A DNA stretch of 64,000 bases from Streptomyces marianii (GTDB taxonomy: Bacteria > Actinomycetota > Actinomycetes > Streptomycetales > Streptomycetaceae). Both the position numbers and the translations under genes were made by a program. Under the pieces are notes generated by a model, which had not been told where the DNA came from, did not search any database, and worked only from the letters and a program-made list of their open reading frames with translations. Below, one piece after another: positions 1 to 64,000 of the stretch (positions within the stretch are counted from its first letter, which is position 1; each line of letters begins with the position of its first letter). The stretch is taken from positions 4,076,001 to 4,140,000 of the forward strand of contig NZ_VAWE01000001.1 in NCBI RefSeq assembly GCF_005795905.1, given 5' to 3'.

Positions 1-48
1 GCCCGGGGCCGGTGTCCGTCGGCATCCGCCGACGCTGACATCCGCGAG

Positions 49-71
49 AACACCGTGCCGGGCACGGTGTT
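49..71. repeat. perfect 11-bp-arm palindrome
   Basis: Arms AACACCGTGCC (49-59) and GGCACGGTGTT (61-71) are exact reverse complements around a single central base. The one-base spacer is too short for a normal terminator loop, so an operator or cruciform is as likely as a terminator for a gene left of the window. Nothing else supportable is seen in 1-191. Confidence 0.5.
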
Positions 72-191
72 TCGCATGGTTCTCCTGGGACAGGGGACGG
101 CCGTCGTGCACCATCGCGGTCCGTCCCGCAACAAGCACGCCGCCGTACTCGCCGCGGTGGCCGCGGTCGTCGTCGCGCCGGCCGGGAACGG

Positions 192-1988
192 CTACGCGTC
201 GTCCATGCCCGCGAGCACCAGCGGAAGCCGGGCCACCCCGTCCCGGGTCACGCGGACCGGAACACCCCAGTCCTGCTGGTGCACATGGCACGCCGGGTAC
301 GGGTTCGCGGGATCGTCGTCGCAGGAGGCCGCCATCGCCGACACATGCAGCACGCCCTCCGTCACCGACGGACCCAGCTCCAGCTCCCGGAAGAGGTCGG
401 TGCCCGCGCCCTCGCCCCCGGCCAGCAGCTCGGGCGGGGTGGACGACACCAGCAGCCGGGTCGACGGGCCGTAACGGGTGTCGAGCTTCTGCCCCTCGGG
501 AGCCTGGAAGACCACGTCGAGCCGCAGCGTCCCCGGTGCCACCTCGGTGGCGGCACGCCGAGTACGGTGCGCCACGGCCTCGACGCGGACGGCCTCCTCG
601 GGCAGCCGCAGCCGCGTCAGCCGGTGCCGCGCCGACTCCACGACGACGATCTCCTCGCCGTCCAGCACCGCGCCGGACGGCTCGCGCAGGTCGGTCGCGA
701 GAGTCGTCACCTCGTCCGACGCCGGATCGTAGCGACGGAGCGCGTGGTTGTACGTGTCGGACACCGCCACCGAGCCGTCGGGCAGCGCGGTGACGCCCAA
801 CGGGTGCTGGAGCAGGGCCTGTCCGGCGGCCCCGTCGCGGTGACCGAAGTCGAAGAGGCCCGTGCCGACGGCGGTGTGCACGATGCCGTCGGTGCCGATC
901 CAGCGCAGCGCGGATGTCTCCGAGTCCGCGATCCACAGCCGGTCCTCGGCAGCGGCCAGCCCGGACGGCTGCGCGAACCACGCCTCGGCGGCCGTCCCGT
1001 CCACCAGACCCTCGTTGGTCGTGCCGGCGGCCACCTCGACCGTGCCGCTCTCCGGGTCGTACGTCCACAGCTGGTGGACGCCGGCCATGGCGATCCACAC
1101 CCTGCCCTGCCACCAGGCCACGTCCCACGGCGAGGACAGGTCCACCTCCAGCGCCGGACCCGACGTCGGCGCCCCCTGCCACCACTGCCGCCCCGTCCCC
1201 GCGACCCGCTCGATCACGCCGGTCCCGGGATCGAACGTCCGCAGCGCGTGGTTCACGGTGTCGGCGACGACCACCTTCCCCGACGGCAGCAGCGCGAGCC
1301 CCTGCGGCTCCCGGAAGTCGCCGTCGCCGATCCGGCGTACGACGGTCTCCCCGTCCGCCTCCAGCTCGACGAGCTGGTGCCGGGTCGAATCGGAGACCAG
1401 GAAGCGCCCGGAGGGCAGCCGCACGGCCTTTCCCGGGAAGCGCAGATCCGTGGCGACCGGCTCCGGCGGCACATACGGCCCGTCCCCGCGCCGCAGCGTC
1501 CCCTTCGCCTCGTGCTCGACCTCCAGCTGCTCCACGAGGCGCTCGATGGCATGCGCGTGGCCCTCACCGGCGTGCTGGGCGACGACGTACCCCTCGGGGT
1601 CGATCACCACGAGCGTCGGCCAGGCCCGTACCGCGTACTGCTTCCAGGTCGCGAGCTCGGGGTCGTCGAGGACCGGGTGGTGCACCTCGTACCGCTCGAC
1701 GGCGTCGACGACGGCCCGGTGCTCGGCCTCGTGAGCGAACTTCGGCGAGTGGACACCGATGATCACCGTGGTGTCGCGGTGCTTCTCCTCGAGCTCGCGC
1801 AGCTCGTCCAGGACGTGCAGACAGTTGATGCAGCAGAACGTCCAAAAATCCAAGATCAATGTGCGACCTCGGAAGTCGGCGAGCTTGAGGTCCTTCCCGC
1901 CGGTGTTGATCCAGCCGCCCTTGCCGATCAGCTCGGGGGCACGGACACGGGCACGTCGGGGCGCGGGCGCGGGGGCGGCATCGTTCAT
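192..1988 (-). CDS. Thioredoxin-like / NHL-repeat protein (NHLRC2-like), chimeric 5' end
   Basis: A 598-residue protein. An N-terminal thioredoxin-like (TlpA/AhpC type) domain spans about residues 20-150, with the redox motif FCCINC at 51-56. A beta-propeller of NHL repeats follows from about 180, with recurring segments ending in ADTVNHALR, ADSETSALR and SDTYNHALR. This is the NHLRC2 architecture; the bacterial homologues are presumed cytosolic redox or scaffold proteins of unknown substrate. No signal peptide is seen. The first 48 or so codons, up to DFW, appear to be supplied by the integrative element to the right, because a second, diverged copy of the same 5' end lies at 6988-7140. Codons near the junction (TTG ATC TTG GAT TTT) are unusually AT-ending for this genome. 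Identity is confident; function is unknown. Confidence 0.93.
   Translation of the reverse strand: MNDAAPAPAPRRARVRAPELIGKGGWINTGGKDLKLADFRGRTLILDFWTFCCINCLHVLDELRELEEKHRDTTVIIGVHSPKFAHEAEHRAVVDAVERYEVHHPVLDDPELATWKQYAVRAWPTLVVIDPEGYVVAQHAGEGHAHAIERLVEQLEVEHEAKGTLRRGDGPYVPPEPVATDLRFPGKAVRLPSGRFLVSDSTRHQLVELEADGETVVRRIGDGDFREPQGLALLPSGKVVVADTVNHALRTFDPGTGVIERVAGTGRQWWQGAPTSGPALEVDLSSPWDVAWWQGRVWIAMAGVHQLWTYDPESGTVEVAAGTTNEGLVDGTAAEAWFAQPSGLAAAEDRLWIADSETSALRWIGTDGIVHTAVGTGLFDFGHRDGAAGQALLQHPLGVTALPDGSVAVSDTYNHALRRYDPASDEVTTLATDLREPSGAVLDGEEIVVVESARHRLTRLRLPEEAVRVEAVAHRTRRAATEVAPGTLRLDVVFQAPEGQKLDTRYGPSTRLLVSSTPPELLAGGEGAGTDLFRELELGPSVTEGVLHVSAMAASCDDDPANPYPACHVHQQDWGVPVRVTRDGVARLPLVLAGMDDA
1841..1850. 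other. Candidate left attachment site of the element
   Basis: TCCAAAAATC inside the NHL gene matches TCCAGAAATC at 6996-7005 at nine of ten bases. To the left of TCCA the NHL reading frame continues as TFCCINC. To the right, the two copies of the gene's 5' end diverge in sequence but keep the same protein. The true crossover dinucleotide cannot be fixed by eye; it should lie within or next to the shared TCCA. Confidence 0.55.
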
Positions 1989-2051
1989 GCTTCAAGCTTG
2001 CCATCCTGGTATGAACGTCGGATCACACGCGTAGGACGGGGGGAGCGACGA

Positions 2052-2768
2052 ATGGCTGCGGGCGGGAACGAGACGACTGCCGGTGAGACGGCGCGGACGG
2101 AACAGAGCTTCATGGCGCTGCCGGACCGCACCGAGGACAAGCGGGAGCCATTCGCCACGTGTCTGGAGGAGGTCGTCCGAATCCTCGGGCTCGCCGTCGC
2201 TCCCGAGCCTCAGCCGGGTGGACCCCTGACCTGGGAGCACCGCGCTCGGGCGGCGCTGCGTGAGGCTTGCCGCCAAGGCATGGACCTGTCCGAAGCAGCG
2301 TTCGGCGCACTCGTCAAGGCGGCCGTCCACGATCCCAACCCGAGTTTCAACCGTGGTTTCATCGAGCCGGCTCTGAACGCTTTCGGACACAGCCGCGTCC
2401 AATCCGCGCTGCTCGGGTACCTGCGGACCGGCACGGACCTTGAGCGAGCGGGCGCCGCGCGGGCCTGGTACTGGTCAGCCCTACCCCTGCCGATGCCCCT
2501 CGTACGGGCCAAGAGCCCGGGATTTACCGGTCAGGCGGGGTCCGATGACGGCTCGGCCGTGGTGGCCGAGTGGAATGAAGCTGCTTTGCATGAGTTCGTG
2601 AACAACGAGCACCTGGATGTCCGACGCTGCATCCTGCCGGGTCTGTCGCTCCGGAAGTCGGCCTACCCCCCGGAGCTGCACGACCTGGTGGAAGCGGCGG
2701 TGTCGACGGCCCGGTCCCACCCGGACGAGTACATCCGCCACCGCGTGGAACACCAGGTCGGCGATTGA
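2052..2768 (+). CDS. Hypothetical protein, HEAT-like, element cargo
   Basis: A 238-residue protein read from ATG 2052, preceded by a strong GGGGGGAG ribosome site. It is mostly helical by composition, with segments such as ERAGAARAWYWS and HLDVRRCILPGL that resemble HEAT/ARM repeat helices. No catalytic motif, signal peptide or membrane segment is visible. It is divergent from the NHL gene and convergent with the small gene ending at 2774, lying just inside the left end of the integrative element, so it is probably cargo. A longer upstream reading frame exists but is antisense to the NHL gene and is not credible. Function unknown. Confidence 0.7.
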   Translation: MAAGGNETTAGETARTEQSFMALPDRTEDKREPFATCLEEVVRILGLAVAPEPQPGGPLTWEHRARAALREACRQGMDLSEAAFGALVKAAVHDPNPSFNRGFIEPALNAFGHSRVQSALLGYLRTGTDLERAGAARAWYWSALPLPMPLVRAKSPGFTGQAGSDDGSAVVAEWNEAALHEFVNNEHLDVRRCILPGLSLRKSAYPPELHDLVEAAVSTARSHPDEYIRHRVEHQVGD

Positions 2769-2773
2769 CACGC

Positions 2774-3004
2774 TCAATGAGCACGCTCGACCACTGCGAC
2801 CTCCGAGAACTCCCGGAGGAAGGTCATGTGGCCTGTCCGACCAGTGTGCTGTATGCACATGTCGGTGCACACGTCCGCGCTCCCGGTCGGCGCGGCTATC
2901 CACTGGCAATCCGGGTTCAGACATCGCGCCGTGGCCGTCGTCTCCGCTGAGGGGTGGCGGTGCATGACGTAGCTGACGTACCGGAGCACGGCTCTCACGG
3001 TCAT
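2774..3004 (-). CDS. DUF7848-like small Cys/His protein
   Basis: A 76-residue protein starting at ATG 3004, overlapping the stop of the upstream gene as ATGA, which implies translational coupling. It has a Cys/His-rich core: CLNPDCQW, then CTDMC, then HTGRTGH. That spacing (two CxxxxC- or CxxxC-type pairs plus two His) suggests a small metal-binding fold. Proteins of this type are common small neighbours of XRE/DUF5753 regulators in Streptomyces; the DUF7848 label is from memory of that family. It is last in the element's minus-strand operon. Function unknown. Confidence 0.7.
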   Translation of the reverse strand: MTVRAVLRYVSYVMHRHPSAETTATARCLNPDCQWIAAPTGSADVCTDMCIQHTGRTGHMTFLREFSEVAVVERAH

Positions 3005-3201
3005 GCCGCCCCCTTGGGGTGCGGGTGGTTCCGCAGCTCCACGTTGCAATCGCTGACCGTGGAGCGGTCGCCCCGAAGACGGGCTTCCCGGCGCTCTGCG
3101 GCCAGGGCGGCGCAGACCCCGCAACCGGCCACTGGTCCGGGCTCCGGGTCTGTGCGCAACGGCAGCTCTACCGGGGGTTGCGCATACGTGATCGGCTTCA
3201 C
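3001..3201 (-). CDS. Small conserved hypothetical protein
   Basis: A 66-residue protein from GTG 3201 with AAGGAG about seven bases upstream. It contains a CGVC pair and a basic helix rich in Arg/Glu (AALAAERREARLRGD), ending in HPHPKGAA. Proteins like this recur beside WhiJ/DUF5753-type regulators in Streptomyces. It overlaps the next gene by four bases (ATGA). No enzymatic motif is visible; it may act with its coupled neighbour. Confidence 0.65.
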   Translation of the reverse strand: MKPITYAQPPVELPLRTDPEPGPVAGCGVCAALAAERREARLRGDRSTVSDCNVELRNHPHPKGAA

Positions 3202-3290
3202 GGCCCCGCTCCTTGTGTCGTCCGTGTAGCGACCACGCTAGGAACGCCGGGGCTGCAACTCCCAGGAGATTGCACGAGGTTGCACGGTTT

Positions 3291-4139
3291 TCACCTGAGT
3301 GTCTGCATGGCGCTCGCGATCACCGCGCGGGCCTTCACTCCGTAGACGGCCATGCCGGCGAGTTCGGTGAACGTGTCCGTGTACGCGGCAACCTCGCTCG
3401 GCTGGGTCAGCGTGAGGTAGCCAGAGACCAACTCGACGTTGACCTGTCCGGTGTCGAAGATCCAGAACCCTTCCACCGGCATCCGGGAGCGTTCGGTTCG
3501 TGTGAGGACCACGCCCAGGCTGACGCTGGGCAGTGAGCCGACCGTGAGGAGGTGGCGGAGCTGTTCCTCCTGCACGTCCGCCCCACCGAGCCCGTTCCGC
3601 AAGACCGATTCCTCAACCAGGAACGCGAACCGCCGGTCACCTTCGTAGAGGACGCGCTGACGCTCCATGCGGACGGCGACCGCGTCGGCCACGTCGTCCA
3701 CCTCCACGCGCCTCCGCTGGACAGCCCGCAAAACCGCTTCGGTGTAGCCGTAGGTCTGGATCAGGCCCGGGATGAACCACGAGGAGTAGGAGCGGAACCG
3801 GCGGGTTCGCTCGAAGAGCGGGAGACGGGCTTCCTGTGCCTGCTTGAGCCCGGCGCGCTCCATGCGCCGCCACCCGACCCACATGCCTTCGGCGGTGCGC
3901 AGCGAGGCCAACAGGTCTTCCGTTTGATCTTCCGACCCGCACGCCTGGCACCACGCTCGGATGTCGTCGGCGGACGGGGGCGTGCGCGCGTTCATGATCC
4001 GTGACGACTTGGACGGGTGCCAGGAGCACAGACGGGCGATGTCCCGTCCGGTGAGGCCGGCATCCCGGCACAGCTCAGCGAGTCGATTCGCCAGAGCCTG
4101 CCGGGCCTGCTGTGCGCTTGATGAGGGTGAGACGGCCAT
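3291..4139 (-). CDS. XRE-family regulator with DUF5753
   Basis: A 282-residue protein. A helix-turn-helix occupies about residues 15-60 (core LTGRDIARLCSWHPSK) and the DUF5753 domain fills the remainder, including SSWFIPGLIQTYGYTEAV and the FLVEESVLR segment typical of the family. These are the WhiJ/BldB-type regulators that occur in many copies in Streptomyces, usually beside a small partner protein. Here the upstream partner is a DUF6879 gene rather than the more usual DUF397, with a 12-base gap, so the pair is probably one transcript. Located inside the integrative element, it may regulate element or host developmental genes. Family assignment is firm; targets are unknown. Confidence 0.92.
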   Translation of the reverse strand: MAVSPSSSAQQARQALANRLAELCRDAGLTGRDIARLCSWHPSKSSRIMNARTPPSADDIRAWCQACGSEDQTEDLLASLRTAEGMWVGWRRMERAGLKQAQEARLPLFERTRRFRSYSSWFIPGLIQTYGYTEAVLRAVQRRRVEVDDVADAVAVRMERQRVLYEGDRRFAFLVEESVLRNGLGGADVQEEQLRHLLTVGSLPSVSLGVVLTRTERSRMPVEGFWIFDTGQVNVELVSGYLTLTQPSEVAAYTDTFTELAGMAVYGVKARAVIASAMQTLR

Positions 4140-4151
4140 GGTGGTGACAGC

Positions 4152-4670
4152 TCAGCGCGGTCGGTACTCCTCGTGCGGAACGGCCCGTTGCCAGGCTGCT
4201 TCGAAGGCGACGGCGCACAGCTTCACCCGCTCGGGCTCCTCCGTGTACTCCCGCCCGTCCTTGTCGAGCTGCCCGTTCCCCGTGAAGTGGTGGAACAGCG
4301 CTTGCCCACCGTCGAACAGCCAGAAGTCAGTTCCCGGCAGGGCCAAGTCCGTGGTCTGCCGCCGTGGCAGCCACCGGACCAGTTCACCCGCCGCGATGTT
4401 CGTGAAGGTGCAGTCGTACTCGTACCGCACGTAGTCGCTGATCGGCTCCGACACGATCCGGAGCCGCCGGACCACGACCCCTCGGGCCGTCGCCTCGCTT
4501 ACCGCGTCGTGCCAGCCGCCCCACCACGAAGACCGGTCAGCGGGGTCGAGGCGCTTCCCCTGCTGCCACGCGATGAACTCGGGGTCATCGAGCATGTAGC
4601 TGTCACGCAACTCAAGGTGCACCGCCGAGTGCTGTGCTCGTGCCAGTGCATGACGGGCGGGTGGCTGCAC
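4152..4670 (-). CDS. DUF6879 family protein
   Basis: A 172-residue protein from GTG 4670. Family-like features are the N-terminal HLELRDSYMLDDPEF, the Trp-rich stretch WWGGWHD, YVRYEYDCTFTNIAAGE, and WLFDGGQALFHHF. DUF6879 proteins are conserved actinobacterial partners of XRE/DUF5753 regulators. The gene lies 10 bases after the 80-residue gene and 12 bases before the regulator. No catalytic residues can be assigned. It is probably a regulatory partner, by association only. Confidence 0.82.
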   Translation of the reverse strand: MQPPARHALARAQHSAVHLELRDSYMLDDPEFIAWQQGKRLDPADRSSWWGGWHDAVSEATARGVVVRRLRIVSEPISDYVRYEYDCTFTNIAAGELVRWLPRRQTTDLALPGTDFWLFDGGQALFHHFTGNGQLDKDGREYTEEPERVKLCAVAFEAAWQRAVPHEEYRPR

Positions 4671-4680
4671 GGCCTGCCTC

Positions 4681-4923
4681 TCAGTTGTCGTCCGGGCGCG
4701 GGATGTACTTCAGCATCACCGCAGGCAGCCGGATGAACGTCTCGTGGTCCGGAACGTCCGTGGAGTGGCCCGGGATCGAACCGATCTCCTGGCACGCCTT
4801 CACCTCGTCCTCGGTCGCCTTGTACGACTGAATCAGAAGGTCGCCGGTCTCCTCATGGAGCCAGATCGTCGGAGACTCGTCAGTCGGCGTGTTCGGGATG
4901 ATGCCGAGGAACTTTAGGGTCAT
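4681..4923 (-). CDS. Small hypothetical protein, first gene of element operon
   Basis: An 80-residue acidic protein from ATG 4923 with GGGAG five bases upstream. It contains WLHEETGDLLIQSYKATEDE and ends in LPAVMLKYIPRPDDN. Small proteins of this look commonly precede DUF6879 and XRE/DUF5753 genes in Streptomyces. It opens the minus-strand operon of the integrative element. A longer upstream extension in the same frame lacks a ribosome site and looks non-coding. Function unknown. Confidence 0.65.
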   Translation of the reverse strand: MTLKFLGIIPNTPTDESPTIWLHEETGDLLIQSYKATEDEVKACQEIGSIPGHSTDVPDHETFIRLPAVMLKYIPRPDDN

Positions 4924-5305
4924 GGTCGCTCCCGCCGTCGAGTGGGTTGCACCAGCGTGCACGAGCCTCACCCCTGCGGCTGAGCCGCGCAAGATGGCCT
5001 TCAGACAGGGCCGTTGGGGTGCCAGCGAAGGGACGAGAGCTCCCGAGTCCGCCGTCCCGATCAGGAGTGACGAGTGCGGAGGCTCGTGGTGTTGCCCTGC
5101 TTTCCGGGCGGCATCATGGGGCGTTCGGCGGGCTTTGCAGGGCGTTAATTCTGTCGCTCTCGCGCCTGCGGCGGTCGATATCCGCTGGTCAGGGCGATGA
5201 TGGGCCCGAAAAACGGCGTCGCACCCAGCGTGCGTGTTTCGAGCTGGGGCCGGGGTCGGGATGGTGACCACAGCCCAACTTCGCGCCGACCCTCCGATGG
5301 CCCCA

Positions 5306-5409
5306 GTGACGAAGTGACGGAATGACGTTTTGTTCTATTCCATCTATAGAGACTCAGAAATCTCTTAAAGAGGTAATGGGCTTCGACCGTCATTCCGTCA
5401 CCCCGTCAC
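5306..5409. repeat. Imperfect inverted repeat around an AT-rich island
   Basis: The left arm GTGACGGAATGACG (5314-5327) is repeated as its exact reverse complement at 5388-5401. Each arm is extended, after three unrelated bases, by GTGAC / GTCAC (5306-5310 and 5405-5409). The 60 bases between are strikingly AT-rich for this genome and include the palindrome CTCTTAAAGAG (5362-5372). The right arm overlaps the recombinase stop codon. Possible roles are a terminator, replication or excision iterons, or a regulator site. The rest of 4924-5397 holds no gene I can support. Confidence 0.6.
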
Positions 5410-6954
5410 CCGTTGACTCCACCCAGCGTCGTCTCCGGTCGCCCAGACGATCCGGCAGCGCTCGTCACCGTTGAACCTCACGCCCACCCTGCCTCGCTGG
5501 ACTTCCACGCGATCGATTGCAAGGCCAAGGCGTTCACGCCTTCCGGCTGCGTCGTCGGCTTCCCAAGCTTCACGTAGCAGGCCCGCATCCAGAAGCGGAG
5601 AGATGTCCACGGAAGGGGTCGGCATTCGCAGTAGGTCCGCGCGCAGCCCCTCGATCCGGGTACGAAGTCGTCCTGCGAGCCGGTTGTACCGGTCGATCGC
5701 GTCTGCGCCGGTGAACTCGCCGCGGACGTACCTGGCCTCCTCCAGATCCGCCAGACGGGCCCCCTCGTCCGCGATCTCAGCTTCGATCGCGTCCCGCTTC
5801 GCAAAAACCTCCGGGTCCTCCCTCTGCACCCAGCGATCGGCGATCACGGTGAGCAGCGGGTCCTGGGGCTCCAGGGACGGAAGGCGTGAGAGGAACGCCC
5901 GGGTCACGTAGTCATCGATGCTCTCCACGCGAGCCGATACGCCCGAGCATCCTCGCCCCATCCGGTGGCTGGAGCATTGGTACGACGTGCCGGCCTTGCT
6001 CATCCGGGCCCCGCACAGCCCACAACGCGCTATCCCGGTGAGCAGCGACTTCCCCTGCTTGTGGCCGTGCCGCTTCCCCGCCAGAGGAAACGTGCGCGCT
6101 TCGAGCTGGCGGAGGATGAGCTCACGTTCCCCGACCGTGATGATCCCCTCGCCGATACTCACAGTTTCGAGCGTCTCCGGGTCCCGGTAGGGAGAGACCC
6201 GGTTCATGTACTTGCGTGTCCCGTCCGGCTGCTCCTCGTACTCGGTCTGCGGCATGAGACCGGCGAAGGCCGGTGAGCGAAGGAGTTGCATGACGCTGGA
6301 CGAGTTCCACTCGCCTCCACGAGCGGACTCCACCCCGTGCTCGTTCAGCAGCCGGGCGATGTGGACGAGGGCCTTCCCGGACAGCGCCTCGTCGGCGATC
6401 AGGCGTGCGTAGACGGCGGTCTGGGGGTCATGGACGAGCTTCTTCGCCTCCGGGTCCACCAGCAGCCCGTAAGGCGGCTGTCCGCCGATCCACTGGCCCC
6501 GCTGGCGTAGGTACCGCTTGGCGTTGCCGACGCGCATCCCAAGGTTGCGGGACTCGTTGCGCGCCAGTTCCGCCAGCATCGCGATGGTGACCCGGGCGCT
6601 GTCGTTCTTCGTGTCGAGGCCGTCCATGACGGAGACCAGCCGTCCGCCGACCCGGCCTATGTCGTCCAGCGCCTTGCCGACCTCGCCGATGCCCTTGCGG
6701 GACAGGCGGTCGAGCTTCCAGACGATCAGAACGCCCACGACGCCGGCCGTGGCTGCTGTGATCGCCGCATCGAACCCCTTGCGGCTGACGTTCTTGTAAC
6801 CGGAACGTCCACGGTCGATGTGGACCTTGCGGACGGTCAGTCCGTTGCGCTCCGCCCATGCGCGGCAGTCGGCTTCCTGGCGGTCGATCGCCGTCTTGCC
6901 CTCCCGGTCCAGGGACAGGCGCAAGTACAGGTCAGCAGTGGTGTGTTGGTGCAC
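5398..6954 (-). CDS. Large serine recombinase (integrase)
   Basis: A 518-residue protein with an N-terminal resolvase/invertase catalytic domain. The nucleophile is Ser14 in YLRLSLDR, with Arg residues in DRQEADCR, KLDRLSRK and the ARNESRNLGMRV helix. A recombinase domain (GGQPPYGL onward) follows, then a zinc ribbon with CGLCGA and CSSHRMGRGC, then a coiled-coil stretch. This is the organisation of phage-type large serine integrases. The GTG start is the only possibility before an in-frame stop 12 bases upstream, and GGGAG directly abuts it, so initiation may be weak or leaderless. It lies right at the candidate attR, as integrases usually do, and would catalyse attP x attB recombination in the NHL gene. 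Confidence 0.95.
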   Translation of the reverse strand: MHQHTTADLYLRLSLDREGKTAIDRQEADCRAWAERNGLTVRKVHIDRGRSGYKNVSRKGFDAAITAATAGVVGVLIVWKLDRLSRKGIGEVGKALDDIGRVGGRLVSVMDGLDTKNDSARVTIAMLAELARNESRNLGMRVGNAKRYLRQRGQWIGGQPPYGLLVDPEAKKLVHDPQTAVYARLIADEALSGKALVHIARLLNEHGVESARGGEWNSSSVMQLLRSPAFAGLMPQTEYEEQPDGTRKYMNRVSPYRDPETLETVSIGEGIITVGERELILRQLEARTFPLAGKRHGHKQGKSLLTGIARCGLCGARMSKAGTSYQCSSHRMGRGCSGVSARVESIDDYVTRAFLSRLPSLEPQDPLLTVIADRWVQREDPEVFAKRDAIEAEIADEGARLADLEEARYVRGEFTGADAIDRYNRLAGRLRTRIEGLRADLLRMPTPSVDISPLLDAGLLREAWEADDAAGRRERLGLAIDRVEVQRGRVGVRFNGDERCRIVWATGDDAGWSQRVTG

Positions 6955-6987
6955 CTCCCAACGCTAGCGAGAAGTGCTCACATTGGT

Positions 6988-7140
6988 TCAGGAAATCCAG
7001 AAATCTACAACAACGCACTTACCCCGCAGGTCAGCGAGGGTGAGCTCTTTGCCTCCGGTGTTCAACCATCCGCCCTCGCCGATCAGCTCGGGGGCACGAA
7101 CACGGGCACGTCGGCGGGGCGCGGGGGAAGCGGCGGTCAT
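6988..7140 (-). pseudogene. Displaced 5' end of the NHL gene
   Basis: From ATG 7140 this encodes 50 residues closely similar to the start of the protein at 192-1988: both share ARVRAPELIG, GGW, NTGGK, LADxRG and DFW. It then stops abruptly (DFWIS, stop) exactly where it meets the element. It is the original 5' end of the target gene, cut off by integration, or an older element's replacement end. Amino-acid differences are spread along its length, so this is not a recent duplication. Confidence 0.85.
6996..7005. other. Candidate right attachment site of the element
   Basis: TCCAGAAATC is the counterpart of TCCAAAAATC at 1841-1850. To the right the displaced NHL 5' end reads into DFW. To the left the sequence is element DNA leading to the recombinase promoter and start. 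Restoring TFCCINC after DFW rejoins a plausible uninterrupted NHL gene. Confidence 0.55.
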
Positions 7141-7263
7141 GAGTCCAAGGGTGCCACTTCCGGAGTGCGCACCTCCGGCGGGTCCGGGGCCGGCCCGGCG
7201 GGAGCCGCCCCTTTCCCGGAACGCCGGGCAGCGGCGGGGAGGGGCGGGGAGGTTCCCGGAGCG

Positions 7264-8067
7264 TCAGACCCCGGGTGCCGAGGGCGGCGCCAGGCCCAGG
7301 CGGCGGTCCTTGAGGGCCGGGAACTGGTCGCGGGTAGCGGCGGGCCTCTCCGGGTCGAGGTCGGCCGTGAGGACCTCCTCCCCGCCACCCGCCTCGGCGA
7401 GGACCTCACCCCAGGGGTCGACGACGATGCTGTGGCCCGCCTGCTCCACGCCCGCGTGGGTACCGGCGGTGCCGCAGGCGAGGACGTACGCCTGGTTCTC
7501 GACGGCGCGGGCCCGCGCCAGGAGGGTCCAGTGGGCACGGCGCCGCTCGGGCCAGCCGGCGGGGACGACGAGGACGTCGGCTCCGGCGTCGACCAGGCCG
7601 CGGAAGAGCTCCGGGAAGCGCAGGTCGTAGCAGGTGCCGAGGCCGAGGGTGGCCTCGGGGAGCCGTACGGTCACCAGCTCCTCGCCCGCGGCCATCATCA
7701 CGGCCTCGCCCTTGTCGAAGCCGAAGCGGTGGATCTTCCGGTAGACGCCCGCGAGGCGGCCCTCGGGGGTGAGGACGAGCGAGGTGTTGAAGAGACGCCC
7801 GTCGGGCGCCCGTTCGACGACGGACCCGGCGTGCAGCCAGACGCCCGCGTCGGCGGCCGCCTTCGCCATGAGCTGGCGCGTGGGACCGTCCAGCGTCTCG
7901 GCCTCCGCCTCGAAGGCCTCGTACGCGAAGGCCCCGACGGGCCAGAGCTCGGGGAGGACGACGAGGTCGGATCCGCGCTGTTCCCGGACCAGTTCGGCCG
8001 CTCGACTGCGGCGGGAATCCACCGATTCGTCCCGGTCTACTGCGATCTGGATGAGTGAGGCGCGCAC
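7264..8067 (-). CDS. Carbon-nitrogen hydrolase (nitrilase superfamily)
   Basis: A 267-residue protein, full length for a single-domain nitrilase-superfamily amidase. The catalytic triad is visible: Glu in LPELWP, Lys in YRKIH and Cys in GTCYDLRFPE. The short length and the YDLRFPE context resemble omega-amidase or Nit-type hydrolases acting on small carboxamides in the cytosol; the exact substrate cannot be read. It is divergent from the DinB-fold gene at 8233. No signal peptide. Family assignment is firm, substrate inferred only broadly. Confidence 0.93.
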   Translation of the reverse strand: MRASLIQIAVDRDESVDSRRSRAAELVREQRGSDLVVLPELWPVGAFAYEAFEAEAETLDGPTRQLMAKAAADAGVWLHAGSVVERAPDGRLFNTSLVLTPEGRLAGVYRKIHRFGFDKGEAVMMAAGEELVTVRLPEATLGLGTCYDLRFPELFRGLVDAGADVLVVPAGWPERRRAHWTLLARARAVENQAYVLACGTAGTHAGVEQAGHSIVVDPWGEVLAEAGGGEEVLTADLDPERPAATRDQFPALKDRRLGLAPPSAPGV

Positions 8068-8232
8068 ACTACCACCGTCCTGGCATTCGAGCCGTCAACA
8101 CGGGCCTACGATCGTCACACGAAAGCACTGCCGGGGTGCCCAAGGGCAGCGTACTGTTCTCTCCCGGGGGTCACCCCCAGGACCCCCGGCAGCCGCCTGC
8201 ACCCAGCCCGCGCACGACCGCCGAGGGGTTCC

Positions 8233-9057
8233 GTGACCGTCCATCCCAGTCTCCAGACCTACGCCGACGCCTGGGCCCACTCCGTCGAAGCCATATCCGA
8301 GCTGGTGCAGCCGCTCGCCGAGGGGGAGTGGAACCGCGCGACGCCGTGCCCCGGCTGGTCGGTGCGCGACATCGTGTCGCACGTGATCGGCATGGAGTGC
8401 GAGATGCTCGGTGATCCCCGGCCGATCCACACGCTGCCACGCGATCTCTACCATGTGCGCAGCGAGTTCGCCCGCTACATGGAGATGCAGGTCGATGTGC
8501 GCCGCCACCACACGGCGCCGGAGATGACCGCGGAGCTCGAGTACACGATCATCCGGCGGAACCGGCAGCTGCGGAACGAGAACCGTGCTCCCGACACGCT
8601 GGTGCGCGCCCCGCTGGGTACGGAGCAGACGCTGGAACTTGCCTACCGTATGCGGGCGTTCGACATCTGGGCGCACGAGCAGGACCTGCGCACCGCGCTG
8701 AACAGGCCGGGCAACCTCGACTCCCCCGGCGCGCTCGTCGCCCGTGACAACTTCCTCGCGGTGCTGCCGAGGGTCGTCGCCAAGGACGCCGGCGCCCCTC
8801 CGCATTCGGCGGTGGTCTTCGACGTGCACGGTCCGGTGGAGTTCCTGCGTACGGTGCGGGTCGACGCGGACGGACGCGGCACCATCGACGGCGCGCCCTC
8901 GCTGGGCCCGGCCGCGACGCTGGCACTGGACTGGGAGACGTACTTCCGGCTGGCGGCCGGACGGGTCAGGCCCGCGGCAGTCGCCGACCGGATCAAGATC
9001 GAGGGGAACACCGACCTCGCGGGGGCGATCCTGGACTCGTTCGCGGTGACGCCGTAG
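8233..9057 (+). CDS. Maleylpyruvate isomerase-like (DinB-fold) protein
   Basis: A 274-residue protein from GTG 8233. The N-terminal four-helix metal-binding domain contains the family segment TPCPGWSVRDIVSHVIG. A second His-rich helix includes RAFDIWAHEQDLR, and a C-terminal small domain ends in GNTDLAGAILDSF. This matches the TIGR03083 family seen in mycothiol-dependent enzymes of actinobacteria, though many members have no known activity. It may act in mycothiol-linked detoxification. Convergent with the MFS gene. Confidence 0.88.
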   Translation: MTVHPSLQTYADAWAHSVEAISELVQPLAEGEWNRATPCPGWSVRDIVSHVIGMECEMLGDPRPIHTLPRDLYHVRSEFARYMEMQVDVRRHHTAPEMTAELEYTIIRRNRQLRNENRAPDTLVRAPLGTEQTLELAYRMRAFDIWAHEQDLRTALNRPGNLDSPGALVARDNFLAVLPRVVAKDAGAPPHSAVVFDVHGPVEFLRTVRVDADGRGTIDGAPSLGPAATLALDWETYFRLAAGRVRPAAVADRIKIEGNTDLAGAILDSFAVTP

Positions 9058-9183
9058 CGGGTGGCGTCCGGGCCGCGTGCCCCGGGCTCGGGACGCCGTG
9101 CCCCGGGCCGCCCGTCGGCGGTGCACGTCTCGGGGGTGCCGTGGACGCCGTGCCGCGTACGCCCCCGGCATGCACCGTGCGCC

Positions 9184-10482
9184 TCACGCCGGGACGTGCA
9201 CCGCCTCGACCCGGCTCGACACCAGCCGCTCCCGCTCCCGTCGCACCGTGCGCGCCCGCAGCCTCAGGATCTGCGTCACGCCCAGCGCCTCGAGGACGAA
9301 GACGGACGAGAACGCGATCCGGTAGTCGCCGCCGGTCGCGTCCAGCAGTACGCCCACCGCCAGCAGCGTGGTCATGGAGGCCACGAAGCCGCCCATGTTG
9401 ACGATCCCGGACGCCGTCCCCTGGCGGTCCGGCGGATTGGCGGGCCGGGCGAAGTCGAAGCCGATCATCGACGCGGGTCCGCATGCGCCGAGGACCGCGC
9501 ACAGGGTGATGAGCAGCCACATCGGGGCCGGTCCCGGATGGGCGAGGGCGGCGGCCCACACCGTGGCGGTCGCCCCGACCGTGCCGAGGGCGAGGGGCGC
9601 CCGTGCGGCGTGGTGCCGGGCGACGATCTGGCCGTAGACCAGTCCCACCACCATGTTGGAGACGACCACGAGGGTGAGGAGCCCGCCCGCGGTGTCCCGG
9701 GGGAGCCGCTGGGCCTCGACGAGGAACGGCAGCCCCCACAGCAGCAGGAACACCATCGCGGGGAACTGGGTGGTGAAGTGCACCCACAACCCGAGACGGG
9801 TGCCGGGCTCGCGCCAGGAGAGGGCGATCTGCCGGCGGACGAAGGCCGCCCCGGCGTGCTCGGCGGGTGGCGGTTCCCAGCCTTCGGGATGGTCCTTGAG
9901 GAAGAGGAGGAGCAGGACGAGGACGACCGCTCCGGCCGCGGCGCTGCCCGCGAACGTCGCGGTCCAGCCGAGGCCGTCCAGCATCCGGGAGACCACGATC
10001 GTGGAGACCAGGTTGCCCGCCATGCCGAACAGGGCCGCGACCTGGGCGACGAACGGTCCCCGGCGGGCGGGGAACCAGCGGGAGCCGAGCCGCAGCACGC
10101 TGATGAAGGTCATCGCGTCGCCGCAGCCGAGGAGGGCCCGTGCGCCGAGGGCCGTGCCGTAGGAGGGGGAGAGCGCGAAGCCGAGCTGTCCCGCGGTGAA
10201 GAGGACGACGCCGATGGTCAGCACCCTCTTGGTGCCGAGCCGGTCGACCATGAGGCCGACGGGTATCTGCATGCCCGCGTAGACGAGCAGTTGGAGTATG
10301 GAGAACGTCGACAGCGCGGACGCGTTGACGTCGAAGCGGTCGGCGGCGTCGAGTCCGGCGACGCCCAGCGACGTACGGAAGATGACGGCGACGAAGTAGA
10401 CGGAGACGCCGATGCCCCAGACGAGGGCGGCCCGGCGTCCGCCCGGGGGATCACCGGGCAGTGCGGCGGTTTCCCGGCTCAT
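9184..10482 (-). CDS. MFS transporter
   Basis: A 432-residue integral membrane protein with about twelve hydrophobic helices. The cytoplasmic loop signature after helix 2 is LMVDRLGTKRVL. The second half has the matching loop after VYGQIVARHH. It is translationally coupled to the upstream GntR gene by an ATGA overlap, so that regulator probably controls it. The overall look (GVSVYFVAVIFRTSLGVAG at the start) fits the nitrate/sugar-phosphate-like or organic-acid branch of MFS. Substrate not assignable. Confidence 0.92.
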   Translation of the reverse strand: MSRETAALPGDPPGGRRAALVWGIGVSVYFVAVIFRTSLGVAGLDAADRFDVNASALSTFSILQLLVYAGMQIPVGLMVDRLGTKRVLTIGVVLFTAGQLGFALSPSYGTALGARALLGCGDAMTFISVLRLGSRWFPARRGPFVAQVAALFGMAGNLVSTIVVSRMLDGLGWTATFAGSAAAGAVVLVLLLLFLKDHPEGWEPPPAEHAGAAFVRRQIALSWREPGTRLGLWVHFTTQFPAMVFLLLWGLPFLVEAQRLPRDTAGGLLTLVVVSNMVVGLVYGQIVARHHAARAPLALGTVGATATVWAAALAHPGPAPMWLLITLCAVLGACGPASMIGFDFARPANPPDRQGTASGIVNMGGFVASMTTLLAVGVLLDATGGDYRIAFSSVFVLEALGVTQILRLRARTVRRERERLVSSRVEAVHVPA

Positions 10483-11132
10483 CGCTCCTCACCCCGGACC
10501 AGCACCTTGACCCAGCCCAGGTGCTGGTGCACGCAGGCCGCGGCCCGCTCGGTGTCACCGGCCCTGATGGCGTCCAGCATCTCGGCGTGCTCGGCGACGT
10601 TCTTGGCGATGCGGTCGGGGTGCGAGTGCATGACGGCGACCCCCATCCGCAACTGCCGGTCGCGCAGCTGGTCGTAGAGGCGGGAGAGGATCTCGTTCCC
10701 GGCGTGCCGGACGATCTCCGCGTGGAAGCAGCGGTCGGTGACGGCGACCTGGGCGAGGTCGCCGGACTCGGCGCGCCGCTTCTGCTCCTCGAGCAGTTCC
10801 TCCAGGCGCTCGATCAGCCGGGGCGGGGCGGGTACGGCCCTGCGGACGGCGAACTCCTCGACCAGCAGCCGGGTTTCGACGACGTCGGCGATCTCCTGTG
10901 CGGAGACGGCGAGGACGAGCGCGCCCTTCTTCGGGTAGAGCCTGAGGAGCCCTTCCATCTCCAGCTTGAGGAGCGCCTCGCGGACGGGGGTGCGGGAGAC
11001 CCCGACGGCCTCGGCGAGTTCGCCCTCGGTGAGGAGGGTGCCGCCCTCGTAGCGGCGGTCGAGGACGGCCTGCTTGATGTGGGCGTAGACGCGGTCGGCG
11101 GCAGGGGGCTGTCTCACGGGGGCGGCGGGCAT
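10479..11132 (-). CDS. GntR-family regulator (FadR subfamily)
   Basis: A 217-residue protein from ATG 11132. The winged HTH covers about residues 10-75, with core EGELAEAVGVSRTPVREALLK. The C-terminal all-helical FCD ligand domain carries the metal/acid-binding residues around DRCFHAEIVRHAGN and HAEMLDAIRAGD. The following MFS gene overlaps it by four bases, so the two form one operon, and the regulator probably senses the transported organic acid and represses its own promoter. The 28 bases before the start include the AT-rich TTGTATCTATG, a likely promoter or operator. Longer in-frame starts lie in sequence that looks non-coding. Confidence 0.9.
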   Translation of the reverse strand: MPAAPVRQPPAADRVYAHIKQAVLDRRYEGGTLLTEGELAEAVGVSRTPVREALLKLEMEGLLRLYPKKGALVLAVSAQEIADVVETRLLVEEFAVRRAVPAPPRLIERLEELLEEQKRRAESGDLAQVAVTDRCFHAEIVRHAGNEILSRLYDQLRDRQLRMGVAVMHSHPDRIAKNVAEHAEMLDAIRAGDTERAAACVHQHLGWVKVLVRGEER

Positions 11133-11352
11133 GCGCACAGCATAGATACAACAGGTGTGCATCCGTGGACGTGTCCGCCATTCAGGACGGCCCGGAGCAC
11201 GGGACCGGACGCGAGCGCGGGCGCGTGCACCGCCCCGGGGAGGCGGCGCCGGGGAAGCCCGGCCGAAACACGCGTCACACCCGTGCATCCATTCGCGCCC
11301 CTCACGTGTCTTGTATCGGGATCGTTCTTTCTCCAGATCCCCATTTGACTGT

Positions 11353-11367
11353 GAAAGCCAGGCTTTC
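11353..11367. promoter_or_regulatory. Palindrome inside a TTGACT promoter spacer
   Basis: GAAAGCC-A-GGCTTTC forms a perfect 15-base palindrome, lying eight bases or so after a -35-like TTGACT (11345-11350) and upstream of the carboxypeptidase ribosome site. A repressor bound here would block RNA polymerase. The remaining part of 11133-11398 shows nothing else clear. Confidence 0.45.
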
Positions 11368-11398
11368 GACGCATACGCGACTAATCGGAGCGTTTCCT

Positions 11399-12343
11399 TT
11401 GAAAACCAGCCACAAGGGCCTGCGCCGCGCCGCCACCGTCGCTCTCGCGGGTGGTCTGCTGCTGACGGCCTCGCCCTTGGCCGCCCCCGCGCAGGCGGCC
11501 ACGCCGATCCCGTCCATCACCGCCAAGGGCGGATTCCTGCTGGACCAGGCGGACGGCAAGCCCATATACGGCAAGGCCAACAACACGCGCCGCCAGATGG
11601 CGAGCACCACGAAGCTGGTGACGGCCATCACAGTCCTCACCATCCCGGGCGTCGACCTGAACAAGAAGGTCACGGTCAAGGCGGAGTACCGCAACTACGT
11701 CGCCCGCGAGGGCGCCAGCACCGCTGACCTGCGCACCGGTGACAAGCTGACCGTCCGCCAGCTGCTGTCCGGGCTGATGCTGCCGTCCGGCTGCGACGCC
11801 GCGTACGCCCTCGCCGACACCTTCGGCACGGGCACGACGACCTCGGCCCGCACGAAGTCCTTCATCGGCAAGATGAACGCGAAGGCCAAGCAGCTCGGTC
11901 TGGTCAACACCAAGTTCGACTCGTTCGACGGCATCTCCACGACCGGGAACAACTACACGACCCCGTGGGACCTGGCGAAGCTCGCCCGACACGCCATGAG
12001 CAGCTCCGTCTTCCGCGACGTCGTCAAGCCCACGTCGTACAAGGCCCCTGCCACGACCAGCACCGGCGGCACCCGCACGTACACCTGGTACAACACCAAC
12101 AAGCTGCTGGGCTCCTACAACGGCGCCATCGGTGTGAAGACCGGTACGGGCACGGCGGCGGGCCCCTGCCTCGTCTTCGCCGCGACCCGCAACGGCAGGA
12201 CCTACACCGGTGTCGTCCTGGCCTCGTCCACCGGCGACAACCGCTTCAAGGACGCGGCGAAGCTGCTCGACTTCGGCTTCGCCTCCACCAGCGCCCGCTC
12301 GATGGAGCTGCGCCCGCTCCCGGCCGGCGCCCAGCGCGACTGA
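11399..12343 (+). CDS. D-alanyl-D-alanine carboxypeptidase (serine, PBP5-like)
   Basis: A 314-residue protein if started at TTG 11399, chosen because CGGAG lies eight bases upstream and the resulting N-terminus is an ideal signal peptide (MKTSHKGLRRAATV, a hydrophobic core, then APAQA). The serine peptidase S11 motifs are SxxK as STTK (Ser69, Lys72), and KTG as VKTGTG near the C-terminus. The second motif is SGC rather than the canonical SxN. It would trim the terminal D-Ala of peptidoglycan pentapeptides outside the membrane. No C-terminal membrane anchor is seen, so it is probably secreted or wall-associated. Confidence 0.92.
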   Translation: MKTSHKGLRRAATVALAGGLLLTASPLAAPAQAATPIPSITAKGGFLLDQADGKPIYGKANNTRRQMASTTKLVTAITVLTIPGVDLNKKVTVKAEYRNYVAREGASTADLRTGDKLTVRQLLSGLMLPSGCDAAYALADTFGTGTTTSARTKSFIGKMNAKAKQLGLVNTKFDSFDGISTTGNNYTTPWDLAKLARHAMSSSVFRDVVKPTSYKAPATTSTGGTRTYTWYNTNKLLGSYNGAIGVKTGTGTAAGPCLVFAATRNGRTYTGVVLASSTGDNRFKDAAKLLDFGFASTSARSMELRPLPAGAQRD

Positions 12344-12365
12344 TCGACGCGCGCACCGACCGACG

Positions 12366-12403
12366 GGAAGGTCCCGGGACGCGTTGGCATCCCGGGACCT
12401 TCC
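12366..12403. terminator. Bidirectional hairpin terminator
   Basis: GGAAGGTCCCGGGA (12366-12379) pairs perfectly with TCCCGGGACCTTCC (12390-12403) around a 10-base loop. It lies between the convergent carboxypeptidase and bkdC genes and probably serves both. Confidence 0.85.
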
Positions 12404-12433
12404 TCGTGCGGTGCCGCGTGGTGAACCGGCTGG

Positions 12434-13876
12434 TCAGGCCCAGGTGATGAGCCTCTTCGGCTGCTCCAGCACGGCGGCGACATCCGCCAGGACCTTGGAG
12501 CCCAGTTCGCCGTCGACCAGTCGGTGGTCGAAGGAGAGAGCGAGCGTGGTGACCTGGCGCGGCTTGATCTTGCCCTTGTGGACCCACGGCTGCAGCTTGA
12601 TCGCACCGACCGCGAGGATGGCCGACTCACCGGGGTTGAGGATCGGCGTACCGGTGTCGACCCCGAAGACGCCCACGTTGGTGATCGTCACCGTGCCGCC
12701 CTGCATGGCGGCCGGCGTCGTCTTCCCCTCACGGGCCGTGGACACCAGCTCGCCGAGGGCCCCGGCGAGCTGCGGCAGGGTCAAGGCGTGCGCGTCCTTG
12801 ATGTTCGGCACGATCAGACCACGCGGGGTGGCCGCGGCGATGCCCAGGTTGACGTAGTGCTTGAGCACGATCTCCTGGTTCGCCTCGTCCCAGGCGGCGT
12901 TGACCTCCGGGTTGCGCCTGATCGCGACCAGCAGCGCCTTGGCGATGAGCAGCAGGGGGTTCACCCGCAGCCCGGCCATGTCCTTGTCGGACTTGAGCTC
13001 CTCGACCAGCTTCATCGTGCGCGTGACGTCGACCGTGATGAACTCGGTGACGTGCGGCGCGGTGAAGGCCGAGCCGACCATCGCCGCGGCGGTGGCCTTC
13101 CGGACGCCCTTGATCGGGATCCGGGTCTCGCGGGCGCCGGCGGCCGCCGCGCCGGAAGGCGCCGCCACGGTCTCCGCGGCCACGGGCTCGGGCGCCGCGG
13201 CGGGCGCGGGTGCCTCGGCCGGGGCCACGGCAGCACGGACGTCGTCGCGGGTGATGATCCCGTCGGGTCCGCTCGGCACGACCGTGGCGAGATCCACTCC
13301 GAGGTCCTTGGCCAGCTTGCGGACCGGGGGCTTGGCCAGCGGTCGGGGCGCGGCGGGCGCCGCGGTCCCGTGACCGTTCAGCTCGGCCTGCACGGCCGCC
13401 TTGGCCTCGGCCCGCGCGGCCGGCTGGGCCTGCCCGGGCACCGGGGTGCCCTTGCGCGGACGGCGCTTGGTGGAGGACTCGGCCACGCCGTAGCCGACCA
13501 GCACGGGCTGGCGGCCGGTGGGCTTGTCCTTCGCCCCGGCCTCCGGCTCGGCTGCCGCGACTGCGGGCTCGGTGGCCGCCGGCGGCGGCTCCTCGGCCGG
13601 GCCGGAGCCCGGTGCCACGTCCACGGTGATGATCGCGGTGCCGACGTCCACGGTGGTGCCCTCGTCGAAGCGAAGCTCGTGCACCACTCCGTCGTACGGG
13701 ATGGGCAGTTCCACCGCGGCCTTGGCTGTCTCGACCTCGCAGACGACCTGACCGTCGGTGACGGTGTCGCCGGGCTGGACGTACCACTTGAGGATCTCGG
13801 CCTCGGTGAGTCCCTCGCCCACGTCGGGCATCTTGAACTCGCGGAAGCGGGCGGAAGCGTCAGTCATCGTCGTCAC
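12434..13876 (-). CDS. bkdC: Branched-chain 2-oxoacid dehydrogenase E2 (set 1)
   Basis: A 480-residue dihydrolipoamide acyltransferase. The N-terminal lipoyl domain has its lysine in VETAKAAVEL, followed by a long Ala/Pro/Glu linker. The E1/E3-binding domain is around KLAKDLGVDLATVVPSGPDG. The C-terminal catalytic domain ends with the active-site motif FDHRLVDGE. It transfers acyl groups from E1 to CoA, forming isobutyryl-, isovaleryl- and 2-methylbutyryl-CoA from Val, Leu and Ile. It is the last gene of a three-gene operon, 10 bases after E1-beta. A second ATG three codons in (13867) is an alternative start. Confidence 0.93.
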   Translation of the reverse strand: MTTMTDASARFREFKMPDVGEGLTEAEILKWYVQPGDTVTDGQVVCEVETAKAAVELPIPYDGVVHELRFDEGTTVDVGTAIITVDVAPGSGPAEEPPPAATEPAVAAAEPEAGAKDKPTGRQPVLVGYGVAESSTKRRPRKGTPVPGQAQPAARAEAKAAVQAELNGHGTAAPAAPRPLAKPPVRKLAKDLGVDLATVVPSGPDGIITRDDVRAAVAPAEAPAPAAAPEPVAAETVAAPSGAAAAGARETRIPIKGVRKATAAAMVGSAFTAPHVTEFITVDVTRTMKLVEELKSDKDMAGLRVNPLLLIAKALLVAIRRNPEVNAAWDEANQEIVLKHYVNLGIAAATPRGLIVPNIKDAHALTLPQLAGALGELVSTAREGKTTPAAMQGGTVTITNVGVFGVDTGTPILNPGESAILAVGAIKLQPWVHKGKIKPRQVTTLALSFDHRLVDGELGSKVLADVAAVLEQPKRLITWA

Positions 13877-13886
13877 GACCCTCTCC

Positions 13887-14867
13887 TCAGTACGCCAGCG
13901 AGCGGTCGACGGCGTCGAGCACCCGGTCCAGTCCCGGAAGGTACTCCTCCTCCAGCCGGGCCGGCGGGTACGGAGCGTGGAACCCGCCGACCCGCAGGAC
14001 CGGCGCCTCCAGGTGGTAGAAGCTCCGCTCCGTGATGCGGGCGGCGATCTCCGCGCCCGAGCCGTAGAACACCGGGGCCTCGTGGACGACGACCAGCCGG
14101 CCCGTCCTCTCCACCGACCGCTGCACGGCGTCGAAGTCGATCGGGGACATCGAGCGCAGGTCCAGGACCTCGACCGACTTGCCCTCCTCCTCGGCGGCCG
14201 CGGCGGCCTCCAGGCAGACCTTCACCATCGGGCCGTAGGCGGCGAGGGTGATGTCCGTGCCGGCGCGGGCGACGCGGGCGGCGTGCAGCGGGTCCGGGAT
14301 GGACTCGGTGTCGACCTCGCCCTTGTCCCAGTAGCGCCGCTTGGGCTCGAAGAAGATCACCGGGTCGTCGCTCTGGATGGCCTGCTGGAGCATCCAGTAG
14401 CCGTCGGCCGCGTTCGACGGCGAGACGACCTTGAGACCGGCCACATGGGCGAACAGCGCCTCGGGCGACTCGGAGTGGTGCTCGACCGCGCCGATGCCGC
14501 CGCCGTAGGGGATGCGGACGACGACCGGCAGCTTGACCTTGCCGAGCGCGCGGGCGTGCATCTTCGCGAGCTGCGTGACGATCTGGTCGTACGCGGGGAA
14601 GACGAAACCGTCGAACTGGATCTCGACGACCGGGCGGTAGCCGCGCAGGGCGAGACCGATCGCGGTGCCGACGATGCCGGACTCGGCGAGCGGGGTGTCG
14701 ATGACCCGCTCCTCGCCGAAGTCCTTCTGGAGCCCGTCGGTGATGCGGAAGACTCCGCCGAGCTTGCCGACGTCCTCGCCCATGACGAGGACCTTGGGGT
14801 CGGTGTCGAGAGCCTTGCGCAGCGACTCGTTGAGCGCCTTGGCGAGCGACATCTTCTCTACGGCCAT
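13887..14867 (-). CDS. bkdB: Branched-chain 2-oxoacid dehydrogenase E1 beta (set 1)
   Basis: A 326-residue transketolase-like subunit from ATG 14867, two bases after the E1-alpha stop. Diagnostic E1-beta segments are VMGEDVGKLGGVFR, DTPLAESGIVGTAIG, VRIPYGGGIGAVEHHSES and the C-terminal domain with YGPMVKVCLEA. With E1-alpha it forms the thiamine-diphosphate heterotetramer that decarboxylates branched 2-oxoacids. Full length for the family. Transcribed as bkdA-bkdB-bkdC. Confidence 0.95.
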   Translation of the reverse strand: MAVEKMSLAKALNESLRKALDTDPKVLVMGEDVGKLGGVFRITDGLQKDFGEERVIDTPLAESGIVGTAIGLALRGYRPVVEIQFDGFVFPAYDQIVTQLAKMHARALGKVKLPVVVRIPYGGGIGAVEHHSESPEALFAHVAGLKVVSPSNAADGYWMLQQAIQSDDPVIFFEPKRRYWDKGEVDTESIPDPLHAARVARAGTDITLAAYGPMVKVCLEAAAAAEEEGKSVEVLDLRSMSPIDFDAVQRSVERTGRLVVVHEAPVFYGSGAEIAARITERSFYHLEAPVLRVGGFHAPYPPARLEEEYLPGLDRVLDAVDRSLAY

Positions 14868-14869
14868 GG

Positions 14870-16036
14870 CTACTTGCCCTCCTGCGGCGCGTCGGCGAAC
14901 GACGCCTGGTACGCGGCGAACTGCGCGCGCTCCTCGTCGACGAGGGCGTGCCCGTCGGCGTAGACGTTGTCGAACATGGCCATGTCGTCCGGGTCGGGCA
15001 TGGCGCGCACCGCCTCGCGGACACGCTTGGCGAGCGCGTCGCTCTCCGCGTCGAGCTCGGTGAAGAACGCCTCGTCGGCGTGGCCCTGCGCGGCCAGGTA
15101 CTTCCGGAGACGCAGGATCGGGTCCTTGGCCTCCCAGGCCGCCCGCTCGTCGTCGTGGCGGTAGCGGGTCGGGTCGTCGGAGGTGGTGTGGGCGCCCATG
15201 CGGTACGTGAACGCCTCGACCAGCGTCGGGCCCTCGCCCCGGCGGGCGCGCTCCAGCGCGGACCGGGTCACGGCCAGGCACGCGAGCACGTCGTTGCCGT
15301 CGACGCGGACGCCGGGGAAGCCGAAGCCCTGGGCGCGCTGGTAGAGCGGCACCCGGGTCTGGCGCTCGGTGGGCTCGGAGATCGCCCACTGGTTGTTCTG
15401 GCAGAAGAACACGACCGGGGCGTTGTAGACCGCGGAGAAGGTGAACGACTCCGCCACGTCGCCCTGGCTGGAGGCGCCGTCGCCGAAGTACGCGATCACC
15501 GCGGAGTCGGCACCGTCCTTGGCGACGCCCATCGCGTAGCCGGTGGCGTGCAGCGTCTGCGAGCCGATGACGATCGTGTACAGGTGGAAGTTGTTGCTGT
15601 TCGGGTCCCAGCCGCCGTGGTTCACGCCGCGGAACATCCCGAGCAGATTCGTCGGGTCGACCCCGCGGCACCAGGCGACGCCGTGCTCACGGTAGGTCGG
15701 GAAGACGTAGTCGTCGTCGCGCAGGGCGCGGCCGGAGCCGATCTGGGCGGCCTCCTGGCCGAGCAGCGAGGCCCACAGGCCCAGCTCGCCCTGGCGCTGC
15801 AGCGCCGTGGCCTCGGCGTCGAAACGGCGGGTGAGAACCATGTCCCGGTAGAGCCCGCGGAGCTCGTCGGGGCCGAGGTCGGCGACATGGCGGTCGTAGT
15901 CCGGGTGCTCGACCCGCTCACCCTCGGGCGTCAGCAGCTGTACGAGCTGGGGCTCGGAACCCGTTGGCTTCTTCGCTGCGCTGACGCGCTTACTGCTGCG
16001 GCGCGGTTTGCGCGCGGCAGTGTTCTCCACGGTCAC
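14870..16036 (-). CDS. bkdA: Branched-chain 2-oxoacid dehydrogenase E1 alpha (set 1)
   Basis: A 388-residue subunit from GTG 16036 with GGAGGAG seven bases upstream. The thiamine-diphosphate motif is GDGASSQGD followed by NNQWAIS, and YREHGVAWCRG and RYRHDDERAAWEAKDP are typical of BCDH alpha. The first ~25 residues are a basic Lys/Arg/Ala tail. It opens the operon. The upstream region 16037-16358 is AT-rich for this genome and holds CTTGGATTTCCAAG (16231-16244), a possible regulator site. One of two complete Bkd sets in the window. Confidence 0.94.
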   Translation of the reverse strand: MTVENTAARKPRRSSKRVSAAKKPTGSEPQLVQLLTPEGERVEHPDYDRHVADLGPDELRGLYRDMVLTRRFDAEATALQRQGELGLWASLLGQEAAQIGSGRALRDDDYVFPTYREHGVAWCRGVDPTNLLGMFRGVNHGGWDPNSNNFHLYTIVIGSQTLHATGYAMGVAKDGADSAVIAYFGDGASSQGDVAESFTFSAVYNAPVVFFCQNNQWAISEPTERQTRVPLYQRAQGFGFPGVRVDGNDVLACLAVTRSALERARRGEGPTLVEAFTYRMGAHTTSDDPTRYRHDDERAAWEAKDPILRLRKYLAAQGHADEAFFTELDAESDALAKRVREAVRAMPDPDDMAMFDNVYADGHALVDEERAQFAAYQASFADAPQEGK

Positions 16037-16230
16037 GTGCGTGCTCCTCCGTCTGTCCGGCTCCCGGGGTCCGCCGGGGTCCAGTGCGGCTCGCCTGTCT
16101 CCCTACGGTGCACGGGGTGGGTGCGGCTCGGCCGGGAACAGGCGTGACAGGTGCCCCGGCGAGCGCCTGCCAAAGGCACGTTACCCAGTGGGGCGCATTC
16201 CTGCGAAACCCCATTTGACCTGCGATTTTG

Positions 16231-16244
16231 CTTGGATTTCCAAG
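16231..16244. promoter_or_regulatory. Inverted repeat between bkdA (set 1) and a response regulator
   Basis: CTTGGA-TT-TCCAAG has six-base perfect arms in the AT-rich middle of the 322-base divergent intergenic region 16037-16358. Its position suits control of either flanking gene. No other clear element is seen there. Confidence 0.4.
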
Positions 16245-16358
16245 TAAATCGAGAAATACGGGAACAACCACTGGTCACAGCCTTGCCGGCTGCCGGAACA
16301 CGGGCACGTTATCCCGGTCGCCCCGGCATGGGAAGAGTGAGTATGTGAGACTTGGGCC

Positions 16359-17018
16359 GTGCACGAAGAAGGAAAAATCACCGTATTCCTGGTGGATGAC
16401 CACGAGGTCGTGCGTCGCGGCGTGCACCAGCTGCTCTCCGTCGAGGACGACATCGAGGTCGTCGGCGAGGCCGGTACGGCGGCAGATGCCCTGGTCAGGA
16501 TCCCTGCGGTGCGCCCCGATGTGGCGATCCTCGACGTTCGCCTCCCCGACGGAAGCGGGATCGAGGTCTGCCGGGAGGTCCGTTCGCTGAACGAGGACAT
16601 CAAATGTCTGATGCTCACCTCGCACGCGGACGACGAAGCCCTCTTCGACGCGATCATGGCGGGGGCCTCCGGCTACATCCTGAAGGCGATCCGCGGCGCC
16701 GAGCTGCTGACGGCGGTGCGGGACGTGGCGGCGGGCAGGTCCCTGCTCGACCCGGCCGCCACCGCGCGCGTCCTGGAGCGACTGCGGGACGGGAACGCCC
16801 CCAAGACCGACGACAGACTGGCGAGCCTGACCGACCAGGAGCGCAGGATCCTGGACCTGATCGGCGAGGGGCTGACCAACCGGGCCATCGGCGAACGGCT
16901 GCACCTGGCGGAGAAGACCATCAAGAACTACGTCTCCGGTCTGCTGTCGAAGCTGGGCATGGAACGGCGCTCCCAGGCCGCCGCGTACGTGGCACGGCTC
17001 CGGGCCGAACGGCACTGA
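16359..17018 (+). CDS. NarL/DevR-type response regulator
   Basis: A 219-residue protein from GTG 16359. The receiver domain has acidic residues in VDDHE, phosphoacceptor Asp59 in LDVRLPDG, and the conserved Lys in GYILKAIRG. The C-terminal LuxR-type HTH contains LTDQERRILDLIGEGLTN and LAEKTIKNYVSGLL. It resembles the DevR/DosR group of actinobacterial regulators. No histidine kinase is adjacent, so it is an orphan here and its kinase must be elsewhere. Divergent from the first bkd operon. Confidence 0.93.
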   Translation: MHEEGKITVFLVDDHEVVRRGVHQLLSVEDDIEVVGEAGTAADALVRIPAVRPDVAILDVRLPDGSGIEVCREVRSLNEDIKCLMLTSHADDEALFDAIMAGASGYILKAIRGAELLTAVRDVAAGRSLLDPAATARVLERLRDGNAPKTDDRLASLTDQERRILDLIGEGLTNRAIGERLHLAEKTIKNYVSGLLSKLGMERRSQAAAYVARLRAERH

Positions 17019-17283
17019 GGCACCCGTATACCCGGAGCGCCGGATTCCACCCGGTCGGGCAGAAGCCGTCCGGGTGAGGAACCTCCGGGCGCCGGACAAG
17101 CGCCCGCGGGCGGGGGCGTGGGGCGGACCCGGTCGCGGGGGTGACGGCCGCGCGCGAGGCCGTTGGCGTCACCGCCGGCGAACCGGTCCGCATGCGCCTC
17201 ACACCCCGCTTCGCCACCGTGCACACCCCGGCCGTCCCGAGCAGCGACATCGGCGACACGCTGGGTGATCTAACATCTGAAGG

Positions 17284-18342
17284 GTGCCGCGCTCATCTGC
17301 TATTGCCCCACCCCCGATCGGCCCACCACCCCTCGCCGCGCTGCTGCGCCGGTACGAGGACGCCGGCGAACCCCTCTCCTGCGAACCCGTCACCCAGGGC
17401 CTGCTGAACCGCGGTTACCGGCTCGCCACCACACGCGGCGCCTACTTCCTCAAGCAGCACGTCGACGAGCCGACCGCCGACCGCGAGACCATCGCCCGCC
17501 AGCACCGGGCGGTCCGCCGCCTCCAGTCGCTCGGTGTTCCCGTCGCCCCGCCCGTGGCCGACAGGTCCGGCGACACAGTGGCCGTGATCGGCGGCCGCTG
17601 CTACGCCCTGCACCCCTGGGTGAACGGCCGTCACCGCCGCGGGGCCCAGCTCACCACCCTCGAGTCCCGCCGGCTGGGCGCCCTCCTCGGCTTGGTGCAC
17701 ACCGGCCTGGAGCGGGTCATGGACGCGGAGCCGGGGGGACGCCGAAGTACGGTACGACCGCACGAGAGCGCGGATCCCGAGGAGACCTTCGCCCTCATCG
17801 ACGCTCTGCTGGAGCTGGCCCGCACCCATCGCCCCGGGGACAGTTTCGACGTCCTCGCCGAGCACCGGCTGCTGGAGCGCCGCGCCCTGCTCGAAGGGCA
17901 TGCGCACCGCCGGCCGCCGCCGGCCGCCGCCGGCGGCTGGGTGCACGGCGACTTCCACCCGCTCAACCTGCTCTACCGGGGCGACCACCGAGGTGCGGAG
18001 CCGGCCGCGATCGTCGACTGGGACCGGCTGGGCGTCCAGCCGCGGGCCGAGGAGGCCGTGAGGGCCGCGGCGATCTTCTTCGTCCGGCCCTCGGGCCGGC
18101 TGGAGCTGGGCAAGGTACGGGCCTACGCGCACGCCTACCGGCGGGCGGCCGGGGCCGACGCGGCGGAACTCGCCGCCGCCGTGCACCGGGTGTGGTGGGA
18201 GCGGCTCAACGACTTCTGGATACTGCGCTGGCGCTACCAGCTGCACGACCGAAGGGCCGACCCGCAGTTCCCTGCGGTGTCGGCCCTGGCGGTGTGGTGG
18301 ACGCGGGAGTACGAGGCGGTCTGCGAGGCCTTCGCCGGCTGA
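17284..18342 (+). CDS. APH-family phosphotransferase
   Basis: A 352-residue protein from GTG 17284 of the choline/aminoglycoside/homoserine kinase-like fold. The catalytic loop is WVHGDFHPLNLLY and the metal-binding Asp is in IVDWDRLG. The N-lobe has YFLKQHVDEP with the ATP-binding Lys. The homoserine-kinase-like length and the HGDFHPLN loop do not reveal the substrate, and there is no sign of an antibiotic-resistance context. TAACAT just upstream is a possible -10. Convergent with the kinase gene at 18371, leaving 28 bases. Confidence 0.88.
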   Translation: MPRSSAIAPPPIGPPPLAALLRRYEDAGEPLSCEPVTQGLLNRGYRLATTRGAYFLKQHVDEPTADRETIARQHRAVRRLQSLGVPVAPPVADRSGDTVAVIGGRCYALHPWVNGRHRRGAQLTTLESRRLGALLGLVHTGLERVMDAEPGGRRSTVRPHESADPEETFALIDALLELARTHRPGDSFDVLAEHRLLERRALLEGHAHRRPPPAAAGGWVHGDFHPLNLLYRGDHRGAEPAAIVDWDRLGVQPRAEEAVRAAAIFFVRPSGRLELGKVRAYAHAYRRAAGADAAELAAAVHRVWWERLNDFWILRWRYQLHDRRADPQFPAVSALAVWWTREYEAVCEAFAG

Positions 18343-18370
18343 CGGCGCCGACCGGGCGGCCCTCCCCGGG

Positions 18371-19999
18371 TCAGCCCGGCGTGGTTCCGGTGGTGGTGCC
18401 GGCGTCCGCGCCCGCGTCCGTACCGGTCGTCGTGCCCGCGTCCGTGCCCGTGCTCGTACCGGCATCGGTACCGGTGGTGGTGCCGGCGTCGGTGCCGGTC
18501 GTCGTGCCCGCGTCCGTACCGGTGGACGTGCCCTCCGTCGTGCCCTCGCTGGTGTTGCCCTCCGTCGTCCCGTCCGTGGTGCCCTCGGTGTCCGACGGGG
18601 TGTCGCTCGGGTCGTGGCTCGGGCTCTGCGGCTGCGACGGCGGCGGTTCCTGCCGGGAAGGACGGTCGCTCGGCGGCCATTGGCCCTGGTTGCCGTTCGT
18701 GCCCTGGTCCTCCTCCTCTTCCTCCTCGGATTGCTCCTCCGAGGGGGTCGGCGAAAGGTCGGACTGGGTCGGGGTGTCGGAGACCTTCTGGTCGTCCTTC
18801 GGCTGCGTGCCGGGGTTGCCCGCCCGGTCCAGCGCGAAGGCCACACCCGCCACGACCGCGATCACCGCGAGCGCGACGAACAGCCACACCTTGCCCCTTC
18901 CGCCCCTGCCGCCGCCGGGCCCGGCGGCGTACGCGCCGTCTTCCGGATTGCGCGGCGGGAGGAGCGGGCCCTTCGAGGTCTCCCCGTGGTGCGGATGCCC
19001 CATGACCGCCGTCGCGCCCATGCCCTGCGCCGGGGTGTGGCCGCCCTCGTGCATCTCGACCGGGCCGGTGTTCCAGGCACCCGTGTGGCTGCCCTGCTGC
19101 TGCAGCATCTGCAACCCGTACTGCAGGAGCGCCCGCATCTCCTCGGCGCTCTGGAACCGGTCGTCGGGGTCCTTGGCCAGCGCGCGCATCGCGAGCCCGT
19201 CCAGCTCCGGCGGGGCCACGTCCGAGACCTCGGAAGGGGGCACCGGCATGTCCTGGACGTGCTGGTAGACGACGGACAACGGTGTCTCGCCGGTGAACGG
19301 CGGGCGCAGCGCGAGCAGTTCGTAGAGCAGACAGCCCGTGGCGTACAGGTCCGAGCGGTGGTCGACGGCCTTGCCGAGCGCCTGCTCCGGGGAGAGGTAC
19401 TGGGGCGTGCCCATGACCATGCCGGTCTGGGTCATCGTCGTCGAAGCGCCGTGCAGCGCACGGGCGATGCCGAAGTCCATCACCTTGACCGCGCCGCTGT
19501 TGGTGATGATGACGTTCGCCGGCTTGATGTCGCGGTGGACGATGCCGTGCTGGTGCGAGTACGCGAGTGCCTCGAGGACGCCGGAGACGATGATGAGCGC
19601 CTGCTCCGGCGGCGGCGCCTCGGCGTTGATCAGCAGATCGCGGATGGTGTGGCCCTCGACCAGCTCCATCACGATGTACGGCACGGACTGCCCGTCCACG
19701 ACGTCCTCGCCGGAGTCGTACACCGCCACGATGGCATGGTGGTTGAGGCCCGCGACGGACTGCGCCTCGCGCGTGAAGCGCGCCTTGGACACCGGGTCCT
19801 CGGCCAGATCGGCACGGAGCAGCTTCACGGCGACGGTGCGGCCGAGCCGGACGTCCTCCGCCGCGAACACCTCGGCCATACCGCCCCGGCCGAGACGGTG
19901 GGTCAGTCGGTACCGGCCGTCGCCGACGAGCCCGCCGACGCCCCAGGAGTCAGCAGCATCCGACACTCCGCCGCCATGTGGTCCGGATTCGGGTGCCAT
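18371..19999 (-). CDS. Transmembrane Ser/Thr protein kinase without PASTA domains
   Basis: A 542-residue Hanks-type kinase. Its kinase domain covers about residues 30-290, with the glycine loop LGRGGMAEV, catalytic HRDIKPANV, DFG, and the activation-segment GTPQYLSPEQ. A linker, one transmembrane helix (VWLFVALAVIAVVAGVAFAL) and a long extracellular Ser/Thr/Glu-rich tail follow, ending in about five copies of TGTDAGT[T/S]. There is no recognisable sensor fold outside. It is divergent from a second kinase of the same family at 20302. From memory this matches the pkaF-like region of Streptomyces. Confidence 0.93.
   Translation of the reverse strand: MAPESGPHGGGVSDAADSWGVGGLVGDGRYRLTHRLGRGGMAEVFAAEDVRLGRTVAVKLLRADLAEDPVSKARFTREAQSVAGLNHHAIVAVYDSGEDVVDGQSVPYIVMELVEGHTIRDLLINAEAPPPEQALIIVSGVLEALAYSHQHGIVHRDIKPANVIITNSGAVKVMDFGIARALHGASTTMTQTGMVMGTPQYLSPEQALGKAVDHRSDLYATGCLLYELLALRPPFTGETPLSVVYQHVQDMPVPPSEVSDVAPPELDGLAMRALAKDPDDRFQSAEEMRALLQYGLQMLQQQGSHTGAWNTGPVEMHEGGHTPAQGMGATAVMGHPHHGETSKGPLLPPRNPEDGAYAAGPGGGRGGRGKVWLFVALAVIAVVAGVAFALDRAGNPGTQPKDDQKVSDTPTQSDLSPTPSEEQSEEEEEEDQGTNGNQGQWPPSDRPSRQEPPPSQPQSPSHDPSDTPSDTEGTTDGTTEGNTSEGTTEGTSTGTDAGTTTGTDAGTTTGTDAGTSTGTDAGTTTGTDAGADAGTTTGTTPG
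18380..18540. repeat. 24-base-period tandem repeats in the kinase tail
   Basis: The 3' end of the kinase gene consists of degenerate 24-base units encoding TGTDAGTT. The units differ mostly at third codon positions, suggesting old repeats held by selection on the protein. Length variation between strains would be expected. Confidence 0.75.
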
Positions 20000-20218
20000 C
20001 AGTCCTCGCCGTCGTGTCTTGCCGCGCTGCGCGCGAGCGGCATCTCTCGGTGGTTCGACACGTCACGCTACAGGCTTCCGGCGACACGCCGGTCCGAGAT
20101 GGACCGGTAGCCGGACCCGTTGCCGGTGGGCCGGAGCACATAAGTCCGGTTCCTGTAACGCTTGCGAGACGCTTCTTGTGCGTACGGTCACGGAACGGGC
20201 ACCCGGCTTGACGTGTCA

Positions 20219-20232
20219 CTGCCCTCGGGCAG
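20219..20232. promoter_or_regulatory. Inverted repeat in the divergent kinase promoter region
   Basis: CTGCCC-TC-GGGCAG lies just after a -35-like TTGACG (about 20209) on the plus strand, upstream of the PASTA kinase. It could be an operator. The 302-base region 20000-20301 otherwise holds only promoters. Confidence 0.35.
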
Positions 20233-20301
20233 ACTTGCCACGTAATCCGGATCACCGCGGCCACCGCTCCACGGTGTGCGTGCCTAGGGGGAAGCACAGT
20301 C

Positions 20302-21921
20302 ATGAGCCAGGACGGCGCACAGGGCGGCCGCTACGCGGGCGGTTCGGTAGCGGGCGGCCGGTACCAGCTTCGCGACCTGCTCGGCGAAGGCGGGATGGCG
20401 TCGGTGTACCTCGCGTACGACAGCGCGCTGGACCGGCAGGTCGCCATCAAGACGCTCCACACCGAACTCGGCCGGGAACAGTCCTTCCGCGAGCGCTTCC
20501 GGCGCGAGGCCCAGGCCGTCGCCAAGCTGTCCCACACGAACATCGTGTCCGTCTTCGACACCGGTGAGGACGAGCTCAACGGCGCGCTCATGCCGTACAT
20601 CGTCATGGAGTACGTGGAGGGCAAGCCACTCGGCTCCGTCCTCCAGGAGGACACCCGGCAGTTCGGCGCGATGCCGGCCGACAAGGCGCTCAAGGTGACC
20701 GCCGACGTACTGGCAGCGCTGGAGACCAGCCATGAGATGGGCCTGGTCCACCGGGACATCAAGCCGGGCAACGTGATGATGACGAAGCGCGGCGTCGTCA
20801 AGGTCATGGACTTCGGTATCGCCCGCGCCATGCAGTCGGGCGTCACGTCGATGACGCAGACCGGCATGGTCGTCGGTACTCCGCAGTACCTGTCTCCCGA
20901 GCAGGCCCTCGGACGCGGCGTCGACGCCCGCTCCGACCTGTACTCGGTCGGCATCATGCTCTTCCAGTTGCTGACGGGCCGGCTGCCGTTCGACGCGGAC
21001 TCGCCGCTGGCGATCGCGTACGCGCACGTCCAGGAGGAGCCGGTCGCCCCGTCCTCCATCAACCGCTCGGTGACCCCGGCGATGGACGCCCTGGTCGCAC
21101 GGGCGCTGAAGAAGAACCCGAACGAGCGCTTCCCGAGCGCCGCCGCCATGCGCGACGAGTGCCTGCGGGTCGCGGGCGCGGGCCAGACGCACGCCCCCGT
21201 GATCGTGCAGGGCGCTCCGACGACGAACAGCGGCTCGGGCGTCGCGTCCGCGGTGTTCCCGCCGGTGGACCAGTCGGCCCCGGCCCCGGGCCCGGGCAGC
21301 GTCCAGCAGCCCTACCAGCCCGGCCCGTACGGCCCGTCGACGCCGGCCCCCGGCCCGGTGCACGGCCCCACCCCGGGCTACGGCTATCCGCAGCAGGCCC
21401 CGGCCTACCAGACCCAGGCCCCGGTGCCCCCGGCGTACCAGCTCTCCCCCCACCAGGCCGCCGCCCCCGCACCGTCCGGAGGCGGCAGGCGGAGCACGCC
21501 GCTGATCGTCGGCTCGATCGTGGTGGCGCTCCTCGCGGTCGGCGGAGTGGTCACGGCGCTCACCCTGAACGGCGGCGACGAGGGCGGAGGCGGCGCCGAC
21601 CCGTCGGTCTCGGAGCCGGCCGTCGCGGGCCACAAGCCGCCGGAGCGCAACCGCACGATGGACACGGACGAGTGCACGGACGCACAGGAGGACAGCGACG
21701 ACCCGGCGAAGGTCCGGGCGCCCAGCTTCACCTACAAGGACGTGATCTCCGTCAAGTCGTGCCTGCAGGCCGCGGGCTGGAAGTTCAAGGTCACGGAGAA
21801 GGACGACCCCCAGTTCGCCGAGGACCAGGTCATCGACCAGTTCCCCACGGAGGGCACCGCCGTGGTGCCGGGCAACCAGACCTTCGAGCTGACGGTCGGC
21901 ACGGGGAACCCGGGGTACTAG
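20302..21921 (+). CDS. Ser/Thr protein kinase with one PASTA domain
   Basis: A 539-residue kinase. The kinase domain (about 20-290) has LGEGGMASV, VAIKTLHTEL, catalytic HRDIKPGNV, DFG and GTPQYLSPEQ. A Pro/Ala/Gln-rich juxtamembrane linker follows, then a transmembrane helix near 410-430 (LIVGSIVVALLAVGGVV). A single PASTA-like domain from about 470 (SVKSCLQAAGWKFKV, DQFPTEGTAVVPGN) should bind muropeptide or cell-wall material outside. PknB-type kinases with four PASTA repeats control division; this one-repeat form is probably a different sensor. Divergent from the partner kinase. Confidence 0.94.
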   Translation: MSQDGAQGGRYAGGSVAGGRYQLRDLLGEGGMASVYLAYDSALDRQVAIKTLHTELGREQSFRERFRREAQAVAKLSHTNIVSVFDTGEDELNGALMPYIVMEYVEGKPLGSVLQEDTRQFGAMPADKALKVTADVLAALETSHEMGLVHRDIKPGNVMMTKRGVVKVMDFGIARAMQSGVTSMTQTGMVVGTPQYLSPEQALGRGVDARSDLYSVGIMLFQLLTGRLPFDADSPLAIAYAHVQEEPVAPSSINRSVTPAMDALVARALKKNPNERFPSAAAMRDECLRVAGAGQTHAPVIVQGAPTTNSGSGVASAVFPPVDQSAPAPGPGSVQQPYQPGPYGPSTPAPGPVHGPTPGYGYPQQAPAYQTQAPVPPAYQLSPHQAAAPAPSGGGRRSTPLIVGSIVVALLAVGGVVTALTLNGGDEGGGGADPSVSEPAVAGHKPPERNRTMDTDECTDAQEDSDDPAKVRAPSFTYKDVISVKSCLQAAGWKFKVTEKDDPQFAEDQVIDQFPTEGTAVVPGNQTFELTVGTGNPGY

Positions 21922-21928
21922 CTAGCTA

Positions 21929-22133
21929 GGGCGTGTTGCGAAAGTAGCTCCGTCCGCCCGCAGGGCGGGGCCTGCGGCGTCTGGTGCATGGGGCCTACCC
22001 CACCCCCTCGGCCCCGAGGGCCGGGGGAGGCCCCGTGCACCGGACGCCGCTCCTTGACGGGCAAACCCTGCCTGACGCGGCACCAGTGATCGCCAGACCT
22101 TGGGGACCGTGCGGCCGCACCGCCACACGCCCA
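21929..22133. repeat. Possible MITE-like intergenic repeat
   Basis: The segment starts with GGGCGTGT and ends with ACACGCCC, short terminal inverted repeats about 205 bases apart, with GC-rich hairpins between. I recall GGGCGTGTTGCGAAAGT as a common dispersed intergenic sequence in Streptomyces, which would fit a miniature element. No reading frame is evident. This plus the terminator below fills 21922-22305. Confidence 0.4.
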
Positions 22134-22148
22134 GGCGGGCTTCTCCTC

Positions 22149-22205
22149 TGAGAGTGAGTGGCCCTGAGAGTGAGTGGCCCGGCACGCGTTCGTGCCGGGC
22201 CACTC
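22149..22205. terminator. Strong hairpin with a duplicated left flank
   Basis: GAGTGGCCCGGCACG (22172-22186) pairs perfectly with CGTGCCGGGCCACTC (22191-22205) around loop CGTT. Just upstream, the 16-mer TGAGAGTGAGTGGCCC occurs twice in tandem (22149-22164, 22165-22180). It probably terminates transcription from the PASTA kinase gene. Confidence 0.75.
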
Positions 22206-22305
22206 TCCGCCAGACAGTCCGGTTTCGCCCGGGATGCCGGAAGTTCCCGACCATGTGACGCTGAGCCCGAAACCTCGGCGACCCGGCTCGGGAGGGGGTC
22301 ACCCC

Positions 22306-23202
22306 GTGACTCCGAAGCTCCGCACGCACTGCGCGACGACCCTCGCGGCACTGGTCCTCACCCTGCCCGTCGCGACGTACGCCTACGCCGACGGCCCCCT
22401 GACCCACTCCGCGGAGTCGCGCGGGGACGGCGAGGGCCGCGGACGGGGCGGCGAGGACGGCCGGTACGACGGGTCCGGGCGGTACGGCGGCGAGGAGCGC
22501 GGTGAACGTGGCCCGTACGGCGGTGACGGGCGCGACGGCAGCCGCCGGTACGGCCAGAGCACGCACGGCGAGGAGCGCGGGCGTTCCCGGACGCCGGGGG
22601 CAGGCGCGGATCACACCGGCCCCGACCGGAGGACACTCGCCGCCGGCGACCCGGCGCACGGCGCACCGTCACACCGGCGGGCCGACGGGGGCGCCGCACC
22701 GGAACAGGGCACGGGCACGGCCGGGGACCGCCCGCCGGCGGACCCCGGACGCTCCCGGGCGGCGCACGCACCACGCGGGAAGGCCGCCGAGCGACCCGAT
22801 CCGTCACCCACCCCGTCGCTGGCCGGGCGTCAGGCCGGCGAGGGCCGGCTGCGCCCCGGCCGGACCTCCGCGCCCTCACCCGACGCGTCGACGCCCCCCG
22901 GCCGGCACCACGACGACGGGCTCGGACACGGCCGCGACCCCGAGGAGGCCGCGACCGAGGAGGACACCACGCCGCACGACGAGAACACGGCCGAGGCCGA
23001 GGCCCACGCCGTGCCGGACTCCCCGTCTCCCTCGGAACCCACCCCTACGGACGACGCGTCTCCCGCCGCCGCGGGCAGGTCCCACCCGCGTCCCGTACCC
23101 CAGCCGCTCGAACGGCAGATCCCGGCGCTGACGCTGGGCGCCGGCTGTGCCCTCATGGGGCTGGGGCTGGGCTACATGGGGCTACGGCTGCGTCGCGGCT
23201 GA
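22306..23202 (+). CDS. Secreted, C-terminally anchored low-complexity protein
   Basis: A 298-residue protein from GTG 22306, with GGGAGGGGG upstream. A signal peptide (core TTLAALVLTLPVATYAYA) is followed by ~240 residues rich in Gly, Arg, Asp, Glu, Pro and His with no fold signature, then a C-terminal hydrophobic helix (TLGAGCALMGLGLGYMG) and a short basic tail. It would be exported and held in the membrane with a long disordered stalk in the wall. No LPxTG sortase motif is seen. Function unknown; a wall spacer or surface protein is possible. Confidence 0.75.
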   Translation: MTPKLRTHCATTLAALVLTLPVATYAYADGPLTHSAESRGDGEGRGRGGEDGRYDGSGRYGGEERGERGPYGGDGRDGSRRYGQSTHGEERGRSRTPGAGADHTGPDRRTLAAGDPAHGAPSHRRADGGAAPEQGTGTAGDRPPADPGRSRAAHAPRGKAAERPDPSPTPSLAGRQAGEGRLRPGRTSAPSPDASTPPGRHHDDGLGHGRDPEEAATEEDTTPHDENTAEAEAHAVPDSPSPSEPTPTDDASPAAAGRSHPRPVPQPLERQIPALTLGAGCALMGLGLGYMGLRLRRG

Positions 23203-23362
23203 GCCCGGGGACGCTCCCACGCCCTCCCCGTCCACCCGTTCGGGCGGTGCGCTCGTGCCGTTTCGTCCGGGTGCGTACGGCGGTGTCGTCCTCCCCGGGT
23301 TCGTGTGTCCCCCGTACGGACTACGCCGGACGTCCGCCTCAGGGCGGTTGGTCGCCGTCGGC

Positions 23363-23386
23363 ATACCCGGTATACATACTCGGTAT
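23363..23386. promoter_or_regulatory. Tandem ATAC[C/T]CGGTAT sites at the padR start
   Basis: ATACCCGGTAT (23363-23373) is a perfect odd palindrome and ATACTCGGTAT (23376-23386) a near copy 13 bases later, overlapping the padR ATG. The pair includes a TATACAT -10-like box. Position and symmetry suggest autoregulation by the PadR protein. Confidence 0.65.
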
Positions 23387-23999
23387 GTCGATCCGGCACG
23401 GGCTGCTCGCCCTCCTCGAACGCGGTCCCCGCTACGGTTCCCAGCTCCGCACGGAGTTCGAGTCCCGTACGGGGGCGACCTGGCCGCTCAACGTGGGCCA
23501 GGTCTACACGACCCTGAACCGGCTGGAGCGCGACGGAATGGTCGCGCAGGACGGCGAGGACGAGGCCGGCCACACGCTCTACGCCATCACCGGCGCCGGG
23601 CGGGCGGAGCTGCGGGCCTGGTTCGAACGGCCCGTCGACCGGACCAGCCCCGCGCGGGACGAGCTGGCCATCAAGCTCGCCATGGCGGTCGGCGCGCCGG
23701 CCGTCGACATCCGCGATGTCATCCAGTCCCAGCGCCGCCACACCGTGAAGGCGATGCAGGACTACACCCGTCTCAAGGCCCAGGCGCTGGAACCGGCGCC
23801 CGCCGACCGGGACGAGATCGCCTGGCTGCTCGTGCTGGAGCAGCTCATCTTCCAGACCGAGGCGGAAGCCCGCTGGCTCGACCACTGCGAGGCCCGGCTC
23901 ATCCGGCTCTCCGCGGCGGCGGAGCGGCACCCGGAGCCCGCACCCCCACCCGCCCCGGCTCCGGCACCCGCCCACGGACACCGGAGGAGGCCCGGCTGA
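23385..23999 (+). CDS. PadR-family regulator
   Basis: A 204-residue protein from ATG 23385. The PadR winged HTH begins at residue 1 (SIRHGLLALLERGPRYG, LNVGQVYTTLNRLERDGMV). A C-terminal helical dimer domain (ARDELAIKLAMAVG) follows, with a Pro/Ala-rich end. It lies directly before an ABC transporter operon and probably represses it and itself through the paired palindromes over its start. PadR regulators linked to FtsX-type ABC exporters are common in Streptomyces. Confidence 0.9.
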   Translation: MSIRHGLLALLERGPRYGSQLRTEFESRTGATWPLNVGQVYTTLNRLERDGMVAQDGEDEAGHTLYAITGAGRAELRAWFERPVDRTSPARDELAIKLAMAVGAPAVDIRDVIQSQRRHTVKAMQDYTRLKAQALEPAPADRDEIAWLLVLEQLIFQTEAEARWLDHCEARLIRLSAAAERHPEPAPPPAPAPAPAHGHRRRPG

Positions 24000-24216
24000 G
24001 CCCCGCCCCTGCTCGACAGGGGTCGCGTCCGGGTCCGGCGCCGACCCACCGGCGCCGGACGGGGTGAGGCAAGCGCCGTACGCCGGGCGCACTCGAACCC
24101 TTCTCCCGGCCCTCGCAGGAGGCCCGTTCGGGCCGTCCCGCCCCGGTGCCTCCCAGGCACTCGCCTTCCACATCCGCTCATGTACGCCTCACGCGTACGC
24201 CCAAGGGGGACCTCTC

Positions 24217-24966
24217 ATGTCCGACCATTCCCACCAGCCCCAGCAGCCCGTCCTGCAACTACGAAACCTGTCCCGGGTGCACGGCAGCGGTGCCACCGAG
24301 GTGCATGCACTGCGCGGTGTCGACCTCGATGTGTTCCCCGGTGAACTCGTCGCCGTCATGGGCCCGTCCGGCTCCGGGAAGTCCACGCTGCTGACGATCG
24401 CGGGCGGCCTCGACACACCGACGTCGGGCCAGGTGATCGTCGAGAACACCGACATCACCACCGCCGACCGCAGGACACTCGCCGCGCTGCGCCGGCGCAG
24501 CATCGGGTACGTCTTCCAGGACTACAACCTCATACCGGCGCTGACCGCCGCGGAGAACATCGCACTGCCCCGCGAACTCGACGGCCACTCCGCTCGCAGG
24601 GCCCGGAACGAGGCCGTCACGGCCCTCGACGAGATGGGTCTCGGCCATCTCGCCGACCGGTTCCCCGACGAGATGTCCGGCGGCCAGCAGCAGCGGGTGG
24701 CCATCGCCCGCGCGCTCGTCGGCGACCGCCGTCTGGTGCTCGCCGACGAACCGACCGGCGCTCTGGACTCCGAGACCGGTGAGTCCGTCCTCGCGCTGCT
24801 GCGCACGCGCTGCGACGCGGGAGCGGCGGGCATCCTCGTCACCCATGAGCCCCGCTTCGCCGCGTGGGCGGACCGGGTCGTCTTCCTCCGCGACGGCTCG
24901 GTGGTCGACCAGACCGTCCGCAGCGACGCGGACTCCCTGCTGAGTGGTCAGGCGGCCGAGCGGTGA
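24217..24966 (+). CDS. ABC transporter ATP-binding protein (MacB-type)
   Basis: A 249-residue ATPase from ATG 24217, with AAGGGGGA upstream. Walker A is GPSGSGKST, the Q-loop is in VFQDYNLIP, the signature MSGGQQQRVAIARAL and Walker B LVLADEPTGALD, with H-loop His in LVTHEP. It is the LolD/MacB type that pairs with FtsX-like permeases for export or membrane-stress functions. Its stop overlaps the permease start (GTGA), indicating coupled translation. Confidence 0.95.
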   Translation: MSDHSHQPQQPVLQLRNLSRVHGSGATEVHALRGVDLDVFPGELVAVMGPSGSGKSTLLTIAGGLDTPTSGQVIVENTDITTADRRTLAALRRRSIGYVFQDYNLIPALTAAENIALPRELDGHSARRARNEAVTALDEMGLGHLADRFPDEMSGGQQQRVAIARALVGDRRLVLADEPTGALDSETGESVLALLRTRCDAGAAGILVTHEPRFAAWADRVVFLRDGSVVDQTVRSDADSLLSGQAAER

Positions 24967-27821
24967 GGAACTGGTACCACTCCTGGCGCGCCGCGGTCCG
25001 TATCGCCCGCCGCGACGCCGTCCGCTCCAAGGGACGCAGCTTCCTCGTCCTCGCGATGATCGCCCTCCCGATCCTCGGGGTGAGCGCCGCCGATCTGACC
25101 CTGCGCAGCGCCGAGCTCTCCACCGAGCAGTCCCTGGAGCGCAAGCTCGGCCGCGCCGACGCCCAGGTGAGCGATGCCCAGACAGGTGGCGTGCCGATCC
25201 ACCAGACCCCGGACGGCAACGGTTACGACCCCGTCGGGGACTTCTCGGACAAGCCCTGGCCCGAAGGCGACACGGATGTCCGCAAGGCCCTCCCGGCCGG
25301 CACGAAGTTCCTCGAGGACTCGTCCGGTTCCGGGAAGTTGCGCACCGCGCACGGGCTGCTGAACGCCGAGATCCGGGAGCTCAGGGCCGTTGATCCGATG
25401 GCCGAGGGCATCATGACGCCGGTCAGCGGCCGCTTCCCGAAGTCGCCGGACGAGGTGGCGGCGACGACGCACTTCCTGGAGTCCAGCGGGCTGAGCGTGG
25501 GCTCGAAGCTGGTGGCGCGCGGGCTGGACCGCGAGTACACGATCACCGGCTCCTACGAACTGCCGGACTCGCTGAAGAGCGACCAGGTCAACGCGCTCCC
25601 CGGCGCACTGCTGGACCCGCTCGACAAGGCGCTCACCGCAGACGGGCTGCCGGGCACCGAGAAGTCCACGAACTACCTGGTGAGCCTGCCGGGCGGTTTC
25701 ACGTGGAACATGGTCCAGGAGATCAACACCAAGGGCGTCCGGGTGCTGTCACGCGCCGTGCAGCTCTCGCCGCCGGCCGATGCGGACGTGCCGCTGTACG
25801 AGCGCAAGGGCTGGGATAACAGGAACTACGAGCAGAGCACCGCCGCCCGGGCCGCCGCGCTCGCGGCGGTCGGCACGGTCGTCGGTCTGGCCATGCTGGA
25901 GATCTGTCTGCTGGCAGGGCCCGCCTTCGCGGTGGGTGCCCGGCGCTCGCGCCGCCAGCTCGGGCTGGTCGGCGCCAACGGCGGCGACCGCAGCCACGTC
26001 CGGGCCATCGTCCTGGCCGGCGGGCTGGTGATCGGCGTCGCCTCCGCGGTCGTGGGCACGGTCCTCGGCCTGATGCTGACCTTCGCGCTCCGTCCCCTGC
26101 TGGAGGACTACATCGGTGCGCGCTTCGGCAGCTTCGACATCCGTCCTCTCGAACTGCTCGGCATCGGACTCCTCGCCGTGGTCACCGGTCTGCTGGCCGC
26201 GATCGTCCCCGCGGTGACCGCTTCCCGGCAGACCGTTCTGGCCTCGCTCACCGGCCGCCGCGGTATCCGGCGGAGCAACCGGGTACTGCCCGTGCTCGGA
26301 CTGGTCGCCGTGGCGCTCGGCGCCGCGATCGCCCTCTACGGCTCGCTGCTCACCGAGCAGTTCGTCATCGTCGCGGGCGGCAGCGCCCTCGCGGAGCTCG
26401 GCGTGGTCGCCATGACGCCCGCGCTGGTCGGCCTGTTCGGCCGCTCCGGCCGCTGGCTGCCGCTGTCACCGCGGCTGGCGCTGCGGGACGCGGTGCGCAA
26501 CCGGGGCCGCACGGCACCGGCGGTGGCCGCCGTACTCGCCGCGGTCGCCGGAACCGTCGCCGTGGCCACGTACGCCACCAGTAGTGACGCCCAGTCGGAG
26601 GCCTCGTACGAGGCGCGGCTGCCGCACGGTGCGGTCTCGATGGTGATCGCCGACGGCGGCGGACGGGATGTGCCGGCGGCCCGCGCCGCGGTGCAGAAGT
26701 ACCTGCCGGTGGACGTGCGCGCCGACGTGGACCGGATCGTCGTCGGGAGCGTCAACTGCCCGCCGTTCGGCGGCGGCAAGGAATGCGGCAGCTACGAGAT
26801 CGTCGTGCCCGAGCCGAACCGCTGTCCGCTGTGGAGCTCCTCCGACGGCCAGGATCCCTCCGAGAAGTTCACCAAGGCCCAGCTGCGCGCACTCGCCAAG
26901 GACTGGCGGTGCAAGGAGAGCTCCGGCATGACCTACACGGAGAGCGGGGTGCTCGTCGCCGACGAGAAGCTGCTGGAGGTGCTCGCCGTCGACGATCCGT
27001 CCGCCGCGAAGGCCCTGGCGGACGGCAAGGCCGTCTCCTTCGACAAGCGCAACCTCGACGGAAGCGGTGCGGTCGCCATCCGACTGATCACCGACATGGA
27101 GGCTGCGAACCGGGCGATAGAGAACGACAAGGAGATCCCCGGCACGATCAAGTCCTTCCCCGTCCACCAGGCGGCAGACGAGGTCGACGCCTATGGGGTG
27201 GCCATGATCCTTCCGCCGCCGGCGGCCAAGGCGGCCGGCATCACCACCGTCCCGCTCGGTGCGTACTACTCCACGGACCGGATGCCCAGCAGCGAGCAGC
27301 GGCAGAAGCTCGACGGTGAGCTCGACAAGTCGGCCGCGAACATCGATCTGCACCTCGAGGAGGGCTACACCAGCGACAACAGCATCGTCCTGCTGGCCCT
27401 GACCGTCTTCGCCGGCCTGGTCACGATCGGGGCGGCCGGGATCGCCACCGGGCTGGCACAGGCCGACGCGGAGGCCGACCTCAAGACCCTGGCGGCCGTG
27501 GGGGCCCCGCCCCGGGTCCGTCGCACGCTGAGCGGATTCCAGTGCGGCGTCATCGCCGCGATGGGCGTGGTCCTCGGCTCGGCCGCCGGAGTCCTGCCCG
27601 CGATGGGCCTGCGGCTCACCGAGCACCGCCAGGAGCTCAAGTGGTACGAGGAGGCACTGGACGCCGGCTGGGGCGGGAACCTGACCCCTCCGGTGTCCAC
27701 GATCGTCATCCCGTGGGGCACGCTGGCCGCCCTGCTGGTCGCGGTGCCGCTCGGCGCAGCCCTGCTGGCGGCACTGGTCACCCGCTCCCGGGGTGCGCTG
27801 GCCCGCCGTGAGGCGATCTGA
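24963..27821 (+). CDS. FtsX-like ABC permease
   Basis: A 952-residue permease from GTG 24963. An N-terminal membrane helix (SFLVLAMIALPILG) is followed by an extracellular MacB-type domain, a first FtsX domain of about three to four helices around residues 295-440, further helices, a second extracellular domain with several Cys (VNCPPFGGGKECGS, NRCPLW, WRCKESS), and a final FtsX domain. The Cys residues probably form disulphides outside the cell. It works with the ATPase just upstream, probably exporting a lipophilic compound or peptide, or acting as a mechanotransmitter. Substrate unknown. Confidence 0.93.
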   Translation: MRNWYHSWRAAVRIARRDAVRSKGRSFLVLAMIALPILGVSAADLTLRSAELSTEQSLERKLGRADAQVSDAQTGGVPIHQTPDGNGYDPVGDFSDKPWPEGDTDVRKALPAGTKFLEDSSGSGKLRTAHGLLNAEIRELRAVDPMAEGIMTPVSGRFPKSPDEVAATTHFLESSGLSVGSKLVARGLDREYTITGSYELPDSLKSDQVNALPGALLDPLDKALTADGLPGTEKSTNYLVSLPGGFTWNMVQEINTKGVRVLSRAVQLSPPADADVPLYERKGWDNRNYEQSTAARAAALAAVGTVVGLAMLEICLLAGPAFAVGARRSRRQLGLVGANGGDRSHVRAIVLAGGLVIGVASAVVGTVLGLMLTFALRPLLEDYIGARFGSFDIRPLELLGIGLLAVVTGLLAAIVPAVTASRQTVLASLTGRRGIRRSNRVLPVLGLVAVALGAAIALYGSLLTEQFVIVAGGSALAELGVVAMTPALVGLFGRSGRWLPLSPRLALRDAVRNRGRTAPAVAAVLAAVAGTVAVATYATSSDAQSEASYEARLPHGAVSMVIADGGGRDVPAARAAVQKYLPVDVRADVDRIVVGSVNCPPFGGGKECGSYEIVVPEPNRCPLWSSSDGQDPSEKFTKAQLRALAKDWRCKESSGMTYTESGVLVADEKLLEVLAVDDPSAAKALADGKAVSFDKRNLDGSGAVAIRLITDMEAANRAIENDKEIPGTIKSFPVHQAADEVDAYGVAMILPPPAAKAAGITTVPLGAYYSTDRMPSSEQRQKLDGELDKSAANIDLHLEEGYTSDNSIVLLALTVFAGLVTIGAAGIATGLAQADAEADLKTLAAVGAPPRVRRTLSGFQCGVIAAMGVVLGSAAGVLPAMGLRLTEHRQELKWYEEALDAGWGGNLTPPVSTIVIPWGTLAALLVAVPLGAALLAALVTRSRGALARREAI

Positions 27822-27850
27822 GCCCTCTTCGGTACGCGCCCGGTGAAATC

Positions 27851-27891
27851 GTGCCCTCGCACCAGGGTGGATCACCCCGGTGCGGGGGCAC
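27851..27891. terminator. Long hairpin terminator after the ABC operon
   Basis: GTGCCCTCGCACCAGGGTG (27851-27869) pairs with CACCCCGGTGCGGGGGCAC (27873-27891) over 19 positions with two imperfect pairs and a three-base loop. It separates the permease gene from bpa. Confidence 0.8.
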
Positions 27892-27920
27892 ACCGTGGGG
27901 GGAACCACAGGTGCGAGAGA

Positions 27921-28469
27921 ATGGACGGCATGGAGATGCCGAGGAGTGAACGGTCGCAGGAGAGTCCCCCGGTCCTCATCGTGGGACAGAACGGGATGGC
28001 GCTCGGCGGCGGTGAAGGTGACGGCGAGCCTCGCGAGGTCCCGGTGACGGAGATGGTCGAACAGCCCGCGAAGGTCATGCGGATCGGCAGCATGATCAAG
28101 CAGCTGCTGGAGGAGGTGCGCGCGGCACCTCTGGACGAGGCGAGCCGGGTCCGGCTGAAGGAGATCCATGCGAGCTCGGTGAAGGAACTCGAGGAAGGGC
28201 TGGCCCCTGAGCTCGTCGAGGAGCTTGAGCGGCTCTCGCTTCCGTTCACCGACGAGACCGTGCCCTCGGAGGCCGAGCTGCGCATCGCGCAGGCCCAGCT
28301 GGTCGGCTGGCTCGAAGGGCTCTTCCACGGCATCCAGACGGCGCTGTTCGCCCAGCAGATGGCGGCCCGCGCCCAGCTCGAGCAGATGCGCCGTGCGCTC
28401 CCCCCGGGTGCTCCGACCGACGACGACCCCCTCCACGGCGGCGCCGCCCGCTCGGGCCCCTACCTCTGA
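27921..28469 (+). CDS. bpa: Bacterial proteasome activator Bpa
   Basis: A 182-residue protein from ATG 27921. The conserved core is the Bpa/Rv3780 family: VEQPAKVMRIGSMIKQLLEE, APLDEASRVRLKEIH, and LVGWLEGLFHGIQTALFAQQ. Bpa forms a twelve-subunit ring that opens the 20S proteasome without ATP. The C-terminus here is GPYL, matching the GQYL-type docking tail of the family with one substitution. Presence implies a 20S proteasome elsewhere in this genome. A second ATG at 27930 is possible. Confidence 0.94.
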   Translation: MDGMEMPRSERSQESPPVLIVGQNGMALGGGEGDGEPREVPVTEMVEQPAKVMRIGSMIKQLLEEVRAAPLDEASRVRLKEIHASSVKELEEGLAPELVEELERLSLPFTDETVPSEAELRIAQAQLVGWLEGLFHGIQTALFAQQMAARAQLEQMRRALPPGAPTDDDPLHGGAARSGPYL

Positions 28470-28485
28470 GTTCCCCCACGCAGAG

Positions 28486-28514
28486 CGGCCCCGTCCTTCG
28501 CAAGGGCGGGGCCG
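28486..28514. terminator. Hairpin terminator between bpa and the quinone reductase
   Basis: CGGCCCCGTCCTT pairs with AAGGGCGGGGCCG around loop CGC, with one G-T pair. It lies between convergent genes and probably terminates both. Confidence 0.8.
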
Positions 28515-28590
28515 TCGTCATCGGCGCGCGCTCCGCACCGGCACGGAGCGGGACGGTGGGGGCCGGTCCTCCGGCCCGGGTGGGCCCGGT

Positions 28591-29583
28591 TCAGCGCTGC
28601 CAGGCCGGGGCCACCAGCAGCACCTTGCCCACATGGGCGCCGGACTCCAGGATCCGGTGCGCCTCGGCCGCCTCCGGCATCGGCAGAGCACGGTCCACCA
28701 CGGGCTTCACCGCCCCCACCTCGATGAGCGGCCAGACGTGCTCCCGCACGGCGGCGACGATCGCCGTCTTCTCGTGCAGCGGCCGAGCGCGCAGCGATGT
28801 CGCGGTCACCGCGCCCCGCTTGCCCAGCAGCACCCCGAGGTTCAGCTCGCCCTTCACCCCGCCCTGCAGCCCGATCACGGCCAGACGCCCGTTGACGGCC
28901 AGCGCACGCACGTTCCTGTCCAGGTACTTGGCGCCGATGATGTCGAGAATGACATCGGCCCCGGCACCGTCGGTAGCCTTCCGCAGCTCCTCGACGAAGT
29001 CCTGCTCGCGGTAGTCGATCAGGATGTCGGCGCCCAGCTCGGCGCAGCGCGCCAGCTTCTCCGGCCCTCCAGCGGTAACGGCCACACGTGCGCCCACCGC
29101 CTTCCCCAACTGGATGGCCATCGTGCCGATCCCGCTGGCGCCGCCGTGTGCCAGCAGCGTCTCACCGGGCCGCAGATGGGCGACCATGAACACGTTGGAC
29201 CAGACGGTGCACGTGACCTCGGGCAGTGCCGCCGCCGTGATCAAGTCGACGCCTTGGGGCACCGGGAGCAGCTGGCCGGCGGGCACGACCACCCGCTCCG
29301 CGTATCCGCCGCCCGACAGCAGCGCGCACACCTCGTCGCCCACGCTCCATCCGGAGACTCCGGAGCCGACGGACACGATCCGGCCCGAGCACTCCAGCCC
29401 CGGATAGGGGGACGCGCCGGGCGGCGGGTCGTAGAAGCCCTGCCGCTGGAGGACGTCCGCGCGATTGACGGCGCTCGCGGCAACCTCGACGAGGACCTCC
29501 CCCTGGCCGGGTTCGGGGTCCGGTGCCTCCGCCCAGACCAGCGCCTCGGGACCACCTGGTTCGGGAATCGTGATCGCGTCCAT
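28591..29583 (-). CDS. NAD(P)H quinone oxidoreductase (PIG3/QOR family)
   Basis: A 330-residue zinc-independent medium-chain dehydrogenase. Recognisable features are the start MDAITIPEPGGPEAL, NRADVLQRQGFYDPPPG typical of PIG3-type QOR, and the nucleotide-binding glycine motif HGGASGIGTMAIQLG. No structural-zinc Cys cluster is seen. It reduces quinones with NADPH in the cytosol. The stop of the next gene on the strand lies nine bases upstream, so it is probably co-transcribed with the channel and MoeA genes. Confidence 0.93.
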   Translation of the reverse strand: MDAITIPEPGGPEALVWAEAPDPEPGQGEVLVEVAASAVNRADVLQRQGFYDPPPGASPYPGLECSGRIVSVGSGVSGWSVGDEVCALLSGGGYAERVVVPAGQLLPVPQGVDLITAAALPEVTCTVWSNVFMVAHLRPGETLLAHGGASGIGTMAIQLGKAVGARVAVTAGGPEKLARCAELGADILIDYREQDFVEELRKATDGAGADVILDIIGAKYLDRNVRALAVNGRLAVIGLQGGVKGELNLGVLLGKRGAVTATSLRARPLHEKTAIVAAVREHVWPLIEVGAVKPVVDRALPMPEAAEAHRILESGAHVGKVLLVAPAWQR

Positions 29584-29592
29584 GGCGCGAGG

Positions 29593-30702
29593 CTACTCCG
29601 GCTTGGCGTTGCCGCCGCCCCGCACCGCACCGGGCAGCGCCTTCGTCGCACGCACGATGGTGATGACCCGGTCCGTCAGCTGGAGCGGACTGGCCTCGGG
29701 GTCGTCGTAACCGAGCAGCCGGTGCCCGCGCAACACGCTGACCACCAGGTCTTCCACCTCCCGGACGTTCTTGCCGACCTCGCTCTTTATCACCGGCCGC
29801 TCGACGATATCGAGCCCGCTGCCCTGTTGGATCAGGTCTTCCATCACCGTGCCCGCGTACGGGCTGAGCACGGACAACCCGAGGAGGCGGCCCGCCGCGC
29901 TGGCGCTGGTGATCACCGCGTCGGCGCCGGACTGACGCAGCAGAGGCGCGTTCTCCTCCTCCCGGACCGCGGCCACGATCTTCGCTCCCCGGTTGAGCTG
30001 CCGCGCGGTGAGCGCGACCAGGACCGCCGTGTCGTCGCGCTGGGTGGCGATGATGATCTGCCGTGCCCTCTGCACCTCGGCCCGGAGCAGCACATCGCTC
30101 CGGGTCGCGTCGCCGATGACACCCGTGAAGCCGTCCGCGTTCGCCGCCTCGATCACCTTGGAGCTCGGGTCGACGATGACGACCTGCGCCTTCTGCAGGC
30201 CCGTCGCACACAGGGTCAGCAGTGCGGAGCGCCCCTTCGTGCCGAAGCCGATGACGACGGTGTGGTCACGCAAGGTGGACCTCCAACGGTTCAGCCGCCA
30301 CTCCTCCCGGGTCCGTTCCGTGAGGACCTCGAGAGTGGTACCGACCAGAATGATCAGAAACAGCACGCGCAGCGGCGTCACCAGCAGCACATTGATCAGG
30401 CGCGCACTGTCGCTGTGCGGAACGATGTCGCCGTAGCCCGTGGTGGAGAGCGTCACCGTGGAGTAGTAGACGGCGTCGAGGAAGTCGACCTTCTGGTCGG
30501 CGTTGTCGTAGTAGCCGCCGCGGTCCAGCCAGACGATGAGCACCGTCAGTACGAGGACGAACAAGGCCAGCAACAGCCGCTTGGTGACCTGCCGCAGCGG
30601 TCTTTCGACGGTCTGCTTGGGCAGGTGCACCCGTGAGACGGCCAGTTGTTCGTCCGCTTGCCGGGCCATCGCGTCATGGCCGGGAAGTTTCACGTGAAAC
30701 AC
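29593..30702 (-). CDS. Two-TM potassium channel with RCK/TrkA-N domain
   Basis: About 369 residues. It has two membrane helices flanking a pore with the K+ selectivity filter TTGYGD, then a cytoplasmic Rossmann (TrkA-N/RCK) domain beginning VVIGFGTKGRSAL, and a C-terminal lobe. The architecture matches MthK-like channels gated by ligand binding to the RCK ring. The GTG at 30702 gives MFHVKL and lies inside a perfect parS site; a second GTG at 30693 is better spaced from GAAGG, and ATG 30669 is a third option. The gene overlaps the 3' end of the MoeA gene. Confidence 0.93.
   Translation of the reverse strand: MFHVKLPGHDAMARQADEQLAVSRVHLPKQTVERPLRQVTKRLLLALFVLVLTVLIVWLDRGGYYDNADQKVDFLDAVYYSTVTLSTTGYGDIVPHSDSARLINVLLVTPLRVLFLIILVGTTLEVLTERTREEWRLNRWRSTLRDHTVVIGFGTKGRSALLTLCATGLQKAQVVIVDPSSKVIEAANADGFTGVIGDATRSDVLLRAEVQRARQIIIATQRDDTAVLVALTARQLNRGAKIVAAVREEENAPLLRQSGADAVITSASAAGRLLGLSVLSPYAGTVMEDLIQQGSGLDIVERPVIKSEVGKNVREVEDLVVSVLRGHRLLGYDDPEASPLQLTDRVITIVRATKALPGAVRGGGNAKPE
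30687..30700. other. parS centromere site (perfect)
   Basis: GTTTCACGTGAAAC exactly matches the Streptomyces ParB-binding parS consensus, as known. It contains the MoeA stop codon and the first codons of the channel gene. Such sites cluster around oriC. Confidence 0.9.
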
Positions 30703-32123
30703 CCTTCGGAGCTCGGTGGCCAGGTGAGATCGAGGATCTCCAGCTCGTCGCCGGGCCGCCCTCCCCCGGGAGGCACGACGGCGAGACCGTGTGCGGCGGC
30801 GATTCCCCGCAGCATGGCCGGACCGCGGTAGTGCAGCGGTACGACCTTGTCGCCGCGGTACACCACCGGCACCAGCCGGGTGTCCTGCGGATGTCCGTGG
30901 ATCTCGTCCCTCAGGGACGCGCGATACGGCGCCGGGGTTGCCTGCCCGGACCGCCGGCGCAGCAGGGGCTCCGCGAGCGTGAGCAGTCCGGAGACGGCGG
31001 CGAGCGGATTCCCCGGCAGTCCCACCAGATGGCGGCCCGGAGCGAGCCTGGCCAGGAGCATCGGATGCCCGGGCCGTACGGCGACGCCGTCGACCAGCAG
31101 CTCCGCACCCGCCTTGCGCAGCACGGGGTGGACATGGTCCACCGGTCCCGCGGCCGTGCCGCCCGTGGTGATGACGAGATCGGCGGCTGACTCGGTGACG
31201 GCCCGCTGCAAGGCGTCCGCGTCGTCGCCGACCCTGCGGGTACCGGTCACGTCGGCCCCGAGGGCGCGCAGCCAGGGAGCGATCATCGGCCCGAGCGCAT
31301 CACGGATCAGCCCGTCGTGCGGCAGCCCTTCGGTGAGCAGCTCATCTCCCAGGACGAGCACCTCCACCGTCGGACGGAGCACCGTGAGCAGTTCGTCGTA
31401 GCCGGCGGCGGCTGCGAGACCGAGTACGGCAGGGGTGACCAGCGTCCCTTCGGCCAGCAGTCGGTCGCCGGAGCGGCATTCCTGGCCCCGGGGCCTGATG
31501 TCCTGACCGTGCAACACCCGCCGCTGGGCGTGCAGATGACCGCTGTCGGTCCGGGCGTGCTCGCTGCGGATCACTGCGGTGGCGCCGGGCGGGACGCGGG
31601 CACCCGTCGCGATCCGTACGGCCGTGCCGTCCGCGAGGGTCCCGGCCTCCTCGCGCCCCGCGAGGAGGCCGCCGTCGCCGGACATCACCGTCCACGGTCC
31701 CGGGCCCGCGACCGCCCAACCGTCCATGGCGGAGGTGTCGAACGACGGCAGATCGACGAACGCGGTGAGCGGAGTGGCGAGCACCCTGCCCAGGGAGGCG
31801 GCGAGGGGATCTCGCTGGGTGCGCAGCACCCCGGCACGTCCGGCACGGGACGCGACGGCGCGTGCCTCGTCCCAGGGCATGCCACGGCGCCGTCCGCGGA
31901 GGGCGTCCCGTCCCGGTGCGGACGGCTCCTGACGCCCCGGCGAGGTCGGGGACCGCCTTCCCACCAACGCGAGAGCGTCCTCCATGCCGTCGTCGCCCTC
32001 CACCATCGGGGCGGAGGCACGGTCATCGGACCGGTCGTGGGACACGGGACAGGGCGCCGACTCACCGGTGCCGCCCTGCCCGGTGGCGCCGGAAGCACCG
32101 AGATCATGGTCCTGCGCGGTCAT
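30690..32123 (-). CDS. MoeA-like molybdopterin molybdotransferase
   Basis: A 477-residue protein. A disordered N-terminal extension of about 75 residues is followed by the MoeA core (FVDLPSFDTSAMDGWAVAG and TGARVPPGATAVIRSE). The MoCF-binding domain has VLGDELL, ITTGGTAAGPVDHV and LVGLPGNPLAAVSGLL; the C-terminal barrel includes RLVPVVYRGD. MoeA inserts molybdate into molybdopterin. The N-terminal extension is unusual; a start further in is possible. It overlaps the MobA-like gene (ATGA) and shares its stop region with parS. Confidence 0.9.
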   Translation of the reverse strand: MTAQDHDLGASGATGQGGTGESAPCPVSHDRSDDRASAPMVEGDDGMEDALALVGRRSPTSPGRQEPSAPGRDALRGRRRGMPWDEARAVASRAGRAGVLRTQRDPLAASLGRVLATPLTAFVDLPSFDTSAMDGWAVAGPGPWTVMSGDGGLLAGREEAGTLADGTAVRIATGARVPPGATAVIRSEHARTDSGHLHAQRRVLHGQDIRPRGQECRSGDRLLAEGTLVTPAVLGLAAAAGYDELLTVLRPTVEVLVLGDELLTEGLPHDGLIRDALGPMIAPWLRALGADVTGTRRVGDDADALQRAVTESAADLVITTGGTAAGPVDHVHPVLRKAGAELLVDGVAVRPGHPMLLARLAPGRHLVGLPGNPLAAVSGLLTLAEPLLRRRSGQATPAPYRASLRDEIHGHPQDTRLVPVVYRGDKVVPLHYRGPAMLRGIAAAHGLAVVPPGGGRPGDELEILDLTWPPSSEGCFT

Positions 32124-33073
32124 CGGCTGCCGGCCCCGTCGCTGCGGTCCGGACCGTTCCGGCCGTCCTCACGTCCGTCCGCCCCTGCCTTGTCGGCCGC
32201 GGCTCCGTCCGCCTCGGCGGCCTCGGCGGCCTCGGCGGCCCACCGTCCGGCCAGCGCCCCGGCCTTGCGGGCCGCCTCGGCGACCGCCTGGGCATCGTCA
32301 CCGCCGGCCCTCGCCGCCGCATAGCCGACGAGGAAGGTGGTCAGCGGAGCCGCGGGCCGGGCTACGCCATGGGCGGCGTCCCGGGCGAGGTCGAGCAGCA
32401 GTCCCGTGTCCACCTCGAGGTCGATGCCGAGTTCGTCCTTGACTGCGGTGATCCATTCATCCAGCACGTTCCCATGCTCCCTGATCCTGGCCCGGGCTGT
32501 GACGATGTCCTCCCAGGTGTCGCAGTCGTACGCGGCGAGCGGTCCGGCGGCCACCCGGTCCAGGTCGAGTTCGGACGTCAGCAGACGCAGCGGCAGCCCC
32601 GAGAGACCGCCGTGCTCGGCGGCGATCAGGGCCAGTTCGCGATGGAGCGGTTCCGCGCGGTACGCCGCGACGAGCGACTGGTCCCGGCCGTCGGCATCGA
32701 CGAGGAGCGCACCCTCTCGCCCTCCGGAATCCACGGCGTCGACCAGCCGCCGCACCGTCCCGTCGTCGAGGAAGGGGAGATCTGCGGAGAGCACCACGAC
32801 GGTGGGGGCGCCGGTCCGGCGGAGGCCCGCGTGGAGCGCGGCGAGCGGCCCGCCGCCCGGCGGGGTCTCGCGGGTCCAGGTCACCGGGCGCGCGGTCGGC
32901 CGCCGCCCGCCGACGACGACCGTGCGCCCGGCGCCCCGGCTTGCCCTCAGCACCCGGTCGAGCAGCGTCCGGCCGCCGACGCTCACCCCCGGTTTGTCCG
33001 CGCCGCCGAGCCGCTCGGCATCCCCTCCGGCGAGCACGATGGCGTCGTAGTCCGCTTCCGCATCGGCAGTCAC
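32120..33073 (-). CDS. MobA-like nucleotidyltransferase fused to DUF6457
   Basis: A 317-residue protein from GTG 33073. The N-terminal NTP-transferase domain has the signature LAGGDAERLGGADKPG and the metal Asp in VVLSADLPFLDD. A C-terminal DUF6457 domain begins LDEWITAVKDELGIDLEVD, and an Ala/Glu/Asp-rich tail ends the protein. MobA attaches GMP to molybdenum cofactor; the coupling to MoeA by ATGA supports a cofactor role. The DUF6457 fusion is common in actinobacteria but unexplained. Confidence 0.9.
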   Translation of the reverse strand: MTADAEADYDAIVLAGGDAERLGGADKPGVSVGGRTLLDRVLRASRGAGRTVVVGGRRPTARPVTWTRETPPGGGPLAALHAGLRRTGAPTVVVLSADLPFLDDGTVRRLVDAVDSGGREGALLVDADGRDQSLVAAYRAEPLHRELALIAAEHGGLSGLPLRLLTSELDLDRVAAGPLAAYDCDTWEDIVTARARIREHGNVLDEWITAVKDELGIDLEVDTGLLLDLARDAAHGVARPAAPLTTFLVGYAAARAGGDDAQAVAEAARKAGALAGRWAAEAAEAAEADGAAADKAGADGREDGRNGPDRSDGAGSR

Positions 33074-33149
33074 CCCAGAAGTATGGGCGTGACCGCCGAT
33101 ACGGAACCACTCGGCCCCGCCGACGCGGGTTTCCCGCGATACCGCGCGA

Positions 33150-34673
33150 TCAGAGAGTGCGCAGCAGCACCGCGGGCTGCTCCACGCAGTCCGCCACGTA
33201 CCGGAGGAAGCCGCCGGCCGTGCCTCCATCGCACACCCGGTGGTCGAACGTGAGCGAGAGCTGCACGACCTGGCGGACGGCGAGCTGTCCCTCGTGCACC
33301 CAGGGCTTGGGCACGATACGGCCGACACCGAGCATGGCCGCCTCCGGGTGGTTGATGATCGGCGTGGAGCCGTCGACCCCGAACACGCCGTAGTTGTTCA
33401 GCGTGAACGTGCCGCCCGTGAGGTCGGCCGGAGTGAGGCTGCCCTGGCGGGCCTTGTCGGTGAGCCGCGCGAATTCCTCGGTGAGCGACTCCGCCGGGCG
33501 GTCCTGTGCGTCACGGACGACCGGGACGACCAGGCCTCGGTCGGTCTGGGCCGCGAAGCCGAGATGGATCCCGGGCAGCCGCACGATCTCCCTCGTTTCA
33601 AGATCCACCGTGGAGTTGAGCTCCGGGTGGCGGGTGAGCGCCGCCGTGCAGATACGGGCCAGCAGAGCAAGCAGCGAGATCTTCGGCCCACCCGCCGCGT
33701 TCATGGCCCTGCGGGCGGCCATGAGTTCGGTGGCGTCCGCGTCGACCCAGCAGGTCGCGTCCGGAATCTCCCGGCGGCTGCGGGACAGCTTGTCCGCGAC
33801 GGCGCCACGCACCCCGCGCAGCGGAATCCGCTCACCGGTGGCCGGGCCGCGCGCGGCGCCGATCGCCGGTGCGGGTTCGGTGGCGGGAACCGGCGGTTGT
33901 GCCGCGATGTGCTGCTCGGCCGCGCCGGCACGGGCCCGCACGGCGTGCTCCACGTCCACGCGCAGGACCAGCCCGTCCGGCCCGGACCCCCGCAGTGCCC
34001 GCAGATCGACCCCGTTGTCCCGGGCCAGCCGCCGCACCAGCGGCGAGATGACCGCGACCGGACCTTGGTGGGCGGGCGGGACGGCTTCGAGGACGACGTC
34101 GCCCTGGGCGGGGGTGCCGCGCGGCGCGTCGGGCGCCGGGCTCTCCACGGCGCTGTCCCAGACCGGTTCGTGTCCCGCGGTGGACGCCCCGGACGTCCCG
34201 CCCGGCACGGGTCCGGGAGCCGACGCGACGGGTCCACCACCGCTCGCGGTGCGTGCGTCGCCCGTGGGGGCGGACCTGCCGCCGGTGAGCGCCGGCGGGC
34301 GGACCCTCCGGCGGCGGGCCGCCGGTGCACCCGTCCCGTAGCCCACGAGGACGTTGCCCGAGGACTCCGCCTCCTGGCTCGCGGCGGTGCCGGCACCCTC
34401 GGCGGAGCCGCCGGGGACGGGCTCCGTCGCGCCCACCGCGACGGTGAGCAGGGGAGCCCCGACGGGAAGCTCCGCCCCTTCGTCACCGAAGCGCTGCGTG
34501 ACCACACCCGCGTACGGGCAGGGCACCTCGACCATCGCCTTGGCCGTCTCGACCTCGACGACCGGCTGGTCGATGGCGACGACATCGCCCACGTCCACCA
34601 GCCAGCGGACGATCTCCGCCTCGGTCAGGCCCTCACCGAGGTCCGGCAGCCTGAATTCGAGCACCTGGGCCAT
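33150..34673 (-). CDS. bkdC: Branched-chain 2-oxoacid dehydrogenase E2 (set 2)
   Basis: A 507-residue acyltransferase from ATG 34673, whose first base is the last base of the E1-beta stop (TGATG). The lipoyl domain has its Lys in VETAKAMVEV; a long linker, a peripheral-subunit-binding domain (SPLVRRLARDNGVDLRAL) and the catalytic domain ending FDHRVCDGG follow. It is the last gene of the second bkd operon. The linker is richer in Gly/Thr/Ser than in set 1. Same reaction expected, possibly with different induction. Confidence 0.93.
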   Translation of the reverse strand: MAQVLEFRLPDLGEGLTEAEIVRWLVDVGDVVAIDQPVVEVETAKAMVEVPCPYAGVVTQRFGDEGAELPVGAPLLTVAVGATEPVPGGSAEGAGTAASQEAESSGNVLVGYGTGAPAARRRRVRPPALTGGRSAPTGDARTASGGGPVASAPGPVPGGTSGASTAGHEPVWDSAVESPAPDAPRGTPAQGDVVLEAVPPAHQGPVAVISPLVRRLARDNGVDLRALRGSGPDGLVLRVDVEHAVRARAGAAEQHIAAQPPVPATEPAPAIGAARGPATGERIPLRGVRGAVADKLSRSRREIPDATCWVDADATELMAARRAMNAAGGPKISLLALLARICTAALTRHPELNSTVDLETREIVRLPGIHLGFAAQTDRGLVVPVVRDAQDRPAESLTEEFARLTDKARQGSLTPADLTGGTFTLNNYGVFGVDGSTPIINHPEAAMLGVGRIVPKPWVHEGQLAVRQVVQLSLTFDHRVCDGGTAGGFLRYVADCVEQPAVLLRTL

Positions 34674-35686
34674 CAGCTCTCCGCCTCCCACTGCAGCCGT
34701 GCCACGGCGTCCAGTACCCGGTCCACACCCGGCAGATGGTGACGCTCCAGCATCGGCGGCGGGTAGGGAATGTCGAAACCGGCCACCCTCAGCACGGGGG
34801 CCTCGAGGTGGTGGAAGCAGCGCTCGGTCACCCTGGCCGCGATCTCGCCGCCCGGACCGCCGAAGCCCGTCGACTCGTGGACGACGACGGCCCGGCCCGT
34901 GCGGCGCACGGAGGCGCACACGGTCTCGTCGTCGAACGGCACGAGCGAACGCAGATCCACTACCTCCAGGTCCCAGCCCTCGGCCTCGGCGGCCTCCGCC
35001 GCCTCCATGCAGACCGGCACGGAGGGACCGTAGGTGATGAGCGTGGCGCTGCGCCCCTGGCGGCGCACCACCGCGCGGCCGATGGGTTCCACGGCCGCCG
35101 GGGCGTCCGGCGACCAGTCGGCCTTGGACCAGTAAAGCCGCTTCGGCTCCAGGAAGACCACCGGGTCGTCGGAGGCGATGGCCTCCCGCAGCAGTCCGTA
35201 CGCGTCCTCGACCGTCGCCGGCGTGACGACGTGGAGCCCCGGAGTCGCCATGTAGTACGCCTCGGAGGAGTCGCTGTGGTGCTCGACGCCTCCGATGCCG
35301 CCGCCGTAGGGCACCCGCACGGTGATCGGCAGCGGCATCGCCCCGCGCGTCCGGTTGCGCATCCGGGAGACATGGCTGATCAACTGCTCGAACGCCGGAT
35401 AGGCGAAGGCGTCGAACTGCATCTCGACGACGGGACGCAGCCCGTACATCGCCATGCCGACGGCCGTGCCGAGGATGCCCGCCTCGGCCAGCGGGGTGTC
35501 GGTGCACCGGTCCTCGCCGAACTCCTTGGCGAGCCCGTCCGTGACCCGGAAGACCCCGCCGAGGGTGCCGACGTCCTCGCCCATGACATGGACGGTCGGA
35601 TCCTCGGACATGGCGTCGCGCATCGCGCGCTGGAGAGCCTGCGCCATCGTGGCGGGCTTGGCCTGCCGTGCGGTTGCCGTGCTCAT
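34673..35686 (-). CDS. bkdB: Branched-chain 2-oxoacid dehydrogenase E1 beta (set 2)
   Basis: A 337-residue subunit with VMGEDVGTLGGVFR, DTPLAEAGILGTAVG, VRVPYGGGIGGVEHHSDS and YGPSVPVCMEA. It overlaps E1-alpha upstream by ATGA and E2 downstream by one base, so the three are translated as a coupled unit. Clearly paralogous to 13887-14867 but diverged throughout, so not a recent duplication. Confidence 0.95.
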   Translation of the reverse strand: MSTATARQAKPATMAQALQRAMRDAMSEDPTVHVMGEDVGTLGGVFRVTDGLAKEFGEDRCTDTPLAEAGILGTAVGMAMYGLRPVVEMQFDAFAYPAFEQLISHVSRMRNRTRGAMPLPITVRVPYGGGIGGVEHHSDSSEAYYMATPGLHVVTPATVEDAYGLLREAIASDDPVVFLEPKRLYWSKADWSPDAPAAVEPIGRAVVRRQGRSATLITYGPSVPVCMEAAEAAEAEGWDLEVVDLRSLVPFDDETVCASVRRTGRAVVVHESTGFGGPGGEIAARVTERCFHHLEAPVLRVAGFDIPYPPPMLERHHLPGVDRVLDAVARLQWEAES

Positions 35687-36858
35687 CGTGCGTCACCCTC
35701 CGCGCCGTGGGCGCCCTCTCCGCCCTCGGCGTCGATCTCGGCCCGCAGCTGGGCGGCCTGCTCCCGCAGCTGACCGGTCTGCTCGGCGTACACGTGCTCG
35801 AACAGGTCCATCGGGTTCAGCACGGGATCCGCGTTCATCCGCTCCCTCAGCCGGGCGGCCATCGCCTCGGCGGCCTCGGCGGCCGACCGTACTCCGTCCT
35901 CGTCGAGCAGTCCCCGGCTCGTCAGCTCCGCCTCCAGCAGCCGGATCGGGTCGTGCTCGCGCCAGGCCTCGACCTCGCTCTCACCCCGGTACCGGGTGGC
36001 GTCGTCGGCGTTCGTGTGCGCGTCGATGCGGTAGGTGATCGCCTCGACGAGGGTCGGACCGCCGCCCCGCCGGGCCCGTGCGACGGCTTCGCCGAGCACC
36101 TCGTGCACCGCCGCCGCGTCGTTGCCGTCGACGAGCCGACCGGGCATTCCGTACCCCACGGCCTTGTGCGCGAGGGACGGGGCCGCGGTCTGCTTGGACA
36201 GCGGCACGGAGATCGCGAAGCCGTTGTTCTGCACGAGGAAGACGACCGGCGCCCGCCAGACGGCGGCGAAGTTGAGCGCCTCGTGGAAGTCACCCTCGCT
36301 GGTGCCGCCGTCGCCGACCATGGCGAGCGCCACGACGTCGTCGCCCTTGAGCCGCGCGGCGTGGGCCAGACCCACGGCATGCGGGAGCTGGGTGGCGAGC
36401 GGGGTGGACAGCGGGGCGACGCGGTGCTCGTTCGGGTCGTAACCGGTGTGCCAGTCACCGCGCAGCAGCGTCAGTGCCTGCACCGGGTCGAGCCCGCGGG
36501 CCACGGCGGCGAGGGTGTCCCGGTAGCTGGGGAACAGCCAGTCGCGCTCCTCCAGCGCGAGGGCGGCGGCGACCTCGCAGGCCTCCTGACCTGTGCTCGA
36601 CGGATACACGGCGAGTCTGCCCTGCTTGGTGAGGGCGGTCGCCTGCGCGTTGTACCTGCGGCCGCGGACCAGCTCCGCGTACAGCCGCAGAAGCAGCTCG
36701 GGGTCGGCCCCGGCGGCGGCGTCGGTGCCGAGGACCCGGTACGGCTCCGGGTCGGGAAGCAGCGGCGCAGGGTCGGTGCGGGGCTTCCAGGCGGGCGGCG
36801 GGGTGGGCCGGTAGGCCGCACCCGGCCGCTCCTGGACCGTCATGCTGCTCTTCTTCAA
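35683..36858 (-). CDS. bkdA: Branched-chain 2-oxoacid dehydrogenase E1 alpha (set 2)
   Basis: About 391 residues from TTG 36858, chosen because GAGGAGG sits eight bases upstream; ATG 36843 (MTVQERP) and ATG 36897 are alternatives. The thiamine-diphosphate motif is VGDGGTSEGD then VQNNGFAIS; KQGRLAVYPSSTGQEA and FPSYRDTLAAVARG are characteristic. First gene of bkdABC set 2, divergent from the AsnC-type regulator bkdR. A TetR-type operator-like site (36928-36941) lies in the shared promoter region. Confidence 0.94.
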   Translation of the reverse strand: MKKSSMTVQERPGAAYRPTPPPAWKPRTDPAPLLPDPEPYRVLGTDAAAGADPELLLRLYAELVRGRRYNAQATALTKQGRLAVYPSSTGQEACEVAAALALEERDWLFPSYRDTLAAVARGLDPVQALTLLRGDWHTGYDPNEHRVAPLSTPLATQLPHAVGLAHAARLKGDDVVALAMVGDGGTSEGDFHEALNFAAVWRAPVVFLVQNNGFAISVPLSKQTAAPSLAHKAVGYGMPGRLVDGNDAAAVHEVLGEAVARARRGGGPTLVEAITYRIDAHTNADDATRYRGESEVEAWREHDPIRLLEAELTSRGLLDEDGVRSAAEAAEAMAARLRERMNADPVLNPMDLFEHVYAEQTGQLREQAAQLRAEIDAEGGEGAHGAEGDAR

Positions 36859-36927
36859 CGCGAGCACCTCCTCGTGGGAGCGGGCATAAGGACCCATGAA
36901 GGGCGCGGAGTGTGAGGCGCCTCACCT

Positions 36928-36941
36928 ACCGATTGTTCGGT
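36928..36941. promoter_or_regulatory. paa-type TetR operator candidate upstream of bkd set 2
   Basis: ACCGATTGTTCGGT differs from the paaH/paaN intergenic site ACCGATCGTTCGGT by one base and has the same ACCGA/TCGGT-type arms. It lies about 70 bases before the E1-alpha start and 100 before bkdR. Confidence 0.65.
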
Positions 36942-37042
36942 CGTGGGCGCATTTTGGCTACAGGCACCTCCAGCCTGTGGACAAACGGTTCTCCACAGCC
37001 TGGGATAGGAGCAGGTCGTCCACGGCGGAAAGGTGGGGGGAC

Positions 37043-37573
37043 GTGACAGCTGAACAAATGGCCGACGACGGGGACCGCACGGTCTACGCAGCGGTGCCCG
37101 GCGCGGACCAGGGGCGGCCGGCGCGCACCCTGGACGCGATCGACCGCGACATCCTCCGCATCCTCCAGACGGACGGCCGCGCCTCGATACGGTCCGTGGC
37201 CGAACGCGTCCACGTGTCGCGGGCCAACGCCTACGCCCGCATCAACCGGCTGATCGACGACGGAGTGATCCGGGGCTTCAGCGCACGGGTGAACCACGAG
37301 CGCGCCGGCCACGGCGCCTCGGCCTACATCACCCTCAAGATCGTCCAGAACTCGTGGCGGACGGTGCGCGAGCAGCTCCAGGCACTGCCCGGGGCCGCCC
37401 ACATAGCGCTGGTCAGCGGCGACTTCGACGTGCTGCTCCTGGTCCACACGCCGGACAACCGCACCCTGCGGGAACTCGTGCTGACCAGGCTCCAGGCGAT
37501 CCCCGAGGTGCTCTCCACCCGCACACTGCTGGTCTTCGAGGAGACGGACCTGGATCCGGACCCGGTGCGCTGA
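37043..37573 (+). CDS. bkdR: Lrp/AsnC-family regulator BkdR
   Basis: A 176-residue protein from GTG 37043 (AGGTGG upstream), with an alternative ATG at 37058. The N-terminal AsnC HTH (LDAIDRDILRILQTDGRASI, HVSRANAYARINRLIDDG) is followed by the RAM ligand-binding domain (FDVLLLVHTPDN, TRTLLVFEETDLD). It is divergent from bkdA set 2, the position of BkdR in other Streptomyces, where the protein controls bkd expression and branched-precursor supply. Assignment by sequence and context is strong. Confidence 0.92.
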   Translation: MTAEQMADDGDRTVYAAVPGADQGRPARTLDAIDRDILRILQTDGRASIRSVAERVHVSRANAYARINRLIDDGVIRGFSARVNHERAGHGASAYITLKIVQNSWRTVREQLQALPGAAHIALVSGDFDVLLLVHTPDNRTLRELVLTRLQAIPEVLSTRTLLVFEETDLDPDPVR

Positions 37574-37748
37574 CGCCCGTGCGGGCGCTCGTCACCGTAC
37601 CCGGCACGCGGCGGTGCCCCGCCGGACCGGACCACGGCGAGGCCGTCCGACCAGACGCACCCCGGCCCCGGGCGGGATCCGGGCCCGCGACGCCGTACGC
37701 CCGTGGCACACGAACCCCACGCCCGCGGTGCGGGGCGCGGGCCCTGGC

Positions 37749-38342
37749 TCAGGACGCCGTGCGCAGGCCGTCGAAGGCCAGCCGGACCACCGCGTCCGCG
37801 ACCTGCTGCCGGTCGTAGCCGGTTCCGGCCTGCGGCCTGTACCACTCCACCAGGGAGTTGACCATGCCGAACAGCAGCCGCGTCGCCAGCCTCGTGTCCA
37901 TGTCCGCGCGCAGGTCGCCGTCCGCTGCGGCCGCCTTGAGGAGATCGGCGACCCGGTGGTCGAACTCGCGGCGCCGTTCCATGGCCCACCGCTCGGTCCT
38001 GGTGTTGCCCCGGACCCGCAGCAGCAGCGTGACGTAGGGCAGCTCCGCCATCAGCACCTCGACGGTGCGGCGGGTCACGTACTCCACGCGTTCCAGCGCC
38101 CGTCCGCGCGTCGCGCCCGGCTCCTCGAGGATCCCGAAGAGCCCGTCGAGGGCGCGGCTGACGGCCCGCCTCAGCAGTTCCTCCTTGCCGGCCACGTGGT
38201 GGTATATCGACGACTTGGAGATGCCCGCGGCCTTGGAGAGGTGCTCCATGGAAGTGCCGTCGTAACCGCGTTCGTTGAAGACCCCGACGGCGACGGACAG
38301 CAGCGTCTCCGGGGTGTACGTGTCGCGCTTCGCGGTCGTCAT
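37749..38342 (-). CDS. TetR-family regulator (PaaR-like candidate)
   Basis: A 197-residue protein from ATG 38342, overlapping the paaH stop by ATGA. The N-terminal HTH is VGVFNERGYDGTSMEHLSKA then GISKSSIYHHVAGKEELL. The C-terminal ligand domain contains the aromatic VEWYRPQAGTGYD helix. Being co-transcribed with paaH and close to paaN and paaABCDE, it is the obvious candidate to bind the repeated ACCGAnCGnTCGGT palindromes and respond to phenylacetyl-CoA, as PaaR does in other actinobacteria. That target assignment is inference. Confidence 0.9.
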   Translation of the reverse strand: MTTAKRDTYTPETLLSVAVGVFNERGYDGTSMEHLSKAAGISKSSIYHHVAGKEELLRRAVSRALDGLFGILEEPGATRGRALERVEYVTRRTVEVLMAELPYVTLLLRVRGNTRTERWAMERRREFDHRVADLLKAAAADGDLRADMDTRLATRLLFGMVNSLVEWYRPQAGTGYDRQQVADAVVRLAFDGLRTAS

Positions 38343-39889
38343 GAGGCCTGCTCGCCCTTCATCCGAACGTACGACTGGCGATAGAGGCCCAGTGACGGCG
38401 CATAGCGGCCGGTCGGCACGCGCGCGTGGAGTTCGTCGAGGAGCTCGTGGGCCCAGGCGCGGCCCAGCCGGTGCCCCCATTCCACGGGGCCGACCGGGTA
38501 GTTGACCCCGAGCCGCATGGCGGTGTCGACGTCCTCCGGGGAGGCGACCCCCTTGGCGACGGCGTCGGCCGCGGCGTCCACGAGCATCGCGACCGTCCGC
38601 GCGACGATCATGCCGGGAACGTCGCCGATGACGCTGACCTTCTTGCCGAGGGCCTGGAAGAGGCCGATCGACTGCCGCAGGGTCTCCCAGCCGGTGACCT
38701 CCGAAGCGGACAGGGCGATCCTGGTCGCCGACCGGTAGTCGAGGGCCAGGTCGAAGTAGACGACGTCACGGAACTCCGCCGACGTCTGCCCGTCCGCGAG
38801 CACGAGCTGCCCGCCGCTCGGGAGCAGCATGCGGGTCCCTCGGTCCTCGTCCTCCTCGTGCACCGTGATGCCGGACTCCCGGCACAGCGTGATCAAGGCC
38901 CGGGCCGGCCCCAGGTCGCCCTCCACGGTGATGTGCGGCGGGGGCTCGGTCGCCGGGGCGGTGTGCGGCTCGGGACGCTCCGCGCCGTCCTCGTAGGCGT
39001 ACCAGCCGTGGCCCGACTTGCGCCCGAGGCGGCCCGACTCCACGAGACGGCGCTGGGCGAGCGACGGCGCGAACTTGGGGCTCCGGAAGAACGACTCCCA
39101 CACGGAGCGGGTGACCGCCTCGTTGACGTCCTGGCCGATCAGGTCGGTGAGCTCGAACGGGCCCATCCTGAATCCGCCGCACTCGCGCAGGATCGCGTCG
39201 ATGGTGGCGGGGTCCGCGCCGCGCTCCTCGTGGACCGCGAAGGCCTCGGCGTAGAACGGCCGGGCGATGCGGTTGACGATGAACCCGGGGGTGTCCGCAC
39301 AGCGGACCGGGGTCTTGCCCCACGCCTTCGCCGTCTCGTGTGCGCGGGCGGCCGCGTCCTCGTCGGTGGCGAAGCCGCTGACGACCTCGACCAGCGGAAG
39401 AAGCGGCGCCGGGTTGAAGAAGTGCAGTCCGACGAAGCGTCCTGGACGGCGCAGCGCGCCCGCGACGGCGGTGACGGACAGGGAGGAGGTGTTGGTGGCG
39501 AGGAGGCAGTCGTCGGCGACGACCTCCTCGAGCGCACGGAAGAGCTCCTGCTTGACGGCGAGGTCCTCGACGACGGCCTCGATGACGAGCGCGCTGTCCG
39601 CGAGCTCGGCGATCTCCGTCGTTCGCGTCAGCCGGAGGGCCGCGGCGCCGCGGGCCTCCTCCTCCAGCCGCCCCTTCTCGACCAGCCGCTCCAGGCGGGT
39701 CAGGATCGCGCCCGCGCCGGACTCCGCCTGGCCGGGGGCGACGTCGTAGAGGCGCACACGGTGGCCGGCGAGCAGCGCGACCTGCGCGATGCCCTGCCCC
39801 ATGGTGCCGGCGCCCACGACGGCGACGGTGCGGCCGGGGGCGATGGCGTCGGTGCCGCTCGGGCCCCCGGCGGCGTCGGTGACGGTCAT
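38339..39889 (-). CDS. paaH: 3-hydroxyacyl-CoA dehydrogenase (PaaH-like)
   Basis: A 516-residue protein. The N-terminal NAD domain carries the glycine motif GAGTMGQGIAQ, catalytic segments NTSSLSVT and GLHFFNPAPLLPLVEV, and the first C-terminal domain starts TPGFIVNRIARPFY. A second dehydrogenase C-terminal domain (DVPGMIVARTVAMLVD) makes it the long two-C-domain form typical of PaaH/PaaC. It would oxidise 3-hydroxyadipyl-CoA late in phenylacetate degradation. Divergent from paaN with an operator candidate between. Confidence 0.92.
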   Translation of the reverse strand: MTVTDAAGGPSGTDAIAPGRTVAVVGAGTMGQGIAQVALLAGHRVRLYDVAPGQAESGAGAILTRLERLVEKGRLEEEARGAAALRLTRTTEIAELADSALVIEAVVEDLAVKQELFRALEEVVADDCLLATNTSSLSVTAVAGALRRPGRFVGLHFFNPAPLLPLVEVVSGFATDEDAAARAHETAKAWGKTPVRCADTPGFIVNRIARPFYAEAFAVHEERGADPATIDAILRECGGFRMGPFELTDLIGQDVNEAVTRSVWESFFRSPKFAPSLAQRRLVESGRLGRKSGHGWYAYEDGAERPEPHTAPATEPPPHITVEGDLGPARALITLCRESGITVHEEDEDRGTRMLLPSGGQLVLADGQTSAEFRDVVYFDLALDYRSATRIALSASEVTGWETLRQSIGLFQALGKKVSVIGDVPGMIVARTVAMLVDAAADAVAKGVASPEDVDTAMRLGVNYPVGPVEWGHRLGRAWAHELLDELHARVPTGRYAPSLGLYRQSYVRMKGEQAS

Positions 39890-39945
39890 GGCAGTGATCC
39901 TCCCCTACGAGTCATCCACAGGATCTGCGGACCCCCCTTGTCCCG

Positions 39946-39959
39946 ACCGATCGTTCGGT
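39946..39959. promoter_or_regulatory. TetR operator candidate between paaH and paaN
   Basis: ACCGATCGTTCGGT has inverted arms ACCGA and TCGGT around TCGT. Its reverse complement, ACCGAACGATCGGT, is identical to the site in front of paaA (45416-45429). It resembles the known actinobacterial PaaR consensus ACCGnnCGnnCGGT. Confidence 0.75.
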
Positions 39960-40013
39960 TACTCTAACTCTGTCCGCGTTCCCCTGCCCAGCTCACCGAG
40001 GAGTTGGTCTGCC

Positions 40014-41675
40014 ATGCAGCTGACCGAGACCCACCGGCCGACGCTCGACCGGGCTCTCGAGGCGATCCGCACCCGGGCGTACTGGTCGCCCCACCCCGAG
40101 CATCCGAAGGCGTACGGCGAGACCGGCGCTGCCGACGGCCTCGCGGCGTACCAGGCCCTGCTCGGCTCGCGTTTCGAGCTCGACCAACCCGGCACCGACG
40201 GCTGGACCGGCGGAGAGGTGTCGCCGTACGGACCGGAGCTGGGCATCGAGTATCCGCATCCGGACCTCGACGTCCTGCTGCCGGCGATGCGCGCGGGCAT
40301 GGCCGCCTGGCGCGACGCGGGCCCGGAGACGCGCGCCCTGGTCTGCCTGGAGGTCCTGTCGCGCATCAGCGCCCGCACCCACGAGTTCGCCCACGCGGTC
40401 ATGCACACGAGCGGCCAGGCGTTCATGATGGCGCTCCAGGCCGGCGGCCCGCACGCCCAGGACCGCGGTCTGGAGGCGGTGGCGTACGCCTATGAGGAGC
40501 AGACGCGCACGCCGCAGACCGCCGACTGGTCCAAGCCCCAGGGCAAGCGGGACCCCCTGGAGCTCCGAAAGGCCTTCACGGCCGCCCCGCGCGGCATCGC
40601 GCTGCTGATCGGCTGCAACACCTTCCCGACGTGGAACGGCTACCCGGGCCTGTTCGCCTCGCTGGCCACCGGCAACCCCGTGCTGGTGAAGCCCCACCCG
40701 CGCGCGGTCCTCCCGCTCGCCATGACGGTCCGGATCGCCCGTGAGGTGCTGGGCGAGGCGGGCTTCGACCCGAACCTGGTGGCCCTGGCCGCCGAGCGCC
40801 CCGGCGAGGGCATCGCCAAGACGCTCGCACTCCGCCCGGAGATCAAGATCATCGACTACACCGGGTCGACCGAGTTCGGCGACTGGCTCGAGGAGAACGC
40901 CCGCCAGGCCCAGGTCTACACGGAGAAAGCCGGCGTCAACACGGTGGTGATCGACTCCACCGACGACTACAAGGGGATGCTGTCGAACCTGGCGTTCTCG
41001 CTGTCCCTGTACAGCGGCCAGATGTGCACCACCCCGCAGAACCTGCTCATTCCGCGCGACGGCATCACCACGGACGCCGGCCCCAAGTCGTACGACGAGG
41101 TCGTCGCCGACATCGCGGCCTCCGTGAGCGGTCTGCTCGGCGACGACGGCCGGGCGAATGCCCTGCTGGGCGCCCTGGTGAACCCGGACGTGAAGGCGCG
41201 CCTCGAGGCTGCGGCGGGTCTGGGCGAGGTGGCACTGCCCTCCCGCGAGGTCGCCAATCCGGAGTTCCCCGACGCCGTCGTGCGCACACCCGTGATCGTG
41301 AAGCTGGACGGTGCCAAGCCGGACGACGAGGCGTCGTTCATGTCCGAGTGCTTCGGGCCGGTGTCCTTCGCCGTCGCGGTCGACTCGACGAGCGACGCGC
41401 TGGAGCTGCTGCGCCGCACGGTGCGCGACAAGGGCGCGATGACGGTCGGCGCGTACACGACCTCGGCGGAGACCGAGCGTGCGGTCGAGGAGGTCTGCCT
41501 GGAGGAGTCGGCGCAGCTCTCCCTGAACCTCACGGGCGGCGTCTATGTGAACCAGACGGCGGCGTTCTCGGACTTCCACGGCTCCGGGGGCAACCCCGCG
41601 GCCAATGCGGCCCTGTGCGACGGCGCCTTCGTGTCCAACCGCTTCCGCGTGGTGGAGATCCGCCGCCAGGCCTGA
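40014..41675 (+). CDS. paaN: Phenylacetate degradation aldehyde dehydrogenase PaaN
   Basis: A 553-residue protein from ATG 40014, with GAGGAG upstream. It matches the stand-alone PaaN type (aldehyde dehydrogenase fold without the fused MaoC hydratase): IGCNTFPTWNGYPG, LVKPHPRAVLPLAM, IIDYTGSTEFGDWLEE, and the catalytic-cysteine region SGQMCTTPQN. It oxidises the ring-opened semialdehyde-CoA intermediate. Full length for the family. Divergent from paaH. Confidence 0.93.
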   Translation: MQLTETHRPTLDRALEAIRTRAYWSPHPEHPKAYGETGAADGLAAYQALLGSRFELDQPGTDGWTGGEVSPYGPELGIEYPHPDLDVLLPAMRAGMAAWRDAGPETRALVCLEVLSRISARTHEFAHAVMHTSGQAFMMALQAGGPHAQDRGLEAVAYAYEEQTRTPQTADWSKPQGKRDPLELRKAFTAAPRGIALLIGCNTFPTWNGYPGLFASLATGNPVLVKPHPRAVLPLAMTVRIAREVLGEAGFDPNLVALAAERPGEGIAKTLALRPEIKIIDYTGSTEFGDWLEENARQAQVYTEKAGVNTVVIDSTDDYKGMLSNLAFSLSLYSGQMCTTPQNLLIPRDGITTDAGPKSYDEVVADIAASVSGLLGDDGRANALLGALVNPDVKARLEAAAGLGEVALPSREVANPEFPDAVVRTPVIVKLDGAKPDDEASFMSECFGPVSFAVAVDSTSDALELLRRTVRDKGAMTVGAYTTSAETERAVEEVCLEESAQLSLNLTGGVYVNQTAAFSDFHGSGGNPAANAALCDGAFVSNRFRVVEIRRQA

Positions 41676-41690
41676 CCTCCGGTTCTTGCG

Positions 41691-41716
41691 GCCCGGCCCG
41701 CGCGAGCGGGCCGGGC
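41691..41716. terminator. Hairpin terminator after paaN
   Basis: GCCCGGCCCGC (41691-41701) and GCGGGCCGGGC (41706-41716) pair perfectly around loop GCGA, between paaN and the convergent broken SpoU gene. Confidence 0.85.
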
Positions 41717-41933
41717 GTCGCTCTCACGGGCGGGTCAGGACTCCGGAGGGACGTCCCCGTACCGCTGGATCCAGGAGTGCGTGGCGATCGCGGCGGCCGC
41801 GCCGGCGTTGATCGAGCAGGTGGAGGCGAACCGGGGATCGAGCACACCATGGCGGCGCCGCCCCACACCGTGGATCTCCTTGGCCAGGGTGGCGTTGGCG
41901 GTCCTGACCACGGAACCGATGCCGAAGTATCGG

Positions 41934-42716
41934 TTACATAGCAGGGCTGGAGAGCGATGAGTCGTCTTGGGGACCTCCCCAGTGGAACAAAGCCATGGCC
42001 ACGCTGGTCGCAAGGTTGTAGCTCGACACCTGGGGCCGCATAGGAAGGGCCAGCAGTTTGGTTGCCCGGCCTCGGAGCTCAGGCGAGACCCCGTGCCGCT
42101 CGGAGCCGAACACAAGCAGCGCGTCACCGGGGATGGCCACGGACCTGATGTCCTCCCCCTCAGGGTCCAGGGCATACATCGGGCCTGGTGGCAGATCGTT
42201 GAAGGGGAGCCGTTCGACGGCGGTCGCAAAGTGCAGACCCGCGCCCGCCCTCACCGCGTTGGGGTGCCAAGGGTCCACGCCACCGGTGGTGACGACGCCT
42301 GTGGCCCCAAAACCGGCAGCAAGACGAACCACGGCCCCGACATTCCCAAGATTGCGCGGGTTGTCCAGAACGACGATCGGTGACGTCCTCGGCAACCGCA
42401 CCAGCCCCGCCAGGTTCGTCTGCCGACTTCGCCTGGTGGCCAGAGAGACCACCTGCGTAGGGTGAACCCTCGGCACCAGTTTCCGCAGGGTTTGCCCGGG
42501 TACTTCGACGACAAGATCCCTCATGCGGTCCGTCACGTCGTCGGCGAGCGAATCGGCCAACGCCAGGGCGGCTTCCTTGTCGCTGGTGACTGCGACTCGT
42601 ACGTCCGCTCCGAAACGAAGCGCGTGCTTCAGCGCATGGAAGCCGTCAAGCAGCACAGCGTCGGGTGCGGCCTCACTCCACTTCCGTACAGCCCTCGTGG
42701 CCTCGTCATCGCTCAT
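41934..42716 (-). CDS. TrmH-family RNA 2'-O-methyltransferase, inserted
   Basis: A 260-residue SPOUT enzyme. The three knot motifs are present: VLDNPRNLGNVGAVVRLAAG, LLVFGSERHGVS and LPMRPQVSSYNLATSVAMAL. An N-terminal substrate-binding-like domain begins LLDGFHALKHALRFGA. It would methylate a ribose 2'-OH in rRNA or tRNA using SAM. It lies entirely within the segment interrupting the native SpoU gene, with more AT-ending codons and visibly lower GC than its neighbours, so it was probably acquired. Could be housekeeping replacement or a resistance-type rRNA methylase; no close similarity to TsnR is apparent by eye. Confidence 0.88.
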   Translation of the reverse strand: MSDDEATRAVRKWSEAAPDAVLLDGFHALKHALRFGADVRVAVTSDKEAALALADSLADDVTDRMRDLVVEVPGQTLRKLVPRVHPTQVVSLATRRSRQTNLAGLVRLPRTSPIVVLDNPRNLGNVGAVVRLAAGFGATGVVTTGGVDPWHPNAVRAGAGLHFATAVERLPFNDLPPGPMYALDPEGEDIRSVAIPGDALLVFGSERHGVSPELRGRATKLLALPMRPQVSSYNLATSVAMALFHWGGPQDDSSLSSPAM

Positions 42717-43019
42717 CGACTCAGGCTACGACGCCAGTCAGCTGCTTCACCGCATCGCACAACGCCCTCAGGGCCAGCTCCGTCGTTTCGGTGTGGGTTC
42801 GGGGCTCTACGCGTTCGGGCTCCTCGGCACACCCGGCACGGTCGGCTGTCGCGTCGCAGACAAGCTGTGCGACAAGACCCTCCTGCCGGGGCTGAGTACC
42901 CGGTTCGTCAGGGCACGGACCGGATGTCCTCGGTGACGAAGCACCCCGTTATGGACACAGCGGACTGCCTCGGTGAGCTGCGGGCCACCGGAAAGGGCAT
43001 GCACAGCGGCCAGCTTCAG
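42717..43019. other. Non-coding remainder of the insertion
   Basis: About 300 bases between the inserted methyltransferase start and the SpoU N-terminal fragment. No convincing gene is seen. It presumably carries the promoter of the inserted gene; no terminal inverted repeats, transposase or integrase remnant is visible. Confidence 0.5.
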
Positions 43020-43248
43020 GCCCCAGTTCTCCACGGCCACGTGGAAGTCGTGCCGCCGGGTGTCCAGGCCGACGACGATCGCCTCCCGCGTCCAGTAGCG
43101 GTACCGGTCGACCACGTTCCGCCGGTCCCCGGCCGCGAGCAGTTCGGGATCGTACGGCGCCCCGTCCGGCCACGGGGCCGGATGGGGACCGACGCCCACC
43201 TCCGGGCCGTAGCCGTCGTCGTACCGAACGGGTTCAGGGTCTCGGTGC

Positions 43249-44445
43249 TCACCCGACGAGGGTACGGGTGGCCTGCTCCTCGGGTGTAGTGCGCTGCTCG
43301 GGGATCCGTACCGCCCGCCGCAGGACCCGGTCCCTGGCGCCGGCCGCCCAGCCGCCGAGTCGGCACAGGAAGGAGGTGGGCAGGAAGACGGCGTCGGCGG
43401 CGATCATCGCGAGGGAGAAGAAGGGCAGTCCGAGGAGGAGGGCGATGCCGGCGTGCTCCAGCATCATCGCCACCAGCAGGACGTTCTTGACCTTGCGGTT
43501 GAACAGCGTGAAGGGGAACGCGACCTGCACGATCACCGTGCCGTAGGTCAGCACCATCACCATCAGCCCGCTGTTGGCGAGGATGTCGGAGAGCGCGGGC
43601 CAGGGCGTGAAGTAGTCGAGTTTGAGCGGGTAGTACAGCGCGCTGCCGTCCTGCCACCGGGAGCCCTGGATCTTGTACCAGCCGGCCGTGGCGTAGATCA
43701 GGCAGACCTCCGCCATGATCACCACGAGGGCGCCGTTGTGGGCGAGGTTGGCGAGGACGTCGAGAAGGGTGCGGAGCTCGCTGCGCGGCGCTCGGCGGTT
43801 CACCGCCCACCACACGCCCTGGCAGCCCCACAGCCCCCAGAGCAGGAGGGTAAGCCACCACTCCCCGCCGGTCCGCTCCGTCAGCGACCCGACGAGGAGC
43901 AGCAGACCGAGCACCACCCAGAGCACCGGCCCCCAGCGGTCCGGCGCCCGGTCCGCGGTGTCCGTCGTGCGTCGCGCCCGCCGGGCGTCCAGGGACCAGA
44001 CCTGGCCGCAGCGGGTGAACACGAGATAGACCGCGATCAGATGGATCACGTTGTCGCCGCCGTCGCCCATGAAGATGGACCGGTTCTGCAGCGACAGCAC
44101 GCCGACCATGAAGACCACCGACATGGCGCGGGTGCGCCAGCCGAGCAGCAGCAGCGCGGCGGACAGCACGGCGACGGCGTACACGATCTCGAACCAGACG
44201 GCGCTGTCCGACCACATGAGCGCGGTGAACGCGTGGTTCTCGGCGATCAGCTGCTGGGCCATGTCCCAGCCCCAGGGGCCGTCCGGGCCGTACAGCTCGC
44301 GGCGGTGCGGGAACTCGCGCAGCAGGAACAGCAGCCAGGTCAGGGAGAAGCCGATCCGGACGATCGCACTCTGGTACGGGCCGAGGGCCGTCGACGTCAC
44401 CCGCTGGACGGCGGCGGCGAGCCGGCGGTCGAGTGGCTGGGTCAC
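43249..44445 (-). CDS. HTTM-domain membrane protein (gamma-carboxylase-like)
   Basis: A 398-residue polytopic protein from GTG 44445, overlapping the DUF5819 stop as GTGA. The HTTM/VKGC-like features are YQSAIVRIGFSLTWLLFLLR, GDGGDNVIHLIAVYLVFTR, and the loop with YKIQGSRWQDGSALYYPL. HTTM proteins share the membrane fold of vitamin K-dependent gamma-glutamyl carboxylase but bacterial substrates are unknown. It is encoded between the DUF5819 protein and the former SpoU methyltransferase in one coupled operon. Confidence 0.92.
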   Translation of the reverse strand: MTQPLDRRLAAAVQRVTSTALGPYQSAIVRIGFSLTWLLFLLREFPHRRELYGPDGPWGWDMAQQLIAENHAFTALMWSDSAVWFEIVYAVAVLSAALLLLGWRTRAMSVVFMVGVLSLQNRSIFMGDGGDNVIHLIAVYLVFTRCGQVWSLDARRARRTTDTADRAPDRWGPVLWVVLGLLLLVGSLTERTGGEWWLTLLLWGLWGCQGVWWAVNRRAPRSELRTLLDVLANLAHNGALVVIMAEVCLIYATAGWYKIQGSRWQDGSALYYPLKLDYFTPWPALSDILANSGLMVMVLTYGTVIVQVAFPFTLFNRKVKNVLLVAMMLEHAGIALLLGLPFFSLAMIAADAVFLPTSFLCRLGGWAAGARDRVLRRAVRIPEQRTTPEEQATRTLVG

Positions 44446-45332
44446 CGGCCCGTCTCCTCGTCGTTCGCGCCGTTGCGCACGTCGAGGGGCAGATCTGCGG
44501 AGGTCACGGTCCACCAGGGGAGCATCCGGTAGTACGGGCGGGTGTCGATCTTCTCGCGGCTCCACAGCGGCGCCTTGACCGAGCGGGTGGCGGAACGGAG
44601 CTGGATACGCTCGACGCGTCCGCCCAGGTCGTGGTCGTCCAGGCGCGTCATCACGATGCGGCGGACGTAGCGCTCGGAGAGCTGGCCGCGCAGGCCGTTG
44701 GGCTTGTTGTCGTCCGTGTGGGAGTTGCCGTAGAAGTCCCAGCCCCTGCGCAGTTCGTTCTGGTGCACATGGCTGGGCAGGAGGTTGCCCCGGATCGCCT
44801 CGCCGTCCTCGGCCGAGAGGTCGATCCAGTCGCTCGTCCGGCGGCTGCCGTCACGTCCGGCGACCTCGGCGCGCACCTGGACCGCGATGTTCTGCTGGAG
44901 CGGGTTGGGCGCGAAGAGCTTCCAGTTCTGCTCGAACTCGGGGTAGATCCACTCGTCGACCCCCTTGCCGTACCGCTTGGTCAGCGTGTTCGACGGCGCG
45001 ACGTGCAGGAACACCATGGCCAGGTGGACGCCCGCGAGGACGGCGACGAGCCCGAGGGCGACCGCGGCCACGACCTGGTAGGGGAGGGAGAGGGCCGCGA
45101 TACCGCCGGACGGGCGCTGCCGGAGCGGTGCCTCGCCCGGGACGCCGGCTCCGGTCGCGTCGTCCGCGGGGCCGGCGGGCGCGGGCGCTCCCGGGTCGCC
45201 GGTCGCACCGTCACCGGTCGTCGCGCCGCGCCGGTCCGGACCGCCTGAGCTGCCCGAATCGCGTATCGCGCCCGGCACGACGGGCGGAACCGCTCCGGCG
45301 CCCGCGGCACCGTCGCCGTCGTACGAGTCCAT
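44442..45332 (-). CDS. DUF5819 family membrane protein
   Basis: A 296-residue protein from ATG 45332 with GGGGCGGG upstream. A ~75-residue Gly/Ala/Asp/Pro-rich cytoplasmic tail precedes one membrane helix (LPYQVVAAVALGLVAVLAGV). An extracellular domain follows with YPEFEQNWKLFAPNPLQQN, typical of DUF5819. DUF5819 genes sit beside HTTM genes in many actinobacteria, and the GTGA overlap here implies equimolar expression, so the two are probably partners in a membrane complex. Divergent from paaA. Confidence 0.9.
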   Translation of the reverse strand: MDSYDGDGAAGAGAVPPVVPGAIRDSGSSGGPDRRGATTGDGATGDPGAPAPAGPADDATGAGVPGEAPLRQRPSGGIAALSLPYQVVAAVALGLVAVLAGVHLAMVFLHVAPSNTLTKRYGKGVDEWIYPEFEQNWKLFAPNPLQQNIAVQVRAEVAGRDGSRRTSDWIDLSAEDGEAIRGNLLPSHVHQNELRRGWDFYGNSHTDDNKPNGLRGQLSERYVRRIVMTRLDDHDLGGRVERIQLRSATRSVKAPLWSREKIDTRPYYRMLPWWTVTSADLPLDVRNGANDEETGR

Positions 45333-45415
45333 CCCGCCCCGATCCCCTTGGTCCACCGCGGCTATCCACAGGGTTGACACCTTACGGGCCGCCGACTCAC
45401 CATTGAAGTCATTCA

Positions 45416-45429
45416 ACCGAACGATCGGT
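45416..45429. promoter_or_regulatory. TetR operator candidate upstream of paaA
   Basis: ACCGAACGATCGGT ends 14 bases before the paaA ATG, just upstream of its AGGGGG ribosome site, so binding would block paaABCDE transcription. TTGAA-GTCA-TTCAA (45403-45416) directly abuts it and TTGACA (45374-45379) is a possible -35. Confidence 0.75.
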
Positions 45430-45443
45430 CGGTAGGGGGTCCG

Positions 45444-46478
45444 ATGACGGCAGTGACAGCAGGGACGGCTGCGGCTTCGACGCACCAGGCGCGGTTCGAC
45501 GCTGCCATGGCGGCCGACGAGCGCATCGAGCCCCGCGACTGGATGCCCGACGACTACCGCGCCTCGCTGGTCCGCCAGATGGCACAGCACGCGCACTCGG
45601 AGATCATCGGCATGCAGCCCGAGGCGAACTGGATCACGCGCGCGCCCTCGCTGCGCCGCAAGGCCATTCTCATGGCCAAGGTCCAGGACGAGGCCGGCCA
45701 CGGCCTGTACCTCTACAGCGCCACGGAGACGCTCGGCGTGGGCCGGGACGAGCTGCTCGACAAGCTCCACTCGGGCCGCCAGAAATACTCCTCGATCTTC
45801 AACTACCCGACGCTGACCTGGGCCGACGTCGGCGCGATCGGCTGGCTGGTCGACGGCGCCGCCATCACCAACCAGGTTCCGCTCTGCCGCTGCTCCTACG
45901 GTCCGTACGCCCGCGCGATGGTCCGGATCTGCAAGGAGGAGTCCTTCCACCAGCGCCAGGGGTACGAGCTGCTGCTGGCCCTCTCCCAGGGCACGCCCGC
46001 CCAGCACGAGATGGCCCAGGACGCGGTGGACCGCTGGTGGTGGCCGTCGCTGATGATGTTCGGCCCCCCGGACGACGCGTCGGCACACTCCGCACAGTCC
46101 ATGGCATGGAAGATCAAGCGGCACTCCAACGACGAGCTGCGCCAGCGGTTCGTGGACATCTGCGTGCCGCAGGCGGAGGCCCTGGGCCTGACCCTGCCGG
46201 ACCCGGACCTGCGCTGGAACGAGGAGCGTGGTCACCACGACTTCGGCGCCATCGACTGGGACGAGTTCTGGCAGGTCCTCAAGGGCAACGGACCGTGCAA
46301 CGAGCAGCGGATCACACAGCGCCGCAAGGCCCACGAGGACGGCGCCTGGGTGCGCGAGGCAGCCGCGGCCCATGCCGCCAAGCGCGCCTCCGGCCGCCCC
46401 GGGGCGCCGCACGAGTCAACAGCGTCGGACGGGTCGGGCAGGGAGTCCGACGAGGCACAGGTGGAGGCGACGGCATGA
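45444..46478 (+). CDS. paaA: 1,2-phenylacetyl-CoA epoxidase subunit A
   Basis: A 344-residue ferritin-like di-iron oxygenase subunit. Iron-ligand regions are [14 protein letters not shown] and [38 protein letters not shown] is the family N-terminus. It epoxidises the ring of phenylacetyl-CoA using O2 with electrons from PaaE. A ~40-residue disordered C-terminus follows. First gene of paaABCDE; its stop overlaps paaB (ATGA). Confidence 0.96.
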
Positions 46479-46765
46479 GCAACTCGACGGACTGGCCGCT
46501 GTGGGAGGTATTCGTGCGCTCGCGCCGCGGCCTGTCCCACACCCACGCGGGCAGCCTGCACGCGCCCGACGCCGAGATGGCCCTGCGCAACGCCCGTGAC
46601 CTCTACACCCGGCGCAACGAAGGCGTGTCGATCTGGGTGGTTCCCTCCACGGCGATCACCGCCTCCTCGCCCGACGAGAAGGACCCCTTCTTCGAACCCT
46701 CCGCCGACAAGCCCTACCGCCACCCGACCTTCTACGAGATCCCGGAAGGGGTGAAGCACCTGTGA
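46475..46765 (+). CDS. paaB: 1,2-phenylacetyl-CoA epoxidase subunit B
   Basis: A 96-residue protein: [39 protein letters not shown] and [14 protein letters not shown] are all PaaB hallmarks. It bridges PaaAC heterodimers in the epoxidase complex and has no catalytic centre. Overlaps paaA and paaC by four bases each. Confidence 0.96.
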
Positions 46766-47463
46766 CCGCCGCACTCGCCCTGGGCGACGACGCACTGGTG
46801 CTCTCGCACCGGCTGGGGGAGTGGGCCGGTCACGCCCCGGTCCTGGAGGAAGAGGTCGCCCTGGCCAACATCGCGCTGGACCTGCTGGGGCAGGCCCGGA
46901 CGCTGCTCTCGCTCGTCGGCGACGAGGACGAGCTGGCCTATCTGCGCGAGGAGCGAGCCTTCCGGAACCTCCAGCTCGTGGAGCAGCCGAACGGCGACTT
47001 CGCACACACCATCGCCCGCCAGCTCTACTTCTCCACCTACCAGCGGCTGCTGTACGGGCAGCTGGCGGCGGGGGACAGCGAGTTCTCCGGGCTCGCCGCC
47101 AAGGCAGTCAAGGAGGTCGCCTACCACCAGGACCACGCAGAGCAGTGGACGCTGCGCCTGGGCGACGGCACCGCCGAGAGCCATGAGCGGATGCAGCGCG
47201 CCTGCGATGCCCTGTGGCGGTTCACCGGCGAGATGTTCCAGCCCGTCGAGGGCCTGGACGTGGACCGGGATGCGCTGCGGTCGGCCTGGCTGGAGTCGGT
47301 CACGACCGTGCTCAAGCGGGCCACCCTGACCGTGCCCGACACCGCGGACACCGGTGCCTGGTCGGCCGGCGCGGGGCGCCAGGGGCTGCACACGGAGCCG
47401 TTCGGACGGATGCTGGCCGAGATGCAGCATCTGCACCGGAGTCACCCGGGGGCGTCATGGTGA
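46762..47463 (+). CDS. paaC: 1,2-phenylacetyl-CoA epoxidase subunit C
   Basis: A 233-residue structural ferritin-like subunit from GTG 46762. Features are LGDDALVLSHRLGEWAGHAP, EVALANIALDLLGQAR and EVAYHQDHAEQWTLRLGDGT. It pairs with PaaA but does not hold the active di-iron site. Translationally coupled to paaB and paaD. Confidence 0.95.
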   Translation: MTAALALGDDALVLSHRLGEWAGHAPVLEEEVALANIALDLLGQARTLLSLVGDEDELAYLREERAFRNLQLVEQPNGDFAHTIARQLYFSTYQRLLYGQLAAGDSEFSGLAAKAVKEVAYHQDHAEQWTLRLGDGTAESHERMQRACDALWRFTGEMFQPVEGLDVDRDALRSAWLESVTTVLKRATLTVPDTADTGAWSAGAGRQGLHTEPFGRMLAEMQHLHRSHPGASW

Positions 47464-47957
47464 CCGGGACCGACACCGCTCTCGAGGCGGAGCTGCGCCG
47501 GCTGGCCGGCTCCGTGCCCGACCCCGAGCTGCCGGTGCTGACCTTGGCGGAGCTCGGGGTCCTGCGCGGGGTGCAGATACTCGGCCCCGGTAGCGTCGAG
47601 GTCGAGCTCACCCCCACCTACACAGGCTGCCCCGCCGTCGAGGCGATGGCTGCCGACATCGAACGGGTGCTGCACGAGCACGGCGTGGCCGAGGTGTCGG
47701 TCGTCAGGGTGCTCTCCCCCGCCTGGTCGACGGACGACATCAGCGCGGACGGCAGGCGCAAGTTGGCGGAGTTCGGGATAGCACCGCCGCGGCCGACCGC
47801 CGTGGACGGTCCCGTTCCGCTCACGCTCACGGTGCGCTGTCCGCACTGCGGTTCCACGGACACGGAACTGCTGAGCCGCTTCTCCTCCACCGCGTGCAAG
47901 GCACTGCGCCGCTGTGTCAGCTGCCGCGAACCGTTCGACCACTTCAAGGAGTTGTAG
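47457..47957 (+). CDS. paaD: Phenylacetyl-CoA epoxidase subunit/maturation factor PaaD
   Basis: A 166-residue protein from ATG 47457 (GTG 47460 also possible). The DUF59/MIP18 domain has VPDPELPVLTLAELGVLRG and TPTYTGCPA with the conserved Cys. A C-terminal zinc-ribbon-like tail has CPHCGS and CVSC. PaaD is thought to help assemble iron centres of the epoxidase. Overlaps paaC by seven bases. Confidence 0.95.
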   Translation: MVTGTDTALEAELRRLAGSVPDPELPVLTLAELGVLRGVQILGPGSVEVELTPTYTGCPAVEAMAADIERVLHEHGVAEVSVVRVLSPAWSTDDISADGRRKLAEFGIAPPRPTAVDGPVPLTLTVRCPHCGSTDTELLSRFSSTACKALRRCVSCREPFDHFKEL

Positions 47958-49010
47958 ATGTTCCATCCGCTCCGGGTCAGCGAGGTCGAGCGGCTCACGG
48001 ACGATTCCGTGGCCGTCACCCTCACGGTGCCCGCCGAGCTCCGTGAGGCCTTCCGCCACACACCGGGCCAGCACATCGCCGTGCGCCGCACGGGAGTGAA
48101 CGGCGAAGAGATCCGCCGTACGTACTCGATCTGCTCGCCGGCCGCCGCTGCCGGGGAGGAGGCCGTGCTGCGCGTGGGCATCAGGCTGGTCGACGGCGGC
48201 GAGTTCTCGTCCTACGCCCTCAAGGAGCTCTCGGCCGGCGACACGCTCGAGGTCATGCAGCCGATGGGCCGGTTCGTCCTGGAGCCGCGCGCCGGCCACT
48301 TCGCGGCGATCGTCGGCGGCAGCGGAATCACCCCTGTCCTCTCGATCGCCGCTACGCTGCTGGAGAGGGAGCCGGAGGCCAGGTTCTGTCTGGTCCGCAG
48401 CGACCGTACGGCGGCCTCGACGATGTTCCTGGACGAGGTGGCCGACCTCAAGGACCGCTATCCGGACCGCTTTCAGCTGGTGACGGCACTTTCCCGGGAG
48501 GAGCAGCAGACGGGGCTGCCCTCTGGTCGGCTCGACCGGGAGCGGCTGACGGTTCTGCTGCCGGCTCTGCTTGATGTGCCGGAGGTGGACGGCTGGTTCC
48601 TGTGCGGACCGTACGGGCTGGTCCAGGGCGCCGAGCAGGCGCTGCGCGGGCTGGGCGTCCAGCGGAGCCGGATCCACGAAGAGATCTTCCATGTGGACGA
48701 CGTGCCCGCCCCCGCCCCGGTCGCGGCGCCCGAGCACAGCAGGCTGACGGCCACGCTGGACGGACGCTCCGGTTCCTGGCCCGTGGAGGAGGGCGAGTCG
48801 CTGCTGGAGACGGTGCTGCGCGCCCGCTCCGACGCCCCCTACGCCTGCAAGGGCGGAGTGTGCGGGACATGCCGGGCGTTCGTGGTGTCGGGCGAGGTCA
48901 GGATGGACCGGAACTTCGCCCTCGAGCCGGACGAGACGGAAGCCGGCTATGTACTGGCCTGCCAGTCGCATCCGGTGACCTCGGACGTGGAACTGGACTT
49001 CGACCGCTGA
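47958..49010 (+). CDS. paaE: Phenylacetyl-CoA epoxidase reductase PaaE
   Basis: A 350-residue NADPH-dependent reductase. The FAD domain has RTYSICSPA, the NAD(P) domain VGGSGITPVLSIA, and the C-terminal plant-type [2Fe-2S] domain has CKGGVCGTC with the last Cys in ACQSHP. It passes electrons to PaaA. It starts directly after the paaD stop. Confidence 0.96.
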   Translation: MFHPLRVSEVERLTDDSVAVTLTVPAELREAFRHTPGQHIAVRRTGVNGEEIRRTYSICSPAAAAGEEAVLRVGIRLVDGGEFSSYALKELSAGDTLEVMQPMGRFVLEPRAGHFAAIVGGSGITPVLSIAATLLEREPEARFCLVRSDRTAASTMFLDEVADLKDRYPDRFQLVTALSREEQQTGLPSGRLDRERLTVLLPALLDVPEVDGWFLCGPYGLVQGAEQALRGLGVQRSRIHEEIFHVDDVPAPAPVAAPEHSRLTATLDGRSGSWPVEEGESLLETVLRARSDAPYACKGGVCGTCRAFVVSGEVRMDRNFALEPDETEAGYVLACQSHPVTSDVELDFDR

Positions 49011-49046
49011 CGGCACCATTCCCTTCCCCGGAAACCTGGCCTATCT

Positions 49047-49059
49047 TGACGGACCGTCA
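49047..49059. promoter_or_regulatory. TetR-type palindrome upstream of acyl-CoA dehydrogenase
   Basis: TGACGG-A-CCGTCA is a perfect 13-base palindrome about 30 bases before the GTG start and differs from the paa-type sites. It suggests a separate TetR-family regulator for this gene. Confidence 0.55.
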
Positions 49060-49088
49060 GTTAGCCGGTGCACGGGAGGGACTGGGCT

Positions 49089-50246
49089 GTGGACTTCACC
49101 TTCACCGAGGAGCAGCAAGCGGCAGTCGAGGCGGCCAGGGCGGTCTTCTCGGGCGTCGCACCCGACGCGGTACCGAGTCCCGCCCTCACCGCGGGTGCCG
49201 TGGCGGAGGACATCGACCGCGCGCTGTGGACCGGACTGGCCGCGGCGGATCTGCTGAGCCTGGTCCTCGGTCCCGAGCACGGCGGTGCCGGCCTGGACCC
49301 CCTCGCGCTCTGCCTGGTCCTGCGTGAATCGGCGAAAGTGCTGGCGCGGGTGCCGTTGCTGGAGACCGGCGCGGTCGCGGCCGCCGTCGAGCGGTTCGGG
49401 GGCTCCGAGTGCGCGTCGCGGCTGCTTCCACGAGTCGGCCGCGGCGAGCTCGTGCTGACAGCCGGTGCCAGTGGGCGCACCGGTCACGACCCTGCCGAGC
49501 TGGCCGTCACCGCGCACCGCGCCCGCGGCGAGGACTCCTGGCTCATCGACGGGGTACAGAGCGCCGTGCCATGGGCCCAGTGCGCGGACGTCATCGCCGT
49601 GCCCGCGCACGCCGAGGACTGCCGAGCCGTGATCGCCCTGGTCCCCCGGATCCGGGAAGGGGTGTCACTCGCCGGACAGGTCTCCACCAGCGGAGAACTG
49701 TTCGCTGAGGTGCGGCTCGACGGTGTGAGGATCGACGGCGGCGATGTGATCGCTGCCGAGGGCGCCTGGGAGTGGCTGCGCGACCTGCTTACCACCGGCA
49801 CCTGCGCGCTGGCCCTCGGCCTCGGCGAGCGTGTGCTGTCCATGACCAGCGAGTACACGGGGAAGCGCGAGCAGTTCGGTTTCCCCATCGCCACCTTCCA
49901 GGCCGTGGCCGTGCAGGCTGCCGACCGGTACATCGATCTGAGGGCGATGGAGGCGACGCTCCTGCAGGCGGCCTGGCGGCTCGGCGCACCCGCCGGCCGG
50001 AGCACCACATGGGGCGGACCTCTGCCCGTGACCGGTGATGTGGCGGTGGCGAAGATCTGGGCGTCCGAGGGGGTCCGCCGAATCGTGCAGACCGCACAGC
50101 ATCTGCACGGTGGATTCGGCGCCGACACCGACTACGCACTGCACCGGTACCACGCCTGGGCCAAGCAACTGGAGCTGTCCCTCGGGTCCGCCGCGGCTCA
50201 CGAGGAGGCCCTGGGAGACATGCTCGCGGCGCACCCGCTCGGCTGA
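49089..50246 (+). CDS. Acyl-CoA dehydrogenase family protein
   Basis: A 385-residue flavoprotein from GTG 49089 (GGGAGG nine bases upstream). It has the N-terminal helical domain (FTEEQQAAVEAARAVF), middle beta domain, and the C-terminal helical domain with YTGKREQFGFPIATFQAV and AQHLHGGFGADTDY. The usual catalytic Glu position cannot be assigned with confidence; this divergent branch is often seen in CoA-ester catabolism. It follows paaE in the same direction but has its own palindromic operator. Confidence 0.9.
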   Translation: MDFTFTEEQQAAVEAARAVFSGVAPDAVPSPALTAGAVAEDIDRALWTGLAAADLLSLVLGPEHGGAGLDPLALCLVLRESAKVLARVPLLETGAVAAAVERFGGSECASRLLPRVGRGELVLTAGASGRTGHDPAELAVTAHRARGEDSWLIDGVQSAVPWAQCADVIAVPAHAEDCRAVIALVPRIREGVSLAGQVSTSGELFAEVRLDGVRIDGGDVIAAEGAWEWLRDLLTTGTCALALGLGERVLSMTSEYTGKREQFGFPIATFQAVAVQAADRYIDLRAMEATLLQAAWRLGAPAGRSTTWGGPLPVTGDVAVAKIWASEGVRRIVQTAQHLHGGFGADTDYALHRYHAWAKQLELSLGSAAAHEEALGDMLAAHPLG

Positions 50247-50349
50247 CGGTGCGCTGTCCCGTTCGGGGAGACGGGGAGGGACCGGGCCGGGTCGCCGGGC
50301 GAGAGCCTCGTGGCGGAGCAGGCCCGGCAGTCCGCGTCGGGACCGTCAT

Positions 50350-50694
50350 CTAGAGGACGAAGGCCGGGTTGCCGCTGTCCGTGACCATCGGACGGCCGGC
50401 GGAGTCCCAGGCCTGCATCCCGCCGTCGATGTTCACCGCGTCGATGCCCTGCTGCACCAGGTACTGGGTGACCTGGGCGGAGCGGCCGCCCACCCGGCAC
50501 ATCACATAGGCGCGGCGGCCGCCGGCCACGGCCTCGGTGACCTCACCGATGCGGGCCACGAAGTCGCTGATCGGGATGTGCATCGCACCCTCGACATGGC
50601 CGGCCGCCCACTCGTCGTCCTCCCGGACGTCGAGCACCAGACCGCCGGCGGGCACGGAAGCTGCGTCCACCGAGGGCAGCTGGGCGAAGTTCAT
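50350..50694 (-). CDS. Single-domain rhodanese-like protein
   Basis: A 114-residue protein from ATG 50694. The rhodanese fold shows VLDVREDDEWAAGHVEGA and the active-site loop CRVGGRS with the nucleophilic Cys. It transfers sulfane sulfur or is a small persulfide carrier in the cytosol. No fused domain. Convergent with the acyl-CoA dehydrogenase. Confidence 0.92.
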   Translation of the reverse strand: MNFAQLPSVDAASVPAGGLVLDVREDDEWAAGHVEGAMHIPISDFVARIGEVTEAVAGGRRAYVMCRVGGRSAQVTQYLVQQGIDAVNIDGGMQAWDSAGRPMVTDSGNPAFVL

Positions 50695-50782
50695 GGTCGG
50701 GCCTTCTCTCGTACCTGGACTCGTCATGCCTCCCGCCCGCCGTATGTCCCGGCGCGAGCGGGTGGGCAACCTCCCGGAAAAC

Positions 50783-51706
50783 CTACTGCACCAGGGCGGC
50801 CAGCTCGGCCTCTCGCTCCGCGACCTGTGCCAGCAGCTGCTCCGCGATCTCCTCGAGCAGCCGGTCGGGGTCGTCCGGCGCCATCCGCAGCATCGCGCCG
50901 ATCGCGCTCTCCTCCAGGTCCTGGGCGACCGCGGTCAGCAGTTCCTTGCGCCGCGCGAGCCACTCGAGGCGGGCGTAGAGCTCCTCGGCCTCGCCGAGCC
51001 GTGCCTCCTCGGGCGCGGGCCCCGCCTCCCACTCCCTCGTCAGCTCCCGCAGCAGCGCCTCGTCACCGCGCCCGTACGCGGCGTTGACCCGGGTGATGAA
51101 CTCATCCCGGCGCGCCCGCTCCTCGTCCTCCTGGGCGAGGTCGGGGTGGGCCTTGCGGGCGAGCTCACGGTAGAGCCTGCGGGCCTCGTCCGTGGGCCGC
51201 ACCCGCTTGGGAGGCTGCACGGGCCGGTCGGTGAGCATGGCCGCGGCCTCGGCGGACAACCCCTCGGAGTCGATCCAGCTGTGGAAGAGCTCCTCGACGC
51301 CGGGCATCGGCATCACCATCGCCCGCGCTTCCCGGGCCTTGCGCAGATCCTCCGGGTCTCCGCTCCGGGCCGCCCGCGCCTCGGCGATCAGCGCGTCGAG
51401 TTCGTCCAGACGCGAGTACATCGGACCGAGCTTCTGGTGGTGCAGCCGGGAGAAGTTCTCCACCTCGACCCGGAAGGTCTCGACCGCGATCTCGAACTCG
51501 ATCAGGGCCTGCTCCGCAGCGCGTACGGCCTTCTCCAGCCGTGCCTCGGCGCGCTCGGACTCCTCAGTGGCGTCCTCGCGCACGCCGCCGGCGCCGGGTG
51601 GGTCCTGCGCCGCCCGAGCGTTCTTCACGTTCTGATCGTCCACGCGGTGGTCGTCCTGCTCGTCCTCGTTCCGGGTGGCCGGGCCCCCGGGAGCGTCCTG
51701 AGTCAC
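50783..51706 (-). CDS. J-domain-containing protein
   Basis: A 307-residue, highly charged, mostly helical protein from GTG 51706. A central J-like segment (RRLYRELARKAHPDLAQEDE) contains the HPD tripeptide required to stimulate DnaK. Flanking regions are coiled-coil-like (AEARLEKAVRAAEQALIEFE and the Glu-rich C-terminus). It lacks the Gly/Phe and zinc regions of DnaJ, so it is a specialised co-chaperone or structural protein. The start has only a weak ribosome site. Confidence 0.85.
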   Translation of the reverse strand: MTQDAPGGPATRNEDEQDDHRVDDQNVKNARAAQDPPGAGGVREDATEESERAEARLEKAVRAAEQALIEFEIAVETFRVEVENFSRLHHQKLGPMYSRLDELDALIAEARAARSGDPEDLRKAREARAMVMPMPGVEELFHSWIDSEGLSAEAAAMLTDRPVQPPKRVRPTDEARRLYRELARKAHPDLAQEDEERARRDEFITRVNAAYGRGDEALLRELTREWEAGPAPEEARLGEAEELYARLEWLARRKELLTAVAQDLEESAIGAMLRMAPDDPDRLLEEIAEQLLAQVAEREAELAALVQ

Positions 51707-51764
51707 CCGCCCAGCGTATGGCAGAGCGCCGGCCGCTCCGGCGGGCGGACGGACGATGCGCCCA

Positions 51765-53204
51765 TCACACACCCAGCTCGGCGGCTATCCGTCCACTGCG
51801 GACGGCGGCGGCCAGATCGGCGTGATCGGCCTCGGTCCGGTCCGCGTAGACCACCGCGAAGCCGGCCACGGCCTCGTCCAGCTCCTCGCTCTTGCCGCAG
51901 TAACCGGCGACCAGTCGCGGATCGACGCTGTGCGCGTGGGCCCTGGCCAGCAGCGCACCGGTCATACGGGCGTAGTCGTCCACGTGGTCCGCCGCGAGGG
52001 CGGCGGGATCCACGCTGCCCTTGCGGTTGCGGAACTGCCGCACCTGGAACGGACGGCCCTCCACCGTCGTCCAGCCCAGCAGGTTGTCGCTGACCACCTG
52101 CATCCGTTTCTGGCCCATCACCACACGACGCCCTTCGTGCGGGATTCTGGGAACCTCGAAGCCGGCGGCGGCCAGATGCGGCACCAGCACGGAGGGCCGT
52201 GCCTCCTTCACCTGCAGCACGAGCGGCTCACCCCGGTGGTCCAGCAGCAGCACCACATAGGACCGCGTCCCCACGCTGCCGGTACCGACGACCCGGAAGG
52301 CCACATCGTGGATCGCGTAGCGCGCGAGCAGCGGCAGCCGATCCTCCGAGACGGTCTCCAGATACCCGGCGAGTGATGTGGCGACGGCCGCGGCCTCCGC
52401 GTCGGAGACCCGGCGCAGCACCGGCCGGGCGTCCACGAAGCGCCGGCCGCCGTCCTCCGACGCCTCGGTCGACTTGGCGGCGAAACGCGCGCTCGTGTTG
52501 TTCTTGGCCTTCTCCGAGACCCGCTCCAGGGTGCCCACCAGGTCACGTGCGTCGGCGTGCGAGACGAGCTCCTCGTCCGCGATGGCATTCCACGCGTCCA
52601 GTACGGAGAGCTTCGCCAGCAGCCGCATCGTGCGCCGGTACGACCCGGCCGTGTCGAACGCGGCCTTGCGGCAGACGTCCTCGTCGGCGCCGGCCTCGCG
52701 GCCGGCGAGCACGAGCGAGGTGGCGAGCCGTTTGAGGTCCCACTCCCAGGGGCCGACGGCGGTCTCGTCGAAGTCGTTGAGGTCGATCACGAGACTGCCG
52801 CGTGCATCGCCGTACAGACCGAAGTTGCCCGCGTGCGCGTCGCCACAGATCTGTGCCGCGACGCCCGTGACCGGCGTGCCCGCCAGGTCATGGGCCATCA
52901 GCCCGGCGGAGCCGCGCAGGAAGGCGAACGGGGTGGCTGCCATCCTTCCCACGCGGATCGGTGTGAGCCCGGGGACCCTGCCCCGGCTGGACTCCTCCAC
53001 GGCCCGCACCGCGTCGGGCCGCCCCTCGGGGATCACCACCGTGGCGTGGGAACAACGCGGCACCTCCCGGCGCAGAGCCTTGCCGTCCCGTCTGGGGAAG
53101 TCCGGCACACCGCCCGGCACCCGGCGGGCGAAGCCGGTGACCTCCGGTATGCGCGCCTCGTCCGACGCCGTCCGCCGGTACGCCACCGTTTCGGTCCCAC
53201 TCAT
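51765..53204 (-). CDS. DUF2252 family protein
   Basis: A 479-residue protein from ATG 53204. The family core is FAFLRGSAGLMAHDL, ICGDAHAGNFG and DLNDFDET, which resembles the catalytic loop of kinase-like APH folds (a GDxHxxN-like and a DxxD-like motif). KEARPSVL may provide the N-lobe residues. DUF2252 function is not established; a phosphotransferase is plausible by motif. Confidence 0.92.
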   Translation of the reverse strand: MSGTETVAYRRTASDEARIPEVTGFARRVPGGVPDFPRRDGKALRREVPRCSHATVVIPEGRPDAVRAVEESSRGRVPGLTPIRVGRMAATPFAFLRGSAGLMAHDLAGTPVTGVAAQICGDAHAGNFGLYGDARGSLVIDLNDFDETAVGPWEWDLKRLATSLVLAGREAGADEDVCRKAAFDTAGSYRRTMRLLAKLSVLDAWNAIADEELVSHADARDLVGTLERVSEKAKNNTSARFAAKSTEASEDGGRRFVDARPVLRRVSDAEAAAVATSLAGYLETVSEDRLPLLARYAIHDVAFRVVGTGSVGTRSYVVLLLDHRGEPLVLQVKEARPSVLVPHLAAAGFEVPRIPHEGRRVVMGQKRMQVVSDNLLGWTTVEGRPFQVRQFRNRKGSVDPAALAADHVDDYARMTGALLARAHAHSVDPRLVAGYCGKSEELDEAVAGFAVVYADRTEADHADLAAAVRSGRIAAELGV

Positions 53205-53406
53205 GGCGTGACCGCCTCCCCCGCTGTCGTGCAACATCAAGTGCCCACGACCGTACCGTCCGACCAGGCCGCCGTCTCCCCCTGTGGAAAACCGCGGCCG
53301 TCGCCCGCTTCACCGGATCCGGAGCGCCGCCCGCCCGAGATCGGGCCATCGGGACGCCATCCGGTGGCGAAAGCCCCGGGAGGACCCTCCGGGCTCGCGG
53401 GACGTC

Positions 53407-53847
53407 ATGGACGACGCCCTCGGCAGGCCCCGTCATCCGCACCGCCGGGAAGGTGCCGACGCCGTGTTGATCGGCGCCCCGATGTACAACTTCACGATTC
53501 CGTCCACCCTCAAGGCATGGCTCGACCAGGTGATCATCGTGGGTCACAACGCGGGCTCTCCGGACGGACCGCTGTCCGGCACACCCTTCACCGTGGTCGC
53601 CAGCCGGGGCGGTTCGTATGCCCCCGGTACGCCCCGGGAGGACTTCGAGTTCGTCCAGAACTACCTGGAGAAGTTGTTCGCCGGGATGTTCGGGGCCAAG
53701 GTGGACTTCATCGTCCCCGAACTCACCCTGGCGCCCAGCAAGCCCGAGATGGCCGAGCTCGTTCCGCTCGCCGAGGCGTCCCGTACCAAGGCGTTCGCGG
53801 ATGCCGCACGGAAGGCCAAGGACCTGGCGGCACGGCTCGCCGCGTGA
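53407..53847 (+). pseudogene. Truncated FMN-dependent NADH-azoreductase
   Basis: The readable part (~147 residues) is the C-terminal two-thirds of an AzoR-like flavodoxin-fold protein: LIGAPMYNFTIPSTLKAWLD, RGGSYAPGTPREDF and EKLFAGMFGAK. The N-terminal third, which binds the FMN phosphate, is absent, and the sequence from 53284 to 53440 does not resemble it. No ribosome site precedes ATG 53407. Most likely a decayed gene; a shortened expressed protein cannot be excluded. Confidence 0.7.
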
Positions 53848-53882
53848 AGGCAGCCCCGGGGGCACGAGCAGCTCCCGCCGAT

Positions 53883-53896
53883 GTTCCACGTGAAAC
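53883..53896. other. parS-like site (one mismatch)
   Basis: GTTCCACGTGAAAC differs from the Streptomyces parS consensus at one base. It is intergenic, directly beside a perfect 16-base terminator stem, the usual setting for parS. Confidence 0.75.
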
Positions 53897-53931
53897 CTCC
53901 GCCACGGCCCTCGGGAGGGCCGTGGCGGAGG
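53896..53931. terminator. Bidirectional terminator next to parS
   Basis: CCTCCGCCACGGCCCT (53896-53911) and AGGGCCGTGGCGGAGG (53916-53931) are perfect complements around loop CGGG, between the truncated azoreductase and the convergent response regulator. Confidence 0.88.
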
Positions 53932-53982
53932 GCGTGCTCGCAGAGACCCCGCAGAGACGGGCTCAGCAGCCGACGCCCGGCC

Positions 53983-54642
53983 CTACAGCCCGGCGTCCCG
54001 CGCCAGCAGCGCGGCCTGCACCCGGTTCTCGCAGTCGAGCTTGGCCAGGATCCGGCTCACATAGGTCTTCACCGTCGCCTCGCTCATATGCAGCCGGCGC
54101 CCGGCGTCCGCGTTGGACAAGCCTTCCCCGAGCAGCGCCAGCACCTCGCGCTCACGGGCGGCCAGCGCCGCGACTCTGGCCCTGGCCTCCTCGTCGCGCG
54201 TCGCCACCCGCCCCGAGGCCAGCTGGTCCACGACATGGCGCGTGGCGGCCGGCGAGAGATAGGCATCCCCGGCCGCCGCCGCCCGCACCGCGCGAATCAG
54301 CTCCGCCGGAGCGGTGTCCTTGAGCAGGAATCCCGCGCCGCCGTGCTCCAGCGCTCGTAGTACGTTGTCGCGCTCACCGAAGGTCGTGAGCACGATGACG
54401 CGGGCGGTGGGAACCGCGCGGCGCAGTTCGGGCAGCGCGGTGAGTCCGTCCATCACCGGCATCTGGATGTCCAACAGCACCACGTCCGCCCGGTGCGACC
54501 GCGCCAGCTCGACGGCCTCACGGCCGTTGGCCCCCTCGGCGACGACCTCTATCTCCTGATCGGAGGTGAGGATCATCCGGATCCCGGCCCGGATCAGCGG
54601 CTCGTCGTCGGCGATCACGACCCGGATCGGCGAACCGGTCAC
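53983..54642 (-). CDS. NarL-type response regulator
   Basis: A 219-residue protein from GTG 54642 with AGGGGGG upstream. The receiver has ADDEPLIR, phosphoacceptor Asp58 in LLDIQMPVMDG, and Lys in FLLKDTAP. The C-terminal LuxR HTH is LAAREREVLALLGEGLSNAD and SEATVKTYVSRILAKL. Partner of the histidine kinase immediately upstream; the 38-base gap supports one transcript. Confidence 0.95.
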   Translation of the reverse strand: MTGSPIRVVIADDEPLIRAGIRMILTSDQEIEVVAEGANGREAVELARSHRADVVLLDIQMPVMDGLTALPELRRAVPTARVIVLTTFGERDNVLRALEHGGAGFLLKDTAPAELIRAVRAAAAGDAYLSPAATRHVVDQLASGRVATRDEEARARVAALAAREREVLALLGEGLSNADAGRRLHMSEATVKTYVSRILAKLDCENRVQAALLARDAGL

Positions 54643-54680
54643 AGACCCCCCTCTGCTCCCCAGCACCTGGCCGCTTACGC

Positions 54681-56384
54681 CTAGCGCCTGACCTCGTAGG
54701 ACTTCTTCTCGACCAGCTTGCCGTCCTTGAAGCAGAACCGGAACACCGGCTCCGTGTCCAGACTCTCCCCGATCTCCGAGGACATCAGCACCAGGCACCG
54801 CGAACCCGCCGGCTCCGTCGGCCCCTTGCCGTCCAGTCCCTCGGTGGCGATCGTGTCCCCGCTCGGCAGCTGGTCCCGTACCGTCTTCTCGGCCGTTCCG
54901 ACCTTGATCGCCTGGTACTCGGAGGGCTCGATCATGCCCTTGTCGAGGGATCCGACCAGGAAGAACACCCCCACCAGAACAGCGATCCCCAGCAGCATCA
55001 CGACACCCAGCGCGATTCCGCACCCCATGGCCACCCCGCTGAACCTGCTGTTCCCGTCCCTGCCGCCCATCGCCCACTCCCTCTCCGAAACGGTCCGGTC
55101 CATGACCGAAACACCGTCCCCGTAGAGGGTCTTCGCCGGCTGCCGCCGGAAGTCGTCCACCGGGTCGACGAACGGCGATGCCTCCCCGATGCCGTACGGA
55201 AGGACTCCCGCCACCCGGAAACCGCCGCCGGGGACCGGACCGGCGTGCACCATTCCGCCCACCAGCCGGGCGCGCTCGTGCAGTCCCGTCAGCCCCTGTC
55301 CGCCACTGACGACGTGGCCGATCACCTCCGAGGCCGCTCCGTTGACGATCTCGACGACGAACGAGTCCGGTTCGTAGCGCAGATCCACCGTGATCGGCGC
55401 ACCGGGCGCGTGTTTGTAGGCGTTGGTGAGGGCCTCCTGGACGATGCGGTACGCCGCGTGGTCGGCGGCCGCCGCGAGTGGCCTGGCCTCCCCCGAGTAC
55501 TTCAGCTCCACCGCGTTCCCCGCGGCCCTGGCCGCGTCGACGAGCGCCGCGATGCCTGCCGTGCCGCGAGCGGCCCGGCCCGACTCGTCCACTGACGCGG
55601 GCGCGGGCGCCTCCACCCCGTCCCTGAGTATCCCGACGACCTCGCGCAGCTCGTGCATGGCGGTCACCGACGCCTCCCGCAGCACCCCGACCACCTCACG
55701 CTGGCGCGGGGTGAGTTCGCGGTCGACCTCGAGGGCCCCCGTGTGCACGGAGATGAGCGCAAGCCGGTGCCCGAGGCTGTCGTGCATGTCCTGAGCGATG
55801 CGCTGCCGCTCCCTCAGCCGCGCCTGCCCGGCGACCATGGCACGCTCACGCAACAGCTGGCTGTTGCGCTCCTGCAGGGTGTGCAGAAGGGTCCGCCGCT
55901 GTGTCCAGTACCGGCTGGCCAGGCCGGGGACGACCGCGACCGCGAGGAAGTAGAGAGTGGTGAGCAGCACCAGCGTCAACGCGGTCGAGGGCGACCAGGT
56001 GTCGACGAGCGAGACGGTGACACAGAGTGCATAGGCACCGGCGAACGCGGCCACGGCCCGGCCCGCCCCGGTGATCCGGCGTCCGGCCGACCAGCCCGCC
56101 GCCATCATCAGCGGGAGGAACCCGTTCCCCACCGGCGTCAGCGCGGCGGTCACCGCCAGCACGGTCGCCGGCAGTCTCCGCCGCATCAGCGACAGGCCCG
56201 CGATCGCGACGGCCTCGGCCGGGACGGACGCCCCCAGCGCCTGTCCCAGACCCACCGCCAGGAGGGCGAGCAGCAGCGCGACGGTCGCCTCGCCCGCGAG
56301 TCTGCGCCGGGACCACAGCTCCGGCGGCGCCAGCCATCTGCCGCCCGCCCGCACCCCGGCCCATATCTTCGATGACGCGTCCAC
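54681..56384 (-). CDS. NarL-type histidine kinase with extra C-terminal membrane/tail module
   Basis: A 567-residue protein. Five or so N-terminal membrane helices are followed by the HisKA_3 dimerisation domain with His201 (RQRIAQDMHDSLGHRLAL) and HATPase_c (GGQGLTGLHERARLVGG). Unusually, a further linker then leads to another membrane helix near 460-485 and a small terminal domain with YQAIKVGTAEKTVRDQL, reminiscent of BamE/SmpA-type folds. That last part ends in paired Cys (SRCLVL, FRFCF) and should face outside. It works with the response regulator downstream. The tail could be a sensor or a fused neighbouring protein. Confidence 0.92.
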   Translation of the reverse strand: MDASSKIWAGVRAGGRWLAPPELWSRRRLAGEATVALLLALLAVGLGQALGASVPAEAVAIAGLSLMRRRLPATVLAVTAALTPVGNGFLPLMMAAGWSAGRRITGAGRAVAAFAGAYALCVTVSLVDTWSPSTALTLVLLTTLYFLAVAVVPGLASRYWTQRRTLLHTLQERNSQLLRERAMVAGQARLRERQRIAQDMHDSLGHRLALISVHTGALEVDRELTPRQREVVGVLREASVTAMHELREVVGILRDGVEAPAPASVDESGRAARGTAGIAALVDAARAAGNAVELKYSGEARPLAAAADHAAYRIVQEALTNAYKHAPGAPITVDLRYEPDSFVVEIVNGAASEVIGHVVSGGQGLTGLHERARLVGGMVHAGPVPGGGFRVAGVLPYGIGEASPFVDPVDDFRRQPAKTLYGDGVSVMDRTVSEREWAMGGRDGNSRFSGVAMGCGIALGVVMLLGIAVLVGVFFLVGSLDKGMIEPSEYQAIKVGTAEKTVRDQLPSGDTIATEGLDGKGPTEPAGSRCLVLMSSEIGESLDTEPVFRFCFKDGKLVEKKSYEVRR

Positions 56385-56490
56385 GACCGCACCCTAGGCA
56401 ACCGTGTCCTCCCGCCACTGCCCACTTTCGTCGCACGCACGTCCGACGAAGGTTGCGAGGCCCGCTCACAACCGTGGAGACAGAACGCAT

Positions 56491-57186
56491 ATGAAGAGGA
56501 TCGACCGGACGGATCGGAGTCCGATGAGGACCGGTCCTGGAGGAACTCAACGAGAAACGGGCCCCACAAGGACTTGCGTCTCTGGCGAGGATGTTCCCCT
56601 GCTGCTGGAAGCCGCTTCCCTGCTCGTGCCCGAGGAGAGCGCCACCGAGAACGACATCACGGTGGCCGACGTCTGGGAGTACCTCACCCAGGACGAGTGG
56701 GAGGTGGCTCTCGGGCTGCTGGAGGAACTCGGAGACGTCCAACCGCCTCCTCTCAGCTTCTGGGAAGCTCTGGCCACCGCTGCCGAACAGATGCGGATGG
56801 AGAAGAGCGCGGCCTGGTGCCACTGGCGCTGCCACGAGACACTCAACGGCATGATTCGCGCCGATCTCACCCTCCGTCCGGCTGCCGAGGCCCGACGGCA
56901 GACGCCCATTTCCGGCGCTGGCGTCCTGCGACCGATGTGGAACATCGGAAACCGAACCCCGACCGGCGAGCCGGCCCTCAACATCGCCATGCTCTGGGTC
57001 GAGCGCACGCCCTTCCTCGAACCTGGCGGGCGTGCCTCGGTGCGACTCGCTCCCCTTGCCCCTCAGCAGTGGCAGCACCTCGAGCCCGGCCAAGTGATCA
57101 CCATGCACGAGGACCGATCCGTGGCCGGGACGGCAGTTGTCCTGGAAGTTCAGCGGCCTGCGGCCACGCCCACGGCACAGGAATGA
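56491..57186 (+). CDS. Hypothetical protein with EF-Tu domain III-like tail
   Basis: About 231 residues from ATG 56491 (GGAGA upstream); ATG 56524 is an alternative. The N-terminal half is acidic and helical (PLLLEAASLLVPEESA, VWEYLTQDEWEVALGLLEEL). The C-terminal half reads like an elongation-factor beta-barrel: LRPMWNIGNRTPTGEP, GGRASVRLAPLAPQQWQHLE and PGQVITMHEDRSVAGTAVVL, close to the EF-Tu domain III end. No GTPase domain. Its stop overlaps a 16-codon frame (ATGA). Function unknown; this family recurs in Streptomyces as far as I recall. Confidence 0.75.
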   Translation: MKRIDRTDRSPMRTGPGGTQRETGPTRTCVSGEDVPLLLEAASLLVPEESATENDITVADVWEYLTQDEWEVALGLLEELGDVQPPPLSFWEALATAAEQMRMEKSAAWCHWRCHETLNGMIRADLTLRPAAEARRQTPISGAGVLRPMWNIGNRTPTGEPALNIAMLWVERTPFLEPGGRASVRLAPLAPQQWQHLEPGQVITMHEDRSVAGTAVVLEVQRPAATPTAQE

Positions 57187-57233
57187 ACCTCGACATCTCC
57201 TTTGTCCCTCACAGGTGGCCCACAACCGAATGA
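57183..57233 (+). other. Short coupled reading frame, probable remnant
   Basis: ATG 57183 overlaps the upstream stop as ATGA and encodes MNLDISFVPHRWPTTE. The four-base overlap suggests a genuine coupled gene once began here. What follows (57240-57900) is unrelated debris, so it may be the 5' stub of a lost gene or a very small peptide. Confidence 0.3.
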
Positions 57234-57319
57234 TCAGCAGTGGGGACCGAAAGCGCGCTGTCTCCACTGGGGAACCACAAACGCGAGATCCAAGCAGCCC
57301 GGCGGCTACCTCGAGATCA

Positions 57320-57610
57320 TCACCGTTCGTCCCAGGCTGCGGCACCAAAGTGCCCGTCGCACCGCGGAAGGCGACATGTCGAAGCAGAGTTGGCGACACG
57401 CTGCCCGGGTCGGGTGATCCGAAGCCGTCCAGCACGGCCGGGTGCTGCGCCACCTTCAGCACCGTCGACTCGGTGCGGACCGGACAGCGCATGACACCGC
57501 GTGCGAACGCCTCGCCGGCCGGCGGGCCGTCCGACGAGGCGCGCGCCCCGTCGCGCCTCCAGCAACGCGTTGAGCAGGACCGGGTTACCGCCGGCCGCCA
57601 CATGCCACCG
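57320..57610 (-). pseudogene. Fragment of a LAL/LuxR-type regulator
   Basis: On the minus strand AAGGNPVLLNALLEA, then after a frameshift near 57530 GEAFARGVMRCPVRTEST and LKVAQHPAVLDG, read like the end of the ATPase domain of large LuxR (LAL) regulators of polyketide clusters. No Walker motifs or HTH are nearby and no intact frame exists. It is a decayed remnant. Confidence 0.6.
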
Positions 57611-57739
57611 AGGTGCCAGCCGCGCACCCTCTGAGGCCCTCAGCTGCCGGCTTTCAGGTCGGCCGTGCCGCGCTGCGACAGCATCCCCAGGGCGATCTGC
57701 AGCAGCGCTGCGCTTGCCGGAGGCGGCGCCGCGCCGGCC

Positions 57740-57890
57740 GGCGATGGTGGCCTGAAGCCGGCTGTCGTGGTGAACGAGCCGGACGACGTCCGGCAGATCG
57801 AGGATGCCCGCGATGAAGGCCGCGGCGATCTCGCCGAGGCTGTGCCCGGTAACCGCGTCCGGCCGGACCGGCTTTCGCGCTGACTGTTCG
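57740..57890 (-). pseudogene. Fragment of a polyketide acyltransferase domain
   Basis: The minus strand encodes AVTGHSLGEIAAAFIAGILD followed by VVRLVHHDSRLQATIAG. GHSLGE is the serine-active-site motif of PKS/FAS acyltransferases. The fragment ends after about 45 residues with no domain context. It lies next to the LAL fragment and is debris of a polyketide locus. Confidence 0.65.
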
Positions 57891-57978
57891 TTACCGGCCG
57901 GTCTCTGATAGTTGTTTGGGCGGGGTACGGGCGCATTGCCCGTAGCGGTGTCCCAGGACGCCGCAGGGAGGGATGCAC

Positions 57979-60900
57979 ATGAGCACCACCACGCGCGACG
58001 AGGTCCTTGCCGGCGAGCAGAATGCGGTGGACCACGCGTACGACTGCTACACCGCGCGGCTGGCCGAGATGAGCGGGACCTCGGCCGCCACGGCGTCGGC
58101 GAGCGGCAAGGACGGCATAGCCAATAGGAAGGACGCAGAGGCGCGGGCCGCGGCGTACGGCGGGCTCGGTGACGAGGCTCTGGTCTTCTCCCGCGTCGAC
58201 GCGCCGGAGGAGCCCGGAGGGGAGCCTCGCCCGTGGTACATCGGCCGGCGGGGCGTGCGTGACTCGCAGAACGACCCGGTGGTCCTGCTGTGGAGCAGCG
58301 ACCGCGCCAGGAAGTGGTCCGAGGCACTCCCGGAGGCACCGGGGGAAGTGGTTCTGCGACGCCGGCTGCAGTGCACGCAGCGCGTCGTCGAAGACTACTT
58401 CGACGAGATCGCCCCGGCGTCGCCGTCACCCGCGCCCACGGCGGCCCTTCCGAGGCCGCGGTCCGAGGACGACCCACGGACGGCGGCTCCGCCCGAGACC
58501 CGCCCAGAACCGGACGAGCAGCAGGGCGAGGACCGGCTGCCGCCGTCCCCCACACCCGGCGACGTCGCCCGCATCCAGCGCCGCAAGCCGCTCCAGCCGG
58601 ACGACTTCCTGCTGCGCGAGCTCCAGCGCTCGCGCAGCGGCCGCATGCGGGACATCGTCGAGACCATCCGCCGCGACCAGATGGACCTGGTCACCGGCTC
58701 CCCGTCCGACATCCTCGTGGTGCAGGGCGGCCCGGGCACGGGCAAGTCCGCCGTCGGTCTGCACCGTGTGACCTGGCTGGTCAACAACGAGCACTTCAAG
58801 GCACAGGACGTCCTCGTCATCGGCCCCCACCAGCGGTTCCTCGACTACGTGAGCCGGGTCCTGCCCACCCTCGGCACACGGGACGTCAACGCCGTGCAAC
58901 TGAGCCGTATGTGGGACGGAGAGGTGCTCGGCACCGACACCCCGCAGGCGCGACTGGTCAAGTCCGACGAACGCATAGCGGCCGTCCTGCGGCGCCGGGT
59001 CGAGCACGACTGCCGCCCCGAGGTCCTCGACGACCTCACCACCGCGCCGTCCTTCGAGGGTGACGAGCCCGCCGTCGTCGTCACCGCCGGAAGCACCACC
59101 CTGCGCGTCCCCCGATCCAGGGTCCTCGCCCTCCTCGACGAGGCCCGATACGGCGACGGGCCGTATCGGCAGCGCCGCGAACGCTTCCGCAACCTGTTCG
59201 TCGACCTCCTCCTCCAAGAACTCGCCGCCATCGCCCCGCGCCGCGGACAGGGCGGCACGATCCGCCGGGACCTGGAACGCAACCGCCGCGTAGAGCGGCT
59301 CGTCGAACGCGTCTGGCCCTCGCCGGGCGCCAGAGAAGCCCTGCGCAGCCTCTACGACTCGCCCGAACTCCTCCGCGCCTGCGCCGAAGGCGTGCTGGAC
59401 GACGACGAGCAAACCGCTCTGCACCGGCCCCGGGCCGCCACCGCCGACGCCGACCCCTGGACCCTCGACGACCACGTCTGCATCGAGGAACTCGGATACC
59501 TCATCACCGGGGAGACCCCCAGCCGCTACGGGCACATCGTCGTCGACGAGGCACAGGACCTCACCCCCATGCAGGCCCGCGCGCTGCGCCGCCGCTGTGC
59601 GGTGGGCGGTTCCATGACGGTCCTCGGAGACCTCGCCCAGGCCACCGGCCCCCACACCCACACCAGCTGGGACCGCCTCGGCACGCTCCTGTCCGACCAC
59701 GGCGACTGGCGGATCGCCGAGCTGCACACCAGCTACCGCGTGCCGGCGGAGATCATGGAGTTCGTCGCGCCACTGGCCCGTGCGATCGCCCCGACGCTGC
59801 CTTACCCCCGAGCCGTGCGCGAGGTGGGTGACAACGCCGTACGAACCGTGGCGACCGAGCCGTGGAGGCTCCTCGAGGACACCGTCGCCCAAGTGACCCG
59901 CCTGGTGGGCACCAGCGACGGCACCACCCTGCGCTCCATCGCCGTGATCGTCCCCGACGACTCCGGCTGGCTCGACGAGATCACCCGCCACCTCGACCAG
60001 AGCGCCGGCATCACCGGGCCGCGCCGGGAATCGGTGTCCGTACTCGCCGCGGCCCAGGCCAAGGGCATGGAGTACGACCACGTCCTGGTCGTCGAGCCCG
60101 CCACGATCGCCGATCGCGGTGCGGCCGGGCTGCGTCAGCTCTACATCGCCCTCACCCGCAGCACCCAGAGCCTTACCGTGCTGCACACCTCACCGATCCC
60201 GGAGGCCCTCACGAACAACGCCGACAACAGCGAGCAGCTCCCTGCCCAGACGGGATCCGACGCGGCCTCCGGCGACGTACCGGACATCGGGACGGACATC
60301 CGTGTGCGCGTCGTCGGCCCCGCACCGGGCGGCCGCTACCGGGTCGAGGCACTTTCCCCCACCACCGACCGCCCGCTGGTCCTGACCGTCCGTCACGGCT
60401 CCGCTCCGCCGCGCCCGGGTACGGAACTGGACTGCTGGGTCTTCGGCAACGAGACCAACCACAGCGTGCTCACCGCCGATCAGCGCGGTCGCCGGCCGAT
60501 CTCGCCCACGATGGCGGAACGCTATGCGGCCGCACTCGGCGTACTCGACGACCTGGTGGCCGGAGGGGGAGACGTGCCGCAGGACGTACGCAGCCGACTC
60601 TCCGAACTCCAGGGCATGGCCAACCGCGTCCTCCGCCGCGACCAGGCAGACTGGGTGGACGTACGACGCGTCCTCGGTTTCCCGGACAGACACCGCCTGG
60701 GCGCGCTGCGCGACCTCGCGGCGAGCACCAACCGCGCACTCAAGGACCACACACTGGACGTCCGAAGCCTCCAGGGCCAACTCGCCGACTCCGGTTGGTC
60801 CGACGCGCTGCTCGAGGCACGCGAGACGATCCGCACCCGACTGGCCGAAGCCGCAGAGCCGGACCAGCACAACGCACCCACCCATCAGCCCGAGCGGGAG

Positions 60901-61377
60901 GAACCCGAGCCCGTGACCACCATCGACGAATCTCCCGCCGCACCGGCCACAGCGACGAAAGACGACTTTCTCCAGCAACTGGAAGCCTCGGCAGCGGTCG
61001 ACCGCACGTGCAAGAAGCACGAGGCCGTGCGCCACGCCCTGAAGTCGGCCCTGCTGTGGTCCGACATCCAGCCGTCCGACTCACCGGTCATCGACGTCAG
61101 CTGCGTCACGGACCGAGGCCTGTCCGTCTACGAAGTCCTGGGCACCGGCCGCTCCACCTACCAGGACCTCCGCTCCGGAGCGACCCGCCTTCTCGAGATC
61201 AACCACACCCTGCCGGCGCCGGCCGACCACCTCTATCTGGTCCTCTGCGAAGCACCCGCCGAAGAATGGTCCGTCGACACCATCCGCGACGTGTTCGACG
61301 TCCGAGTCCTGTGGCGCAGCCCCAGCGGATGGAGCGGCCAGGACACGGAAACCGCACTGGGCTCCTCCGGAGCGTGA
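57979..61377 (+). CDS. HelD-like SF1 helicase with long C-terminal extension
   Basis: A 1132-residue protein from ATG 57979 (GGGAGG seven bases upstream). An N-terminal coiled arm and disordered Pro/Glu linker precede Walker A (GGPGTGKSAVGLHR, near residue 250), Walker B (VVDEAQDLTPMQ) and the C-terminal UvrD-type segment (LAAAQAKGMEYDHVLVVEP, LYIALTRSTQSL). HelD/HelR proteins free stalled RNA polymerase and can protect it from rifamycins. Past the helicase end (~745) are an OB/S1-like segment, a helical region and a final domain with SCVTDRGLSVYEVLGTGRS. Usual HelR is far shorter. Confidence 0.9.
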   Translation: MSTTTRDEVLAGEQNAVDHAYDCYTARLAEMSGTSAATASASGKDGIANRKDAEARAAAYGGLGDEALVFSRVDAPEEPGGEPRPWYIGRRGVRDSQNDPVVLLWSSDRARKWSEALPEAPGEVVLRRRLQCTQRVVEDYFDEIAPASPSPAPTAALPRPRSEDDPRTAAPPETRPEPDEQQGEDRLPPSPTPGDVARIQRRKPLQPDDFLLRELQRSRSGRMRDIVETIRRDQMDLVTGSPSDILVVQGGPGTGKSAVGLHRVTWLVNNEHFKAQDVLVIGPHQRFLDYVSRVLPTLGTRDVNAVQLSRMWDGEVLGTDTPQARLVKSDERIAAVLRRRVEHDCRPEVLDDLTTAPSFEGDEPAVVVTAGSTTLRVPRSRVLALLDEARYGDGPYRQRRERFRNLFVDLLLQELAAIAPRRGQGGTIRRDLERNRRVERLVERVWPSPGAREALRSLYDSPELLRACAEGVLDDDEQTALHRPRAATADADPWTLDDHVCIEELGYLITGETPSRYGHIVVDEAQDLTPMQARALRRRCAVGGSMTVLGDLAQATGPHTHTSWDRLGTLLSDHGDWRIAELHTSYRVPAEIMEFVAPLARAIAPTLPYPRAVREVGDNAVRTVATEPWRLLEDTVAQVTRLVGTSDGTTLRSIAVIVPDDSGWLDEITRHLDQSAGITGPRRESVSVLAAAQAKGMEYDHVLVVEPATIADRGAAGLRQLYIALTRSTQSLTVLHTSPIPEALTNNADNSEQLPAQTGSDAASGDVPDIGTDIRVRVVGPAPGGRYRVEALSPTTDRPLVLTVRHGSAPPRPGTELDCWVFGNETNHSVLTADQRGRRPISPTMAERYAAALGVLDDLVAGGGDVPQDVRSRLSELQGMANRVLRRDQADWVDVRRVLGFPDRHRLGALRDLAASTNRALKDHTLDVRSLQGQLADSGWSDALLEARETIRTRLAEAAEPDQHNAPTHQPEREEPEPVTTIDESPAAPATATKDDFLQQLEASAAVDRTCKKHEAVRHALKSALLWSDIQPSDSPVIDVSCVTDRGLSVYEVLGTGRSTYQDLRSGATRLLEINHTLPAPADHLYLVLCEAPAEEWSVDTIRDVFDVRVLWRSPSGWSGQDTETALGSSGA

Positions 61378-61382
61378 TGCCG

Positions 61383-61423
61383 AAGTGAATCGGCCCGGAC
61401 GCGGTACGCGTCCGGGCTCACTT
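61383..61423. terminator. Hairpin terminator after the HelD-like gene
   Basis: GCCCGGACGCG (61393-61403) pairs with CGCGTCCGGGC (61407-61417) around loop GTA, extended by AAGTGA/TCACTT outside an unpaired bulge. Confidence 0.8.
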
Positions 61424-61458
61424 CCAGGAGCTCAGCGCGGTCGTCGAAGGCCCGCGGC

Positions 61459-61728
61459 CTACACCAATGAGACTTCTCCGTCCGGTAGCCACCCCTCCCA
61501 GTACCCCTCGACGAGATCGAGGATCTGTGTCGGTGCGACGGAAGCCCCGCCAGACCGGAGGTCGCAGACCCTCCACCACTGCGCGCCCGGACCGAGCATC
61601 CGAGTCGGTCGCTGCGGCCGGCTGCCGTCGGCGGGAGTCACGAGCACGACGTACCCGAGCTTCTCAACGTCGTCGATCGCAAACAGCCGGCCGATGACCG
61701 GTGCGATGCGGAGCGCAGGCAGGCCCAT
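61459..61728 (-). CDS. Small hypothetical protein
   Basis: About 89 residues from ATG 61728: LPALRIAPVIGRLFAIDDVE, LGYVVLVTPADGS, QWWRVCDLRSGG and ILDLVEGYWEGWLPDG give a well-composed small globular protein, unlike shadow frames. No domain recognised and the ribosome site is weak. It lies between the helicase and the polyketide-cluster edge and may be the last native gene. Confidence 0.55.
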   Translation of the reverse strand: MGLPALRIAPVIGRLFAIDDVEKLGYVVLVTPADGSRPQRPTRMLGPGAQWWRVCDLRSGGASVAPTQILDLVEGYWEGWLPDGEVSLV

Positions 61729-61748
61729 CCTTCGCCGGAGGAAGCGCG

Positions 61749-62135
61749 ATGCCGCTCGTCGGCACGTTGCGCCGCCCCGCACGCCTTCCGGTGGCCGCGG
61801 GACGGGCCGCCCTGGCCACCGACCTCGCCGAGGTGGCCCGCGAGATGGAGGCCCGCCGCGACCTGGCGCAGAGCGTCTTCGCCCGCACCGGCATGAAGTT
61901 CTCCCCGGCCGAGGGCGGCTGCTTCCTCTTCGCCGACATCAGCCCGCTGACGGCCGGCGAGCGCGACTGCACCGGCTTCGTCCGCGACCTGCTCGACCGG
62001 GCGGGCGTCCTCCTGGTCCCCGGCGCCTCGTTCTTCTCCGACCCCGCGCGGGGCGAGCAGTACGTCCGCATCGCCTTCAACCGGCGCGCCGAGACGCTCC
62101 GCGAGGCCGAGCAGCGGATCGCGGCGGCGTCATGA
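61749..62135 (+). pseudogene. Truncated class I/II aminotransferase (C-terminal part)
   Basis: The 128-residue frame contains ARRDLAQSVFARTGMKFSPA, GGCFLFADISPL and GASFFSDPARGEQYVRIAFN, the C-terminal domain of aspartate/methionine-type aminotransferases. The large PLP domain with its lysine is missing. A GGAGGAAG site precedes ATG 61749, perhaps fortuitously. Its stop overlaps the P450 start (ATGA), so the piece came from an operon with the P450. Confidence 0.75.
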
Positions 62136-63379
62136 CCGGCCACCGGAACGGAGACGGCAGGAACACCACCATGACCATCGAGCACGAGGAGCGGAAGGCG
62201 GCCACGGCCGGCTGCCCGTACGCGCACCACGTCGGGCGACTCGGCCCGCTGCCGGAGTTCCTGGAGCACGGCGACGAGCCCGTCACCCGCGTCGCCACCC
62301 CCACCGGCCACACGATGTGGCTGGTCCGCGACTACACGCTCGGCCGGTCGGTCCTCACCGATCGCCGCTTCAGCCGCGCCGAGGCCGTCAAGCCGCACGC
62401 GCCGACGGTCATCGACGCCCAGCCCGTGCCGGACTCCATGATGAGCATGGACGGCGCCGAGCACGCCCGGCTGCGCCGCATGGTCACCGGCTCCTTCACC
62501 ACCGGCAAGGTCGCCGCGATGGCCCCGTTCGTCGAGCGGCTCGCCGACGAGCACCTCGACCGGCTCGCCGAGGCCGGGCCCGGCGCCGACCTCGTCGAGA
62601 CGATCGCCGCGCCGCTGCCGCTCGTCGTCCTCTGCTCGCTGCTCGGCGTCCCGCCCGAGGACGCCGACCGCTTCCGGAACTGGGTCGAGGTCCTCTTCGA
62701 CATCTCCGTGAGCAGCCCCCGCGAGAAGGCCCGCCGCCGCCTCGAACTCGTGGAGTACATGTCCAACCTGATCGAGGAGAAGCGGCAGCGCGACGAGGAC
62801 GACCTCCTCACCTCCCTGATCGGCGCGCACGACGGCGGCGACCTGTCCATGCCGGAGCTGCTGACCCTCGGCCTCACCCTGCTCATGGCCGGGTACGAGA
62901 CCACCGTCGGCCAGCTGTCGCTGTCCGCGCTCGCCCTGCTCTCGGACCCCACCACCCTCGCCGCGCTGCGCGAACGGCCCGAACTCGTGCCGTCCGCCGT
63001 CGAGGAGCTGATGCGGCTCAGCCCCGCCACGCCGCTCGCCTTCCCGCGCGTCGCCGTCGAGACCGTCGAACTCGGCGACGTCACCGTCCGGGCCGGCGAG
63101 GGCGTCCTCGTCTCCTTGCTGCACGGCAACCGCGACGGGGCCGTCTTCGCCGACCCCGAGTTGCTCGACGCGGACAGCCGCACCGCCGCCCACCTGACCT
63201 TCGGACACGGCGTCCACCGATGCCTCGGCGCCCCGCTCGCCCGGCTCCAGGTCCGCATCGTCGTCGAACGGCTGCTGCGCCGCTTCCCCGGCATCCGGAC
63301 GGCCTCCGGGCCCGACGCGGTGCTGTGGAAGGACGGCCTCGCCACCCGAGGCCTCGCCCGGCTGCGGGTGGAGTGGTGA
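62132..63379 (+). CDS. Cytochrome P450
   Basis: A 415-residue protein from ATG 62132 (overlapping the previous stop), or 402 from ATG 62171. P450 motifs: I-helix LLMAGYETTVGQ, ExxR in EELMRLSP, PRVA region after it, and heme loop FGHGVHRCLGAPLAR with the axial Cys. It is a soluble CYP of the kind that tailors macrolides, probably hydroxylating the polyketide made by the adjacent synthase. Redox partners are not present. Confidence 0.95.
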   Translation: MTGHRNGDGRNTTMTIEHEERKAATAGCPYAHHVGRLGPLPEFLEHGDEPVTRVATPTGHTMWLVRDYTLGRSVLTDRRFSRAEAVKPHAPTVIDAQPVPDSMMSMDGAEHARLRRMVTGSFTTGKVAAMAPFVERLADEHLDRLAEAGPGADLVETIAAPLPLVVLCSLLGVPPEDADRFRNWVEVLFDISVSSPREKARRRLELVEYMSNLIEEKRQRDEDDLLTSLIGAHDGGDLSMPELLTLGLTLLMAGYETTVGQLSLSALALLSDPTTLAALRERPELVPSAVEELMRLSPATPLAFPRVAVETVELGDVTVRAGEGVLVSLLHGNRDGAVFADPELLDADSRTAAHLTFGHGVHRCLGAPLARLQVRIVVERLLRRFPGIRTASGPDAVLWKDGLATRGLARLRVEW

Positions 63380-63475
63380 CCACCCCTGGCTGAGCCGGCC
63401 CGCTCCGGTCACCCCGTGCCGCCGCCCCCGTGCCGTTGACCCCGTACCAGCCCTCGGAATGCGAATGAGGAACCG

Positions 63476-64000
<525 letters not shown>

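Follow-up and report, generated by a model that had tools for sequence, protein, structure and literature searches.

A candidate PaaR operator in the bkdF-bkdR intergenic region of Streptomyces suggests that a 2-oxoacid dehydrogenase complex is switched together with phenylacetate catabolism

Many polyketide antibiotics, and branched fatty acids too, are built from starter units that the bkd genes provide. In the 64-kb stretch of the Streptomyces marianii genome analysed here (the window), a set of these genes lies close to genes of phenylacetate (paa) catabolism, and the question raised by this locus is whether both are read by a single repressor. An earlier note on this DNA had claimed that variants of one palindrome stand in front of both groups of genes, the two paa copies being exact reverse complements of each other. 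Both claims were borne out by the sequence: one 14-bp palindrome, ACCGA-N4-TCGGT, is present in three copies, and the copy at 36928 differs from those at 39946 and 45416 in a single centre letter.

36928..36941, plus strand: candidate PaaR operator ACCGATTGTTCGGT, in the divergent intergenic region of bkdF and bkdR
39946..39959, plus strand: candidate PaaR operator ACCGATCGTTCGGT, between paaH and paaN
45416..45429, plus strand: candidate PaaR operator ACCGAACGATCGGT, at paaA

A chance origin of the motif was rejected by shuffling, by a genome-wide scan and by a reversed-pattern control. When up to two mismatches to ACCGATTGTTCGGT were allowed, exactly the three known sites were found in the window, as compared to 0.21 expected from dinucleotide shuffles of the same sequence, and three matches were reached in 0 of 100 shuffles. 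The broader pattern ACCGAWCGWTCGGT with two mismatches gave five matches versus 1.09 expected, a number reached in 1 of 100 shuffles; of the two extra matches, one overlaps the 45416 site and the other, at 41472 within the paaN frame, looks incidental. The genome-wide motif scan proposed in the earlier note located ACCGAWYGWTCGGT without mismatch at four places in the 9.01-Mb genome, namely the three window sites and C1:7989840, where a promoter of paaK type stands without a paaK gene; one mismatch added five further places. In 61 genomes, the control pattern read backwards matched two places in all, and the true pattern in most cases two to four per genome, with no match in the genome designated G037.

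The TetR gene at 37749, which had been placed between the palindromes, does lie there and was identified as paaR.

37749..38342, minus strand: paaR, TetR-family repressor of 197 aa, ortholog of SCO3833
38339..39889, minus strand: paaH, 3-hydroxyacyl-CoA dehydrogenase
40014..41675, plus strand: paaN, phenylacetic acid degradation protein (TIGR02288)
45444..46478, plus strand: paaA, first gene of the phenylacetyl-CoA epoxidase operon (TIGR02156)

PaaR matches PDB 2IAI, which is SCO3833 (E 2.3e-92), and the protein contains the N-terminal helix-turn-helix domain TetR_N (8.9e-15) and TetR_C_24 (7.6e-18); position 38342 is a more likely start than 38480. Since the stop of paaH overlaps the start of paaR, the two genes look co-transcribed from the promoter at 39946, where the operator is flanked by a -35-like TTGTCC and a -10-like TACTCT. 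The 45416 operator lies downstream of a TTGACA-like -35 element of paaA (all promoter elements at these two sites were read by eye).

Control of paa genes by PaaR is already known. The PaaR proteins of Burkholderia cenocepacia, Thermus thermophilus and Corynebacterium glutamicum are TetR-type regulators said to respond to phenylacetyl-CoA, and their targets, in the parts of the sources available, are described as paa promoters, unlike the bkd site considered here. The Burkholderia operator ACCGACCGGTCGGTT is reported to have been validated by reporter assays and EMSA, with release by phenylacetyl-CoA, and its outer ten letters are those of ACCGA-N4-TCGGT; the B. cenocepacia paaA and paaZ operators have ten outer letters in common with it and the paaH operator nine (PMC9493321, available part). 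The Thermus half-sites, as far as they are given in the source excerpt, read AACG in place of ACCG. PaaR of S. pristinaespiralis (SSDG_03033) is likewise a TetR-type repressor of paa genes, with a putative site, AACGA-N4-TCGGT, one letter off the pattern found here; the available text ties it to paa genes and pristinamycin precursor supply and names no bkd target (PMC10933834). PccD and AccR resemble PaaR as actinomycete TetR regulators of short-chain acyl-CoA metabolism; the AccR site, GTTAA-N6-TTAAC, is different, and PccD is said, in the accessible portion of PMC8176718, to control a BCDH operon directly. No report of a link between PaaR and bkd was found in searches of a collection of openly licensed papers.

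The site at 36928 lies among the following genes and promoter elements.

33150..34673, minus strand: bkdH, E2 with lipoyl, E3-binding and 2-oxoacid_dh domains
34673..35686, minus strand: bkdG, E1 beta
35683..36858, minus strand: bkdF, E1 alpha subunit of a 2-oxoacid dehydrogenase complex; a GAGGAGG site points to a TTG start
36933..36938, plus strand: TTGTTC operator core, -35-like element of a putative bkdR promoter
36953..36961, plus strand: TTTGGCTAC, with GGCTAC as the -10-like part, starting 17 bp after TTGTTC
37043..37573, plus strand: bkdR, Lrp/AsnC-type regulator

With their adjacent positions on one strand and the expected domains, bkdF, bkdG and bkdH have the layout of an operon. The nearest PDB relative of BkdF is a pyruvate dehydrogenase and that of BkdG a 2-oxo acid dehydrogenase. 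The operator sits upstream of bkdF, only 70 bp from its putative start. No clear bkdF promoter emerged on the minus strand: a TNGG motif touches the operator, and no -35 element is recognisable there by eye. Judged by their position next to the SCO3833 ortholog, the Lrp-type gene and the dehydrogenase operon beside it are those of the known BkdR/bkd system of Streptomyces (SCO3832; S. albus XNRR2_3053). For bkd, the available part of PMC8176718 mentions no PaaR input, unlike the input predicted here.

Comparative genomics strongly supported the claim of the earlier note that the paa and bkd operons have a single TetR operator in common, and PaaR was identified as its regulator. Besides S. marianii itself, 100 of 118 PaaR-positive Streptomyces genomes were sampled, and exact ACCGATTGTTCGGT was found between bkdF and bkdR in all 98 loci with both genes in reach; the two loci left out, L048 (G089, no bkd genes in the stretch) and L105 (G010, bkd rearranged), were examined apart. 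Among other genera of the Streptomycetaceae (32 of 43 PaaR-positive genomes), 29 of 30 loci with both genes in reach carry the exact site, a count made without L174, which is cut inside bkdR, and L192, with no bkd beside paaR. A public-genome scan for CCNACCGATTGTTCGGTYG yielded at least 120 stretches, in 107 of which bkdF and bkdR flank the site; the rest of the 120 listed comprise nine with one of the two genes in reach and the site within 250 bases of the end, one short piece with bkdR-leader letters and three unrelated ones. Averaged over columns, identity among the 127 site-holding loci amounts to 0.66 for the 30 bp upstream and to 0.75 for the 86 bp downstream, the identity of 1 for the site itself following from the choice of these loci as site holders. 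On the paa side, 99 Streptomyces loci out of the 100 sampled have paaN close to paaR. The outer ten letters of its site are kept in all 99 Streptomyces loci with paaN and all 14 letters in 96, and the paaA site is exact in 77 of 78 with paaA. A fourth operator site precedes paaK and was found at 28 of 31 loci with paaK-type genes.

The presence of the bkd site largely follows that of the regulator. The operator stands at bkd in 128 of 130 PaaR holders, including G089, where bkd is about 16 kb from paaR and the operator remains with bkd. The exceptions are G010, with PaaR present and no site between bkdR and bkdF, and G139, in which the bkdF-bkdR-paaR synteny is kept yet the bkd site is missing. 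Conversely, the operator is absent from all four genomes with bkdR (E <= 1e-30) among ten searched PaaR-less ones (no match at E <= 1e-40; G121, a PaaR holder, was searched as well), which gives a Fisher p of 1.2e-6 uncorrected for kinship. These four absences are not all independent, since no bkdF was seen within reach in G037 and G134, and G155 (1650 contigs, 7% contamination) belongs to the genus of G139. In G037, which has bkdR and no bkdF within an 18 kb stretch, the TTGTTC core and its spacing are kept and the three differences all fall in the arms.

Outside the family, the link was not found: bkdF is present in 0 of 27 loci, with one weak bkdR-like match, and at least one paa gene is near paaR in 24 of them (in one case only a weak paaH match). 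In 14 of 25 PaaR-holding genomes, 23 of the 25 from outside the family, the exact pattern was matched at 22 loci. Sixteen have a paa gene, among them that of G139, near bkdR with its site at paaN. At the other six, bkd genes are lacking over a distance of 1.5 kb; MFS transporter genes were identified at L224, L225 and L242, an EamA transporter at L228, a DUF4956 gene at L234 and only a weak TetR match at L241. At L224 and L225, in two PaaR-holding genomes, the letters preceding the MFS transporter genes are exactly those of the bkd version.

We consider it highly probable from these patterns that PaaR binds the bkd site. In Streptomyces and its close relatives, the operator of phenylacetate breakdown recurs, nearly always letter for letter, in the control region of a complex that produces acyl-CoA from amino acids, and joint switching of both pathways is therefore probable. 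The Streptomyces PaaR regulon would then comprise ACCGA-N4-TCGGT at four promoters, those of paaA, paaH/paaN, paaK and divergent bkdF/bkdR, with PaaR as a TetR-type, phenylacetyl-CoA-responsive repressor of phenylacetate catabolism. Bound at the bkd site, a PaaR dimer is predicted to overlie the -35-like bkdR element together with the stretch directly before bkdF. It would thereby hold down bkdFGH, and probably bkdR too, until released by phenylacetyl-CoA; either bkdFGH or bkdR may be the target, or both. The most likely use would be substrate feed-in, BkdFGH converting phenylpyruvate from phenylalanine into phenylacetyl-CoA, so that source and sink of one intermediate would be switched on together. 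On balance, repression of both bkdF and bkdR until phenylacetyl-CoA appears, with bkdFGH feeding phenylacetyl-CoA, is the best explanation and a fairly probable one. The sites, their conservation, the link with bkdF-bkdR and the lack of the operator in the four PaaR-less genomes are observed, and binding at bkd, the sign of the control, the effector and the BkdFGH substrate are inferred.

That PaaR acts here on bkdR only, phenylacetyl-CoA raising BkdR and the bkd operons changing second-hand, is rather unlikely, although the operator core resembles the bkdR -35 in Streptomyces. There, TTTGG[CT]TA follows at the same spacing from the core in 97 of 98 loci and one base further in one, and G037 keeps core and spacing in the absence of a nearby bkdF; in other Streptomycetaceae genera the motif occurs in 4 of 29 loci only, one base further, and the TTTGGCTA part of the putative promoter is thus not kept outside Streptomyces. 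Against an action on bkdR only stands the short distance of the operator to the bkdF start. Moreover, if BkdR represses bkd, more BkdR would mean less bkdFGH, whereas in S. rimosus HP126 bkd E1a, E1b and E2 (5.0, 4.6 and 4.7) rise together with paaE, paaD and paaC (4.1, 3.5 and 3.3) and paaK (3.1), according to the portion of PMC10612213 containing Table 2; this co-induction also speaks for the preferred reading, but as HP126 carries many mutations, it is a correlation only.

The earlier note had seen in the common operator a coupling of aromatic-acid catabolism to branched-acyl-CoA supply, which would serve fatty acid and polyketide starters. The operator stood, and the purpose is doubtful. 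In its favour, PMC8176718 (available part) presents bkdR as a regulator of a branched-chain dehydrogenase complex, with an effect on polyketide output in S. albus, and in S. rimosus the complex bears a branched-chain label (excerpt of PMC10612213). However, of two BCDH-type gene sets in the window only bkdFGH has the operator, the set at 12.4-15.9 kb having none, and it is not evident what would make phenylacetyl-CoA a signal that isobutyryl- or isovaleryl-CoA is required. In addition, no paaK ortholog was found at E <= 1e-60 in the S. marianii genome, while paaA is intact, which points to bkdFGH as the phenylacetyl-CoA source. A role as a feeder from phenylpyruvate to phenylacetyl-CoA is favoured over general branched-acyl supply. 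The pyruvate-dehydrogenase-like pair PglB/C of S. pristinaespiralis is described as carrying out this conversion (PMC7089894, in the part available).

That the bkd palindrome is no more than a promoter element, or is read by another regulator such as BkdR, with a coincidental likeness to PaaR operators, is very improbable: the bkd site lies among other conserved elements in Streptomyces and varies less than the paa sites do in the other genera, so that something besides PaaR probably constrains its centre, but BkdR persists in all four genomes without the palindrome and is thus an unlikely reader, G037 keeps the core without the arms common to paa operators, and the reversed control hardly matched.

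Under the preferred reading, with PaaR acting on both bkd promoters, it is possible, if tentative, that bkdFGH beside bkdR serves phenylalanine catabolism of the Streptomycetaceae as a phenylpyruvate (aryl-pyruvate) dehydrogenase arm, switched on by PaaR along with the sink of phenylacetyl-CoA, so that PaaK-less strains such as S. marianii could still run the pathway. Phenylacetyl-CoA also feeds phenylglycine antibiotics and tropolones, as described in the available parts of PMC7089894 and PMC7497051. If one sensor couples both pathways in nearly all Streptomyces, feeding of phenylacetate or phenylalanine, or deletion of paaR, would shift acyl-CoA supply, an effect now unplanned for. Aromatic control would then extend to a complex now classed with branched-chain metabolism and polyketide starters, and the real substrate of BkdFGH becomes a testable question.

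The earlier note had placed variants of one 14-bp palindrome, ACCGA-N4-TCGGT, at 36928 (between bkdF and bkdR), 39946 (paaH/paaN) and 45416 (paaA), and these positions were borne out when the window was read again. With up to two mismatches to the bkd letters allowed, only those three sites were identified in the window, against 0.21 expected. The genome-wide scan proposed in the same note, covering 9.01 Mb in seven contigs, located ACCGAWYGWTCGGT exactly at four places, namely the three window sites and C1:7989840, and one-mismatch matches to the operator pattern at five (L005-L009, at C1:2857701, 2879800, 3517865, 3959436 and 4801118). In a count table, exact operator matches were present in 60 of 61 Streptomyces genomes, mostly at two to four places each; the backward control pattern was found at two places across all 61.

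The regulator predicted to act at these sites is encoded by the following gene:

37749-38342, paaR, TetR gene for a protein of 197 residues (best PDB match SCO3833, 2IAI, E 2.3e-92)

The protein contains TetR_N and TetR_C_24 domains, and a match to it (E <= 1e-40) was identified in 119 of 121 Streptomyces genomes, with paaN on the same stretch as paaR in 99 of the 100 fetched Streptomyces loci. Since paaH and paaR overlap, stop to start, PaaR probably controls its own gene via the site at 39946. Control of paa by PaaR is already known. The S. pristinaespiralis homologue is named PaaR in the relevant passage of a review, where it represses the paa genes and is given the putative site AACGA-N4-TCGGT (PMC10933834). 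For Burkholderia, a second review describes a validated operator, ACCGACCGGTCGGTT, with phenylacetyl-CoA as the ligand that frees PaaR from it (PMC9493321); the outer letters of this operator, ACCGA-N4-TCGGT, are those of all four Streptomyces site types. A second PaaR paralog of about 60% identity is present in some Streptomyces (G086, G033, G011, G068); three of these genomes (G011, G068, G086) have a paaA at a distance of 6-8 kb from it.

Conservation at the paa promoters was counted over 100 Streptomyces loci, with 350 bp scanned before paaA. The outer ten letters at the paaN promoter were kept in all 99 loci with paaN, 96 of them being fully identical, and the operator at the paaA promoter was identical in 77 of 78; in the 78th (G106), the paaA match has an exact site some 500 bp ahead of it, outside the scanned 350 bp. 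By eye, the paaN operator sits between TTGTCC and TACTCT, and the paaA operator after a TTGACA promoter. Other genera of the Streptomycetaceae often have other centres at paaN and paaA, for example ACCGACCATTCGGT and ACCGAACGGTCGGT. Between paaN and paaA, 43249-44565 encodes a protein with a weak SdpB-family match, under the cut-off of the model.

The bkdF-bkdR interval contains exact ACCGATTGTTCGGT in every one of the 98 Streptomyces loci counted and in 29 of 30 loci of other family genera, and mean column identity around it in the 127 site-bearing loci was 0.66 upstream and 0.75 downstream. A scan of public genomes for CCNACCGATTGTTCGGTYG returned at least 120 stretches. Among the 120 listed, 107 had the site between bkdF and bkdR, nine had one of the two genes in reach with the site within 250 bases of an end, one was a 276-base piece matching the bkdR leader, and three were unrelated. 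Outside the family, the 14 letters of the bkd site precede MFS transporter genes in two PaaR-holding genomes of one genus (L224, L225) and an EamA transporter gene in a third genome (L228); they may be additional targets of PaaR or chance matches. Together with L242, the PaaR-type operators at such transporter genes possibly reflect PaaR control of aromatic-acid uptake.

Presence of the bkd site followed that of PaaR, with 128 of 130 PaaR holders (98, G089 and 29) against none of four genomes lacking a PaaR match at E <= 1e-40 (Fisher p 1.2e-6, kinship ignored). In G089 the bkd pair is about 16 kb away from paaR and has the operator. The four family genomes with bkdR and without PaaR (G037, G129, G134, G155) have no site within two mismatches near bkdR, and the divergent bkdF-bkdR pair is present in G129 and G155. 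Two counter-examples were identified: G139 contains bkdF, bkdR and PaaR without the bkd site, and G010 has PaaR, its nearby site lying between paaR and bkdR. The genus common to G139 and G155 may never have had the site. No published link between PaaR and bkd was found in the CC-licensed literature searched; since key papers and regulon databases lie outside that scope, priority for the link is unproven.

The bkd operator lies between the inferred bkdF start, 70 bp from its beginning, and the bkdR GTG, 102 bp beyond its end. A PaaR dimer bound there would presumably block both promoters. Downstream of the operator core TTGTTC, a TTTGG[CT]TA motif lies at constant spacing in 97 of 98 Streptomyces loci and one base further in the other. 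PaaR-less G037 has ACAGATTGTTCGAA, in which all three differences are confined to the arms; TTGTTC is preserved, as is the 17-bp step from it to GGCTA. By this sequence the core seems to double as part of the bkdR promoter, and that would account for the unchanging centre of the bkd copy. Outside Streptomyces, TTTGG[CT]TA was identified in only 4 of 29 loci, one base further, so this part of the promoter reading is restricted to Streptomyces. Two further features were recorded:

36912-36925, GTGAGGCGCCTCAC, a perfect palindrome separated by two bases from the bkd PaaR operator
36971-37002, imperfect inverted repeat within the leader of bkdR, CAGCCTGTGGA...TCCACAGCCTG

The palindrome is partly kept in many Streptomyces and not in other genera. 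The repeat contains TGTGGACAA, which resembles a DnaA box (consensus TTGTCCACA). Across the family GTGGACAA is largely though not fully conserved, including in loci that do not conserve the repeat. TCCACAG motifs similar to that of the bkdR leader occur at about 39912 upstream of paaH, where they are conserved in many Streptomyces loci, and, in S. marianii, ahead of the paaA promoter (TATCCACAG, at about 45363).

That bkdFGH itself is repressed is argued for by S. rimosus HP126, where Table 2 of PMC10612213 gives 5.0, 4.6 and 4.7 for dehydrogenase E1 alpha, E1 beta and E2 (SRIMR7_19995-20005), 4.1, 3.5 and 3.3 for phenylacetyl-CoA epoxidase E, D and C (19935-19945) and 3.1 for a phenylacetate-CoA ligase (35410); the HP126 delta-v3 column of the table gives negative values for six of the seven genes and 0 for one. 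Because their locus numbers are close together, we infer that the first two groups form the bkdF-bkdR-paaR neighbourhood. The predicted regulon moves together in that table, as a correlation, since the strain has many mutations.

The fourth operator form, ACCGAATGATCGGT, was identified in 45 of 61 Streptomyces genomes. Just downstream of it, 26 of 31 loci have a product resembling, by eye, that of L158, which scores 709 bits against the NCBIfam PaaK model, above its cut-off of 646; the rest comprise two AMP-binding-type products, two sites before paaR and L004, the S. marianii locus without paaK behind it. L004 is listed here together with a second dehydrogenase set of the window:

C1:7988340-7991353 (L004), orphan paaK-type promoter with the predicted PaaR operator ACCGAATGATCGGT at 1501-1514
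12400-15900 of the window, second E1 alpha/E1 beta/E2 (BCDH-type) set, sharing 43, 58 and 39% identity with bkdF, G and H

The 3 kb of L004 contain no paaK remnant, and at E <= 1e-60 the S. marianii genome yielded no paaK ortholog, although paaA is intact; a more distant ligase is possible. The second BCDH-type set has no PaaR site. With paaA present and such an ortholog missing, phenylacetyl-CoA in S. marianii may come from another source. According to PMC7089894, PglB/C, a pyruvate-dehydrogenase-like pair, makes phenylacetyl-CoA from phenylpyruvate in S. pristinaespiralis. On this precedent and the missing paaK ortholog, bkdFGH is tentatively favoured as a candidate feeder of phenylacetyl-CoA, a role it may well not have.
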